DNA of 64,000 nt from Dentipellis sp. KUC8613 (lineage: Eukaryota > Basidiomycota > Agaricomycetes > Russulales > Hericiaceae): NCBI GenBank assembly GCA_002286715.1, contig NSJX01000073.1, positions 41,583 to 105,582 on the forward strand, given 5' to 3'. This document shows positions 1-64,000 of this stretch, piece by piece. The notes under the pieces are model-generated. The model did not search any database. It had not been told where the DNA came from and saw only the letters and a list, made by a program, of their open reading frames with translations. How positions within the stretch are numbered: position 1 is the stretch's first letter; every line of letters starts with the position of its first letter. Both the position numbers and the translations under genes were made by a program.

Positions 1-1222
1 ATGTCTGTCGCCAATTTTACCCAACGTACTCGAGCACACAGGCCTTATTGCAGCTGTGCTTCAGGGGTAGGCAATGGTGGGCCCCCGCGAAAGGTGAGTT
101 TGGAAGGTTTTTGACCATGCATTCGAGCATGTGTGCGACTTTCCCCAGAGCCCCTGGAAGGCGCGAGTCTCGTGGGCATCTCGCCACGGCGATAAGACGA
201 TTGGCTCAAGAAGATATGGATTGGAAGAACGTAGAAAGGAAGAAGCGGTTTACGGCGCGGACCGATCTTCTATAGACATTGGAATGCAAGTACTTATATT
301 GTTGCGAATCCGCCCCTCACTGTCTCACGGGAGATCGATTCTAGGCGTAGGTCTCGACGTGCGTGTCTGTCGCCGGTTTTGTCCAGCGGACATCAACTTA
401 CTACACCACACCGACCTCATCTTGCCCGTGCGTCAAGGATAGGCAATAAATGATCCTGGCGAGAGGTAAGTTTGGAAGGTCTCGAACCCCGTCTGAGTAT
501 GGTTGAAACGCATCGTAGAGCCTTGAGAACATGAGGATCTTGTTGCTGATCGACTGAAGAAGACGCCGGTCAAAGGGAACATTCCTCCGACCTCCAATCC
601 CCCAAACTCAACTTCGCGTTCCTGTCACCCGATGCACTCAAATGCGCAGGGACATCGATACTCTTGATATCCATTTTTCAAATCTTGTCGTCTTGTGTTT
701 GCCTACCTAGCGTTGTCACGAGGACGAAGAGTTCAGCATTCAGCGGAGAAGTGAGAAGGGAGGTAAAGCCGCGGCGAGCCAGACAGCACGTACGTGGCTC
801 CAGCCCGACGTTTGCACGGAAGGTAGTTGCTGCGACATGAAAGTAGGTCTTGCCACCTCTCGCATAAAACATCCTGACCGACTGAATCTTGATCCACTAT
901 CTCTTCCCAGCCGGTGGGCGTCCCTTATGAGAGCAATGTCTGTCCCGGTGGAATTCTGGTCGACGCGACTGAGAGTTCCCGTGCCGAGTCGCGGCTTCTA
1001 TATGGTACATTTGAACATGTCAATCAGTCAAGGCCGATAACAATAATGCGCAAGCTTATGGGGGATTATCACTTCGGTTCAAAGTGTCTCATTCTAGTGG
1101 TATTTCACGTTTACATAAAGCATTTCTTCCCTCCATAATACGTTCGGATCAGCTCTCAACGTCTTTCAATAAGTCCTTCACGGCCATATAGAGCAGCCTA
1201 CAACAAGGTCCAAGAAGGGAGC
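1..1222. other. No defensible gene; diverged direct duplication
   Basis: I can support no gene here. Two diverged direct copies are visible, starting near 2 and near 364. Both begin with TGTCTGTCGCC and both carry GGCAAT followed about 20 bases later by GGT(A/G)AGTTTGGAAGGT (near 95 and near 464). The spacing is about 365 bases. An open stretch at 914-1138 on plus resembles a terminal exon but matches no family I know. Confidence 0.4.
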
Positions 1223-1535
1223 TCAAACTTCTAGGGGTGAGCCGTCATTTAATTAGCCTGAATTCTTGTAGCTAAGGGAATTAATCATGTCCTACCTGCC
1301 GCACGCCTCCAGCCTCGTCCATGAAAATATTCATCTGCGTTTAGGGGCGGACCAGCCGATGCAGCGTCTAGAAGCAAGTCTCTGAGCGAAGACAGCGGAA
1401 GGACATAAGGAAATAGTGCAAACCTTCAACAGTGTCGGGCTTAGCAACTGTAAGGTCTCCGGCATCCGCGGGTGCAGAGAACGCTAGCTGCACAAGGCAG
1501 ACGACGAAGAAGGTGAGGAATGCAGTGGGCTTCAT
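1223..1535 (-). CDS. Short secreted peptide precursor, three exons (candidate RiPP or Kex2-processed precursor)
   Basis: The ATG at 1535 opens a classic signal peptide: a Lys at position 2, then a hydrophobic run and a cleavage site near residue 20 after AFS. Exons are 1535-1424, 1367-1296 and 1230-1223, with introns of 56 and 65 nt; without the second intron the frame still stops soon, at 1285. The product is about 63 aa, so it is mostly signal plus short propeptide. The mature end reads NADEYFHGRGWRRAAEV: an aromatic- and Gly-rich stretch next to a dibasic RR that a Kex2 protease could cut. The gene is divergent from a UstYa-like gene 383 bp away, the arrangement seen in fungal UstY-type peptide clusters. 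The function is inferred, not shown; it could equally be an unrelated small secreted protein. The first intron has an unusual GTTTGC donor. Confidence 0.55.
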
Positions 1536-1591
1536 GACGATTCAGATGTGTCGGTGAGGTGTTGGGTTTAGGGCTTGACGCGGGACAGGTG

Positions 1592-1599
1592 CTTTTATA
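1592..1599 (-). promoter_or_regulatory. TATA box of the secreted peptide gene
   Basis: On the minus strand this reads TATAAAAG, 57 bases upstream of the ATG at 1535. That is a usual spacing and supports the start chosen. Confidence 0.55.
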
Positions 1600-1917
1600 C
1601 CTGCTGAACAGACTTTGCAGAATTATCCGTCACCAACCCGCATCTCTGAGGAATATCTGCTCGTCGATTTCCAGGGTCCGAGATCTCCAATGGATCCACA
1701 GGTGGACCCCATGGCTGTGGCACCCGAACTGATTCGGGCCGAGGGCCTTCGTGGCAAATCCAATATACTTAATCTGCACTGAAGGTTGACTAACCGCGGA
1801 CGGTGCTTGGGAACTTCTTGACACCAGCTCGACCGAATAATCCCTTATCTACACATCGCCCGCGAGGCTGCCCCGGAATCAGTACTTTGGTCGCGTCCTC
1901 TTCCCGTCTTCATCTGG

Positions 1918-2688
1918 ATGACTCCCTGCGCGCACGCCATGAAGAGCTGGAAGGCCGAGGTGTTCGTGTCAGTGTCGACACTCACGATTTTCAGCATTAT
2001 CTCAGTCGCCCTCTCGTATTCCCTATTTCTTGTCACACGGGATATGGAATTCGCAACTCAGCTCATCGAGCCTTCAGGCCACTATAGTGCGTTTCCACAA
2101 TCGTTCTTGCTGGTCGCATGGCTGAAGTACTAATTGACAGCGTATGAGGCATTCGATCATCCGGCTGTGCTCCCGATAGACCTCGGACGCCCTGTTCAGA
2201 CGGTCAGGGAGGAGAGTGTACACTTCGGTGTAGATGATGCTGAATCAGCCATCGAGTGGCAGTATAACACCTCGCCTTACGGAGCTGGCCTGACTCGCCT
2301 TGGACCGGAGTTGCGTACATTCATTGTGGACATGGTTCATCCCATGCATTGTCTGCGATACATTCGTGGGCTGATCGTAAAGGAGCAAACACAAGGCGTG
2401 GATCATCCGATATCGCACTGCTTCGACGCCCTGCGCCGTATGAGTCTTTGTCAGGCCGATTTGACATTGGAGCCAGGAGACTTTGTAACTTGCAATTTCA
2501 CCGCGAGCACAGTTGGGCAGACACACATCTGTCGAGATTGGGAGGTGGTATACAAGACTTTACAGGCTGGTTGGGTGTCCTGGTTCCAATATCGGATTGA
2601 GCATGATATATCAGGTACGCTGCGTCGAACCTCGACGTCGATGATGCGTCAAGTTATTAATTATGCATTCCTTCTCGCAGCGACATGA
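1918..2688 (+). CDS. UstYa-like (DUF3328) oxidase, three exons
   Basis: Exons 1918-2086, 2141-2614 and 2681-2688 join into about 216 aa. The N-terminus has one membrane segment (about residues 14-36), as in UstYa. The core has the first HxxHC motif (HPMHC), then HPISHC, CQADLTLEP and a late HICRDW motif, all in family order. UstYa-type proteins catalyse oxidative cyclisation or related oxidations in fungal peptide and mycotoxin pathways, at internal membranes. The second motif is odd: the first His is one residue too far upstream (HPISHC), with Pro at the usual place. Introns are 54 nt (branch-like TACTAAT near the 3' end) and 66 nt; the second is a multiple of three, so retention would only add residues. 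A second ATG at 1939 is possible. It pairs divergently with the secreted peptide gene. Confidence 0.82.
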
Positions 2689-4110
2689 TGATTCAGAAGA
2701 ATATGGAGGTTTCAGGCCGCGTTGTCCCCGAACGTCCTCTTACACGTCTTTTCCTTACGACCCATGCGACTTTCACCTTCCTCGTACCTGTTCGCTAAAT
2801 TCCGTATAGTTTGTACTCTTTGTCCTTATACCGTAGACCAAAGTCTTCGTCATTTCTCCCATGAATGAACCAACTTTCGCATACGACGTCGGAATAAACT
2901 AGGTCACCCTTGAACCGTGTTGTCAGAGTCCCATACTATATAACGGAAGAACGCACTTAGAGGCTACGTGGCATTCGTCCTACGAATGCCATCGCTTGAG
3001 GCTTTCACCAGGATATGGTTGATCGCATTCCCATGATTCAATGCGCATCGGAAGAGTGATAGCTTGGACCTTCTTGTTTTCAGACATGTTAGCTGTGTGT
3101 TCGATGGAAAATGGGGAGTGTTACGGTATGTTACATTACTGTAGAGATTCGGCCGCCGCTGATGAGGTTGTCAATTTGCTCTGGAAATATGGCAAATACA
3201 AGGCTGTTGGTACCAAAGTTCGACGTATTTTTTAGAAAAAGGACCAATACATGATTGCCATATGCCGATCCGGATCCAGAGGCCGGAGGAAACTTCGGCG
3301 CCTGGCCGCACTCTAACCCTTCAAGTTCTTCCTTTTTCTTCTCCTTGACACTCCAGTATTGCGCACATATACGTGGATGCGCTGCGTATCGTACTATCGT
3401 AAGTGAATTTCGGCACCGTAGAATGCTGATAGAGACTACACCTGCCTGGTGCCCACGTGTTACATAAATTCTCCAGTGGACCTGCCAGATGCTCTGCCGC
3501 AGCCGGCAACATCCACAGGCATTCCGACAAGCCCGGTGGTAACATGGCCTCTCACTGATTCATGCTTCTGCAGGTCTACGTGCATGTTCTGAAGTCCAGG
3601 ACCACATGCTAGTGTAAATTCGTCAGGCTTTGCACTTTCACCTTCCGGGCGGGCGCCTGATGTTCTGATTTCAGCGTGGTAGTCCGCGTCACTGCTAAGG
3701 GGCAGTCACGTTCGCACTTGCCTGGCTGGTTCGTCGTATTCTATCGATTGGCCCTACCTGAGCGTTCGGGGCAGGGTCCATGCTGCCTTGTCCTCTTACC
3801 TTTCCCCCAACATCATCTTCCCTCGCACATTTTACTATCGTTCATTCTCCCGTTGGTTCATATATTCCCCTTCCTCTATAGTACTAGCGCAATGCACATC
3901 AATCTCCTGGGTTTGATCTCTTTTGTCAAGGAGCGCTTATCCTGGTCACGGTTTTGGTGTCTTTTGTGTTTGGGGGCGGCCCGGGCTCGCCTTAACAAAT
4001 CGAGACAACGAGGTAACCATCCCCTGACATTGCTTTTGTGAGCCTTGTGCGAGAAGGTTACCGCACGTGGAAGCCTTGTTCTCCTTGTCACGTTGTCCAG
4101 TCTTCTGGCG
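2689..4110. other. Intergenic, no gene recognised
   Basis: Only short ORFs without family features occur here. The longest (3676-4041 plus, 3876-4343 minus) overlap each other and the promoter and first exon of the next gene, and look incidental. Confidence 0.5.
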
Positions 4111-4123
4111 CTGTCCCGCCCGT

Positions 4124-4130
4124 TATAAAT
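4124..4130 (+). promoter_or_regulatory. TATA box upstream of the 4221 gene
   Basis: TATAAAT lies 97 bases before the ATG at 4221, followed by a pyrimidine-rich leader. Confidence 0.45.
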
Positions 4131-4220
4131 GACTCCCATTTCTTCTCCCTCCCCACTCAATCCAATAATCTTAGCCTCTTGACTCTCCCGTCCATAGCAT
4201 CCTTTCTTCCAGATCCAAGA

Positions 4221-5887
4221 ATGGACTCCTTGTTTCCTTTCCTCATAGCCGGCATCACCATGGTGGGCTCCGTTGGCTACATGGTGGGGTATCGAGCCGC
4301 TGTCCGGTAGGTGCCACAGCCCAATGCCTCCCTCATCTAACACGCACTCACCCGTCCTCTAGCTCTGTCGGGGTACAGAACCAGCGACAAACTCCAGCAG
4401 CTACAACTCGGCGACGACGCACTCGCAAACGCCGCCGCCACCCTTCCCTCACTTCAGGTGGCCCACCTGGCGGGCGTTAGTTCTCTCTTCGCTTCTGTCT
4501 TTTCTATTGTCTCATTTTGTTATAGCCGACGTCTCTGACATCACAGAGCCAGATTCACGCAAGCGTAAAACACCCCCGACCTCTCCCCAAACCCAACATG
4601 TAAGTCTCTCACCTTTGTGTCCACAATATGTTGCTAACAGCAGCTTCGCGGATTGCAGAGTCACTTCCTCGATGATGTATGTTGTTTTGCATTTTGATGG
4701 ATCCCGTAGACGACTCACGACGATTCTCTCATAGCCCTCGAGCCCCCAGATCGCAGAGCGCGAACGGAAACGTACTTGGGTTTCCGACAACAGCAACTCA
4801 GAGAGGGATGCTCTCCCACCAACGAGCCGTATAAACGAGAGCACCAGCAGCCGCATCCCCGTTGGCATGGGCCATCTGGCAAGTCAACGTTGTTTTGCCG
4901 TGCTGCATGTCCACTGATTCATATCTTATGAAGCTTTGCGAGACCAGGCCTACACTTTCATCGGCTCTCGCTTCACCTCAGCACTCCGAGATCCAATCAT
5001 CAGGTTCAGATATCGGCTATTGGCAATCAAGGATCGACGCGGGCGATCTTGCGGGCGCCGGTGGCGTCACCCCGTCTCCTCAGCTGGTCTCTCGCGCAAC
5101 ATCGGCGGACTTCGTTCAGGGCTCGTCATCCAGGCCACTCCCTCCTCGGACTAGTCTCCAAGCTAGCGCCGCAGCGCCGCATCGCCACCATCGCCGACTG
5201 CAGAATGCTCGTGCCGCTGCCGAGCGTGAGCATCAGCGGCAGCGTGTGCACCGGACACGGACACCTACTCCCGCGCCAGTGTCGGCGAGGCCTCAGCCAC
5301 CAGAGCGACCCAATGACTCGTCATTCGGGCAGTCTACCAACCTGCCATCGATCCAGGAGATTTTCCCGTGGCTGCGCCCACTGACCCCCGGCGAGGCTGA
5401 AGCGGCACGCGTTTTGAGGACCCCGCCTTCCCCTGCACCTCACGACGATAACTATGCGGCATTATTCAGCTCCCTGGCACTGCAGACATTTCCCCGGGCA
5501 TATAGTGTGGACCAGCAACCGGAGGAGCAGGAGGAGGTTTCCGAGAGCATCTGGGAGCAGCCGGCGACAGCCGTTAACTCCCTGGACTATAGCTCTTCAC
5601 AGCTTCCTCCTGATTCGCTTCTGTACTCGTCCTGGGAGCCACCGATATCGCCGCAAGACTACGAGTCACAGGCCGCGTCGAGCGCGGTCGATCTCGCGTG
5701 TCCTCCAACGCCATCATACCTTCTTCCCCCCAGCGAAACAGCTATCCGCCTACGCGCCCAGATGCTCGCATCATCTCACCCGCCATCACCAATGCCTGCC
5801 GCTACCTTGTCCTACCCGATGCCCCCACTCGTCGTGCCCCGAGCTCGATACCCTGGTGGCTCAGATACATTCTCTTCGAACACCTAG
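4221..5887 (+). CDS. Single-pass membrane-anchored, disordered Pro/Ser-rich protein, unknown function
   Basis: The ATG at 4221 is followed by a hydrophobic segment (about residues 4-22, FPFLIAGITMVGSVGYMVGY), then an Arg/Lys-rich stretch, then low-complexity Ser/Pro/Gln sequence to the stop at 5885-5887. I read about six exons: the first ends near 4308, with introns about 4309-4364, a short one ending at a TTATAG acceptor near 4526, then one starting with GTAAGT near 4600, one starting with GTATGT near 4679, and 4879-4933. The last uses a GC donor (GCAAGT). The final exon carries most of the protein, including ATNLPSIQEIFPWL-like and PLTPGEAEAARVLRTPP stretches. No catalytic domain is visible. 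The consistent frame across introns and the TATA box argue for a real gene. Exact exon ends are tentative. Confidence 0.55.
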
Positions 5888-6167
5888 CCTTATGCTTCCC
5901 TGCGCCGCGCCGGACGGCCAGAGTAACGCCGTTCGAGCATTCAGGTATCGGTAGTGCGCGCTCCCACACGGCGCGTACGTTAAGGACACCCTAATCGCCA
6001 TAAATATCGGCGCGTGGCCTCAGTCAGGCATCGCGAGTGTTCCGGTACGGTTTGTGGACCGCGGCATATCCCGCTGCGCTCGATGCTGCTCATTTCCGCC
6101 ATCTTTGTTCAATGCACCACCCACGAGGAGTTACTGGGTGCGCCATCAAGCTTCAATGCTTCTTTCT

Positions 6168-6405
6168 TTCGGCTGGCACTGCGTGCTTTGGTACGCGAGG
6201 TGCATCGTCGACTAGTACATCGTACTATTCTGCCTGGCTGGCACTGTGTCGTGTGCGCAAGGTGCATCGTCGGGACCTTCAGCAGGTCCTCGGCTGGCAC
6301 TGCGTGCACGATGTGAGGTGCATCGTCGGCTTTTTCAGCGTGGGTACCTTCTCGCTTTCGGCTGGCACTGCGTCCTTTTGGTTCGCGAGGTGCATCGTCG
6401 GAGCG
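6168..6405. repeat. Minisatellite, four units of 56-68 bp
   Basis: The unit starts GGCTGGCACTG and ends GAGGTGCATCGTCG or close to it. Starts are at 6171, 6236, 6292 and 6360. On the minus strand the array lies within an ORF (6519-6109) that would encode a repeated DDAPREPK-RSASRK-like motif. I see no other sign that this ORF is a gene. Confidence 0.7.
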
Positions 6406-6853
6406 GGTCTTTGGATTAGCGTACGGTTTGGGTACCTCTTGTAAAGTTATCGTCGTCCCGGATTTTTCTGCCTTGTCCTGTTGTTCTGCTTCACGGTCAA
6501 TCAATGTCCTGCGGGTCATGACTCGTAGTTGTCAGGAACGGCTCGCGCCAGAGTTAGTGTTTGAAAAATCTATGGGTAATGAGACGTAGCAAGGGGAACG
6601 CATGAGGGAAATACAAGATGATTCTAATATTCAGGCTAACGATACAGGTGTAAGCTCGATGTAGGCGACAAGTCTGATGATTATATGAGAGGTCCGAAAG
6701 ATCGCTAATGTGGAGATGAGAGAGATGAGCAGAGGTAGAAAGAGATGGAGATATATGACGACGGAACAAGAGAAGACGAATACGGGACCGGGACTGACGG
6801 GAGAAATTAGTGAAGAGAGTGACAATAACGCAGCTACGGTATAGCAGGAGGAC

Positions 6854-7600
6854 TCAGCAGCACCTTGTCTCAGTGCCTCGCTGAACATAGCGGGGTTCCC
6901 GGCGGATAGCATCCAAGACCATCTCCTCAAACTCAATGTCCCGTGGCCCAGATTCATATTCGTAGCGTACGGGACGGCCCAGGAATGTGTCAGTGAACAC
7001 GTCGTCGAGGGCCTGCTGAATTATTGAAGGATAATCGCAAAGCCATGAGAGAGTTGCATGGAACACAGCGGCGTCGTCGTGGTATGGATATGCGGGGTCA
7101 GCGGCTTCGGGCCACTCTCCGTCGAATTCTTCAGAGCACACCGATGGAGCGGGTGAGATAGGAGGGGATGCCGCCGGCGAAGTGGTACATAACGATAATA
7201 ATGAGAAAGGCGAGCCACTACGAGATGTCGACGACGAAAGGGAGGAGGGAGAGCAGGCGCGGGAGGCGGACGGCGATGAGAAGGGAGAGCTGGAGCGAGA
7301 AGTTGGAGGGGACAGGCTTCGTCCACGGAGCTCGGTCAGGAGCGATGATGTTGACGGCGCGGGGGAAGCGGGTGGCGAGGGTGCTAGTGATTCTGATGGA
7401 GAAAATGGAGTCCCGGACCGAGAAGATGATGCTGAGGACAGAGGAATCATATGCTTGGGTGCCTGTCTTCCCGGCTTCTGTGATGAGCGGGTATATTTCG
7501 GAGGCGTCCTTGCAGGGAACAATGCAGGCATCGTTGCGGCCAAGGCCGGCGGTCTCTTGACTTCAGAGAGTGTGGGGTGGCGGCTGGAGGACGCAAGCAT
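6854..7600 (-). CDS. Ser/Pro-rich protein with acidic C-terminal domain, unknown function
   Basis: The ATG at 7600 (ACAATG context) opens a single exon of 248 codons. Residues 40-150 are almost entirely Ser, Pro and Thr with SRSGSPF-type repeats, so likely disordered. The last 90 residues are different: acidic and aromatic, with HDDAAVFHATLSWLCDYPS and a stretch rich in Glu and Arg before the stop. I do not recognise the family. An intron near the 3' end (a GTGCTG donor just after GAGACAAG) could extend it. The gene at 10576-11818 has the same general build (Ser/Pro-rich first part, ordered tail), but I see no clear sequence match between them. Confidence 0.5.
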   Translation of the reverse strand: MLASSSRHPTLSEVKRPPALAATMPALFPARTPPKYTRSSQKPGRQAPKHMIPLSSASSSRSGTPFSPSESLAPSPPASPAPSTSSLLTELRGRSLSPPTSRSSSPFSSPSASRACSPSSLSSSTSRSGSPFSLLSLCTTSPAASPPISPAPSVCSEEFDGEWPEAADPAYPYHDDAAVFHATLSWLCDYPSIIQQALDDVFTDTFLGRPVRYEYESGPRDIEFEEMVLDAIRREPRYVQRGTETRCC

Positions 7601-7981
7601 TGTCGTGATGTCCAATGGCCGGGGCACGTTGAACTGAAAGTTGGCCACTGCGAGAGGGCCCGCTGGAAGGTGTTCACAGACATCGTTGACCACTCTTCTC
7701 CCCTTGGCACGAGTACACTGAGCTCGGTCTGCCTTGTTCAGAATGGTGTAGGGTGTAGGCCGTATTGTCGTATGCTTGCGTGTCCGTGTGACGAGGGTAC
7801 TCCCTCGAGCCCCCGCAATGTGGCCCGATGCGTCGACAAGATGGCAGAAGTCGGGTTGGAAAAGCGTCGGAATACGTTGTCGGCGGGACCGTTGCTGTAC
7901 AAGTAGGCTATAATATAGAAGTTGAACATGAGTGAATATCCGACGACGAATGTAAGTGCACATACTGCCGAGCTCTGTAGC

Positions 7982-8265
7982 TTAGGTTGATCTTGAGTAC
8001 ACGTCCGATAACAAGGTTGCGATGGCGCGACGTCTGGCGTTGTAGAGCGCTTTCTCGGCGACGGGAAATGGGCTTGATGATCTTCTACAACGGAAGGCAG
8101 CGTAAGTGAAGCGGCAAGTAAGGAGACGACAATGACTCACGGATCGTCCCATGGTAGATGGACCTCGTTCTTGAGCTCCAGGGAAGAGGCGCTGGTGAGG
8201 ACTGTAGATGATGGTGGTCTGAGGCAAGTACGTCGATGGGAGGAGGCGGAGACAGAGGCTGGCAT
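7982..8265 (-). CDS. Small two-exon protein, unknown function
   Basis: Exon 1 is 8265-8141 and exon 2 is 8084-7982, joined across a 56-nt intron (GTGAGT..TTGTAG). The product is about 75 aa: Ser-rich first half, then a basic helix-like end (EKALYNARRRAIATLLSDVY). The frame is open further upstream to 8319 but without an ATG. It lies head to tail with the gene starting at 7600. Function unknown. Confidence 0.42.
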
Positions 8266-8653
8266 TCTGGAGAGGGTGTATCCAAGGGGATTGCTAAAGC
8301 GGGAAAACAAGGTCGCCACAAAAGAGAATCTGGGGTGGGTTGATGGGGACTATAACGTGATCAGGTGCTTTGCGCAGAATACAAGGGCGGTCCCTCTCAC
8401 CCAATATGGTTGCCCTTCAGCTTGAACCACCACTCGTGTACCGTGGCGAACTCACAGCCCATGAACTCACCGTCGTCACCCATCGGAATGTCCCCTCACT
8501 CTACTGGCTTCCTCAGCCCTCGTCTGCCTTCAAACCCGCGGCGAAATGGCGATAGGAATGGTGCATCGGTTCAACATTGCAGTCCATGTTGGCAGATAGA
8601 ACGGTAAGAGCGACGGGATGGAGGTGACGCAAACAAGTCTGTCGACGGCTATC

Positions 8654-8971
8654 CTACACAGCTATCGCCACGCTCGAAGGGACAATGCTTGAATAGGCGA
8701 CGCCGGACATGACAAAGAGGGTGGCCAGGCGGTAGTAACGGCGAGCCGACGACAAGATGTGGTAGATGGGAGCGATGCGAAAAGTCGAACCGCGGGGAGC
8801 ATCGGACCAGGTCGCTTTGTAGTTGTGGGTCCACCTCTTGTTTGGTCTCCCTGGGAAGCGAGCGGCGAACTCAGTGCGCCTCTCTTCCTCATCCACCACG
8901 TACGGATCATCCTTTCTGCTGCCCGCGACGAGTTTACCGTCCAAAGCGGTTGCTGAATACGAAGTGAGCAC
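8654..8971 (-). CDS. Possible exon of an unresolved minus-strand gene
   Basis: An open stretch with a TATTCAG acceptor near its 5' end encodes a basic, aromatic sequence and ends in a hydrophobic segment (RYYRLATLFVMSGVAYSS). I could not join it convincingly to upstream exons around 9000-9260. The open part at 8971 has no ATG, so this is a partial call. Confidence 0.25.
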   Translation of the reverse strand: MLTSYSATALDGKLVAGSRKDDPYVVDEEERRTEFAARFPGRPNKRWTHNYKATWSDAPRGSTFRIAPIYHILSSARRYYRLATLFVMSGVAYSSIVPSSVAIAV

Positions 8972-8999
8972 TTACAGTTGTCGTCTACACTTCAACAAC

Positions 9000-10440
9000 T
9001 CATCGCCGCGCGATCCTAGCTGTGTGGCCCGCGGCGCGCGATTGTCGTCGTCGCCACGGACGATGACGTGTATCCTTCAACAACCTTCTTGAACTTGCTT
9101 ACTCTTCGTCCAGCATGATATCAATACACAGCAGACGTTCTTGATGTCGTACGCATTCGACAGCCTTGTCGTAAGGCGGACATACGGGGACACCACGGCC
9201 GTCGTCACGGTGACTGACTCGGCGGGAGGGCAGCATGCTCGACTTTGGGTTAGGGTCAACCGCACGCCGGTGAGCAGCGTTTGTGCTTATTTTTTCTCGA
9301 ATCTACATCTTTACTCAAGCGAAAGATAAGATATTAGCTCATAGAGATATCAATGGTCTGCAGAACCAACGTTGGAAGACTTTCTCGAAGTTGCAAAAGC
9401 AAGGGTATGTCTTTACAGCCCGTTTCGTGGTTCGAAGTGTTCTCAACGCTTTCCTGGATGAATCTGGAACTTGACGCACCCCAGCGTGGCGGCTCGCGCG
9501 TCTTCCCAGGATCAAGCTTCTCAAGAAACTCTACTATGAAAGCAAGCGCTCACCCAGCAGTATCGTCCTCACTCACTCAATATGAAAGAGCCCTGGGAAC
9601 AGAGCCCGACAAATCATGACACGTCACGATGGCGAAGTTCCAAGGGAGCCAAACTACACATCACACTCCAACTCGCTTTTGATCTCGGATTGCGTATTCT
9701 GGAAGATCGAGCTAGATACAATACTTTGGGCAGCCGAGCATCAAGAGCGACCAGCCTGTAACAAATATCGCAGATGGATGGATCATAGCGATGGCTGCGT
9801 TGGGAGATGTCATGAGAGGGAGTGCGATTGTTGGCGATGATCAGAATGATAGGTGAGTCTGCAAAGTTTTCTCTATCCGAGCCGTTCTCATCTCTGCATT
9901 CAGCTATCTCCTATTCGACTCGTCGTGTTCGTTCCACGATTCCGCGAGCTCTAGTCACCTCTTTGTATTCAAATGCCGTCTTTGCTTCGCAAGAGGCTGG
10001 GAAGAAAACCGGGAACGAGCTCTACATGCTGCAGCGGGTCGAGTCGCTCAGTCGGCGAGCTTAGGTGCATTTCTCTCAATTTTCGTTCACTCTTCCCTGT
10101 AGGTTTTTCTTACCGCGCAAGCCAGGCGAAAAGTCGGTGAATGGCCGATTGCGTATGGGTCGTGCTCGCACTCGTCTCCTAGCCGACAGTGTAGACAGCA
10201 CCTTGCAATATACACGATGATTTCACCATCTCGGCATAAGCCTGACCTTGGTTGATGGAGGCGTCGCAGCTTTTGCATGCTCACGGGGCATGCCCAAAGT
10301 TATTTTACACCGGCTCCTCAGCGACTTTCGTGCGTGAAGATGAGTTATCCGAGTCGCTGGCAAGAATGCATTTCAGAAGCCACGCCACGAGACTAGAGTG
10401 CTTTACAAGGCTACAGCTATCAAGGTAAATATACAGAAGA
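9000..10440. other. No gene recognised
   Basis: Short ORFs on both strands, none above about 90 codons and none with a recognisable domain. Several GT..AG pairs are present but give no consistent frame. Confidence 0.4.
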
Positions 10441-10575
10441 ACAAATGATGATACTAGCACAATACAGATCCAGAGCCACAATGCACAATCGAACGAAAAC
10501 TAGTGATACAGGGTATACGGGGCAGCCTGAGCACGAACCATTCCTCGACTCGCTGCCCGACATCTCGCGCGGGAC

Positions 10576-11818
10576 TCAGTACCCGTGGCCGAGCTCGAGC
10601 TCCAGATCGAGTCCGGTCGTCCACTCGCCCTTCGCGTCGACGAACGACGGCTGTGGGCTCTGGAAGAGCGCCGGCGGGACATCTGCGTATCGCACGCCCT
10701 CCTCTTCGAGGCCGAACCACTGCAGCGTTGCGCCGCCAAGGTTACTCAGGAACCCGAGGTCCGCAAGCTCGGGGAGCGCGGCAGGGTCCCGCTCGGCGAT
10801 GATGTGCCGGTACTCGCCGGCCGCTGCGAGCTCGTCGGTCGGTTCTGGCGAGATGATGTCTGAGGAGGGCGAGGCGGGGACACGGGTGTCCTGGGTGGCG
10901 CAGGTGGTGGGCGGGGAGCATGGGACATCGGTGGCGGTGGCGGTAGTCGTGAGGAAGGCGGGAAGCGGTCGACTCGCGAGAGATGGCGCGTGGGGGCATG
11001 TCGGCGCGTTGGGGAGGGTTTCCGCAAGCTGCAACTCCTGCATGGCCTGCTGGGCCTGGCCGAAGTTGCGGGCGAATAGATCTTGGCCATCGAAGTGGCG
11101 CGGCGTGGGTCTCACGATGTCGAGGCGCAGACCGCTTTCCTCGTCGGAGCTGTCCTCGTACCACCTCGATGGCGAGCTCGTGTGCCCATCCTTGTATGCA
11201 TTACGCTTGCCTGGGAAGGTGGGCAGCGGAGAGCAAGCCTCCGACCTTGGTGATAGAGGTGGCGTCGACTCGCGCGAAGACGCGGGTGAAGCCGAGCGCC
11301 ACAGAGGCGGGGGATAGAAGTCCAGCGCCGGCGAGGGCGACCGAGATGACATCGGCAGAGACGCATGGGAGGATGCGGGGGAGGAGCAGGGAGACAAGTA
11401 GGGGGAGCGGAAAAGGGGAGGCGGCGACGAGGGTGGCGTTGATACGGGCGTTGTGGTCGGTGCGGAATACTCCACTTCACCCTCGTCGTGGAGCCTCAGA
11501 GGATCACGACGAGGAGAATTGCGTCTGTAGGGGCTAGAGGAAGGACGATCAATGAGATTGGAATGCGACTGGAAGACAATAAGCAATCGATCCCACCTGT
11601 TCGGCCTCCCTACAAGCGACTTATGGCGCATCGCGCCACTCGAAGCCTTTGAAGGCACCAAGCTGGATTGCTTGTGGTACCGTTCGAAAGGGTACACCTC
11701 GGCACCTCGAGTGCGGGTGGCGTACTGGGAGTTTGAGAGAGTACGGATCTAGGGATACAAGTCAAATAAAGCAGGGGAAAGCGGGCAGTAGGTAGCGTAC
11801 ATTGAGGACTGTAAACAT
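10576..11818 (-). CDS. Ser/Pro-rich protein, two exons, unknown function
   Basis: Exon 1 is tiny (11818-11801, MFTVLN), followed by a 52-nt intron (GTACGC..CCCTAG) and a long exon 11748-10576. The product is about 396 aa. Residues 90-190 are Ser/Pro-rich with repeated SP motifs. The C-terminal third contains better ordered acidic sequence (EYRHIIAERDPAALPELADL, then GGATLQWFGLEEEGVRYADV). The large plus-strand ORF over the same bases is a shadow: codon usage on minus is natural and the short first exon splices in frame. No family recognised. Confidence 0.55.
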
Positions 11819-11899
11819 TTTGAGAGCTTGGGGTTTGAGACGTTGAGAACTTGATAGTTCTAATACTTCTGAGGTGGACACTTGGGGGCAAGTGGGGAG

Positions 11900-13370
11900 A
11901 AGACAAGAAGGCGGAGTGAGCAAGCCGATGGTTATTTGTACGGATCGGGCAAGCGCCGAAAAGTACAAGGGCGAGTCATGAGGTCTTGAGAGAACAAAAG
12001 GAGTGCGCAATTCGCGTGACGACAAGGGCCCGTGCTTACTTACCATGAGCCAATGCCCTATTCTTTCAAATTTCATTATGTCCGCGTTATCTACCTGGCC
12101 TAAAGCTGAAGGACTTCGACGTCTGGAGACGAGTTGGAAGTAGATCCTCTCAGTGAACACCCAGTTAATGCACTTTGCTTGAGAGTGCTTGTATTATGAG
12201 CGGAGGTACACTTGCTATACCGCGGTTGTCTCCGTTAGCAAGGATAGAAATTGGGGTCCTGGAAGTCAGTAGTGAAGCTAGTGAAGAGCGACATGATAAG
12301 ACGGATAGATATCAGGGACGAAAACGTTTAGATCCCTTCCATCAGTAAGCGCAATTGGGACACGGAGCAGCGGCGCCGGTCACGGAGTCCGAGAGAACCA
12401 TATTGGGGTTGAGAGCCATGCGCAATGATGGTCAGGACATCATGACGTGCCGCCGACGTGGCCTTCAAGCGATTGCCCATATTAATGCCCTCACTTTCGT
12501 TCCCTATGCTCGCAGGACACGCAACGGATAGCACTAGGCTGGAGATGATCACCCAGTGCCCAGCAGGATGCGCTAGAGAGGACGGCTGTGAGCCATGAGA
12601 GTAGTTGGCCCACCCTTCAAAAATATACCGAGCGGATGTGAAGTGGATGGCGCGGAATGGAACAAAGGCATCAGAACTGTGCCCTGGAAGAATATATACG
12701 GCCTGCAGAAAAAAGGGTGCCCAAGCCGGCATTGTCTATCGCGTGTTTTCTCCACAGATGGTTTCTGGATTCGAGTGATTATTGCTTCCGGCCCTGCACG
12801 GAAAACCATTAATCCCGAGCAGCGTAAAACACCACAGCAGGTGCTCCTTGTCTTCCATTTCATCCTGCCCTTGTGCTAGCACGTGTGAACTTGGCTTCCA
12901 CAATAAGATTGCGAGAGCGGATTCCCGTCCGCATGATGCAGGCGGATACCGTGACGAAGCAACCAGGGGAGCTCGGGGTGGTGGAACATGGCGCCGAGAT
13001 CATTATGCCGTACGTATTCCGAGTACTGGTCTGGGTTCTGGAAGCGTGATTGTCGAGAGAATACAAAAAGGGACATAATTGATGACAGCCCAAGGAGATG
13101 CAGCTGTCTCATCCTGCTTGCTGTCGGAACAAAATGAATTGAAAGACAACCGGAAGGCATCACAAGAAGGGTACGCACTCAAAGGCTGGGATCTCGAAGC
13201 CGAACGATCTACAGGACAGCGTGATTGCGTCAGTTTGGATCCGGCTCCTCTGCTAACCGAGGGGAGCATTGCAATCCCTCCGCCCTGCTTTCCCAATCGC
13301 AGACGTCTGAAAAAACGGAAAAGTACCCCAAATGAGTGCGGCAGAGTAAAGATACATCACCAATAAAAGC
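11900..13370. other. No gene recognised
   Basis: Only ORFs below about 135 codons, overlapping on both strands. None has a domain I can name. Confidence 0.4.
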
Positions 13371-13449
13371 TCACTGGTACGATCCTCGTCAGAATTTGCG
13401 ATGTGATAACTTACCTTCGTGGTCTTGCCTAGGGTTCCGTGAATAATTC

Positions 13450-13575
13450 CTCCGGAATTTCTTACATAGTTAGTAACATATGTGCGGTTTTCGGATTTCT
13501 TACAAGCTTTATTAACATGTTAATAACATTTTTGTTAGTTACTCATTCCTCACATGTAAGAAATGTATTATTTAC
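13450..13575. repeat. AT-rich segment with inverted pieces
   Basis: TTTCTTACA near its left end is matched by TGTAAGAAA near its right end, with GTTAGTAACAT and ATGTTAATAACA between. The composition is sharply AT-rich. It could be a small inverted-repeat element or the 3' flank of the hAT-like gene that follows. Confidence 0.35.
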
Positions 13576-13632
13576 ATTGTAAGAAAAGAAATTTGTGTTA
13601 GAAAATTGCCACTGGCGTGAACGGGCCAAGTT

Positions 13633-14642
13633 TCACCAATCCCAGTCTGCCACGGTTGGTGCAGGTGCTGTGGTGGCTCCAGGACGAGAGGAAGATGGTA
13701 CTCCGTCTACCGGAGTCAACGACAGTATGTCCTTCAATGCAGGAGCCGTAAGATTGATGTACGTCTCCCCGAGTTCCAAGCACGACGCCCGATTTGGAGT
13801 CTCCACCGTTACACCTTCTCCATCACTCTCCGATCCATCATTGTCGTCATCGGATTCTGATCTGCACCCACCTGCTCCGACTGCCGCATTCTCCAGACTA
13901 CTCGTCGAAGCTGTGGAGCTGCCAGTTCTGAGTCTACGAAGAATATCCTTGTTGATATCTCGGAATTTGACTGTTGGGTTGACCGGCACTTTTGGGGTCT
14001 TTGCCTGTATTGTAATTGGTCAACAATGCTTGCATGACACACAAGCAACAGTACTGTACCTTGTGGACTCCATACCATTGTTGAATTTGTATCATATCGA
14101 CGAGCGTATGCGCACGCTGATTACCACGGAGTGCGGAGTTCAGCCATGTGAACGCTGAACCCGTTCGTTCATCAGGCATAGAGTTCACGAGAATAGAAAA
14201 AATCTTTGTTGCAAGCATCTGCCGTGCAGCAACACCTAAATTCAGTTATCGTCTATAATCACGATGAAGGGTCACTTACGGCAAGTACCCGTGCCCGCGG
14301 GTGTGCAAGTAGATTCTCCCACCATTGCAGAGACATCTTTTTCCCTACTTCTTCATTAAATGGGTACTCGTTTCTCCAGAATGCCTCAAGCTGTGACTTT
14401 AGCTCACGAGAAGCTAGCGGGCCACCGACTGTCTCGAGAACTGGATGCACACGCTTGTTTGGATGTGTCTCCATACGCGTGACTTCGACCTTGAGCATTT
14501 TCTTGAGGTACTCCTTTGCCCGATTATACGCACGAGGGTGAGGCATGCTCAGGTTTGCGTTGGGACCTGGAATAACAATGGATGGTTCCGCAGTCTCGAC
14601 AATAAGGAAGAAGTCAGACATTGGATATCCTATATTGTAGTG
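13633..14642 (-). pseudogene. hAT-like transposase, C-terminal part, cut by the copia element
   Basis: Three exons are clear: 14642-14281, 14218-14061 and 14004-13633, with introns of 62 and 56 nt. The product has the hAT C-terminal dimerisation features: WWENLLAHPRARVLA, then a segment with ILVNSMPDERTGSAFTWLNS, then QQWY and PTVKFRDINKDIL. After that comes a Ser/Asp-rich tail. The upstream part of the gene is absent: coding sequence runs straight into the LTR boundary at 14643 and does not resume at 20247, where an unrelated NLR-like gene lies. So the gene has lost its N-terminal and catalytic region. Family assignment rests on the C-terminal motifs that recur in basidiomycete hAT-type proteins. 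Confidence 0.7.
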
Positions 14643-14841
14643 TGACAAAACCTGTAAGAGCGCAGCGATGCGCGATTCCTCAGTCTCACTGCAGATAGTG
14701 GAACGACTGAGGGATAGAGAAAGAGAAAAACACGATGACACGGTATGTAGCACAGCCACAAGTGGCTTACAGACTGTACAGACGCGCGCCACAGGCGCTC
14801 TGGGGATTAGGTAAGCTCGCTACTAACCGTCCGTTTTGACA
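14643..14841 (-). repeat. Copia 3' LTR
   Basis: 199 bp, TG..CA ends. A G-rich polypurine tract (GAGTGGGGGTG on minus) abuts it at 14842-14852. The polyprotein stop codon lies 19 bp inside this LTR. Confidence 0.9.
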
Positions 14842-17800
14842 CCCCCACTCGAGCGAACCCTAAGACCCATCGCCTTCACAAACTTCCAGTGCTTCTCCTG
14901 AATAAGTGCCTTGGTTAAGACATCTGCAACCTGGTCATGTGTAGACACATAGCGTACGACCACTTCACCAGTGCGCACAAGATCATCTCGGAAGAAGTGG
15001 TACTTGCGCATGATATGCTTGGTGCGAGCACGGAATTGTGGTTCTCGGCTCAGGATTATGGCTGCTTGGTTGTCGCAGAGCAACTCTGTGGGTGATGTTT
15101 GAGGGTGTCCAATCTCGCCAAAAAATGTCCGAAGCCATGCAAGGTGTTGGCCAGCATTGCTAAGAGCAATGTATTCTGCCTCAGTGGTTGAGAGAGCGAC
15201 CATGGATTGACACTTGCTGGACCAACCAATGGCACCTCCAGTGCTGATGAAGACATAGCCTGAGGTGGACCGGGATGTGTCAGGGTCGTCTGACCAGGAA
15301 GCATCTGTGTACCCATGAAAGTCCATATCCATAGAAACATCGTTGCCATTGTAGCACAGCTCCATGTCCCGGGTGTGACGAAGGTACCGCAAGACACGTT
15401 TGGCGGCTTCCCAGTGGCAAAGCTTGGGTGCAGCACTGAAACGTCCAAGGACACCTACAGCAAAGGCAATGTCTGGACGAGTTCCAAGCATTGCATACAT
15501 GAGGGAGCCTACAACACTGGGATAGGTGACAGTGATTCCATCGTCCATGACCATTTGATGAACAGTGCGGTTGTCATCAGGATCGTTAGCAGATAATTGT
15601 GCATTATGACGCATGGGAGTGTGGGCAGGTTTGGACTTGGACATGCCGCAACGCTTTAGGATAGTGTCGATGTACTGGGCCTGTGAGAGGGAGATGGTGT
15701 GTTCGAGACGATCATGTTTGATCTCAAGACCGAGAATGTAGGACGCTTCACCTAGGTCACGCATTTTGAATGCATCGGCGAGCATAGACTTCACCTTGTC
15801 CATAAAGTACCTGGTGGTGGCAGCAAGAAGGAGATCATCGACATAAACAACAAGGAAGCAGAGTTCATTGCATTTGCCATGGAACACATAGAGACAGGTC
15901 TCTGCATTCAGGCGAGTGAAACCAAGTTCGCCAAGTTTTCGGTCAAAGGTGACATTCCAGGTGCGACCTGCCTGCTTGAGACCATATAGTGACCGCTTGA
16001 GGCGCCAACAGTACCCTTCAGGGATCTCAACCCCCACTGGTGGAGAGAGGTAGATTTCTTCTTCTAGCTCACCATTGAGGTATGCAGTGGATACATCCAT
16101 CTGGTCAAGTTCTAGGTCAAATTTGGCTGCAAGGGCAAGGATAATGTGAATGGACTCGAGGTTTGCAACTGGGGCAAAGGTCTCCTGGAAGTCAATGCCT
16201 TCCTTCTGGAGAAATCCTCGAGCAACAATACGGAGTTTGTACCGCTCAATATTTCCATTCTTATCAAGTTTGATCCGCATGACAGGTTTTGAAGAGACAG
16301 GTTTGACACCTTCTGGAATTGGAACTACCTCGTAGACATCATTGTCACTGAGGTTTTGAAGTTCTTCAGCTAAAGCTTCAATCCAGTATTTTGCATCGGG
16401 GCCAGATAGTGCCTCCTTCAAAGTCTTTGGTGTGTGATGGTCTGAATCTGGGTCGACTCCTGCTGTGCCTGCAAAGAAAGCTTCAGCTGCGCTGTCGTCA
16501 AGTTCCAAGATGGCATTGTGCAGTTCTTCAGCCGTAAATGGCTGGTTGGTAGGTTGCTGGCTGGCTGAGGTATCCAGACCTTCCCCCTCCTGCGGCTGTT
16601 TGGACTGCCGACGAGTTAACATGTCTCCAAGTAGTTTGGCTGTAGCCTCTGCCTCGCGGGCCAATTTCTTGTCTGCAGCATGTTTCTCCTGGCGAGCCAC
16701 TGCATCATACCATCCTTGTGTAGGTGGAGGAGCAGGCTTGCGAGCACGTGAGGACTGACGAGTCCCAACTTGCGGTATGGGTGCAGGTTTCCGCATCTGT
16801 GACTGGCGGACCCCTCCTACTTTCGGTGCAGGAGAGTGTTGGATCACAGGTGAACGGGGTTCAACCTTGGGCACAGGAATGTCTTCAGATGGCGCGTAAG
16901 TCTGAGTGGGGATGCGCGGCATCTCTGGTACTGGAGGGACCCCCACTGCTTGCGACATTGAAGATGGCCCAGGTAGCGCATAACCCTGGCTGGATTTGCG
17001 CGCAGGTTTGGGTACCATAGGGGCCCCCACTGCTCCAGGGAGGGCTGTATCTCGCGCGTAACTCCGAGTGGAAGTGTGCGCGGGTTTGGCTACTGTGTGA
17101 CCACTGCCAAGGTGTGGGAGGTGCACCGATGTGTCTTCAGTCTTAGGCACAGTAACAGGGGCCTTGGGAGCAGAAAAACGCGCATATATCCGGCTGGGGT
17201 TGCGCGTGTTTTTGTCCTCGGCATGTGCAGGGACCTGAGTGCGATTGGAAGCCATGTCATCTGCAGGTATGTGATTATGCGCGTACACCCGACTGGATTT
17301 GTGCGTGTAATCTGTAGTCTCGTGCACTGTCTGGGGTGTGAGGTCACCCTCGGGTGTAGTGGGAGCTTCAGGAGCTGGAGTACCCGCATATGTCTGTGTG
17401 GATTTACGTGCCATTCTGGGGATACCTGAGCGGAAAGCTGCCTTTGGTTCTGCTGACACTCCAAAGCCCTCCGTTGTGGTTGGTAAGTCATCAGGAATGA
17501 CTTCACCATCAGGGAAGAATGAGGCAGGTGGTATCTCATCGTCATCCAGATGCAGACGAGTCTCGACTGGTGGTGTAGGTACCGAAATAGCACTCTGCGG
17601 GAGTAAGTCATTGCGAAGGAGGTCATTGTAAGAGGTATTGCTTGGATCATGATCTGGTAGGGAGACTTCAGATGGTGCTGTACCCTCTTCATTGAAGCAA
17701 ACATGTCTGGAAACATAGACCTGGCGGGTTTCAACATCCATAAGGCGGTATGCCTTCTGTGTGGGCGAGTATCCCAACAGCACAGCTCGACGAGCTTTGC

Positions 17801-19994
17801 CACCAAATTTACCACTGCGCTTGTCCTTTGTGATATATGAATAGGCCGGACAACCAAAGGGGCGGAACATAGAGGTGTCAACTCGCCGCTGAAATAGTGT
17901 TTCGAATGGAGTCTTTCCTTTGATACCAGCAGCAGGGCGACGGTCAATGATGAAGGCAGCTGTGTCCATAGCATCTGACCAAAAGCTCTTGGGAAGTTTG
18001 GAAGCAATCAGCATAGACACAGCAGTGTTGACAAGGGTCTGGTTGGCACATTCTGCAAGTCCATTTTGCTCAGGTGTATCTGCAGCTGTAGTTTCCTTCA
18101 ATGTCCCCTCCTGGCGAAGTTTCTCCTTGAAGCCTGAGTCTTCGTATTCACCTCCATTGTCAGTCCTGAAGAAGTCGACAAAGTTGGGGGAGAGGATAAC
18201 AGCACCGACTTCTTGTCGGAAGAAAGCTTCAGCTTCAAGTTTCCACTGGTTGTATTTTGCCCGAGCTTCGCTTTTGTGCTTCATGAAGAAGACCCACATA
18301 AACCTCCCATAGTCGTCAATGAATGTAATCCAGTAGCGGTAGCCTTGACGAGACATTGGTGTGACTGGTCCCCCGACATCTGAGTGGATGAGCTCAAGAG
18401 GCCGAGAGCTGCTCCAACGTCCATTCGATTTGAAAGGGAGCTTGCGCATCTTTCCGAGAATGCAAGGCTCACAGAACTCCGGTTTTCCAGTCAATGCTGT
18501 GATGTCCTGTAGTTGTCCTTTTCGGACCATACGTTGGAGAGTATCAGTGGGTGTATGACCCATGCGGCGATGAAGAACATTGATGTCGACAGAGACAAGT
18601 GCATGAGTAGGGGAGATGGTGAAGTCAATATCCAGATGGTAAAGCCCTCTGTGATGGTGCCCATGCATTACAGTTTTATGTCGTCTGGCATCTTGGACGT
18701 GACAAACCTTCTCCTCGAAAGTGGATATGAGTCGGTGCTTTGCAAGACTGTTGACGGATATGAGGGTGATTGCAAAAGAGGGGACATAGAGTACTTTGTC
18801 CAGTCGGATGGAATAGATTTTTCCATTGACCTTGCTAGCGATGCATATAGATCCAATGCCAGGAGCTTCGACAAAAGACTGATCACCGAATCGAATGCGC
18901 CTTGGTGGGTCCAGAGGTCGGTAGGAGTCTGGCTGGAACCAGCTGATGTTTGGTACCATTGTTGCAGAAGCACCCGAGTCCAGAATGATTGTGAAGGCAT
19001 TTCTTACTTCAGGTTCGGACGAGAAATAAGCCTCAAGATCTGTCATAAGACGCTTCGAGATAGTTACACGAGAGCCTGTTCTATGTGACGCAATTGCCAA
19101 CTGAGCTGTTTCATCCGACTCTGAGTCAGATGATTGGTCGGCCGCTGAATGAGCTGAGTCCTTTTGCTTCCTTTTCCCTTTCCCCTTCTGACCTGATTTT
19201 GGCGCGTAACCCCGCTCGGATTTGCGCGCTGATTCACCCTCTTTGGCACGCTTCTTCAGAGTGAAACACTCCTCTGTTGTGTGTCGTCCGGCACCATGAA
19301 GGGAGCACACCTTCTTGCTTGTGTGAGCGGCGTGTGTGCTCTCGGTGGACTCAGCGAGAACATGCTTTGCTTCACCTTGAAGTCGTTGACGGACTTCAGA
19401 GAAGGAGGCTGGCTTATCGGCAGGGAGAGTGTGAAGAACCGATGTTTTGAATGTCTCCCAATTGTTGGACGATGGGAGTGAGTGAAGTAAAAGGTAGATG
19501 AGGAACTCGTCATCCAGGACCTTCTTGAGTGATGCTAGAGAGCGACGGCCATTGGTGAGGAGGTTCAGATGGACATCGAGCGACTCGAGAGAGGCGCCAT
19601 CCCATCGAGCGTTCATCATGTCGACGAAGGTGTAGAATCCGGTGACACCAGCATTTGCCTTCTCGAAGAGCTTGACAAGAGTGTCGTAGAGGTCCTTGGC
19701 AGAGTCGATGTGAGCATACTCCATTGCCAGCTCATCACTGATGTACTCGACGATTATGCCATGTGCCTTTCGGTTTTGAGTGGCAAAGGTGTCGCTTGAG
19801 ACATAACTAGGAGAGTAGAGGGAAACCGAAGCAGCAGCTAGTGCTGAAGAAGCAGTTTCTTCCCCAGTAACGATGGCAAGAACCTTCTCCTGGCCGAGCT
19901 TCGATTTGATCCGGACTTGCCAAAGTCGGAAGTCATCCTGCGAGTGCAGGACCGGGCAAGTGGTGTGGCCACCACTTGAGGCTGATGAAGCCAT
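14823..19994 (-). CDS. Copia Gag-Pol polyprotein
   Basis: About 1723 aa from the ATG at 19994; no frameshift or stop. Order: Gag; a variant zinc knuckle CSLHGAGRHTTEEC (C-x2-H-x4-H-x4-C, about residue 245); aspartic protease with DSGA at about residue 339; integrase with an H-H-C-C region near 470-520 and the catalytic core (HSDVGG, TDNGGEYE, EQNGLAE, about 540-645); reverse transcriptase with YVDD at about 1384; RNase H (YTDASWSDDPDTSRS, about 1560). The order IN before RT defines Ty1/copia. Between integrase and RT (about 860-1045) there are at least six degenerate copies of a short Ser..Tyr-Ala motif such as KSTQTYA, KSSRVYA and KSSQGYA. The same motif occurs once in Gag (KSERGYA). The element looks able to encode all its proteins. 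Confidence 0.95.
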   Translation of the reverse strand: MASSASSGGHTTCPVLHSQDDFRLWQVRIKSKLGQEKVLAIVTGEETASSALAAASVSLYSPSYVSSDTFATQNRKAHGIIVEYISDELAMEYAHIDSAKDLYDTLVKLFEKANAGVTGFYTFVDMMNARWDGASLESLDVHLNLLTNGRRSLASLKKVLDDEFLIYLLLHSLPSSNNWETFKTSVLHTLPADKPASFSEVRQRLQGEAKHVLAESTESTHAAHTSKKVCSLHGAGRHTTEECFTLKKRAKEGESARKSERGYAPKSGQKGKGKRKQKDSAHSAADQSSDSESDETAQLAIASHRTGSRVTISKRLMTDLEAYFSSEPEVRNAFTIILDSGASATMVPNISWFQPDSYRPLDPPRRIRFGDQSFVEAPGIGSICIASKVNGKIYSIRLDKVLYVPSFAITLISVNSLAKHRLISTFEEKVCHVQDARRHKTVMHGHHHRGLYHLDIDFTISPTHALVSVDINVLHRRMGHTPTDTLQRMVRKGQLQDITALTGKPEFCEPCILGKMRKLPFKSNGRWSSSRPLELIHSDVGGPVTPMSRQGYRYWITFIDDYGRFMWVFFMKHKSEARAKYNQWKLEAEAFFRQEVGAVILSPNFVDFFRTDNGGEYEDSGFKEKLRQEGTLKETTAADTPEQNGLAECANQTLVNTAVSMLIASKLPKSFWSDAMDTAAFIIDRRPAAGIKGKTPFETLFQRRVDTSMFRPFGCPAYSYITKDKRSGKFGGKARRAVLLGYSPTQKAYRLMDVETRQVYVSRHVCFNEEGTAPSEVSLPDHDPSNTSYNDLLRNDLLPQSAISVPTPPVETRLHLDDDEIPPASFFPDGEVIPDDLPTTTEGFGVSAEPKAAFRSGIPRMARKSTQTYAGTPAPEAPTTPEGDLTPQTVHETTDYTHKSSRVYAHNHIPADDMASNRTQVPAHAEDKNTRNPSRIYARFSAPKAPVTVPKTEDTSVHLPHLGSGHTVAKPAHTSTRSYARDTALPGAVGAPMVPKPARKSSQGYALPGPSSMSQAVGVPPVPEMPRIPTQTYAPSEDIPVPKVEPRSPVIQHSPAPKVGGVRQSQMRKPAPIPQVGTRQSSRARKPAPPPTQGWYDAVARQEKHAADKKLAREAEATAKLLGDMLTRRQSKQPQEGEGLDTSASQQPTNQPFTAEELHNAILELDDSAAEAFFAGTAGVDPDSDHHTPKTLKEALSGPDAKYWIEALAEELQNLSDNDVYEVVPIPEGVKPVSSKPVMRIKLDKNGNIERYKLRIVARGFLQKEGIDFQETFAPVANLESIHIILALAAKFDLELDQMDVSTAYLNGELEEEIYLSPPVGVEIPEGYCWRLKRSLYGLKQAGRTWNVTFDRKLGELGFTRLNAETCLYVFHGKCNELCFLVVYVDDLLLAATTRYFMDKVKSMLADAFKMRDLGEASYILGLEIKHDRLEHTISLSQAQYIDTILKRCGMSKSKPAHTPMRHNAQLSANDPDDNRTVHQMVMDDGITVTYPSVVGSLMYAMLGTRPDIAFAVGVLGRFSAAPKLCHWEAAKRVLRYLRHTRDMELCYNGNDVSMDMDFHGYTDASWSDDPDTSRSTSGYVFISTGGAIGWSSKCQSMVALSTTEAEYIALSNAGQHLAWLRTFFGEIGHPQTSPTELLCDNQAAIILSREPQFRARTKHIMRKYHFFRDDLVRTGEVVVRYVSTHDQVADVLTKALIQEKHWKFVKAMGLRVRSSGGVKTDG

Positions 19995-20035
19995 AAGTGA
20001 GTCGTTCGAGGTTAGGCTGGTATGTTCAGGCAACA

Positions 20036-20047
20036 GGGCCCATAACC
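20036..20047 (-). other. Copia primer binding site, internal initiator-tRNA type
   Basis: Just inside the 5' LTR the minus strand reads GGTTATGGGCCC. This is complementary to the anticodon stem-loop of initiator tRNA-Met (GGGCCCAUAACC), not to its 3' end. Drosophila copia is primed in this way by a tRNA half-molecule. Confidence 0.7.
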
Positions 20048-20246
20048 TGACAAAACCTGTAAGAGCGCAGCGATGCGCAATTCCTCAGTCTCACTGCAGA
20101 TAGTGGAACGACTGAGGGATAGAGAAAGAGAAAAACACGATGACACAGTATGTAGCACAGCCACAAGTGGCTTACAGACTGTACAGACGCGCGCCACAGG
20201 CGCTCTGGGGATTAGGTAAGCTCGCTACTAACCGTCCGTTTTGACA
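20048..20246 (-). repeat. Copia 5' LTR
   Basis: Same length as the 3' LTR, with scattered single-base differences (for example GCGCAATT here against GCGCGATT). Confidence 0.9.
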
Positions 20247-21983
20247 GCATGTTGGCCTGCTTCTTCACCAAGACCAACACTTCGTGAACGGCACTGCATA
20301 AGAAGTGAGCAGCCCCAACGAATAATGCAAAAATTAGGCACCATACTCTTGCAGTCTTGAGGTTGGCGCCTCGAGCTCCTCTATGACCTCAGCTCCTGCG
20401 TCAGACATCTCTTTTCTAATAGATATTAGGATATCAGCGCAACGTTTCGTCAGAATCTGACATGTGGAGCGATGCATCTGCGGTGCCGCAGGTGTTCAGT
20501 CGGTACCACACATGATGTGAGATGCAAACATACCTGAAGGTGTTGAACAAGACTCCAGATATCCAGTAATATGCGAGCGACATAACGAAGTCCACCAGGA
20601 AGAGCCGAGTTCAAGGGAGCCGGTTGAGGTGCAACGGCCGGGTCAATATTGTCCTCGAGGTCCGATGTAGCACGTAAGACACTCTGTGGGGTCTAGTTAG
20701 AAGATGCAGATGGTCATAAGGAGTAAACATACCAGTTGTGTTTCGTCGAATTGTTCTAACTCGGACGGCTCCAGAGGAAATGCGGCTCTCGGTGAATCAA
20801 AACCGGTGGATGCTCTTCGGAAAGATAAGCCTGAATTGTTCTCTACAGGCGAGCGGTCTCGAATAGTTGACTGCGCTGGAATGCCTTCCGGTGAAGTCAA
20901 GATGGGAGGTACACCACTGTGCGCATACACTAATGAGAGGGCCGAGGTACTCGGCGAGGAGCTCGACCGTGATTGCGACACATCAGATAATGCCACGGTC
21001 CCCTGTCTGTGAGTGAAAGAGTCCTCTGGGATCACTTCCTGGTCCGGATAAACGTCTGTTGGTGCAGGAGTCGTAGCAGAAGTGGAGAAAGGTTCTCACA
21101 TGGAGACCACATCACTATTGTCCAATTCCACATCCGCAGACCACTCGGAGTTGCCAGTCATAAGGTTATTGATCAACGCCAATTTCTCCTCAGGCGACGC
21201 GGTGGTGGAACCCTGAAATTCGGGGGGAAGATCGTAAGATGCGACCAAAGTGTCGAGGCTATCCATCCATTCGAACCCGAGCGCACTTGTCGTTTCGATC
21301 CACCGCAGCAGGTTCCGGGACATAAATTGCGAAACCTCCAACACCAAAATATCGTTCTGACGGTCGTTTGCTATGCTGAGATGTTGCACAAAGAACTGGC
21401 ATGCGTAGCGCAGGGCGCCGCCGACGGGAAGGCCTTTCTTAGTCGATACGCTACCCTCCTGGAATCGGCCGCTCTGGGGCACCTCGTCATCCAGCCTTCT
21501 ATTCAAGATTTTTGCACATTGAAGAGCGAGTACAAGGTTCCAGTACGATAGGTCAAGATAGAATTGCGGACACCGTTTCTTGTCCGTGAGGTACTCGAGA
21601 AGGGAGGTGTGCACGAGAAAGAAGCTGCCAGAGAGTCCCTCGTGTGTCGAAGTCGTACGCAATAGACACCTTACCGATGAAATGAATTGCATTGCGCCTT
21701 CCATGGGAAAGGGCTGCCGATCCGGGAGGTGCACGTCACTATACGAGTCGTCCCGAAGACCAAGCAGGTCGTTCAAGTCTTCGAGTTTGAACGCGGTTTT
21801 GCCGGCAGCAATACAGCCCATCACATAAAGAAATTCGGAGATGTATGCCGGAGCATGATTCCTAGCTTCGAACGCAGACTGGATGACAGACTCGTATAGA
21901 GTATCGAGCTGGTGGCTTCCGCCATGGGTAACGACCTCGGTGGACAAGACGGCTGGCAGTCTCGAGAGGGGACTCTCCGACAT
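20247..21983 (-). CDS. C-terminal half of a split NLR-like (C2-NACHT) gene
   Basis: Exons 21983-21101 (coding base to 21100), 21006-20733, 20683-20534, 20477-20347 and 20293-20247 join in one frame. The first exon is the region that follows NACHT domains in basidiomycete NLR-like proteins (LDTLYESVIQSAF, VLHTSLLEYLTDKKRC-like motif, LRYACQFFVQHLS). A Ser-rich linker follows. The last exons encode a helical region (GGLRYVARILLDIWSLVQHL, CQILTKRCADILISI, then LQDAVHEVLVLVKKQANM) that resembles the four-helix N-terminal domain of MLKL-like proteins. The gene lacks its start because the 1931-bp element begins at 21984, and lacks its end because the copia LTR begins at 20247. The first exon joins in frame to the plus-strand half at 26450 (see findings). 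A stop (TGA) is read if the first intron is not spliced, so the helical part could be a separate gene. Confidence 0.7.
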
Positions 21984-23914
21984 CAGTAAACCACGTAATC
22001 GTCTGAAGGGCCTGCCACAGGACCTCTCAGGACCTCTCAGGACGTTCAGGGCTTCAGGTGTCAGGACATCGAAAATGTGCTGTCAGGAAACTCCAAAAAA
22101 CAGCTTCAGGATGACAGGGCTGCAGGCTGCAGGCTGCAGACGAAATTTATATGTTCAATTGCTATATTTCACGGACAATATCCTACAATATCATTATCTA
22201 CACTTCTCCTGACGTGCTGGCACTCTCCCAAAACAACAGAAATGTCACGATTGCCGGCGAGCGCGACCGCAGGGACGGGTGGGCCACGCGGTGATCAGGT
22301 TTCGCAGGGCCGGTCGTCAATGTGGATCGGATGTGGATCGAAACAACGGCGCAAACGAAAAATTAAAGCTGAACGAATAAAATGAGCACGTACAGCTATA
22401 GCTATGCTCAGGTTTTCCGTCGCTCCAGCTACATGTTGAGGTGCTCGATCGCGTGACGAACAGGGACAGGACGCGACGTGCTGCGCGGATGTTCAGCTCT
22501 GGAACGAGTCTGAACCCAATCCGGGACGCAAGGAACACGAGGGGGAGAATAATCAGCACGAGCACGGGCACATTGCACGACGTCGAGCAGAACCGTTCCA
22601 GCGCGCAGCACTCGGTGCGCGTAGGAAGGTGGTTCGCGCGCACCACCCATGCAATCGCCCTCCCACCCTCCGCCCCAGCGCCCAGCCGCAAGCCCACCTC
22701 TGTGCTTGATGTTGCTGGACCTCCCGCCTGCGATCCGCCCTCGCAGTTCGTGCATTGCAGAATTTTGATCACCGCATCGTCGAAGGTCCACTCGCTGCCG
22801 ACCAAGGTGAGTGCATCACCTTCTCCCCGACTCGACCTGCGGTATGTATCCGCAGCACGGGCTGTAGGCTTCTTGCGCCGCAAATTACCCTTGATCGTGC
22901 GAGCCTTGCGGTTCTCCTGGAGCAATAGATAGTGCAATGTCACTTTCAATATGAAGATGTAGCATGATAGTTACATACCTGGTACCACCCTTGCTCGCTC
23001 CTGGATTGTTGCTCAATTGACTGAAGGGTGTGCTCGACGTATGGACGAGGAAATTGAAGGGCAGAACGACTTCGACGCGGTGCCGAGTCGCTGACTACAT
23101 TTGCTAGCCAATGGGACGCCGAGTTGGTTCTGTACAGCCGTCGTCAGCCACAAAGATTCTGGATTACGTCACGCACCTCGGTTTTGCTCGCCAGTACAAC
23201 AACTTCAAATCCTCGACATACTGTACTCACATTGAGACTGCTTCTTGAGCTTCAAGCTTCTCGCTTGGAGCACCGGATATCCTGCAGCCGGCCATTGTAG
23301 GTATCCGTTTGATATTAACCGCTTTCTCCATTAGCAGGCCATCAATTCGTGCCGTTGTGCGTACATGTAAGTTTTCGAGTTGCCAGTGTGCCACGCTTAC
23401 TCCTGCTCTTCCCGCTCAAGTCTTTCGGCAGCCGCTGCGCTGCGAACTTGACTGATACACGGTTCACTGACGAGTCTCACATATTGCGTATGCCTACGAG
23501 CACGGGCACGTATACATATCAGCATATGTGGTATTTGCTATGTGCGCCTGCTGGCGGCTACCGCCTCCCACGGACGCGAAGACAAGCAGGTCGTTCGGTG
23601 TGATGGCACTACGGTCTCTCTCGGAAGGGATCTGCAGTAGGAGCAGGGAGCGCAGCAGGGGTAATGGTGCACCTAGAAAGAAAGCGCATGGGATGCCCTC
23701 GCGCATTTGCGTGCGATACAACAGGTACCGTCATTCGTCGATAGAGCTGAGATCATATTATTATTTACATAGTACTCGGCTCGTTTTTGTAACTACTTCA
23801 GATTCAGAAAATCATAATTCTTTGAAGCCAGTCGATCTGAGACCTGCAGGTCCTGACAGTCCTGAAGGGGTCCTTCAGGACCGTCAGGACCTTCAGGGAC
23901 TGCCACTTTTACTG
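21984..23914 (-). mobile_element. 1931-bp inverted-repeat partner element, left copy
   Basis: Ends CAGTAAA..TTTACTG with AT on both sides. Subterminal regions are packed with CCTGA/TCAGG motifs (for example CCTGAAGGTCCTGACGGTCC). The same 1931 bases occur in reverse at 26451-28381. No transposase is recognised. The strand given follows the ORF it carries. Confidence 0.8.
22317..23295 (-). CDS. ORF carried by the 1931-bp element, left copy
   Basis: Mirror image of the gene at 27070-28048; see that entry for exons and features. The predicted proteins are identical where I compared them, including the 210-codon open stretch of the last exon. Confidence 0.5.
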
Positions 23915-24160
23915 ATGTGTTGACCTTGACTTCGCGTTGGATCGCACGAGAATGGAGGATAGGTGCGCCTCTACTATCATATCGATATTCATCCAGCTGG
24001 CTGATGCATCTGACTCGTATGCTGTGTTGTTCTTCAGCCTGATAGCCATCAACCTCAGGAGTGAGTAGTACATCACTCATTCAACTGCTCAAATCTCACG
24101 ACCCTCATGCTCTGCACGTCTGTATTCTGACTCCACCTGCATGAATCCTTGGTTCTCTAG
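23915..24160. other. Unresolved 5' region of the NLR gene
   Basis: A segment between the left element copy and the first clear C2 exon. It has an open frame with an ATG at about 23951, but I could not splice it convincingly to the exon at 24161. Confidence 0.35.
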
Positions 24161-26450
24161 TCATCCGAGCCCGCAATCTGCCCTCATCGCAGATATGGAA
24201 CTCCGCCATACAGGTGTTCGTCTTGGTGACGCCCGGGGGAGGCAAGCAGATGTTCCGTACCGAGATCATGAGCGGTTCCAATCCAGAGTGGAACGAACTC
24301 TTTGTTGTCAGGTACATTTTTTTCTACTAATAGCTCATTGTGACGGCTTGGCTGATTGTGCCCTTCTCGTAGACTTTCGACTTCGTCACCCATAATCCGA
24401 CTTCAGGTGTTTCATACTTCTGAATCTGCGGGGATGATTCTGCTCGGTCAAGCCGACGTTTCTGTGGGCGTGCTGCTGCAGGAAGAGCTTTCGGGTATGC
24501 AATGCGCTCGGCTACTTCAATGTTATGCGACTGATATTCGTGTCACAAATTTTGGGACCTTTTTGCAGAGGTTCAGTGTATATTGACAAAACCAGGTCTC
24601 AAGATCCGGCAGAATCGTGGTGTGCTGTTTGTCTCCGGAGAACTGCACATTGAAGACAACCAGACCCGGATACCCCCAGAATCGGGTGTCATATCCTCTC
24701 CACTCTCGGAAACAACTCCGAATCGAACGGGTCCTGCTTTGTTACAGTCCGCCGAGTACAGGCTTAGGCAGGACACTGGGTCATTCGCGTTGCAGGCAGT
24801 GCTTCACCAAGCTGAAGTCGGAGTGAGCACACTTTCGGCGCCTTCATTTCTCAGAACGGCTGGTTCGGCAAACGGTACAAACGGCGTCGAAGGCGCCGCG
24901 AACAGCGATGTGTTGCAGGCTACGGGCAACGTGCTGTCTAGTGTTTTGGGTAACGTCGTGCGTCTAGGCGATGCCTTCGCGGAGGTGTGTCGCTTCTTAT
25001 CCATTTCTTCGTTTAAATAATGATATGCCGTGATGTTTCATCACAGGTTCATCCTTATGCCAAGCTTGCATGGACCGTTCTCAGCAGCGGCTACAAGGTA
25101 AGATTAAAAAATTTCCAGCTTGTTCTAATACTGACTGTGGTCGTCATCATGTATAGATACTCAAGGCGCAACTTGATCACGATGACCGCGTTCGAGACCT
25201 GTGGCGCATAGTGCAGGATGTTGTTCAATACTTTGACGATTCCAAAGACCAGCCTGCACGGGCGAACTACCTGCAACAAGTCATGGTGGACGTGATGAAA
25301 CAGATATACGAGTGCTGCGGGCTGCTTCAGAGGTATACGGAACACGGGTTTACAGGTGAGTGGGATGTCTCACGGTATTGGAAGTATGCTCATTTACCTC
25401 AGGAAGGACTGTTCAGAACATGCTTAACACCCAGAACGATGATGCGGTGCAGGCTATGACCGAGTCATTCCGGACGTTGAAGGGCCAGCTTGTTGGGGGC
25501 GTCAGCCTGGACAGCTGGAAATACATCCGAGCTCTCAACAACGACATTGGCGAGATGAGGGACGCCTGTACGTGTGATATTCGCTATTCGAGTCTCCGAT
25601 TGCAGCTCACTTGACACCCGGTTCCGGATACTGCAGTTTACGAGATGTGGCTACACACGCTGATCGAAGGCCAAGTGAACGCAGTCGAGTGCGACACGCG
25701 CCGTCGCTGTCTCTTCGGCACACGCACAAAACTCATCGACGACATCACCTCGTGGATCCACGACCCGGACGCGTCGCGCGGAGGCGTGCTCTGGCTCTCG
25801 GGTCCTGTCGGCACGGGCAAGTCGAGTGTCGCAAACACCATCGCGTGGCTCCTGAAAGGCCTGGGCCGACTCGGTGCAAGCTTCCGGTTCAACAAGCAGG
25901 TCGATCCGTCTGCGGTATTTCGACAGATCGCATATCAGCTGGCCCGCATCAACAATGCAGCGAGGGACGCGATCCTCTCAGTGCTGAAACAGAAAGGCGA
26001 CATCGCGTCTGCAGCGCTGGCAGATCAGGCTATGAGCGTCGTGGTGCAGCCGCTGCGGGCGGTGGATCTAGTTGGCCCCGTGGTGATCGTCATCGACGCC
26101 CTAGATGAGATCAACCATGCCGATGCGCGTGTCCGAGACGACATCCTGGAATTCTTCTCACATCAAGACTTCGTCCTGCCTAATTTTATGAAGATACTCA
26201 TCACTAGCCGGGACGATCCTCGGGTGCGCCAGCACTTGCAGCCCAGCCGCAGATGCGAAGTGCTGAACATCGACGACTATGAGGACACGCCCGGCGACAT
26301 CCTTCTGTTCATCCAGCACCGTCTGCGAGAGACCCAGGTGCTCGCACAGCTTGCGGAGGAATGGCCCCCGGCGGGCGCAGATCGAGAGCTAGCAGAGCGC
26401 GCAGGGCGACAATTCCAATGGGCATACATAACGTGTCAGTTCATCTCCAT
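24161..26450 (+). CDS. C2-NACHT half of a split NLR-like gene
   Basis: Exons: 24161-24311, 24373-24494, 24569-24984, 25047-25097, 25157-25355, 25403-25567 and 25637-26450. The first two encode a C2-like domain (IRARNLPSSQIWN, then SGSNPEWNELFVV). A helical linker follows. The last exon has a NACHT NTPase: CLFGTRTKLIDDITSWI, Walker A GPVGTGKSS, Walker B VVIVIDALDE, and ITSRDDPRVRQHL as sensor-like motif. Such STAND proteins act in fungal self/non-self recognition and programmed cell death. The frame runs to 26450, where the right copy of the 1931-bp element begins; beyond it the frame soon stops. The start exon is not resolved. The other half of the gene lies on minus at 20247-21983. Confidence 0.85.
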
Positions 26451-28381
26451 CAGTAAAAGTGGCAGTCCCTGAAGGTCCTGACGGTCCTGAAGGACCCCTT
26501 CAGGACTGTCAGGACCTGCAGGTCTCAGATCGACTGGCTTCAAAGAATTATGATTTTCTGAATCTGAAGTAGTTACAAAAACGAGCCGAGTACTATGTAA
26601 ATAATAATATGATCTCAGCTCTATCGACGAATGACGGTACCTGTTGTATCGCACGCAAATGCGCGAGGGCATCCCATGCGCTTTCTTTCTAGGTGCACCA
26701 TTACCCCTGCTGCGCTCCCTGCTCCTACTGCAGATCCCTTCCGAGAGAGACCGTAGTGCCATCACACCGAACGACCTGCTTGTCTTCGCGTCCGTGGGAG
26801 GCGGTAGCCGCCAGCAGGCGCACATAGCAAATACCACATATGCTGATATGTATACGTGCCCGTGCTCGTAGGCATACGCAATATGTGAGACTCGTCAGTG
26901 AACCGTGTATCAGTCAAGTTCGCAGCGCAGCGGCTGCCGAAAGACTTGAGCGGGAAGAGCAGGAGTAAGCGTGGCACACTGGCAACTCGAAAACTTACAT
27001 GTACGCACAACGGCACGAATTGATGGCCTGCTAATGGAGAAAGCGGTTAATATCAAACGGATACCTACAATGGCCGGCTGCAGGATATCCGGTGCTCCAA
27101 GCGAGAAGCTTGAAGCTCAAGAAGCAGTCTCAATGTGAGTACAGTATGTCGAGGATTTGAAGTTGTTGTACTGGCGAGCAAAACCGAGGTGCGTGACGTA
27201 ATCCAGAATCTTTGTGGCTGACGACGGCTGTACAGAACCAACTCGGCGTCCCATTGGCTAGCAAATGTAGTCAGCGACTCGGCACCGCGTCGAAGTCGTT
27301 CTGCCCTTCAATTTCCTCGTCCATACGTCGAGCACACCCTTCAGTCAATTGAGCAACAATCCAGGAGCGAGCAAGGGTGGTACCAGGTATGTAACTATCA
27401 TGCTACATCTTCATATTGAAAGTGACATTGCACTATCTATTGCTCCAGGAGAACCGCAAGGCTCGCACGATCAAGGGTAATTTGCGGCGCAAGAAGCCTA
27501 CAGCCCGTGCTGCGGATACATACCGCAGGTCGAGTCGGGGAGAAGGTGATGCACTCACCTTGGTCGGCAGCGAGTGGACCTTCGACGATGCGGTGATCAA
27601 AATTCTGCAATGCACGAACTGCGAGGGCGGATCGCAGGCGGGAGGTCCAGCAACATCAAGCACAGAGGTGGGCTTGCGGCTGGGCGCTGGGGCGGAGGGT
27701 GGGAGGGCGATTGCATGGGTGGTGCGCGCGAACCACCTTCCTACGCGCACCGAGTGCTGCGCGCTGGAACGGTTCTGCTCGACGTCGTGCAATGTGCCCG
27801 TGCTCGTGCTGATTATTCTCCCCCTCGTGTTCCTTGCGTCCCGGATTGGGTTCAGACTCGTTCCAGAGCTGAACATCCGCGCAGCACGTCGCGTCCTGTC
27901 CCTGTTCGTCACGCGATCGAGCACCTCAACATGTAGCTGGAGCGACGGAAAACCTGAGCATAGCTATAGCTGTACGTGCTCATTTTATTCGTTCAGCTTT
28001 AATTTTTCGTTTGCGCCGTTGTTTCGATCCACATCCGATCCACATTGACGACCGGCCCTGCGAAACCTGATCACCGCGTGGCCCACCCGTCCCTGCGGTC
28101 GCGCTCGCCGGCAATCGTGACATTTCTGTTGTTTTGGGAGAGTGCCAGCACGTCAGGAGAAGTGTAGATAATGATATTGTAGGATATTGTCCGTGAAATA
28201 TAGCAATTGAACATATAAATTTCGTCTGCAGCCTGCAGCCTGCAGCCCTGTCATCCTGAAGCTGTTTTTTGGAGTTTCCTGACAGCACATTTTCGATGTC
28301 CTGACACCTGAAGCCCTGAACGTCCTGAGAGGTCCTGAGAGGTCCTGTGGCAGGCCCTTCAGACGATTACGTGGTTTACTG
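26451..28381 (+). mobile_element. 1931-bp inverted-repeat partner element, right copy
   Basis: Exact length match to the left copy, in opposite orientation, starting CAGTAAAAGTGGCAG and ending GTGGTTTACTG, with AT on both sides. All four outer junctions read CATCAGTAAA when oriented outward-in, so either AT is a 2-bp target duplication or the terminal repeat is longer. The spacer between copies is 2536 bp. Confidence 0.8.
27070..28048 (+). CDS. ORF carried by the 1931-bp element, three exons, unknown function
   Basis: Exons 27070-27134, 27236-27386 and 27449-28048 splice in frame (GTGAGT..TACAG and GTATGT..CCAG introns) to about 271 aa. The product begins MAGCRISGAPSEKLEAQEA, then has a basic segment (ENRKARTIKGNLRRKKPTA), a Cys cluster (CTNCEGG and CCALERFCSTSC) and one strong membrane helix (VPVLVLIILPLVFLASRIGF), followed by another basic stretch. 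It does not resemble a transposase I know. An intron inside the last exon is possible. The fact that it splices cleanly argues that it is a gene picked up or native to the element. Confidence 0.5.
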
Positions 28382-29196
28382 ATGGAGTGAATGCCTCGAG
28401 TTCCTATAGAGCATAGCCAGTGTTTATAGATCGAAGCTGATAGCAACTCACCGGCACCAGTCAGACCATATCATGGGTCTGTCTTTCCATTCCTGTGCAT
28501 ACAGTACACTACCTGCGACTGACCTCTGTGCGATCGGCAATCGCGCCTTTGTTTCGAGCAGGTTCTGGGTCGCTGTATGCTCGCGACGTGCTGCTTACCG
28601 CTCACTATCTATACACGACGTGGATGGAGCGGTTCGAGATGATCCAAAGTGTATGCAGTATTCGACTATGTAGAGCGGCGCGGTGAATGGCATTACGAAC
28701 AGCAACGCCGGTGTGTGAGTCAATTCAGTCGAAGTAAGCTACTGGAAGGCCAGGAACCGGGAACTCGCCGCGCGGTGGAGGGTAGAACTTGGGCCGGATG
28801 TCCAGACAAGCGGCGTACGTCATCTATCCACGTCATGTCTGCTCTCGCCTCTTCCTCGACTTTCGTTTCCTCCCTCACCGGCACCGATGTGCAGACGACC
28901 TTGGAGATCCATTGCTTTCACTCTCAGATCTATGAATGTCTGTTCCTCGTCTCTTGGTTCTCATCTGCTTCCATAGGATGTTCAGGGCGAGGATCCGCGT
29001 CCGCATCGCGTTTGACAGGCCGATTGGAGCGAGTGGTGTAGATTGCGGCCTGTTCGGGGAGAGCATCGCCGCGTAGGCAGGCAAAGGTACGTCCGTTAGC
29101 TTTCTTTCGACTGCATTTCGTGGTGTGTGGAGAGGGGCAAGGGCCACACGGATTCCTTTCTGACTGCGGGGAGACGGAGTTGGAACAACTAGCGGA
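28382..29196. other. Intergenic or 5' sequence of the NLR gene; no gene recognised
   Basis: Under the inversion model this was once the upstream flank of the C2-NACHT gene. On minus, a GTGAGT..CTATAG pair ends just beside the element, so an upstream exon may lie here. A plus-strand ATG at 28834 opens a 69-codon ORF I cannot place. Confidence 0.35.
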
Positions 29197-30431
29197 ATGT
29201 CGTCATGGTGCACGTCCCTTATCATGTCGCGCGTCCGTGCCTCTTGTATTCCATTCATGCCTGCCGCCGCCGCTTCCATTCACGCCGTTGCATGGTTCGC
29301 GTTCGTGTACAAGCTCCTGTGGACTTTGCTATGCCTCGTGCTCTCGCTGCTGCTCCGCTGGCCCGTCGCCGGACACACCCTCCAAATCGCCCAAATCACG
29401 CTTTTCCCACTGACCGTCGCCGACGTGCACCTGCGCCTGCCCGCCTCGCGCCACACCCTCTCGTCCAACACAACTCTGCACTTCGCCCTACTCTCGCTCA
29501 GCTGGTCCCTCCCCAGCCCCTCCTCCCCCACGCTCCTCACCACAAACCTGCACCACGCGCTCCTCACCACGCCCCTCTGCTCCGTCTCCACCGCCCTCCT
29601 CACCGCCCGCCTGCGCATCCTCCCCGTCGCCTGGTCCGCGAGCGCCGGGCCCCCGCTCCATGCGACGCTGCATGATTTCCGCCTGCGCGTGTTCCGCAGC
29701 GCCGCGACGCCGCGCGCGGTGCAGCGCCTGCGCGACGCGGTCGTGGGCACGGTGCTCTTTGGCGAGTGTCTCCGCCTCGATGGGTTCAAGACGACTGTGC
29801 GCTTCGGCCCGTCGTTCGTGTATAGCCCTGCGCCGATTCCACTTGGGCCTGCTGCTATCCAGGACAAAAACGAAAAGAAAAACAAGGACGAGGAGGAAGA
29901 GGACCTGCTCGTCACCGCGCGCGCCGAGACGCTGCACATGCACGACGGCAAGGGCCGCGTATATGCGTTCGACGAGGTCACCGCGTGCATGCGCCGCACC
30001 TGGGGCGCGGGCGGACGCGGGCCGAGCGAGGACCGCGGGACGTACGAGATGGAGGCGCAGGGCGCGCGCTGGATGCGTCTCCCGCCGTTCGTGCTGCCCG
30101 TGCGGCCGACGCGGATGCAGGTCGTGTGCGTCCGTCTCACTTCCTCGCAGTAATACAGTATCCCCTTCCGAGTCAGCTTCTCTCCTTCCGGATGTTGCTG
30201 ATGATACTATTTTTTTGGTGCAGACTCGGCGCCTGGCTCGTCGCACCCGCATATCTGATTTACACCCTCCTCGCCGACCCCCTCCGTCTCGTCGACCTTG
30301 TCGTCCCCGCCGCACATATCCGCTTCGACGCATTTCGCATGCGCGATGCTGCGCTCGTCCAGCGTGGGTTTGAGGTGCTGGCGAGGGCGTTCGTGGGCGG
30401 GCACGGGTGCGGTGCGGGTGCGGGTGGGTGA
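29197..30431 (+). CDS. Membrane protein with two hydrophobic ends, unknown function
   Basis: Exon 1 29197-30149 and exon 2 30224-30431, joined across a 74-nt intron (GTAATA..GTGCAG) in frame, give about 386 aa. A strong membrane segment lies near the N-terminus (FAFVYKLLWTLLCLVLSLLLRW). The middle is soluble, with a Lys/Glu-rich insert (DKNEKKNKDEEEE). The second exon adds LGAWLVAPAYLIYTLLADPLRLVDLVV, a second possible membrane-associated segment. In-frame ATGs at 29197, 29224 and 29257 are all possible starts. Not recognised as a named family. Confidence 0.65.
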
Positions 30432-31500
30432 TGAGGACGAGGACGAGGACGAGGACGGGGATTTAGGATAGGGAGCTCGAGGGGAAGGTGATGGTGTGGT
30501 ATGTGATTTCGGTTGTCATATCTTCATTGTATCTCGTTTTTTTTTTTTGTTTCTACTAGGACGTGGACATACTGGCAGATACATGTACACAGACCGCATA
30601 TGTATAATAGCACATATTGCCCCCCGCACGCCCGCTCGACCCACGGCTCTTCGCTTCATCGCTTCGAAATTCATCGCGCCCCGGCGCTCGGTAGCACCAA
30701 CACCAACATCCCCGGTTCCCGCTTTTCTCTCTTGGACTCTGGCTCTCTCAACAAGATCGCATTTCGTATGTACATACACATATAGTACTTGTCTCTCCTC
30801 TTCTCTTCTCCGCTACCTCAACAGCATTCTCATTCTCTGTAAGCACTCGTACTCGTACTGAGCATTAAACGTTAAACCCAAAGCCAAGGCAGCAGTCACG
30901 CGATCAATCAGGCCTCGCTCTCCCATGCGTGCATGCGTCATGCGTCTCCTGCAGGGCGGACCTGTATTCTGATTTAGCGCGCGAGGGTGCGGGTGCGTCC
31001 CGGTATCATACAAAATAGATATACATACATACATACATACATATATAGCACCAGCTGCAGCAGGACAAGTCGCAAGTACGTACTTCCCGCGATGGATGGA
31101 TGGGCTCCAGCTGGCCTTTGGAGTAGTACTAGTACTACTACCCGTCCGCCATCCAAAAGTCCAGGTGCGAGAATTCGAACTCGAACTCGAACTCGAACGC
31201 GACTTTGACCTTTTTTTTTTTTCTTTCTTTTCTTCGGATCATGCCACGGCACCACACATCATCTCCTGGCACTGGTGTTTCATCACCGTACGTGCGCGTG
31301 ACCTCTGCCGTGGGTTTATTACAGCCCCTTCGGACCCGGTCAGTACTAGTACTAGTACTGGCACATTGCACATTCAAGGCGCAGCGGAGAGCACACGTGC
31401 AGACTCTCCGCGGGTCCTAGTGTGACGCGAATTTGGAAATTTGGAGGAAGGAGGGCAGGCTGCGGACCTCGAGTCTCGAGTCTCGAGTCTCGGATTCGCA
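30432..31500. repeat. Cluster of microsatellites 3' of the membrane protein gene
   Basis: At least five different short tandem repeats lie within 1.1 kb: GACGAG units near 30436-30460, ATAC near 31020-31042, GAACTC near 31175-31198, AGTACT near 31340-31360 and GAGTCTC near 31466-31493. No gene is supported here. Confidence 0.7.
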
Positions 31501-31719
31501 CCGCCCGCCCGCTTGCTGTCCGAGCCTGCGTCTGCCTCGCACACGCTGCGACTCGGATGTGCCGTTAAATAACGTTGCGTGCGGTCCCTCGGGGGTACTT
31601 ACTACTATCCGACGTCCGAGTCGACGGTCTTCAGCGCAATGCAACTCCTCGGACTCCTCGGACATGTCAATGTGGCTAGCGCTATTTAAATTTTACACAT
31701 ACATAAATCACCGCACTTA

Positions 31720-32450
31720 ATGATGCGTGTGCATATGCGGGATTTCTTGGGCGCCCGTACGCGAGCAATTGAAGACCTCTGTGAATCCCTTCGTGAGGAC
31801 CCGGATCTCATCAGGGTCGCTGGGCACCAGTCTGGTATGTACTTACCATCCTACCAAAGGCATCCACCCCGATACCTTCGACAGAGGGCGTCGCCCAATA
31901 TTTTCCCAAAGCTTATCACCATATGCGTACGCGGGTGCGTGAGGTCATCAATGCTCAACCAGGTACAAGCATGGCATTCAAATCCAGTGCCTACCCCACC
32001 GGCACTATCAACTTTGGCCCGCGCACTGTCTGCCAGCGGCATATGGACACCGCAAACTACCCTGGGATCCCATGCGCCATTACTCCCTTCGGGGATTTCA
32101 ACCCCGACACTGGCGGGGACCTATACCTCTGGCAGCTCAAACTGCGGATTCGGTTTCCCCCTGCTGCCACCATCATTGTCTCCTCTGCAGGCATTGCGCA
32201 TGGCAATGTCCCAGTAAACCCAGGCGAGCGTCGGTATTCATTCACACAGTATTGCCCTGGTGGGTTGGTTCGATGGGCGGCATACGGCTGCCGCCCTGCC
32301 AGCGACTTTGATGACGCCGATCGTGAACAGATGGATAGCGAGGCGGTGGAGGGGTTGGCAGCCCAGCTCGCTCATTTCTCAACACTGACTGGATTGAAGG
32401 ATGATCAACTGTGGCTGAGGGAGCAGGAACAAGTCATGCATGCGTTGTAG
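31720..32450 (+). CDS. 2OG-Fe(II) dioxygenase-like protein (TET/JBP-like fungal family), short form
   Basis: Exons 31720-31834 and 31885-32450, joined across a 50-nt intron (GTATGT..CGACAG), give about 226 aa. The sequence has the order expected for a double-stranded beta-helix dioxygenase: an HxD (RHMD), a conserved block ITPFGDFNPDTGG and DLYLWQLKL, FPPAATIIVSSAGIAHGN with the second His, then ERRYSFTQY with a candidate Arg for 2-oxoglutarate. Relatives are abundant in mushroom-forming fungi and have been linked to TET/JBP enzymes that oxidise methylated bases, some carried by transposons. This copy is short at the N-terminus, so it may be truncated, but the core residues are kept. Substrate is unknown. 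It ends 83 bp before a Helentron-like element. Confidence 0.6.
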
Positions 32451-32532
32451 CACTTTCATAATGGGGTTTGCAGAGGTAATACACTAATTTAAGGCCCCAC
32501 GCCCTCTGATTTTATTGAATGAACCATTATTA

Positions 32533-35500
32533 CTAGTGAGGAGTGGGCCAGCAAGTGGCAGGTACTGATTCATCTTTGAGGATGGTATGTCTTGACTTCA
32601 AATCATCACAGTATTTCACATATTCAATCATGATCCAATTTGTTGTATGACTTTTATCTTAGAGAAAATTCAATTTTTATAGCAAGGGGCCCAAGTATTC
32701 AGAATATGGTAGCTATTCAATGAGATGATCAACTATAGAGGGCTCCATAGCAGCCATAGATAGCCATGTTATTTCATGGATCTCATAGGTCCTAGGCAAG
32801 TGATCATAGCACACATAGTAATATATTGAATGGTGTATGCTATAGGGTCTACATGAACAACATAGTCATAAATACAAATTTTTGTAATCTACTGCCCACC
32901 ATGGTTGTGGAGGTACAGAACAAGCAAGAAGGAAGCCATGATATTATCATAATATTGTGACAACACATACATGCATGCATGAGACAGGGACAAAAAGGGC
33001 ATGAGGGGCATGATGGCGCGACGACGGCATGACAACAATAGCTTCAGACAGTCACGACAAAAGGATGACAGCGGCACTAAGGATGCAGGGGGCCAAGAGG
33101 GTGTGAGGGGTGTGAGGGCACAGGAATGGTGTGACAGTGCGAAGATGGCACTTGAGGCACGACAGCGCGAAGAGAGCGCAAGGGGCAAAGGGAAACGACG
33201 GGGCAACACAGGAGTGAATATGAGTCGAGGGCACAACGCGGAAACAGCCGCACGACGGCAGGACACAGGCACGAGACTGGCGGGCACAACAACGGCACAA
33301 GAGAAGCGCGAGGGTGAGACGAAGCGAGGGTGCAACGCGGGTGTGACAACGGCGGGCAGGCGCGACGAGGGCACAAGGCGAGGCGACGGCATGAGGGGAC
33401 GAGATAACCGCAAAGGCACGACAAGGGTATGACGAGGGCAAACAGGCGCGACGAGGTGAATGCGAGGGCGTGAAGACATTGCGAGGGTGCAAAGACCGCA
33501 CGAGCGGCGAGAGGACGTGACGGGGCATAAGACAATGGCGAGACGACGTGGGGCAGAGCAACAGGGTTGCAAGGGGGTTGAGAGGGCGTGGTGGGCCGTG
33601 ATACAACACCACGGGGTGCCAGAGCGTGGCGAGGTCGTGCAACGGGGCTCAAGAGGGTGCGACGGGGCGCGAGGCAGCGGGGCAGGGATCCAGAAAGCAC
33701 ACAATGTAACACGACACGAAGTAGTGGCGGGGGCGTGCGAAGCGAGGGTGAGTGACGGGCGCGCGAGGACGGGTGGCGGTGAGTGAGGGGGCATGACGGT
33801 GAGTGCGAGGGGTTTGAGAGGGTGGCACGACCCCGCGATGGCAGCACGGGGCGCGTGGCGGCGGAGCGAGGGCACGCGATGGCGCATGATGACAGGGCGA
33901 CGGTGTGCAAGGGCAGCACGAGAGTGGCGAGGGAGTGCGCGTGATGGCATGAGACTGGGCGCGAGGGCAAGTGATCGCGGTGCAAGGGCGCGCGACGACG
34001 GCATGAGCACGTTCGACGATGGCGCGATCAGCCCCTTGCGGCAGAGTGAGGGTGGGCGGCGGCGGCACGACAGCGCGACGGGGCACTGGAGCACGCGAAG
34101 GCGGCGGGAGAGGGCGGGAGAGGGCGGCCAGAGCGCAACAAAGCGCGCGAGAGCGCCCGAAAGGGCGTGGCGGGCCACGAGACGACGCTGCGAGGCGCAA
34201 CAGGGCAGCAACGGGATACGAGAGGGGCTGCGGGATGCAGCAGGGCATAACAGGGCATGGGAGAGATCGGCCCAGGCGCGTGAGGGACGCGAAGGGGGCG
34301 GTGCAGGGGCGAGTGAGGGTTGGGGGACGCGCGTGACGGCGGCGCGGGGGCGCGGGGTGGCGGCGAGAGGCCATGCAATGGCGATGAGGGGCCGTGCGAG
34401 GGAGGGGCGGGGCCACAGACTACGAGCGCGACAGTGAGCAGAGGACTGCGCGAGGGGGCGTTACGTGGCAGAGGTACGTGGCGTGTGGCAGAGGCACGTG
34501 GCGTGCGGCAGAGGCGCGTGGCGGAGGCACGAGGCACATAGCGGCGGCATGGCGCCTACGCGAGACGGCGACGCATGTGCCGGACGTGTGCGAGCGCGCA
34601 ATGGCGACACACGGGCGTGGCCGAGATGGCACTGGGAGCACCAAAGGGGGACCGCGCGTGGATGTGAAATGGCGGCGGGGGCACATGAGGCGAAGGCGCA
34701 TGGGGCAGGGCGCGAGACGGCGAGGTGGGGTGCAAGACGGTCCCACGAGGTGCAAGACGGCCCTACGGGGCACAAAGACGGCGCAGCGCAGGTGACATGG
34801 CGCGAAACGGCGCAGCGCAGCGCGCAGACGGCGGGGCAGGCAGGGAGGGGCACGCAGACGGCGGGGCGGGGCGACGCGGGTAACACGCGACAGCGGGATG
34901 GGGCGCGCGACAGGGGCGCGACGGCGTGCGACGGGGGCAGGTAGGGGCGACGGCGCAGGGTGACCAAAAGCGCGAAACGGGGGTGCGCAGCCGTGGTACG
35001 GCGGTGCGTGGGCGTGGAATGCGCCGTTGTTAAGGCGCGCAGAGCATAGTGATGGCGCGTGACGGCGCGGGACAAGACGGCGGAGGCGTTGGAGAGGGCG
35101 GTGGCGGCGCGGGAGAGAACAGGGTGGGCACGAGAGCGCGAGACGAGGGCGCACGGCCTTGAAACGGCGGCGGGCGGGCATGAAACGGCGGGCGGGCATA
35201 GAACGCACGTCCTGCGCCGTTGCTAGGGCAGGCAGGGCGCAACGACGACACACGATGCGGTTATCTGCGCGGGACAGGGCGGTGGCATTGCGGGAGGGGG
35301 CGACGCGGACATGGGCGTGCAGAACAGCGGCGTACGAGCGTGGAACGGCGGCGCGCGGGCGTAGAACGCGCGTCCTGCGCCGTTGCTAAGGCGTGCAGCG
35401 ACAGTACGGGGGGCGGTTACGGGGCGTAAGAAGGCGGCAGAGGAGCGGGAGATGGCAGCGCAGACACAGGGGCGCAGAACGGCGGTGCACGGGCGCGAAA

Positions 35501-36938
35501 TGGCGGTGTGCGGGGGTGAAACAGCAGCGCACGGGGGTAAAATACACGTCCTGCGCCGTTGCTGAGGCGCGCAGCGCGCAGTGACGTCGCAGGGGGCGGT
35601 TACGGGTCGGCGCAAAGGTGTTTGATGCGGCGAGAGGGCATACACGGCGGGGTGTGGGCGTCGCAATGGCGTATAGGGCAGCGAGACGGCGTACAGTGCG
35701 CGTCCTGTGCCGTTGCTGAGGCAGGTAAGGCAGCGCGAAGCCGTTTCAAGCGCCGAGAGGGCGTGGGGCGGGCGTTGTCTGCCGTTGCTAAGGCGCGCAG
35801 GGCGCCGCGGCGGCGCATGGGACGGATACGGTGCGGCGCGAAGGTGTCAGAGGCGCCAAGAGGGCGTACTTGGTGGGGCGTGGGGGTGCAGAGCGACGCG
35901 ATGGCGGCAGCCAGATGGCGTAGATCGCGCGTCGAGCGCCGTTTCTAGGGCGCGCGAGGTGGTGACAGCACGGGTGGGGCAGCAGCAACTCGGGCAAGGG
36001 CGGCGGGGGCTCAAGCGAGGGCGGCGGGCAAGAGGAGCGGGGCGGGGCACGACAACAGAGACAAGAAAAAAAAAAACTTACCTGTCGCAGCCTCACGTTG
36101 CTCTGCCCCTCGAACTCCTCCTACATGCCTCCGTATTGGCTTGTAAGCGCAGTTCTTCGGGGGCTTCATGGGGCGCGAGTGCGTATGCGGGTGCGGGCGG
36201 GAGTGCGAGCGCGAGTGCATTGAGGATGGCGATGGCGATGGCAATGACGACGAGAGTCGAGTGATGAGCTGGCGCATCGCCAGAGCCACAAAGACTCTCG
36301 GCAATTCCCGCGCATGGCTCTTCAACTCAGCGTTCGGGCAAAGACAGGCTCTTTGAAAGCCGAATAAATTGGCTAAATTTCTAAGTAAATTTGTGAAGCC
36401 GCAATCATACATAATACGCTCTTGGAAATATTTTCAAGCGAGGACAATGTCTCTTGCATTGACAACGGTACCTCTTTCAATCTGACCCTCTAAAGCACGA
36501 CGCGACTTCCACTTTCTGGGCGATGCAGAGATTCAAATCGTTTCAGATTTTTATGGCAGGTGTATATACTTGTTTTGTACGTTTTGTCAGAATTTTACAA
36601 TGATTGAAGCTAAATTGAGCTGTACAGAAAATAAAAGAGAAGTGTCTTGAACCAATGTGGCTGAAAACCGTGGGAACCAACTTCCCGAACTTGAGATTTT
36701 GAAGTTCTTCGAGTTTTAGTGGCTCACCCCATTATTAGAACTGATTCATAGATGAATCAGAAAGTNNNNNNNNNNAATGATTGAAGCTAAATTGAGCTGT
36801 ACAGAAAATAAAAGAGAAGTGTCTTGAACCAATGTGGCTGAAAACCGTGGGAACCAACTTCCCGAACTTGAGATTTTGAAGTTCTTCGAGTTTTAGTGGC
36901 TCACCCCATTATTAGAACTGATTCATAGATGAATCAGA
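32533..36938 (-). mobile_element. Helentron-like non-autonomous element, copy II
   Basis: On the minus strand it starts TCTGATTCATCTATG at 36938 and ends CACTAG at 32533. Outer bases are T on both sides. Just inside the 3' end is a GC stem in the position of the 3' hairpin, and GATGAATCAG upstream of it, the complement of the first bases of the element. The interior is an AT-rich 3' part (32540-33000), a G-rich degenerate array (33000-36060) and a 5' part. No helicase gene is present. The true length is uncertain because of a gap at 36766. Confidence 0.68.
33000..36060. repeat. G-rich degenerate array of copy II
   Basis: Dense, imperfect GCGCGAGGGCGGCG-type repeats with G far above C on plus. 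From about 35010 to 35960 a longer repeat appears at irregular 80-190 bp spacing: CCTGCGCCGTTGCTAAGGCG at 35210, 35375, 35553, 35703 and variants. ORFs of 200-440 codons in several frames are by-products of the lack of stop codons. Confidence 0.85.
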
Positions 36939-36942
36939 AAGT
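36599..36942. repeat. 167-bp exact direct repeat across an assembly gap
   Basis: Bases 36599-36765 and 36776-36942 are the same, separated by ten N. This looks like unmerged contig ends and not a biological duplication. Confidence 0.85.
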
Positions 36943-37930
36943 ATACTTTATCTACAAGCAGTACAATCGTATGACGGTTTGAAATATGTTCTGAGTACGG
37001 GTACCTGAATGACTACATGGACCATGGGCATTCGAGATGAACAGCTTGAGGCATGCCAGGATGGTATGGGATGAATGTCTGACAGTGCAAGACAGCGCGA
37101 GAGAATCTGAGATGGCACGAGAAGATGCGAGACCATGTGAGAAGATGCGAGACAGCGCAGGAGGATCAGCGCAAGAGGATGCGAGACCGTGCAAGAGGAA
37201 ACGAGAGGATGCGAGAGGATGAGAGGCAGCATTGGATGCAATGGGTCCAATGCAATGAGACGAGATGGGACAAGACAAGACAAGACGAGACAAGACGAGA
37301 CGAGACGAGACGAGACGAGATGAGATGAGACGAGATGAGACGGGATGAGACAAGACGAGACAAGACGAGACAGCATGGGACAGTGTACAAAGGAGCGAAA
37401 CAGAATGAGACGGTGCAAGATGGTACAGGACGACCCGAGATGGACCATCAGGAAAAATAACCTTTACTATATAGCTCTACATAGTACACATAACCCTGAT
37501 AGGGCCATAGCAAGGTATCCATCTTTCGTAGCTATAGATTTACCCCTTCCTCTATGATAGTGCTATGGCTGCTATGGAATAAGGTACCATGCTATGGCTG
37601 CTACATCAGGAAACACGGATCATACTATATTTAGATACAGGATCAAAATTTGATCTACTATAGCCCAAATAGGGCTAATATATGCCGTAGAGCATTTTGG
37701 TGAGGTACCTATTATAAGGCCTATAGTAGACGCTCGTAGATGCCGCGTAGCAGCCTGTAGATACCCAGTAGTTGCCTAACATCTACCGTAGCTCCAATAG
37801 ATGCCTCTTTATAAGGTCATATTCTAGCAATTATTTATTGTTTTCTTACTTTCAGACATGCAAATATGATTTAAAAAAATTGTATTAACCAGAAACAAGC
37901 TTCAAACTACTAAGTACGTGATGGAAACTA
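36943..37930. other. Non-coding stretch with GAGAC/AAGAC repeats
   Basis: A tandem pentamer region (GAGAC, AAGAC, GATGA variants) covers about 37080-37400. The rest is AT-rich. The ORFs here are translations of the pentamer. Confidence 0.7.
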
Positions 37931-39301
37931 CAGCACATGGGGGCACACAAGGGCTGCATGCGAGGGCCGCACGAGGGTCACACGGGGACATGTGGGGGAC
38001 GTACCAGGGTGTTACGGGAGGGCGGCGCAAAGGCGGCGCGGGGATGTGAGGGCGGGATGGGGGCGCGTGGGCTGTGTGCGAGGGTCGCGCGGGGAGGCAC
38101 GCGACGGTAGCGCAGGGGCGCAAGGGGCACACGGGGGTGGGCGCGCGAGGGCGGCGCAGGGGCGGCACATGAGGGGCGCGCACGGGGGCGTCGCAACGGC
38201 GGGTAGAGGGCGGTGTGTGGCGTCGCGAGGGCGGCGCAGGACGTCGCGGGGCGCAGTGAGCTCACGGGCGCAGCGCGAGGGCGGCGTGGTGCGTCGCGAG
38301 GGCGTCGCGGGGCGCCGCGACGGCGGGGCGACGGCATCGCGGGGCATCGCAGGGCGGCGCGAGGGCGTCACGAGGGCGGCGCAGGAGCGTCGCGGGGGCG
38401 CCGCGGGCTCACGGGCGCAGCGCGAGGGCGGCGGGGCGACGGCGGCGCGGGGCGTCGCAGGGCGGCGCGAGTGTGTCACGGGGGCTGCGCAGGAGTGTCG
38501 CGGGGGCGCTGCGGGCTCACGGGCGCAGCGCGAGGGCGGCATGGTGCGTCGCGAGGGCGTCGCGAGGTGCCGCGACGGCGGGGCGACGGCGGGGCGACGG
38601 CGTCGCAGGGACGGCACGACGGCAGGGCGGGGCATCGCGGGGGCAGGGCGACGGCGGGGCGGGGCGGGCTCACGGGCGCAGCGCGAGGGAGGCGTGGTGC
38701 GTCGCGAGGGCGTCGCGAGAGGCGGCGCAGGGGCGTCGCGAGGGCAGGGGCGTCGCGAGGGCACGGACGTCGCGGGGGCACGGACGTCGCAGGGGCACCG
38801 CGACGGCGGGGCGATGGCGTCGCAGGGGCAACGGCGGCGCGGGGCGGCGCAGGGCGGCGCGAAGGCATCACGGGGGCGGCGCAGGGCGTCGCAGGGCGGC
38901 GCGATGGCGTCACGGGGGCGGCGCAGGGGCGTCGCGAGGGCACGCGGGCGGCGCAAGCGCGGCGCGGTGCGTCACGAGGGCGTCGCAGGGCGCCGCGACG
39001 GCACCGCGACGGCAGGGCGATGGCGGCGCAGGGGCAACGGCGGCGCGGGGCGGCGCAGGGCGGCGCAGGGCGGCGCGAAGGCGTCACGGGGGCGGCGCAG
39101 GGCGTTGCGAGGGCACGGACGCAGCGCGAGGGTGGCGTGGCCAGGCGCCAGTGCGTCGCGCCGCGACGCACGAGGGCGTCGAGCGGGGGTGGGGAGAGGG
39201 CAGCGAGGCGGCGTGGGGGCGGGCGGGGCATCGCGGGACAGTCGAGGGGCGTCGCCAGCGCGTCGCGAGGCGGCGTGCAAGGAGGGCGTCACAGGGGCGG
39301 T
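37930..39301. repeat. G-rich degenerate array, left part, cut by the gypsy element
   Basis: GCGTCGCGAGGGCGGCG-type repeats, G-rich on plus. It is interrupted at 39301 by the gypsy element and resumes at 57083-57260, with the target site GCGGT on both sides. Confidence 0.85.
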
Positions 39302-39471
39302 TGTAACGGGTTGCACTAGGGTAAGACAGTACGTCACGGGTAGAGCCAAGCCGCGTCGCAAAGAGCCGAAGTAAATACAATCTCCGCTTCAATTATAATA
39401 GCTCATGTATTTAATGCGAAGAGAAGGAGAAGGAGAGGTATCGAATATAACTTACTTTTTCCGACTTTTCT

Positions 39472-39510
<39 letters not shown>

Positions 39511-40011
39511 CGCGGTCGTGGGCGAGAGCCTTTCCACGACAGTCGCCGACGCGACCTTTGGAGTCGTGAAGGAGAGCTCGAGTGTGGGAAACTCGAGTCC
39601 GAAAGCGGCCGGACGCGCCTCCTGTCGCGCCACGTCTAACACCTGCTTTCTATCTTCTTCCTCTTCATCGTACTTCCTTTCTGCGCGGATCAGAGCTCGG
39701 CTTCTCCAGCTCTCGAGCTCGTGCTTCTCTATCTCTCTCTCTCTTTCGAAGCCGTCGTTCACTCACTCTTCCTCCCCGCGAAACTCTCGATAGCGACTCT
39801 TCCGGACCTTCCCTCTCGTCCTTCGCTCTCCTTCTCCAGACTCGACGGAATCTCCTCGAGTCGCTTCTTCTCTCTCACTCTCTCTCTTATCATCTTTCCC
39901 TTTCTTACAGGTGCCCTTTACGGGACCGTTCCTACCTTTGGAAACACCTCCTCCGCCGTCTCAGACGCTTCGCTCGCGCTCCGGTCGTAACTAGCTCCTC
40001 GAGCCGTTACA
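39302..40011 (+). repeat. Gypsy 5' LTR
   Basis: 710 bp, TG..CA. It contains a CT microsatellite at about 39475-39507, shared with the 3' LTR. Confidence 0.92.
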
Positions 40012-40101
40012 AAGGTGGACACATCCGGAACGCTGAGCGTCCCTATCGCAAGGAGGTCCTTGACCGCCTCGACGACGGAACCCTTCGTCTCGGCGGTAGA
40101 A

Positions 40102-43100
40102 ATGCCTGATTTCACGGGCCCTCAATTCTCTCAGATCAGAAGCCCTGCCGCTGAACAACAAGACTCATCTTCTTCAGCGGCAAAGGAAATCGATCGTTCC
40201 ACGACAAACCGAACAATGAGAGAAGGCCCGTCTCCGTCAATCAGGCCGCCCCGCTCCTCCACGTCAATCGAGGCGCCTTCGCTATCGGAGGCTGCGGCAG
40301 AAGTCAGTGCCATTTTCGAACATTTCAGACGACCTCGAGGAGCGGAACCTTCCCTCCTCGAACAAGTAGAACTCTTAATACAACGGGACTTCCTGTCCAA
40401 CGATATTGTTTATAATGGGTCTACGCCCGGATACCATACATATCAACTTAACACTCGTCAAATCTCAAGAGTCCAAGGACTCGTCCGCGAACTACAACAT
40501 CATTTAGATTTAATTCATACTCGCTCTAATCTGCGGCAGGAGCCAAGCTACAAAGTGGATGAGGGGCGTAAGCTCATCACCGAGCTGGAAGGATCCGACA
40601 GCCAAGAAAACATTCAAGTCGCCTGGCACCTCCTCAAACACCGACTCGTAGTAGGCGTCAGGTTCCTAGAAAAATATTGTCAAGAACGAGCAACCGCTCA
40701 GGAAGTCACTTCACCAGCGTCAACCTCTGCAGATCTCAGAACCCAGAGAGCGACGATGAACTTCTCAGAGATAACGACCTCCTACGCCGCTGCCTCCCGG
40801 TTCAGAGAAACTCTCGACTCCGAACAAGAGGCCCTGCTCTACGCCGGCGTTCCCTTACACGAGATACTAGGAACGGAGGATCATCCCACGGAGCAACATC
40901 CTTACTATCCTCCGCCGGAAGCCCCGCCTTCGGTTTCTCTCGCTCCGACCTCTTCGACAATCCCAGTTTTGTCTTCAGGACCCGGAATAACGGCATCTAC
41001 CTTATTCCATCGGCCGAATGTAACTGCCAACCACCTATCTACGAATACAGCACGTAAAGAAACGCCCCCCGTCAGCCCGAAGCACGGGGCTTCCTCCGTT
41101 CTTACGGGATTAGGACAACCGTCAGCTGTCCCTGGAGCCGCCCCTCTACCCCGTTTCAGCCTTTCGGGCTTCGGTGGGATCGCTTCTGCTTCGCCCGGGG
41201 TCCTTAGAGATCTTCCTCCACACTTGTCCAACGACAAACGAATAGTACCATTCACTCCGAACCAGAAGGGGTCACAAGCCCCTGCTCCCACTAGAGTAGG
41301 AGGAAGGCCCCGCTATTCCAGCGCCTTTGAACTCGCGAACGCGGCAGTACCTCCCGCCTTCTCCTCGAAAACGCCCCGACATCTAACTCCCATCGTGGAA
41401 CAGTTAACTACGGAATCCTTCGCATATGCATCTCCCTTTGCGCCTTCGGACGTCTCACCGGGATGGACCCACCGCAGTCAGTATGACCAAAGTGAGACTT
41501 TGAGAAGCTCTGAAGGCGCCCCTGCGTCATCCGCGTCTCAAGCCGAATACGCCTATTCCGTACGACTCGGGGAAGGATCTCCCTACTTTTACCCTCAGGC
41601 GGACGTTTCACGTCTCGGAGAAGACGGGCCGTCAACAAGAGAAGGAGGCCCTCCCAATGAAGGAGACCCTCCGGGAAGAAAGGGAATACCGGGAGGAATT
41701 TCCCCCGGAAGACCAATGGGAAGAGCCCCCCCTGAGGGAGGATCTCCGGGAGGAGGTCCTTCTGGAGGAGGAGGTCCACCGAGAAAAGGCCCCCCCGGAG
41801 GAGGTCCACCCAGAAGAAGTCCGCCCGGGGGTGGTCCACCCGGAGGAGGCCCTCCAGGAAGAGGACCGCCCGGAGGAGGTCCTCCAGGGGGAGGACCACC
41901 CGGAGGAGGCCCTCCAGGAGGAACCCCGCCTGGAGGAGGCCCTCCGGGGAATGGACCGCCTGGAGGGCATTTCCCTTTCAGGGGATTCGGGCCTCCCCCA
42001 GCTCCTAACTATTACTGGCCGTATTACTATCCTCCGCCTGGAGGACCTCCAGGAGGTGGAGGGGGGGGGCCACCCGGTGGTTATGGAGCCTATGGACCGC
42101 CGTTTTCAGATCGCTCCTCTTCTCGAGGACCCAGATTGAAGGAAGAACTTAGGCCCGAAAACCTCCCTTCTTGGGACGGAGACGAAGACACCGCGATACA
42201 GTATTTCGCTACGATCCAGGAACTCGCTGAAATGGGCGAAAACCTCCGCTCGGCCATGGGAAGATGGTTGTGGACTCGTTTGAAAGATGGCTCGCCCATC
42301 AAGGAATGGTACCTCATGGTTTCTGTTGAACTCAGACGGTATATGTCTGAGAATTATCTGAACTACCTGCGAGCCATTAGATTTCATTGGCTTTCGGAAA
42401 ACTGGGCCCAAAGGAAACAAGCCGAATTCAGCGAAATGCGCTTCAGGCAGAAGGGACACGCAGACGAGAAACCGATAGAATTCATCAACCGCCGTATTAT
42501 GTATGCGCGAATGCTTATGGGTACAGATGGTGGAGGACCGGAAGAGGTTACGACCGTCCTTCGCGCGGCTCCTATCGCTTGGCATAACATCCTCTATTCC
42601 CAAAGCATAGTCTCTACGGAAGACCTGATCACGCGGATTCACAACACCTCCGTACAATTACTAGCCGCCGTAGAAGCCTCTCCCTCGGAGACTCTCTCGT
42701 ACAAAGAACTACGATATCTCAAAGAGCTAGCTCGACGAGAGCACAGAGGATATCGACCATTCAGAAATCGAGAAAGCAGCAGCAAACACGGCTTCCAAGT
42801 CGCCGGGGAATCAGACGAGGATGCGCCGAACCTCGAGAAGGAGGAGGAGAGCGGACCTGCCCCCGAAGTCTTCGCGGCGGCAAGGCAGAGGCCTCCTCCC
42901 AAAGATGGATACCCTTTCCCTAAGGCGGATCACGTTAAATCCGCATTTCGGGCGCCTCCATCGCCATGCAAAGCCTGCGGCAGCGCGAACCATTGGGATA
43001 AGGAATGCCCGCACTGGGTACGCTACGAGAAAAGGAAGGAAGTTAAATTAGTGGAGGAGTCGAATCCGCGATCCCCAGAGGAGGAGCATGTATATAGCTC

Positions 43101-46100
43101 GGCTTTCGAAGCCCTGTTAAATGAAAGCGTCGCTTCGTTGTATGTTGATTGGGGAGCTCTTGAAAGTAGTCCTGATAATCGCGATCCTCAACCCGAAGAA
43201 TCACGCGAAGTATTCGCAGCCAGTACTCCCAGAGTCCTTATAGAGGAGGTAGAAGATGAGGATGATCTCGCACATCAAAGAAAGCCGAAGGCTGGGAACC
43301 ACGCTCTACTAGAAGAAACGGATCGCCCCGCGCTCACCATTGTCCGCCTACCGAGGAAGCGAACCTCGCTACCAGGGCGAGCGGCGGAAGGCGTTTCAGT
43401 ACTATCTATGAAAGGCAGCGTCCTTCATAGCTCCGACACCCCTTTTGACTTACGACTCGACTCCTGCGCTGATATCTCCCTAATATCGGAGCAATGCTAC
43501 TTGAGCCTGAGTAATAGGCCTCCTCTTCGACAAGGCATGAAGCTCAAATTGCTTCAACTCACGTCCAAGGAAACGCGGTTGAAAGGATATGTACAATTGC
43601 CCGTCTTCGTACTATCAAAAGACGGCCAACTCCTAGAGCTTGAAGCAGAGCTATATGTTGTATCAAACATGACCGTCCCTCTTCTGCTGGGCGAAGACTT
43701 CCACCAAGCTTACGAGATTACCGTCAGCCGCTCACTCGAGGAGGGCACTAATATCAGGTTCAGAGACTCGCCCTATACCATAGAAGCCTGCCCTGTCGAC
43801 CGAACAAAAGACCACGCATTAGTCACGCGCAAAACGGATTCCAATCTCGCTCGTTTCATTCTCGCTAAATCCCACAGGCGGAACAAGGCTCGAAGGCGGA
43901 CCGAAGCACGCAAATTCGGAGGTAATCAACGCCTTGTCCGAGTCAAAACGGACGTACGCATCCTACCTAATTCAGTCAAGCAAGTTCCCGTCGAGTCTTC
44001 TTTTGTGGACGACCGAACGTGGTTAGTTGAAAAGACACTGGTCGTTAACTCCGAAGACCCTGTGTTCGCGGTACCCAACACGTTAATTACAGCGGCTAGC
44101 CCTGTAATACCCATCGCTAACACTAGCTCTCGGCCAAAGTACCTTCGGAAAGGAGACATCGTGGGACAACTAATAGACCCCAAAGGATACCTGGACGCAC
44201 CAAGTAATGAACAAGAACTTGTTGCGCTTCAAGATAAAGCCGCCCGAGCGAAAATTCTGATAGAAGTACAGTCTGAACTTCAGCGGCCAGAACCGGTTGA
44301 TGATGGATTCCCCTCACAACCCGACGAAGAAGACAGTGTCGGCCCTAAAACAGCAGAAGTCCCGGATCCCACAGTATATCCCTCGTCGCAAATGGAAGAA
44401 CTCCTGGACGTAGGACAGCTCCCTGAAAATCTCAAGAAGAAGGCGTGGGCCATGCTTCGAAAACGGCAAAAGGCATTCGGATTTGACGGACGTCTCGGGA
44501 GTCACCCTTCCCGAGTTCACATACGAACTGTGGACGGTCAAGTACCCATATCCGTCCCTATGTATGGGTCCTCCCCCGCAAAGAGGGAAGTCATCGAACA
44601 ACAATTAAACTCATGGTTCGAACAGGGCGTAATAGAACCGTCTCGTAGCCCTTGGAGCGCGCCAGTCGTAATAGTGTACAGAAACAACAAACCCCGTTTT
44701 TGTGTTGATTACCGAAAGCTTAACGCAGTCACCATCCCCGACGAATTCCCTATTCCCCGACAAAGCGAAATCTTAGCGTCCCTCTCCGGCTCTCAAGTAT
44801 TATCCTCCCTCGACGCTCTGTCAGGATTCACGCAACTCGAAATGGCTCCAGAAGACATAGAGAAGACGGCTTTCCGCACCCATCAAGGTCTATTCCAGTT
44901 CAAACGGATGCCCTTTGGACTACGAAACGGACCATCAATCTTTCAACGTGTCATGCAGGGGATACTCGCTCCCTACCTATGGCTATTTTGTCTAGTCTAT
45001 ATCGATGATATCGTCGTCTACTCCCGATCATACGAAGAACACATCGAACATCTCGACAAGATACTAGAAGCCATCGAAACAGCCGGGCTCACTCTTTCTC
45101 CGTCCAAATGCCATATGTTCTATAATTCCATCATTCTACTTGGCCATAAGGTGTCAAGGCTGGGGTTATCCACGCATAAGAGCAAAGTGGAGAAAATACT
45201 AGCAATACCTCGTCCTAGTAAAGTCTCGGAACTCCGCACTTTTCTGGGCATGGCTGTATACTTTTCCGCTTTCATACCACATTATGCCAGTATGGCACAC
45301 CCCCTCTTCCACCTTACAAAGAAAGGCATTAGATGGGAATGGTCATCAGCTGAAGAACGAGCTTTTACGGACATCAAAACAGCTCTAGCCTCAGCACCTG
45401 TCCTCGCCCATCCCGCTCCAGGATCACCGTACAGGCTATACACGGATGCTTCAGCGGACGGCCTAGGCTGCACGCTCCAACAAGTCCAGTTCATTCGAGT
45501 CCGGGATCTTCAAAACACTAAAGCGCATGAAAGACTACTACGAGCTTTCGCGGCCGGACTTCCGCCGCCTAAATTCGTATCCAGTCTATCCACCAAAATC
45601 AGAGATTGCGACCATAAAGCATCCTGGGCAGAAGATCCAGAAGACACACTCGTGCAAGTCGAACGAGTCGTCGGATATTGGAGTCGTACTTTCAAGCCAG
45701 CAGAGCGCAACTATTCAGGCACGGAAAGGGAAGCTCTGGGTGCAAAAGAAGGCCTAGTAAAATTTCAACCCATCATAGAAGGTGAAAAGATACTCCTCAT
45801 CACGGACCACGCAGCCTTGCAATGGGCCCGGACTTATGAAAACAGCAATAGAAGGCTAGCTGCATGGGGAACCATATTTTCAGCCTATGCTCCCTTCCTA
45901 GAAATAATACACCGCCCAGGCCGCGTCCATTCCAACGTAGATCCTCTTTCCAGACTCTTTCCCCAGGTTCCCAACCACATTTCGCCAAGGGACGACGAGT
46001 CACCGTCCCTCCAACCGCGACCAACTCCGGACCTTCCAAACCCAATACTCAACAAACCAACGGCCGAAAAGATGGCAGCATTCTCCATCTCCTCCATCCG

Positions 46101-47817
46101 AGAGGAGTGTCTCAGCCCACCTACAACTGCCTTCGCAGTCACCCGCAGTCAATCTCGGCATCTCCAGATCGACCAAGACGAAGACACACAAACCGAACCA
46201 TCACCCGATTGGGAAAAAGAGGTAACACCAACGAAGACGAAACCCAGCGTTACATACCCGGCTATACCGGAGGAGCGGCCGCAAGTCCCTCCCCACCTAG
46301 CCGTTCATGTATCCCAAGGTTTACTAAGACGCTTCCAAACGGGATATCAACGAGATAAATCCCTTGCGAATAAATACCTTGCGGCAGAACAAACCAAAGA
46401 CAGCTGGTACGCAGGCCAAAGATATTTCAGGGACGATCAAGGCCTCCTATTCTTCCGGGACGCGAACCTTCAGCCCCGCTTATGCGTCCCAGAAGAACTG
46501 CATCGCGACATACTCATAGAAGCGCACGAGTCCCCGTTCGAAACCGCCCACGCAGGACCCGAGAAACTGTGGCAACTGCTCAGCGGAAAGTTTTTCTGGC
46601 CAGCCATGAAAAAGGACATCATACGCTTCTGCGAAACTTGCGACGTATGTCAGAAGATTAAACATCCCAACTTCTCCAAGTTCGGAATCCTTCTCCCCAA
46701 TTATATCCCAACCAGACCATACGAGTCCGTATCCATGGACCTTATCGCAGGCCTCCCCTGGTCCAACGACTTCAATGCGATCTTCGTGGTCGTCGACCGC
46801 CTCACTAAGCATGCACAATTCATTGCCACCGATACTGGCTTGAACGCGGAGGGCTTCGCGAAACTATTCGTACGACACGTTATCTGTCGCTTTGGCATCC
46901 CAGACAACATAGTTACGGACCGTGACCCCAGGTGGACATCAGATTTCTGGAAAGGCGTCGCCAAGTACCTCAAAACGAAGATGGCATTGTCCTCTTCGCA
47001 TCACCCACAACATGACGGTCAAACAGAAGTCATGAATCAAAAATTGGAAATCATGCTTCGGGCATACGTCGCCAAGGATCGCACGTCATGGTCGGACTGG
47101 CTACCGCTACTAGAACACGCGTACAATGCGCTCACCCATGCTTCCACCAATGCTTCCCCATTCCTCACCCTTTACGGATTTGAACCTAAAGGATCGCTAG
47201 ATTTCTTCACCACTACCCCATCCCGTGTCAGCCCACAATACAAACTACTCACGCAGGATGCGCAGAAATTTATCGAAGCTATGCATTTTCACCGCGAAAG
47301 CGCACGACAAGCGATCGCCAAAGCTCAAGTGAAGCAAGCGGAAGCCTATAACAAAGGACGTCGACGACAAACATTCCAAATCGGAGACCAAGTCCTTATC
47401 AACCCTCACTCTCTCGAATGGCTGGAATCCAAAGGCGAAGGATCTAAACTAGTCCAGAGAGCCATTGGACCCTTCCACGTCCAAGAAGTCATAAACCCCA
47501 ACGTTTATCGACTAGATCTTCCGGACAAATATCCAGGCTCGGCCGTATTTAACATTGAGCACCTGAGAAAGTATCGACCCTCCCCTCCAGAATTTGGCGT
47601 GCGCACAGTCCTTCCCGATACTCGACCCCACAAAATGGCATCGGAAGAATACCAAGTCGAACGCGTCATAAAACACCGCTTCGATCGTTCAGGGCAAGCT
47701 CGTTTTCTCGTCCGATGGGAGGGGTACTCCCCACTCTATGACTCCTGGCTGACAGCACGAGATTTGCGTAATGCCCCGGCCCGGCTATTCGAATACCGGG
47801 CCGCTAACAATCTCTAA
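40102..47817 (+). CDS. Gypsy Gag-Pol polyprotein with C-terminal chromodomain
   Basis: 2571 aa from the ATG at 40102; the frame is open back to the LTR. Order: Gag with a long Pro/Gly-rich stretch (about residues 515-660, GGGPPGG repeats); CCHC zinc knuckle CKACGSANHWDKEC (about 956); aspartic protease with LDSCADISLI (Asp about 1120; Ser-Cys instead of the usual Ser/Thr-Gly); reverse transcriptase with YIDD (about 1633); RNase H starting LYTDASADG (about 1782); integrase with an H-H-C-C zinc finger (HESPFETAH, CETCDVC) and DD35E core (MDLIAGLP about 2213, TDRDPRWTS, HDGQTEVMNQ); chromodomain (YQVERVIKHRF, FLVRWEGYSPLYDSW) from about 2515. RT before IN and a chromodomain define a chromovirus. 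Gag and Pol are fused in one frame. Confidence 0.95.
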   Translation: MPDFTGPQFSQIRSPAAEQQDSSSSAAKEIDRSTTNRTMREGPSPSIRPPRSSTSIEAPSLSEAAAEVSAIFEHFRRPRGAEPSLLEQVELLIQRDFLSNDIVYNGSTPGYHTYQLNTRQISRVQGLVRELQHHLDLIHTRSNLRQEPSYKVDEGRKLITELEGSDSQENIQVAWHLLKHRLVVGVRFLEKYCQERATAQEVTSPASTSADLRTQRATMNFSEITTSYAAASRFRETLDSEQEALLYAGVPLHEILGTEDHPTEQHPYYPPPEAPPSVSLAPTSSTIPVLSSGPGITASTLFHRPNVTANHLSTNTARKETPPVSPKHGASSVLTGLGQPSAVPGAAPLPRFSLSGFGGIASASPGVLRDLPPHLSNDKRIVPFTPNQKGSQAPAPTRVGGRPRYSSAFELANAAVPPAFSSKTPRHLTPIVEQLTTESFAYASPFAPSDVSPGWTHRSQYDQSETLRSSEGAPASSASQAEYAYSVRLGEGSPYFYPQADVSRLGEDGPSTREGGPPNEGDPPGRKGIPGGISPGRPMGRAPPEGGSPGGGPSGGGGPPRKGPPGGGPPRRSPPGGGPPGGGPPGRGPPGGGPPGGGPPGGGPPGGTPPGGGPPGNGPPGGHFPFRGFGPPPAPNYYWPYYYPPPGGPPGGGGGGPPGGYGAYGPPFSDRSSSRGPRLKEELRPENLPSWDGDEDTAIQYFATIQELAEMGENLRSAMGRWLWTRLKDGSPIKEWYLMVSVELRRYMSENYLNYLRAIRFHWLSENWAQRKQAEFSEMRFRQKGHADEKPIEFINRRIMYARMLMGTDGGGPEEVTTVLRAAPIAWHNILYSQSIVSTEDLITRIHNTSVQLLAAVEASPSETLSYKELRYLKELARREHRGYRPFRNRESSSKHGFQVAGESDEDAPNLEKEEESGPAPEVFAAARQRPPPKDGYPFPKADHVKSAFRAPPSPCKACGSANHWDKECPHWVRYEKRKEVKLVEESNPRSPEEEHVYSSAFEALLNESVASLYVDWGALESSPDNRDPQPEESREVFAASTPRVLIEEVEDEDDLAHQRKPKAGNHALLEETDRPALTIVRLPRKRTSLPGRAAEGVSVLSMKGSVLHSSDTPFDLRLDSCADISLISEQCYLSLSNRPPLRQGMKLKLLQLTSKETRLKGYVQLPVFVLSKDGQLLELEAELYVVSNMTVPLLLGEDFHQAYEITVSRSLEEGTNIRFRDSPYTIEACPVDRTKDHALVTRKTDSNLARFILAKSHRRNKARRRTEARKFGGNQRLVRVKTDVRILPNSVKQVPVESSFVDDRTWLVEKTLVVNSEDPVFAVPNTLITAASPVIPIANTSSRPKYLRKGDIVGQLIDPKGYLDAPSNEQELVALQDKAARAKILIEVQSELQRPEPVDDGFPSQPDEEDSVGPKTAEVPDPTVYPSSQMEELLDVGQLPENLKKKAWAMLRKRQKAFGFDGRLGSHPSRVHIRTVDGQVPISVPMYGSSPAKREVIEQQLNSWFEQGVIEPSRSPWSAPVVIVYRNNKPRFCVDYRKLNAVTIPDEFPIPRQSEILASLSGSQVLSSLDALSGFTQLEMAPEDIEKTAFRTHQGLFQFKRMPFGLRNGPSIFQRVMQGILAPYLWLFCLVYIDDIVVYSRSYEEHIEHLDKILEAIETAGLTLSPSKCHMFYNSIILLGHKVSRLGLSTHKSKVEKILAIPRPSKVSELRTFLGMAVYFSAFIPHYASMAHPLFHLTKKGIRWEWSSAEERAFTDIKTALASAPVLAHPAPGSPYRLYTDASADGLGCTLQQVQFIRVRDLQNTKAHERLLRAFAAGLPPPKFVSSLSTKIRDCDHKASWAEDPEDTLVQVERVVGYWSRTFKPAERNYSGTEREALGAKEGLVKFQPIIEGEKILLITDHAALQWARTYENSNRRLAAWGTIFSAYAPFLEIIHRPGRVHSNVDPLSRLFPQVPNHISPRDDESPSLQPRPTPDLPNPILNKPTAEKMAAFSISSIREECLSPPTTAFAVTRSQSRHLQIDQDEDTQTEPSPDWEKEVTPTKTKPSVTYPAIPEERPQVPPHLAVHVSQGLLRRFQTGYQRDKSLANKYLAAEQTKDSWYAGQRYFRDDQGLLFFRDANLQPRLCVPEELHRDILIEAHESPFETAHAGPEKLWQLLSGKFFWPAMKKDIIRFCETCDVCQKIKHPNFSKFGILLPNYIPTRPYESVSMDLIAGLPWSNDFNAIFVVVDRLTKHAQFIATDTGLNAEGFAKLFVRHVICRFGIPDNIVTDRDPRWTSDFWKGVAKYLKTKMALSSSHHPQHDGQTEVMNQKLEIMLRAYVAKDRTSWSDWLPLLEHAYNALTHASTNASPFLTLYGFEPKGSLDFFTTTPSRVSPQYKLLTQDAQKFIEAMHFHRESARQAIAKAQVKQAEAYNKGRRRQTFQIGDQVLINPHSLEWLESKGEGSKLVQRAIGPFHVQEVINPNVYRLDLPDKYPGSAVFNIEHLRKYRPSPPEFGVRTVLPDTRPHKMASEEYQVERVIKHRFDRSGQARFLVRWEGYSPLYDSWLTARDLRNAPARLFEYRAANNL

Positions 47818-47991
47818 ATACGCTTCGCGCGAGTCGGCAGCCACCGAGCGGAGCGTCAACTTTATACGCCATCATCAACGGCGACCTCCCTCTCTCGCTA
47901 ACCTTTATCAACAAAGCCACCTTGGCGCGGCCAGCCCGCCATCGTACACAACCTCTTTCACCGCCTACCACTCACCGCACCCGTCACCATC

Positions 47992-50900
47992 ATGCCCTCA
48001 TCCCGCCCCCAGTCATCGAGCACGGCTTCTCCTGCTCATCCGTTGCATGGGAATCTCACGGCGCTCGACGCGTCACTGGACCAGCGTATCACTATGGGCG
48101 ACCCATACAGATCCTTCCACGCGTTTTTCTCTCGAGAAGGCCGTATCCTCTCGACGTATACCACGTCTCGCATCAACTCTCCTGTCATATGGGTCGCCAT
48201 CGGCCATTTCGACCCTTACCCCGACACCTCCCTGCCTCGGCTGCCTTCGGACCCCAACGACAACCTTCGGTTCAATACTACTCTAAGCTATGAACCTGAC
48301 CCTCCGATAGTACCTTCCCTCGAATGGTACGACCATCGCCAACCTTGGTCAGCATACCGCCCGACCGCTCCGAGTAACACAGACGATTGGATATTTTTCC
48401 CTGAACGCGACCATCACATGTTCGAAGGTACCGCACGGGGCGTGTCTGTACGACCAGCCTCCCTTCACAATATGCGCCGTCAAGCTGCATTCGTCGAAGA
48501 CTTAGGACGGACCCTTGCCTCCTTTCTCGGCGTCTCTCACTTCCCACAACCTCACCCCAACGCGCTCGATTTGAATGACGATTCGTTCGCCACTCGTCCC
48601 CAACCCGATCAACTCGCCCGCCTTCAAGGGACGCGCTCCGAAATATTGTCCTGGTGGGGCTTCGTCCGTTGGATGATAGCTCATGTAGGCCCTAGCTGGC
48701 GTACCATCCCTCTTCGCCCACATCTTCTGGCTCACCCTGCGGTGCCAGGCCTACTAACAGCGCCATCTGTCGGGACTATATTCGATGCGGCCTTACCCAT
48801 CGAATACCTCCCGGACGTCAACTTACTCCTCCGGCACGATATCCAGGTCCGCTACGTATGGCGTCCCCCGTTTGCAGGTCGTCCACATCTTTCGGCGCTG
48901 GACCCTGCGTATCACGAAGGTCGTGATTGGAATGCTACGACGCATCGCGAAAGAAAAATACAAAAGAACCAACAAAAGCGAACCCGACAAGCTGCCAACC
49001 GGCAACAACGCCTGGCTTGGCAAACCCACAATGACCGCCCCCAACAAGACGGTCACTATATTATCAATCCCCATCCACCACCGCCACCGCCTCAATGTCG
49101 CCGTGTCAAACGACACTACTGGATTTACGATTCTCGAGACGACGGGGTGCACTTGAAAGTCCTTAATCATCAATCGGCAGTACAGGACGACCTCTTTGCG
49201 ACAAGCCGCCTTATTCGAGACAAGCCCGCCAAGGGCAATTGGGCGTTTATTCTCGACGAAGACGCTCTGCCGGGCGACAAACAGCGTTACGGGGGCCTTT
49301 ACGAAGGCGAAGCACCGGAAGCATCCTCAGACGATGGCTCCCTCGGAGGGGCCCCGCACATCCAGGACGTCCGCATGACAACGCCGCCGCCAGCACAATC
49401 GGAACATGTTCCCAGCCAGGATACACCCGCCCCGACCCTCGAACAATCTAACGACACGCCCCCGGAACAAACGGACGTCGTTAGCATACATTCGGGATCC
49501 GAAGAAGTCCTCCCGTCCTTCGTCCCTTCCACAAGTCCGAAAGATAAAGGCAAACGACGCGCGTCGCCCTCACCACCACCCGCGTCCCCTCCCCAATTGG
49601 ATGATGACGAGGCCGAAGCTATGGCCGCTGCTATAGCCGCGTCTCGCAACACTCAGCGGCGACAAGAACTTCGTCAAGAACAACCACACGCGGGCACGTC
49701 ATCCTCTCGGACCTATCCACCTCCCACCTCCGGCCTAATTAGTCGGACGGCACCACCCTTCGATGGAACCCGCGGTTCGCGCACGTCTCCACGTTCCCCT
49801 CCTCGCAAGCCACAGGCGAAACGTTCCCGGCGAGACAGCCATTCTCCCGCCCCCGCCTCCGCACGCCGCCCACGCACATTCCTTGTCCAAACTTCCATTG
49901 ATCGTAGCCCGTCATCTAGCTCGGCCCCACCGTCACTTGCTTCAAGAATCTCTTCTTCCTCCGCCACTTCACCACCCTCTACACCTTCATCCACCACGTC
50001 CGCGCTACCGACCCCGGCCAGTCGTTCTTTGCTGGCAAGATTGAATGCTCCCACTACAGCATCATCAACAGCTCGCCCGTCGTTACTAGACCGCATGCAG
50101 AATCCGCTCGCCGCTGCGGCATTTTCCCAGCCGAGCATCTTGCAACCCGCCCCTACGACGCCATCGGTATCCTCAACGATTCTCGCCGGTCCGGATCTCT
50201 CTCCGCACCTGCTGCAAATCAGCAGCCCGCAACCGCCAATACTGTCTGACAACACGGCCCCGCGGTTCGCCCCGGCTTTTCCTATGCATATAACGGGATT
50301 CTTGTACTTTAATGACCGTTCCCTTCTCCGCGTCCTGCATTGGGCGGCGCTCAACAACACGGACAACAACGCACTTCTTGTTCCATGGCTCCTCGCCCGT
50401 GGCATACCATTTCGTTGGCGCGTCCCCTTCACGCCGCCACCAGTCCTTCCCCCACTACCTCACAGCCTGTCTTCTGCCGCCACTGCACTCTGGCACACAC
50501 GCTCAGGGGGAGCTACATACGAGGATTGGCGCGCTGCCGTCCAGCAAGTCCTCGCACGTCCTCATGCACGCCGATGGTTCCTCGAAGGGGGACTTGTGTG
50601 GCGCATCGCCCTCGAATTCGGCACCCCAGAAACCCAACGGCAAGTCTTCGAGGGCCCATCCCTTACCGCCACCGTATACGGGCGAGGCGATACGTACAGT
50701 ATACCTCAACCCGTCATCGGCGACGGCGCTTTCACAGAGGAAGATGCGGAGCTCGATATACTCATCGGCCGTGTGTCTAACCAGTCCTTATGGCCGTCTC
50801 CCGTCATCTGGTCCTCCACGTCTATGTGGGTCGGCGAATGGTCAGCAACAGACGAAACGTGGTTCCAACGCCGACTCGCCAGCCTGCGCGGCGGGCCCCT

Positions 50901-51105
50901 TCAATTTCTACCAGAAGGACAATGGCGTTCTCGCCTTCGCGACGCTGCATCGACAGAAGCACGCCGAATCGCGCAAAGAGAAGGCAGTGACAGGCGTGCC
51001 CAAGAACTCCTCGCCACTCACGAGGCAGCGTCAGTATACCGCATCATTGTCCTGGACGGCATCGTACCTCCAGACCCAATGGACACACCTCCCTCAGTAG
51101 ATTAG
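47992..51105 (+). CDS. Second ORF of the gypsy element, 1037 aa, unknown function
   Basis: It starts with an ATG 174 bases after the pol stop, on the same strand, and ends 43 bases before the 3' LTR. The N-terminal third is folded-looking (IWVAIGHFDPYPDTSLPRLP, SWWGFVRWMIAHVGPSWRTI, VRYVWRPPF). The middle (about 450-760) is Pro/Ser-rich with basic patches (KGKRRASPS, KPQAKRSRRDS). The C-terminal third is again ordered (LRVLHWAALNNTDNNALLVPWLL, RRWFLEGGLVWRIALEFGTPE). There is no signal peptide or membrane helix, so it is not a classical envelope protein. It is intact over 3.1 kb, which argues it is used by the element. It could be an additional Gag-like or nucleic-acid-binding protein; I do not recognise it. 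Confidence 0.75.
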   Translation: MPSSRPQSSSTASPAHPLHGNLTALDASLDQRITMGDPYRSFHAFFSREGRILSTYTTSRINSPVIWVAIGHFDPYPDTSLPRLPSDPNDNLRFNTTLSYEPDPPIVPSLEWYDHRQPWSAYRPTAPSNTDDWIFFPERDHHMFEGTARGVSVRPASLHNMRRQAAFVEDLGRTLASFLGVSHFPQPHPNALDLNDDSFATRPQPDQLARLQGTRSEILSWWGFVRWMIAHVGPSWRTIPLRPHLLAHPAVPGLLTAPSVGTIFDAALPIEYLPDVNLLLRHDIQVRYVWRPPFAGRPHLSALDPAYHEGRDWNATTHRERKIQKNQQKRTRQAANRQQRLAWQTHNDRPQQDGHYIINPHPPPPPPQCRRVKRHYWIYDSRDDGVHLKVLNHQSAVQDDLFATSRLIRDKPAKGNWAFILDEDALPGDKQRYGGLYEGEAPEASSDDGSLGGAPHIQDVRMTTPPPAQSEHVPSQDTPAPTLEQSNDTPPEQTDVVSIHSGSEEVLPSFVPSTSPKDKGKRRASPSPPPASPPQLDDDEAEAMAAAIAASRNTQRRQELRQEQPHAGTSSSRTYPPPTSGLISRTAPPFDGTRGSRTSPRSPPRKPQAKRSRRDSHSPAPASARRPRTFLVQTSIDRSPSSSSAPPSLASRISSSSATSPPSTPSSTTSALPTPASRSLLARLNAPTTASSTARPSLLDRMQNPLAAAAFSQPSILQPAPTTPSVSSTILAGPDLSPHLLQISSPQPPILSDNTAPRFAPAFPMHITGFLYFNDRSLLRVLHWAALNNTDNNALLVPWLLARGIPFRWRVPFTPPPVLPPLPHSLSSAATALWHTRSGGATYEDWRAAVQQVLARPHARRWFLEGGLVWRIALEFGTPETQRQVFEGPSLTATVYGRGDTYSIPQPVIGDGAFTEEDAELDILIGRVSNQSLWPSPVIWSSTSMWVGEWSATDETWFQRRLASLRGGPLQFLPEGQWRSRLRDAASTEARRIAQREGSDRRAQELLATHEAASVYRIIVLDGIVPPDPMDTPPSVD

Positions 51106-51135
51106 AAAGGCTCCCATATACGCTGACACGACTTG

Positions 51136-51148
51136 ACTGGGGGGGCTT
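51136..51148 (+). other. Gypsy polypurine tract
   Basis: A run of seven or more G (ACTGGGGGGGCTT) lies directly before the 3' LTR. Confidence 0.6.
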
Positions 51149-51318
51149 TGTAACGGGTTGCACTAGGGTAAGACAGTACGTCACGGGTAGAGCCAAGCCG
51201 CGTCGCAAAGAGCCGAAGTAAATACAATCTCCGCTTCAATTATAATAGCTCATGTATTTAATGCGAAGAGAAGGAGAAGGAGAGGTATCGAATATAACTT
51301 ACTTTTTCCGACTTTTCT

Positions 51319-51357
<39 letters not shown>

Positions 51358-51716
51358 CGCGGTCGTGGGCGAGAGCCTTTCCACGACAGTCGCCGACGCG
51401 ACCTTTGGAGTCGTGAAGGAGAGCTCGAGTGTGGGAAACTCGAGTCCGAAAGCGGCCGGACGCGCCTCCTGTCGCGCCACGTCTAACACCTGCTTTCTAT
51501 CTTCTTCCTCTTCATCGTACTTCCTTTCTGCGCGGATCAGAGCTCGGCTTCTCCAGCTCTCGAGCTCGTGCTTCTCTATCTCTCTCTCTCTTTCGAAGCC
51601 GTCGTTCACTCACTCTTCCTCCCCGCGAAACTCTCGATAGCGACTCTTCCGGACCTTCCCTCTCGTCCTTCGCTCTCCTTCTCCAGACTCGACGGAATCT
51701 CCTCGAGTCGCTTCTT
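51149..51716 (+). repeat. Gypsy 3' LTR, first part
   Basis: Matches the 5' LTR from its start to the CTTCTT motif, where copy I of the Helentron-like element is inserted. Confidence 0.92.
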
Positions 51717-54700
51717 TCTGATTCATCTATGAATCAGTTCTAAATATGGGGCGGCCCTTAGGAACTCTCGCGACCTCGCATCGCCCCGTTAGGAAGTCAG
51801 CTCTCACGGTTCCAGCCCCATCTGTTCACTTCTCAACATGTTTGTTTTCTGTATGCTCTCATATGTAGCCAATATAGCTGAAACTTTGTGTGTATACTGA
51901 AAGACATAATATACATGTATCCTGAATTTTGCGTAATTCTTTAAGATCAAAGTCGTCCGCAAAGTCGAAGTCGCGTTGCGGAAGAGGGCTCCATTTCCGA
52001 GTTCTGTAGATTCCGGAATCAATGCTACAAGAATTAATCTTGTATCTTCTCTAAGACTACAAAATCGCGATTCGCATACGACCTAATTTTTGCAGGAGTT
52101 TACATATTTTATTGGACTCTGAGAGAACTCCCCAGTCCATCGACAAGAGCTTGCACACTGTCTGCGGGAATTGCCGAAACCGGTTTTCGTCACTAAGACG
52201 CGCCTCCTTGAGGCAGCTCACTACACCCTCCTTCAGCCAGCTCACCACACACCCTCGTATACGCACAAACGCACGTACGCACGCACGCTCGAATGCTGGA
52301 AAATACGACAATGGATGAGAGAGGCAGAGTGACAGGGAAAATGTGAGTTTTTTTTTCTCCTTCTTTTCTCTTGTTCTTTTCCTTCCTTCGCCATTGTCGT
52401 TCGCCTTCGCCACCCTCGCTCGTCCTCACTTCCCATCGACACCCCGCCACGCGCTCTCAATGCCCCGCCATGCCCCTTTCGTGCCCCATGGGCCTTCTCG
52501 CGCCCCGCCTCGCCGTCTGCGCGCCCCGCCATGCGTCTGCGCGGAACTGCAAAAAGGGGCCGTTGTAGGTGAGTTTCTGGTTGTCTCTCCCCTTCTCCGC
52601 CTCTCGCTTGGCGTCCGCCGCCCCGCGATTGCCGTCTCAAGCCCGCGGGCCGTCTCAAGCTCGCGCAAGCAGCGGCGCTCGACGCGCACTCTACGCCATT
52701 TCGCTGCCCCATGCGCCTCGCGCCCTCTCGGCGTGTCCAACGCCTTCGCGCCGCCCCGCAACCGCCCTGCCCACCATAGCAACGGCGTAGGATCTGCGTC
52801 CTACGCCGTCTCGCTACTCTGTGTGCCGTCGCGTCACGCTGCACACCCACGCCTCGCCATGCAGGCCCCCTCGGTGCCTCGAACATTCTCGTGCCGCCCT
52901 GTATCCGCCCCATGCGCCGTCGCGGCGCTCTGCTCGCCCTAGCAACGGCGGAAGACGCCCCCCACTGCCGTCTTGCGTGCCCCGCCGCCGTCTGTGCGCC
53001 CACGCTGCCGTCTCTGTGCCCCGCCACGCCCTCTTATCACCCTGCGCCACCGTCTTTGGGCCCCATGGGGCCATTTTACTACCTTCACTGTCGTCTGTGC
53101 GCCCCGCCGCGCCCTTTCGACCCCCCGCGCCGCCGTCTGCGCGCCCCGCCACGCCCTGAGCCCCGCATGCCCCCTCTCATGCCCCCCACCGCCCGTGCCG
53201 CCTTCGCTTGCACCCTCGAGCCATGCGCGCCCACTTGAGCCACTCCGCCCCATGTCGCGCCCGTGCGCCCGCCGTCCTCGCGCTGCATCGCGCGCTCTCA
53301 GCCCCGCGGCGACGTCTTCGTGCCTCACGGGGCCGTCTCATGCCCTGCGCCTCAATGCCGCCATCTCACACCCCAACGCTGCTGCATCGCGCCTCAACGC
53401 CGCCGCATCATATCCCCACACCCTTGCGCGCCCGTACGCCGCCCCTCCTCAGCTGTCACATGCCCCCCGTCGCTGTCTTGCGTCCTCACGTACCCGCCCC
53501 TCCTTCTCTTGCGTCACGCGCTCGCATTCACGGCCCTCGCTTGCCCTCGCTCCCCAGCACTGGCAGCGCCGTCGAGCGCTGCCACCAGGCATCCTCGTGC
53601 CGTCTTCGAGCACTCTCGCTTGCCCCCGCCTCGCTATGCACGCCATCGCTCGCACGCGTTCGAGCCGCCCTGCGATGTCCCGCATGTCGTCACGTCGCCG
53701 CCGTTTTCGCGTCGCCGCCGTCTTTGCGCCGCGTGCTCTCAACACCACGTCACGCTGTCTTTGACTTGCGCCGTGTTGCGCCGGTGCGTACTGTATCCCG
53801 CCCGCTTGCCCCATCTCGCGCCCGTTCGCTCCGTCCCCCGCCCGCTGGGGCAGTCCTCCGCTCGCTCGCGCCGGTGCCATGCGCCCCGCTTCGCCCTCTC
53901 GAACACCGCGGCGCCGTCTGCCGCGCGGTCACGCCCTCGTGCCTCGTGGCGCCGCCTCGTCGCTGGCGGGCGCTGTTTCGTGGCCCGTGGCTGTGCACCG
54001 CCCCCGCGGGCTTTCGCGCTACCACCACGCTCCCCGACGGCGCCGTTTCGCACCCCAGCGACGCCACCCGACGCCCTAGCGACGCCCTGGAGGCCTCATG
54101 GCGCCCCAGCGACGACGCCTTGTCCCCCCGCGTCGCCGCCCCGTGCCTCTCGCCGCCCTCGCGCGCAATGGGGCTGTCCCTCGCCCTTTCCCATTGTCTT
54201 CGCGCTGCGCCGCGCTCTCTCGACGCCATGCCGCGCCCTCTTCGCGCGGTGCCCTCATCGACACCCTCTGGCACCCTAGCGACGCCCTCTGGCGTCACTA
54301 GTGGCGCCCTCGGATGCTGCCTCTTGCCCCAACACCCTCCCGCGCCCCAGTGATGCCGCCTTGCGCCCCTGCATAGTCGTCCCCGCCCTTCTGACGCCGT
54401 CTAGTGCCGTAGCGACGCCGGGAGCCGCCTGCCCCACTAATGCCCTCTCAGCCGCCCCACCCCCCACCGACGCCGTCTCGCGCCTGAGTGATGCCATCAG
54501 CAATGCCACCCTGCGCCTTAGCGACGCCTCCCCACACCCCAACGACGCCCTCTGGCACCACGCCGCCCCGACTTCGTGCCCCACCCCGCCATTTACGCAC
54601 CCCACCCCGCCATCGTCGTCTCGTGTCGCGCCCTGTTGCGCGGCGCGACACGCTTTCAACACCCTGCCCCGCCCTCTTCGCGCTTTGTAGGGCTGTCTCG

Positions 54701-56939
54701 CGCCCCGCCCCACCGTCTTCGCGACGCGCTGCGCACTCTCAACGCCGCGCCGTTTTTGCGCCGCGTGGGCTGTCGCGCCCCTCCCCGCCGTCTTCGCGCC
54801 CCGCCCTGCCGTTTCGCGCCCCGCCCCGCCGTCGCTCGCCGTCGTGCACCTTGTGCGACTATCGCTCGCGCTCGCCGCCCTCGCACTACCTTTACGCACT
54901 CTCAGGCACCCCAGCGGCGCCATCTAGTGGCCCGCCGCCCTGCGTGGCACTCACACCCTCTCGCGCTACCGCCACGTGCCTCTGTGCGGCCCGCACGCCC
55001 CCTCACTGCCGTCACATCGCCCCTCACCGCAGTCGTGCAGCCGCCCACCCAGCGGTATTGTTTCGTGGCTGGCGGCCCCGCGCCGCCCTCGCACGTACTC
55101 GCGCTGCCGACACGCACGCGCGCGCCATCGTCTCGCGCCCCAACGGCGCCCTCTCGCGCTCCTGCGAGCGCTCACGTGTCGCCGCCGGCCCTCGCTCGCC
55201 GTCTCACAGGCCACTGCCCCGCCACGCTACCGTGCCCCACCGCCCCGCCGTCGCGCCCCCACGCCGCGGCCGTCACGCACCTCAACACCGCCGTCTCATG
55301 CACCCGCACCGCTGCATCGTGCCTGGCGGCGCCGCCTCGAGGCTCGTAACCCCGCATCACCCTCGCACGTTCTCGCGCTGCTGCCACGCGCCCCCGTATC
55401 CCGCACCGTCTCGCGTGCCGTCGGGAACCCTCTCCCTCGCTGTCACCCGCCATCTCCACCATCGTGCGCGCTCGCCGGCCCGCCGTTTCGCGCGCCGTCC
55501 CAAGCCACTTCGCGCGCCCCCGCCGCCCTCTTGCACGCCTTTCCTACCCTCGCATACCCCTGCCGGCCTCGCCTGTCCCCGCGCCGCCCATCCACCGCCG
55601 TTCCACTCCGCACGCCGCTCTTTCGCCATCGGCTGTCTAGGGGGCCCAGCAACAGCATCCAGCCTTCTAGCGCCGCAGCGACACCGTGTCGCACCGCAGC
55701 GATGCATTGTCGCACACTGACGACGCGTGCTTGCCGCACGCCCTCCCCCCGGCCTCGTGCGCCGCTCGCGCCCCGCCATCTGCGTGCCTCATCGGGCCAT
55801 GTCATGCACCGCAGTGCCGCCGGCGCCATCTCGCCGTCTCGCCCTCATGCGTCCTCGCGCCGCCGTCACTGGCTCTCGCCCGCTGCCCTCCCACGTCCCA
55901 GTGCCTGCCCTCGCGCTTCGTCCCGCGCCGTCACGCACCCAAGTGCCGCTGTGCCCCATTCCAGCGCCGCCCTCTCAACTCCTTCGCGCCGCCGCCGCAT
56001 GCATTCGCACCGCCATCGCCCGCCCCGTGCCGCCACCACGTCCCCTCTGCCGCCGTCGCGCCCGCGTCGCGCCGCCTCACTCGCCCCCGTTGTGTCCCCT
56101 CGCTTTGCTACCACCCGCCGTTGCTCCGCTGCCACGTGTCACACGGCCATCACACGCCCTCGCGTTGCGGCGCCGTATTACCCCCCGCTCCACCTCGTCG
56201 ACCCCCTGGCGACCGACCCCCTTGCGCCGTGCTGCGCCGCGCCCTGCGGACCCCCACTGCGTTGTGTGCCGCCCCGTCGCGCCCTCTCGCGCCCCATGGC
56301 GCCGCCTCGCGGTGCCCTTGAGCCCGATGGCGCCATGTTGCTCGACGTTGCACTGTGTTGCGCTGTGCCGCCTCGTCTAGACCACTGCTGTCGCACCCTC
56401 TCGCGCCCCCTGGCGTGCCCTCGCCGCAGTCTCTGTTCTTATGCTTGTGCATAGTATGTTTCTTCTCCTTCTGTTCAATATCCAGGTACTGAATATTCTG
56501 TGGGATGTCTTATAGAGAGACATTGAACTCTTTACAAGATAGCAGCTTATTTTTATATCATTTTTACAGTTTAGTCTAGGGTATTATAGTTCTATAAATA
56601 TAATCTATTGTCATTGTTCTTTCATTGTCTTGAATGCCAAAGCAAGTACTCCTATTATTGAAGCCAACAATGCTTCAATTGCTGCAGGACTGGTAGTACA
56701 AGCCTGGTGATTTCTATAGTATGAAAAATGCAGGGAGGCACTAGGAGTGAATGTTCTGATGAGATTAAGTTGAATAACTAGAAGAAATGCATCATGCAAA
56801 GAACAGAAGATCACGCAGAATGATACAAAGAATTGGATGATAATTAAGTATGTAAATTTTTGTAATAATTTGCATTCAAGACATACCCACCTTCAAAGAT
56901 GAATCAGAACCTGCCGCTTGCCGGCCCACTCCTCACTAG
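51717..56939 (+). mobile_element. Helentron-like non-autonomous element, copy I
   Basis: This copy has a clean empty site for comparison: the 5' LTR. It starts TCTGATTCATCTATG and ends GGCCCACTCCTCACTAG. A short stem GCCG-CTTGC-CGGC sits about 10 bases before CTAG. The complement of the element's first bases, GATGAATCAG, lies upstream of that stem. No target duplication beyond a possible single T. The 5' 650 bp is conserved with 62500-63218 in reverse. Then come a C-rich array and a 480-bp AT-rich 3' part, which matches 63225-63700 in reverse. Confidence 0.78.
52343..56450. repeat. C-rich degenerate array of copy I
   Basis: CGCCGTCTCGCGCCCCGCC-type repeats, C-rich on plus, so opposite in skew to copies II and III, as expected from the opposite orientation of this copy. 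It includes the motif CCTAGCAACGGCG near 52938, the reverse of the motif in copy II. Long ORFs here are not genes. Confidence 0.85.
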
Positions 56940-57082
56940 TCTCTCTCACTCTCTCTCTTATCATCTTTCCCTTTCTTACAGGTGCCCTTTACGGGACCGT
57001 TCCTACCTTTGGAAACACCTCCTCCGCCGTCTCAGACGCTTCGCTCGCGCTCCGGTCGTAACTAGCTCCTCGAGCCGTTACA
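56940..57082 (+). repeat. Gypsy 3' LTR, second part
   Basis: Resumes at TCTCTCTCACTC and runs to CGAGCCGTTACA; together with 51149-51716 it equals the 5' LTR plus one extra T. Confidence 0.92.
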
Positions 57083-57260
57083 GCGGTGTTGGGGCGCACG
57101 AGGAAGGGGCGCAAGGGGCGCGCGAGGGCATCGCGAGGGCGGCCGGAGGCGCACAGGGGCGAAGGGCGGGGTGCAAGGGCGTCGAAGGCGGCGGGGAAGG
57201 GCGGCATGCGAGGGCGGGGCGGGGGCGTACGAGGGCAACGCGCGAGGGGCGGGTGGGTGA
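57083..57260. repeat. G-rich array, right part
   Basis: Continuation of the array at 37930-39301 beyond the gypsy insertion. Confidence 0.75.
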
Positions 57261-57297
57261 TACAGCACGGAGGCACTCACCTCCATGCCACCTGGGC

Positions 57298-57333
57298 TGC
57301 TGCTGCTGCTGCTGCTCCTGCTGCTGCTGCTGT
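57298..57333. repeat. CTG trinucleotide repeat
   Basis: About eleven CTG units interrupted once by CTC. Confidence 0.85.
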
Positions 57334-57439
57334 GGTCTTCTTGAGGGCTTGAGTGCATGTGGTGTGCGCATGCAAGGGCATTGAGGTAGACGTGGCGACG
57401 ACTTGTTGTCGCGTTTCGAAGTCGGAGGCATGGGAGAGC

Positions 57440-57800
57440 TAAGCTCGGAGTGCAGAGCTCTCCCACTCGGAACTCGGAAGTCGTTTGAACTGCCATTTTT
57501 GGAAGTTCAAACGACTTGCTACAGTCAGCGCTGTGGGCGACGCGCGACAGACTGTGCAGTTTGAACTTCCACAAATGGCAGTTCAAACTGCATAGTCACA
57601 GTGGGGCACGCACTGTGACATGCCTCTGCGGGGCAGTCATTTGAACTACCATTTATGGCAGCTCAAACAGCTAGCTACAGTGGCTGACAGTTGTAGTCCA
57701 CCCGCGCGTGTGTGCCCCACTGTGACTATGCAGTTTGAACTGCCATTTGTGGAAGTTCAAACAGCTACCGTGGCTGACAGTTGTAGTCCACCCGCGTGTC
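57440..57800. repeat. Nested palindromic repeats
   Basis: Two 50-bp arms, 57559-57608 and 57713-57762, are exact reverse complements. Each arm is itself a palindrome around GTTTGAACTTCCA and TGGCAGTTCAAAC. A direct repeat GCTGACAGTTGTAGTCCACC occurs at about 57682 and 57772. No ORF of note. Confidence 0.8.
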
Positions 57801-58780
57801 GTATTCGATGGAAAGAAGAATGTGTTAGATAGTTCATTGTCTTATATATTTCATTGTCCAATGTATATATTACCTCTTCTCTGTAAGATTCATCATTGTT
57901 TAATGCCTGTCACTTGATCAGAGTGAAAACTCATTGCACGCTACAGCTACAGCTGCCCTTTATTCAAGACCATCTATATCATCTATATGAGTTGATTGTC
58001 AGCTACGCAGCACTATGCTAGATCAGCCCTATCTATGCCGTATTACAGACGGTCTATAAACCAATTCCCGAGCTCTACCGGAGCAGCTAGTAGCCTACTA
58101 TAGATGCCGGTAGATCAGGCACTGATCCGGTATATTACCGACCTCTCCGGGCCGGATGACGCGTTTTCCTGATGAAAAGGGAAGGAATGTACACACCATG
58201 CACAATACTCTGCACACACATCAAAAGATGACTGCAGAATCCCACCATATAATGACCTGCATGAATAGCATAAAGCACAATAGGAAACAAGAAAAGAGGC
58301 ACACCTCATCAATGGTTGAGGACAAGGGTCCATATACAGACCACAGAACACAAAGGAGAATGAACATAGTCAGTGTATGGAGTTATTGGTAGGGCACTTA
58401 CCAGGTGCAAGCAATGATGAAGGCAGATGCATGGAGCCAGACAAAGATTCAGGTGCAGAGAGGAGCGGGCATGAGCAATGCCGGCAAGCGAGCGCTGAGC
58501 TGGCAAGCGAGATCAGTGAGCGTGCATGAGCGAGCAGACGGAACACGTACCGAGTGCGATGGCCCACACGGATAGGGCGCGCATGAGTGAGAACGGGTGC
58601 AAGAACATTAAGGAACGAGATCGCGATCTTACGCCCGAAGTACTTCGGGCGTTCGGATCGCGATAACAAATGGGGAAGCGGAGTTTCGGAGATTGCCAAG
58701 CGCACAAATTGACTTCGCGGCCAACTCGACAGTCTCCCTCTCTCTCTCTCCTTCCCCCATCATCCCCCCATCCCGTCCTC
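57800..58780. other. No gene recognised; one cruciform-like palindrome
   Basis: At 58632-58651 the sequence is a perfect 20-bp palindrome (CGCCCGAAGTACTTCGGGCG), flanked at 58619-58628 and 58656-58664 by GATCGCGAT. Otherwise only short ORFs. Confidence 0.6.
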
Positions 58781-58790
58781 GTCGCCCATC

Positions 58791-59018
58791 ATGGCCGACA
58801 AAGACACGCATATGACCGACCGCGCCACCACACCCCGTCCCGACAACATCGCCACCGCCACCGCCCTCGCCAGCGCGCGACCCGTTGGGTCGCGCGCCCC
58901 AGACACCGAAAACTGGCGCTTTGAGTCCGGCTCCGGACTCATCGCGCATGGACCTCACTGCGCGCTGTCACGCCCAAAACTTGTTTTGGACTGGGACATA
59001 AACATGAAATCCTTATAA
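58791..59018 (+). CDS. Short ORF, 75 aa, unknown
   Basis: It starts with ATGGCCGACAAAG after a pyrimidine-rich leader, a plausible start context. The product is hydrophilic (MADKDTHMTDRATTPRP) with no domain. The 3' end may be fused to other sequence: TGTCACGCCCAAAACTTG near 58966 looks like an LTR start. It may be a fragment. Confidence 0.3.
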   Translation: MADKDTHMTDRATTPRPDNIATATALASARPVGSRAPDTENWRFESGSGLIAHGPHCALSRPKLVLDWDINMKSL

Positions 59019-59064
59019 TACAGTCTCAATTTACATACATACTATACAAAGCCACGGACTAGAT

Positions 59065-59607
59065 TTAGAAACCCTTTTTACCTCCCTTCTTGATATTCCG
59101 AATCTGCCACGTAGGCTTGACACGTGATCGGTCGTCCATTTCTGACACAACATCCCGACAAGAGCAACCTTCAAACCGAGACGGCACTCGAAGCTTTCGC
59201 CGATTATCGTCTTCTTCATCCTTCTCGTTATTGATGGTAAGAAAGGCATATTCCGCCCTAACCAAAGCATGAGATGTGTCATCCAAGGACGGAAGAATCG
59301 TGCGAGATACGAACTCGACAACTACAGGCCACCGGTTACCGTCGACGCGCAGAATGTACAAGTATAGTGTCTAGCAGTAGATCAGGATCAATAAGGAAGC
59401 ATGAAAGGACATCACGTACAGGGTCTCGTGTAGCGTATCGAGCCTCCATAACCCTACCAACAACAGGACCATCCTCCGTCATTGCAGCAACTTCATTTCC
59501 TGGCTACGTCACATCAGTTCCAGAAACAGTAATCAATCAGAGACATTACGTACTAGGATCCGTTGACGAGACTTCAAGAGTGCGACAGGGAATGCTGAAG
59601 ACGACAT
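59065..59607 (-). CDS. Three-exon gene, 147 aa, unknown function
   Basis: Exons 59607-59554, 59503-59420 and 59370-59065, with introns of 50 and 49 nt (GTACGT..ACGTAG and GTACGT..TGCTAG), all in frame. The product starts MSSSAFPVALLKSRQRIL, has PGNEVAAMTEDGPVVGRV and LYLYILRVDGNRWPVVVEFV, and ends in a very basic tail (RNIKKGGKKGF). No family recognised. Three clean splice junctions in frame make a real or recently real gene likely. It lies 100 bp outside a Helentron-like element, on the side of the 3' end of that element. Confidence 0.6.
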
Positions 59608-59706
59608 GATGCAGGTACAGACAGTTGTTTGAGCGTTGATGACACGTGTAGGTCTGTTAATTTACGTACCAAAGGAGTCTGCCGGCAAATGCCGAGTATG
59701 TGGGAA

Positions 59707-62700
59707 CTAGTGAGGAGTGGGCCGGCAAGCGGCAGTTTCTGATTCATCTCCAGCTGTGAGGTCAGATACATATTTATTTCAGAATAGTAATATTGAGTCA
59801 AACATATCATGTCAAGGCTTCCTGTATTCTTTGCTGCATTTCCCTGCATCTATTCCTCAAGTGCTCACATGAGCTGGCAGTGCACTAGGAACAAAGTACT
59901 TGAGAAATACTCAAGCAATTTGTTTGGATGTCCAAGTGCCTGAACAAATACTTTTTGGACCTCAGGATGCTGAGCTTTGACTTGGACATCTTTACTCAAA
60001 TTAAGATTGATTGTTATCATTGACATTTGTCCACCCAAAATCCATAATGTGACACTGACAGTCATATGCCTCCTGATGGGCCAGTACCCTCTGGTGGATT
60101 AATCACCATACACAGGAAATCTGTAAGCAAGTCTGATTATACACAGTTTGCAAGGCAGCATCAAGCATGCCAAACTGCTACTGCAAGCATCAAAAGTGTT
60201 GCTATATTTGGTAAATTGGCTCATCAGGGGGTAGCAGGGCTACATAACCATATCACATTTGTAGATGAATCAGAAATGATGAAGAAAGATTGTATCTCAA
60301 AAAGTTAGAAAAGACCTGACACTACATTAAAGATATACTGCAATGACCATTTCAAGTACTCAAATACAATGCCATTCTGCAAAGTCACTCTTGGAGGGAT
60401 ATCAGCGATGATACCGAGAGCAGAAGCAAAAAAAGAAACACACCATGGGCCATACCCTACGCATGTCAGATATGCGAGGCCGGCGGGGTCGTGCAAGGGC
60501 GGCAGAGGCACGGGAAGGGGCATCGTGACCACGTGGACAAGAGACAGCGACGTACAAGCATGAAACGGTTGCGTGTGGGCCGCGGGGTCGTGCAAGGGTG
60601 ACGGATGTGCAGGATGTGGCATCACATTACAGACACGCGAGCATGAATCGACCACGCGTGGGCGTGGAACGGTGATGGAGGGGAGGCGCATGGGTACGCG
60701 AGGGCGGCGGGGGAGAGCGTGACGGGGCAGAGTGAGGGTGCAAAGGGGGTGTCGGAGGGCCTACAATGCGTCACTAGGGCGTGATGTACCATTGCGCGGG
60801 CGCAGAACGGCGCCGTTGGGGCGCATGGTGGCAGCGTGGAGGTGTGCGAAGGCGGCGCGGCGCCACAAGCCATGAGACGGCGCCCGCGGTGGCACGTGGC
60901 GGCGGCGCGGAGGTTCGTAACGGTGACGCGGGAGCGCGTGGGGGCCGCACGAAGGCATGCAACGGGCACGCAATGCCGGCGCGAAGGGCGTGACTGCGAC
61001 CGCTGCAGCGGCGCGACGGGGGTGTGACGGCGATGGGGTGCACGAGATCGTGGCTGATGGCAGCTGGAGGCGACGCAGGGCGACGTGCGGGCGAGGGCGG
61101 CACGAGGCGCGTCGCGAGGGTGGCGCGAGGCACATGGCGATGGGCCCGGAGGTGCGTGGCGGCAGTGCGTGACACCGCCACTGGCGCGTGACGACAGCGC
61201 AAGGGCAAGCACTGGGGTGAGTGACGGCGGCGCGTGGGCAGCAGGACGCGTCGGTGGGGACCAGAGGGCCAGGCACAACAGCGTGCTCCAGCCAAGCGAG
61301 GGGCCAAGGACGCGTGAGGGTGGCGAGTCGCGTGAGGGCTGCGCAACAGCGCGTGGCAGGAGTGCGCAACGGCGCCACTGGGGCGTGACGACACCGCGAG
61401 CGCATGCGACGGCAGCGCGAGAGCGCCGCTATGGTGTCAGAGGGCGTCAGTGGGGCGCGGGGCGGCGTCGCTAGGGCGCAGGGCGGCGTCGCGGGGGCTC
61501 AAGGCGTTGTCGTTGGGGGCTCGATGTCGTCGTGAATGCGCGAGACGGCGTCGCGAAGACGCCACGCGCGGCACGTGGCATCTTCGCGAGAGGGTGTGCG
61601 ATGGTGGCATGCGACGGCGCGTGACGGCATCACGGAGGGGGCGTGATGGCGGCCCAGGGCGAGTGGCGGCGGGGCGAGGATGTGAGGCGTCGTCGCGAAG
61701 GCGAGCGACGCGGCGAAGGAGGTACGACGGCGCGACCGCGCGTGTGACGTCGGCGGGGCGCAAGGCGCCGTCGCGAGGGCGCGAGGCGCCGTTGCTAGGG
61801 CGCAGGGTGCGTTGGTCGGCGGCGCGAGGATGTGGGGCGGCGGCGCGAGGATGTGGGGCGGCGGCGCGAGGATGTGGGGCGGCGGCGCGAGGGCGCGAGG
61901 CTCTTCGGTGGGGCACTCGGTGGGGCGGCAGAGGCCCGAAATCCAGTCGCAAGTGCCGCCGGCGCGCGACGGCGGCGCGGGGGCTGAGATGGCGGAGCGG
62001 GTCCCCTTCCAATGGCGGCGGCGAGGCGGCGCGTGGCAGGCGCGAAGCGTTGCGGTGAGCGAGACGGCGCGGTGAGAGCGCGAGACGGCGCGGCCAAGGC
62101 GCGAGACGGCGCGGCCGAGGCGCGAGACGGCGCGGCCGAGGCGCGAGACGGCGCAGGGGGATGCGAGACGGTAGGGCGGGGCGTGCAGAGGGCGGGGCGT
62201 GCAGAGGGCGGGGCGGGGCACGAGACAGGCCGACGGAGCGCGAAGAGGGCGCAACACGACCCAGCGCGGCGCGAAGACGAGACGGCGCAGCACACAGACG
62301 GCGGGGCGCGGCATGAGTGGGCACGGGGTTGATGTGCGAGGCGGCGGCAGATGGCGAGCGAGGACGGCGAGGGTGAACGAGGACGGCGAGGGCGAGGAGG
62401 AGCAGGGAGCGACAGAGAAAAAAAAAAGAAGAAAAAGATAGAGGAAAACTTACCTATGCCCGGCCAGTCCGCCTCTCCCATCCATCTGGGTACCTTGTAG
62501 CGGGCGAGCAGGTGTGTGTGCGAGTGAGTGTGCGTCGATGGGAAGTGAGGACGAGCGAGGGTGGCGAGGGTGAACGACAATGGCGAAGGAAGGAAAGGAA
62601 CAAGAGAAAAGACGAAAGAGAAAAAAAAACTTACATTTTCCCTGGCACTCCGCCTCTCTCATCCATTGTCGTATTTTCTAGTGTTCGAGCGTGCGTGCGT

Positions 62701-63218
62701 ACGTGCATTTGTGCGTATGCGAGGGTGTGTAGTGAGCTGGCTGAAGGAGGGTGTGGTGAGCTGCCTCAAGGAGGCACGTCTTGGTGACGAAAACCGGTTT
62801 CGGCAATTCCCGCAGACAGCGTGCATGCTCTTGTCGATGGACTGGGGAGTTCTCTCAGAGTCCAATAAAATATGTAAACTCCTGAAAAAATTGTGTGGTA
62901 TGCGAATCGCGATTTTTTAGTCCTCGGAAAGATGCGAAATTAATTCTTGGAGCATTGATTCCGGAATCTACAGATTTCAGAAGTGGAGCCCTCTTCCGCA
63001 ATGCGACTTCGACTTTGCGGACGACTTTGATCTTGAAGAATTACGCAAAATTCAGGATACATGTATATTATGGTCTTCAATATGCACACGAAGTTCCAGC
63101 TATATTGGCTACGTATGAGAGCATACAGAAAACAAACATGTTGAAAAGTGAACAGATGGGGCTCGAACCGTGCGAACTGACTTCCTAACGGGGCGATGCG
63201 AGGTCGCGCGAGTTCCTA
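59707..63218 (-). mobile_element. Helentron-like element, copy III, interrupted by copy IV
   Basis: Its 3' end is CACTAG at 59707 (minus), with T outside. It contains the AT-rich 3' part, a G-rich array (60470-62440) and the conserved 5' part. It breaks off at 63218, where copy IV begins. The break point reads TAGGAAC on minus, and the uninterrupted form CCCTTAGGAAC is seen in copy I at about 51757-51768. The rest of copy III should lie beyond copy IV, outside the window. Confidence 0.65.
60470..62440. repeat. G-rich degenerate array of copy III
   Basis: Same type as in copy II, including GCCGTTGCTAGGGCGCAGG near 61788 and a short unit repeated in tandem (GGCGGCGCGAGGATGTGG, 61820-61880). 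Confidence 0.8.
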
Positions 63219-64000
63219 CTAGTGAGGAGTGGGCCGGCAAGCGGCAGGTTCTGATTCATCTTTGAGGATATGTCTTGATTTCAAATTATTACATAATGTC
63301 ACATATTTAATTATCATCCAATTCTTTGTATGATTTTTGCACAATTTTCTGATGTTTTGCTATCTTCAATGGTACCTTACTATTGTTATTATTTCTCCTC
63401 CCTATATTACACACACTCTAGAATCATTAGGCTTGTACAATGTCACTGGGAGTCCTGCAGCTATTGCAACATTGTGAATTCAATAGCAGAAGTACTTGCA
63501 TTGGTGGTCAGGACAATGGAATAACAATGGTAATAGATTATATTGTCAGAACTATCATACATCACACTTAACTATGAAATAATATAAAAATAACCTCCCA
63601 TCACACAAAAGACTTGGTCTCCTTTCAAAGTATCCCACAGAATTCTCAGTGCCTGGATATTGAATGAAAGAAAAACCTACTGTGCACAAGCATGACATGG
63701 CGTAACATGGCGTGACAGAGATGGGGTGAGCGGGGGCCGGAGACGACGCGAGCGGGCAGGATGTGGCGCACATGGGCGGGATACAGCATAGGCAGTCGGG
63801 AGATGGCGTGGGCGGGGACGGGAGATGGCGCAGGCGTGCGTGATGCGGTGAGCGAGGGCGGCATACGGCGAGCAGGGACGCGAGAAGGTGGGCGAGGGTG
63901 GGAGAGGGCGGGTCGGGTCGCGCAGACGGCGGCATCGTGCGCAAGACGACCCCATGGGGCCCAGCAGGGGTGGGAGATGGCGCGGGCGGGCGGGACACGG
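63219..64000 (-). mobile_element. Helentron-like element, copy IV, partial
   Basis: The 3' end CACTAG lies at 63219 (minus). An AT-rich 3' part follows to about 63690, similar in reverse to 56455-56939. A G-rich array starts near 63700 and runs off the window. Confidence 0.62.

Follow-up and report, generated by a model that had tools for sequence, protein, structure and literature searches.

The window analysed here, 64,000 nucleotides from the basidiomycete Dentipellis sp. KUC8613 (positions 41583-105582 of contig C143; the genome comprises 34.1 Mb in 171 contigs), contains the two halves of an NLR-like gene together with two copies of a transposable element. The N-terminal C2-NACHT half lies on the plus strand between the arms of an inverted repeat, and the C-terminal half lies on the minus strand to the left of the left arm (Table 1). 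A repeat of 1937 bp at 100% identity, formed by an element whose family is also present elsewhere in the genome, is far beyond chance. The identity of the arms ends sharply at the ends of the element; the repeated unit is thus the element and nothing else, and a segmental duplication was rejected for the same reason. The original prediction had recognized a perfect inverted repeat, which stands, but had given arms of 1931 bp (21984-23914 and 26451-28381) around a middle segment of 2536 bp. The arms measure 1937 bp because the CAT/ATG at the border belongs to the terminal repeat CATCAGTAAA, and the segment between them has a length of 2530 bp.

Table 1. Features of the disrupted NLR-like gene and of the inverted repeat (positions within the window)
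Feature	Position	Strand	Basis or remark
Host part of the C-terminal half, NLR-like gene	21096..21980	-	54-62% identical to four paralogues; stop-free in the compared part 21150-21980
TC (GA on plus), second half of the target-site duplication, C-terminal side	21979..21980	-	Junction alignment, flank comparison
Left copy of the non-autonomous PlavakaB-type element, 1937 bp	21981..23917	+	Ends CATCAGTAAA/TTTACTGATG; identity and borders; seven other elements with the same ends
Segment between the arms, 2530 bp	23918..26447	.	Inverted versus the inferred ancestral gene, or orientation ambiguous in the assembly
N-terminal half, made up of a very short putative first exon (ATG 23952), the exons of the C2 domain and an NTPase exon whose last base is 26447	23952..26447	+	Pfam; 71-76% identical to four paralogues
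TC, first half of the 2-bp target-site duplication, N-terminal side	26446..26447	+	Junction alignment, flank comparison
Right copy of the same element, inverted, 100% identical	26448..28384	-	Identity, flank comparison
210-aa ORF inside the element	27416..28048 (mirror copy 22317-22949, minus)	+	Similar to a 244-aa open frame on C91 (48%) and to a short stretch on C149; no Pfam match
Stretch presumed to have been the 5' flank of the gene before it was severed	28385..28746	-	By position; C144-like sequence starts at 28747

Several further features surround this arrangement. To the right of the repeat, window 28747-30656 is 81% identical to C144:52040-53936, a related neighbouring locus. C144 was rejected as an allelic contig, since the match covers the neighbouring locus only and the adjacent 1.5 kb is without NLR sequence. 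The NLR-like gene has a second related block to its left, where six stretches within 6895-13115 are 66-81% similar to C4:32195-38517 and colinear with it. An open reading frame at 2134-2688 matches the UstYa family (PF11807, 7.9e-11). The window also holds a copia-type open reading frame (14823-20033) and a chromodomain Ty3-type one (40015-47817), with pairs of long terminal repeats of 199 bp at 14643/20048 and of 581 bp at 39291/51136. The Ty3-type element as a whole extends over 39291-51716, its terminal repeats are 99% alike, and between them a 1037-aa open reading frame (47992-51105) has no Pfam match. Finally, a gap of 10 N (36766-36775) is placed between identical 167-bp ends (36599-36942), that is, an unmerged contig overlap and a local assembly artefact.

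Two halves of one gene

In the N-terminal half the matches to NPHP3_N (4.1e-22), AAA_16 (1.7e-8) and AAA are all above the Pfam cut-off, and the match to NACHT (2.1e-4, 21.6 bits) stays under its cut-off of 26.7. The NTPase part contains the sequence GPVGTGKSS, which we take to be a P-loop-like motif. With the joined peptides of two exons as query a C2 domain is recognized (PF00168, 1.7e-8), and the start and the donor site of the first exon resemble those of the paralogues as judged by eye. In a few basidiomycetes, NLRs are described that carry C2 at their N-terminus (PMC4986451). The gene accordingly has an NTPase of the NACHT/NB-ARC type and, with C2, the N-terminal effector or signalling domain of a fungal NLR (STAND) protein. 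The C-terminal half, where a repeat (sensor) domain would be expected, matches no Pfam family at all, and a search of the protein collection with this half returned no relative at E <= 0.001. Because such a sensor part was not recognized we term the gene NLR-like.

Searched against its own genome, the N-terminal half yields 12 matches, namely itself, four at 71-76% and seven at 26-32% identity, and the C-terminal half yields six (itself, four at 54-62% and one at 26%). Four places on C1 (2864413-2925363, close to the end of the contig) are common to both sets of matches, and there the halves directly follow each other in a single open frame. Since the halves are uninterrupted in all four close paralogues, we conclude that the two pieces belong to one gene, just as had been predicted. 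Judged by this similarity, the window gene is the fifth member of a C2-NACHT NLR-like family. The cluster of the four paralogues stops about 4 kb short of the end of C1, and no run of TTAGGG-type telomere repeats was noticed in the last 69 kb of this contig.

No stop codon interrupts the parts compared with the paralogues (801 nt of the N-terminal and 831 nt of the C-terminal half). Between the window copy and the paralogues dN amounts to 0.15-0.16 for the N-terminal and 0.27-0.36 for the C-terminal half, with dS above 1 or saturated. Stop-free halves with low dN and high dS are compatible with a recent break and do not demonstrate activity. An allelic contig without the insertion was not found in the genome: neither half, nor the 3' flank (20247-21260), nor the 5' flank (28385-32400), has a near-identical second place.

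The inserted element

The element begins with CATCAGTAAA and ends with TTTACTGATG, and thus has the termini CATCA..TGATG that are reported for PlavakaB, whose target-site duplications are 2 or 3 bp long (PMC12730594). A scan of the genome for YATCAGTAAA gave 97 sites versus 61 for the reversed control. Outside the window, seven pairs of ends face each other within 10 kb (the next larger pair measures 19 kb). They delimit elements on C57 (8353 bp), C96 (2532 bp) and C139 (1930 bp) and four miniatures of 99 bp on C51, C98, C138 and C149. All seven have matching 2-bp flanks (GG, TG, TA, TT, CT, GA and GA). Of the window copies, the one in the gene is likewise flanked by TC/TC when the middle segment is read un-inverted, and the upstream copy, with TC/TG, fails to match. 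The 99-bp miniatures (C51:104468, C98:100951, C138:41181 and C149:50333) share the 10-bp ends, and the one on C149 has, at a distance of about 0.7 kb, sequence that resembles the cargo of the 1.9-kb element.

No transposase was recognized in the 1937-bp element. Neither its 210-aa open reading frame nor any of seven other open stretches, 89-217 aa long, matches a Pfam family, and the idea that the element carries its own transposase was rejected on these eight stretches. The 210-aa frame is possibly a captured fragment of a host gene. We therefore file the element, by its ends only, as non-autonomous and PlavakaB-type, and its excision would need a transposase from elsewhere. The genome contains 38 Plavaka matches as well as matches to KDZ transposases. 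One of the relatives with the same 10-bp ends, C57:2727-11079, encloses a Plavaka match (PF18759, 6.4e-67) with two TAG codons inside. The subterminal repeats of the 1937-bp element are of the CCTGA/TCAGG type and those of the C57, C96 and 99-bp members of the CTTG/CAAG type, so C57 does not provide an identified source of a cognate transposase.

Among the best candidates scored in a DNA search with the element, the only ones besides the window copies were that on C139 and a fragment of 126 bp. The C139 copy (L005 3107-5036, equal to C139:560606-562535) is 93% identical, has a length of 1930 bp and is flanked by TA/TA. It splits a GNAT acetyltransferase gene, of which the left piece ends with VMLTGKG and the right piece, with a GNAT match of 1.2e-14, begins with YIVPCTK. 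Next to this gene, an open frame of its family has the sequence ALTTGYSGWIVPCTK. Thus all three full-length copies found of this PlavakaB-type non-autonomous element sit in genes or just 5' of one, two in coding sequence and one about 35 bp before the putative start codon (ATG 23952).

The insertion site

Before the element the N-terminal half ends with TTC ATC TC, and after it the C-terminal half resumes with TC GGA GAG. If one TC is shared, the join reads TTC ATC TCG GAG AGT CCC, that is FISESP, which agrees in length and frame with the four paralogues compared, three of which read FIAESP and the fourth FIADSP. From the overlap of two nucleotides and the paralogue-like length of the join it follows that the target-site duplication is 2 bp, TC (GA on the other strand), and it emerges once the middle segment is read un-inverted. 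The original prediction had started the C-terminal half with the ATG at 21983, had kept one of two AT dinucleotides and had proposed the join TCC ATG TCG GAG as an exact excision scar. This join uses the wrong border and the wrong duplication. The ATG (21983-21981) falls wholly within the terminal repeat of the element, AT is not the target-site duplication, and the resulting FISMSESP would be two residues too long; the alignment of the junction with the paralogues rejects it. The more general claim that one element has inserted into the gene is borne out by the paralogues and the element ends, and we regard an insertion into the exon as near certain on this evidence. Splicing-out of the element in the manner of an intron was dropped after inspection by eye, as the sites seen lose the frame and the element is 1.9 kb long. 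Such a length is long for an intron in such fungi.

Proposed order of events

As assembled, the two copies are flanked by GA/TG and TC/GA, thus neither has matching flanks. With the middle segment flipped the copy in the gene obtains TC/TC and the upstream copy TC/TG. The TC/TC flanks together with the colinearity of the paralogues suggest that the un-inverted order is ancestral and that, as originally predicted, one inversion explains the odd arrangement.

We suggest that the locus arose in the following steps, a history to which we assign a probability of roughly 0.7. The 1.9-kb non-autonomous PlavakaB-type element inserted into the coding sequence just after the NTPase part, duplicating 2 bp (TC), as the paralogues and the element ends show. 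A second copy, which is present in the assembly, would have come to lie in the opposite orientation some 35 bp before the putative start codon. A crossover between the identical inverted copies could have flipped the 2530-bp segment with the N-terminal half and so have brought the halves onto opposite strands. The product is a broken receptor gene, in which the N-terminal half reads seven codons into the element before a stop and the C-terminal half is left without promoter and N-terminus. The inversion itself would be a by-product, as flipping the segment back would leave the frame broken.

The TC/TG mismatch at the upstream copy counts against the simplest history. As the copies are 100% identical, it is unlikely that a clean duplication has mutated since, unless gene conversion has kept the copies alike; the mismatch might also stem from an imprecise insertion or from alternative transposition. 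Local alignment of the flank at 28385 with the promoters of the paralogues (100 mononucleotide shuffles per paralogue) gave no significant similarity. Of the 9-mers of this flank 2 of 1008 recur in the paralogue promoters; its opposite strand has 5 such matches, and the remainder of the window has 119 among 55993. The terminal 9-mer of the flank, CATTCACTC, does occur in the promoter of one paralogue, which in view of these controls is no evidence.

Alternative explanations

That the halves were two separate genes, never joined, with the repeat between them by chance, is virtually impossible given the continuity of the four close paralogues across the junction and flanks that abut with an overlap of 2 bp. 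Nothing in favour of this view was found. More weight is due to the assembly. Both copies could be real while the 2530-bp segment is in fact un-inverted, or present in both orientations in the culture. Reads shorter than the perfect repeats cannot orient the segment between them, and it is the un-inverted order which restores TC/TC at the copy in the gene. In addition, the gap between identical ends at 36599-36942 indicates that this very contig was imperfectly scaffolded, so the orientation of the segment may be a choice of the assembly; N runs of 233, 951 and 1444 in the loci L013, L017 and L018 may likewise be gaps or masked stretches. Against this, two LTR elements of 5.6 and 12.4 kb whose terminal repeats are 99% alike came out of the assembly free of N, and this points to reads or libraries that span several kilobases. 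We consider an assembly ambiguity unlikely and the inversion of the 2530-bp segment probable. A rather improbable variant is that the second copy and the inversion were both made by aberrant transposition, with alternative or reversed ends, from the first insertion and not by crossover between independent insertions. Inversions caused by alternative transposition of Ac are documented in maize (PMC8225341), and the imperfect TC/TG flank of the second copy could be the trace of such a non-canonical event. The routes which we worked out on paper, however, should likewise produce a matching duplication at the new target, and none is seen; nor is any intermediate structure present. These explanations are not fully distinct from each other or from the preferred history of two insertions and a crossover, so their probabilities do not sum to one.

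The original prediction had further raised the possibility of a natural on/off switch, by which a cell-death or allorecognition gene would be controlled through inversion and excision. Here the frames decide. The open reading frame of the N-terminal half comprises 275 aa ending with FISISKSGSP in both orientations, and upstream of the ATG the C-terminal half has the same 33 open codons in both. The two orientations thus do not yield different products, because the element stays in the exon either way and the N-terminal half reads into the same element end. The frame would be restored only if the element were lost. The compared parts of both halves are free of stops, Plavaka matches are numerous in the genome, and fungi do use inversion switches, for example the flip/flop mating type of Ogataea polymorpha (PMC5720833). 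Nevertheless, a functional switch is hardly credible, as flipping does not alter the frame, the C57 relative differs in its subterminal repeats, and the search described above found so few further copies. It is likewise very improbable that the segment flips in the living mycelium and that rare precise excision by a PlavakaB transposase acting in trans rebuilds the receptor in some nuclei, which would make this a reversible allele. Should orientation or excision variants be found among isolates, the locus would be a switchable NLR allele.

Comparison with known systems

In summary, the locus is a well-preserved wreck of a known kind and not a demonstrated genetic switch. It offers a clean and recent-looking break of an NLR-like gene, most steps of which can be read in one genome owing to the paralogues, the target-site duplications and the third copy at 93% identity. 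The inversion at intron 22 of the human F8 gene is likewise a gene split by recombination between inverted repeats; there, as in the history proposed here, a gene is torn in two by a crossover between inverted copies, although in the window the insertion would have disrupted the gene before any crossover. Among the papers listed in our literature search, judged on titles and the openings of abstracts, no account of an NLR gene split by inverted transposon copies was found.

In the flip/flop mating-type switching of Ogataea polymorpha a DNA segment is reported to invert (PMC5720833, PMC4238957), and the inversion decides which MAT genes are repressed, whereas the window locus has no intact frame in either orientation. 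With PlavakaB of the Agaricomycotina (CMCT clade), as outlined in PMC12730594, the element shares the CATCA..TGATG ends and the 2-bp duplications, but it has no recognized transposase and carries a host-gene-like fragment. Fungal NLRs are described to undergo birth-and-death evolution (PMC4986451). A further comparison is with the basidiomycete C2-domain NLR-like genes outlined in the same source: although the C-terminal half in the window is without a Pfam match and this copy is broken, the gene shares with them the C2 domain, the NPHP3_N/NACHT-type NTPase and the membership in a family of paralogues.
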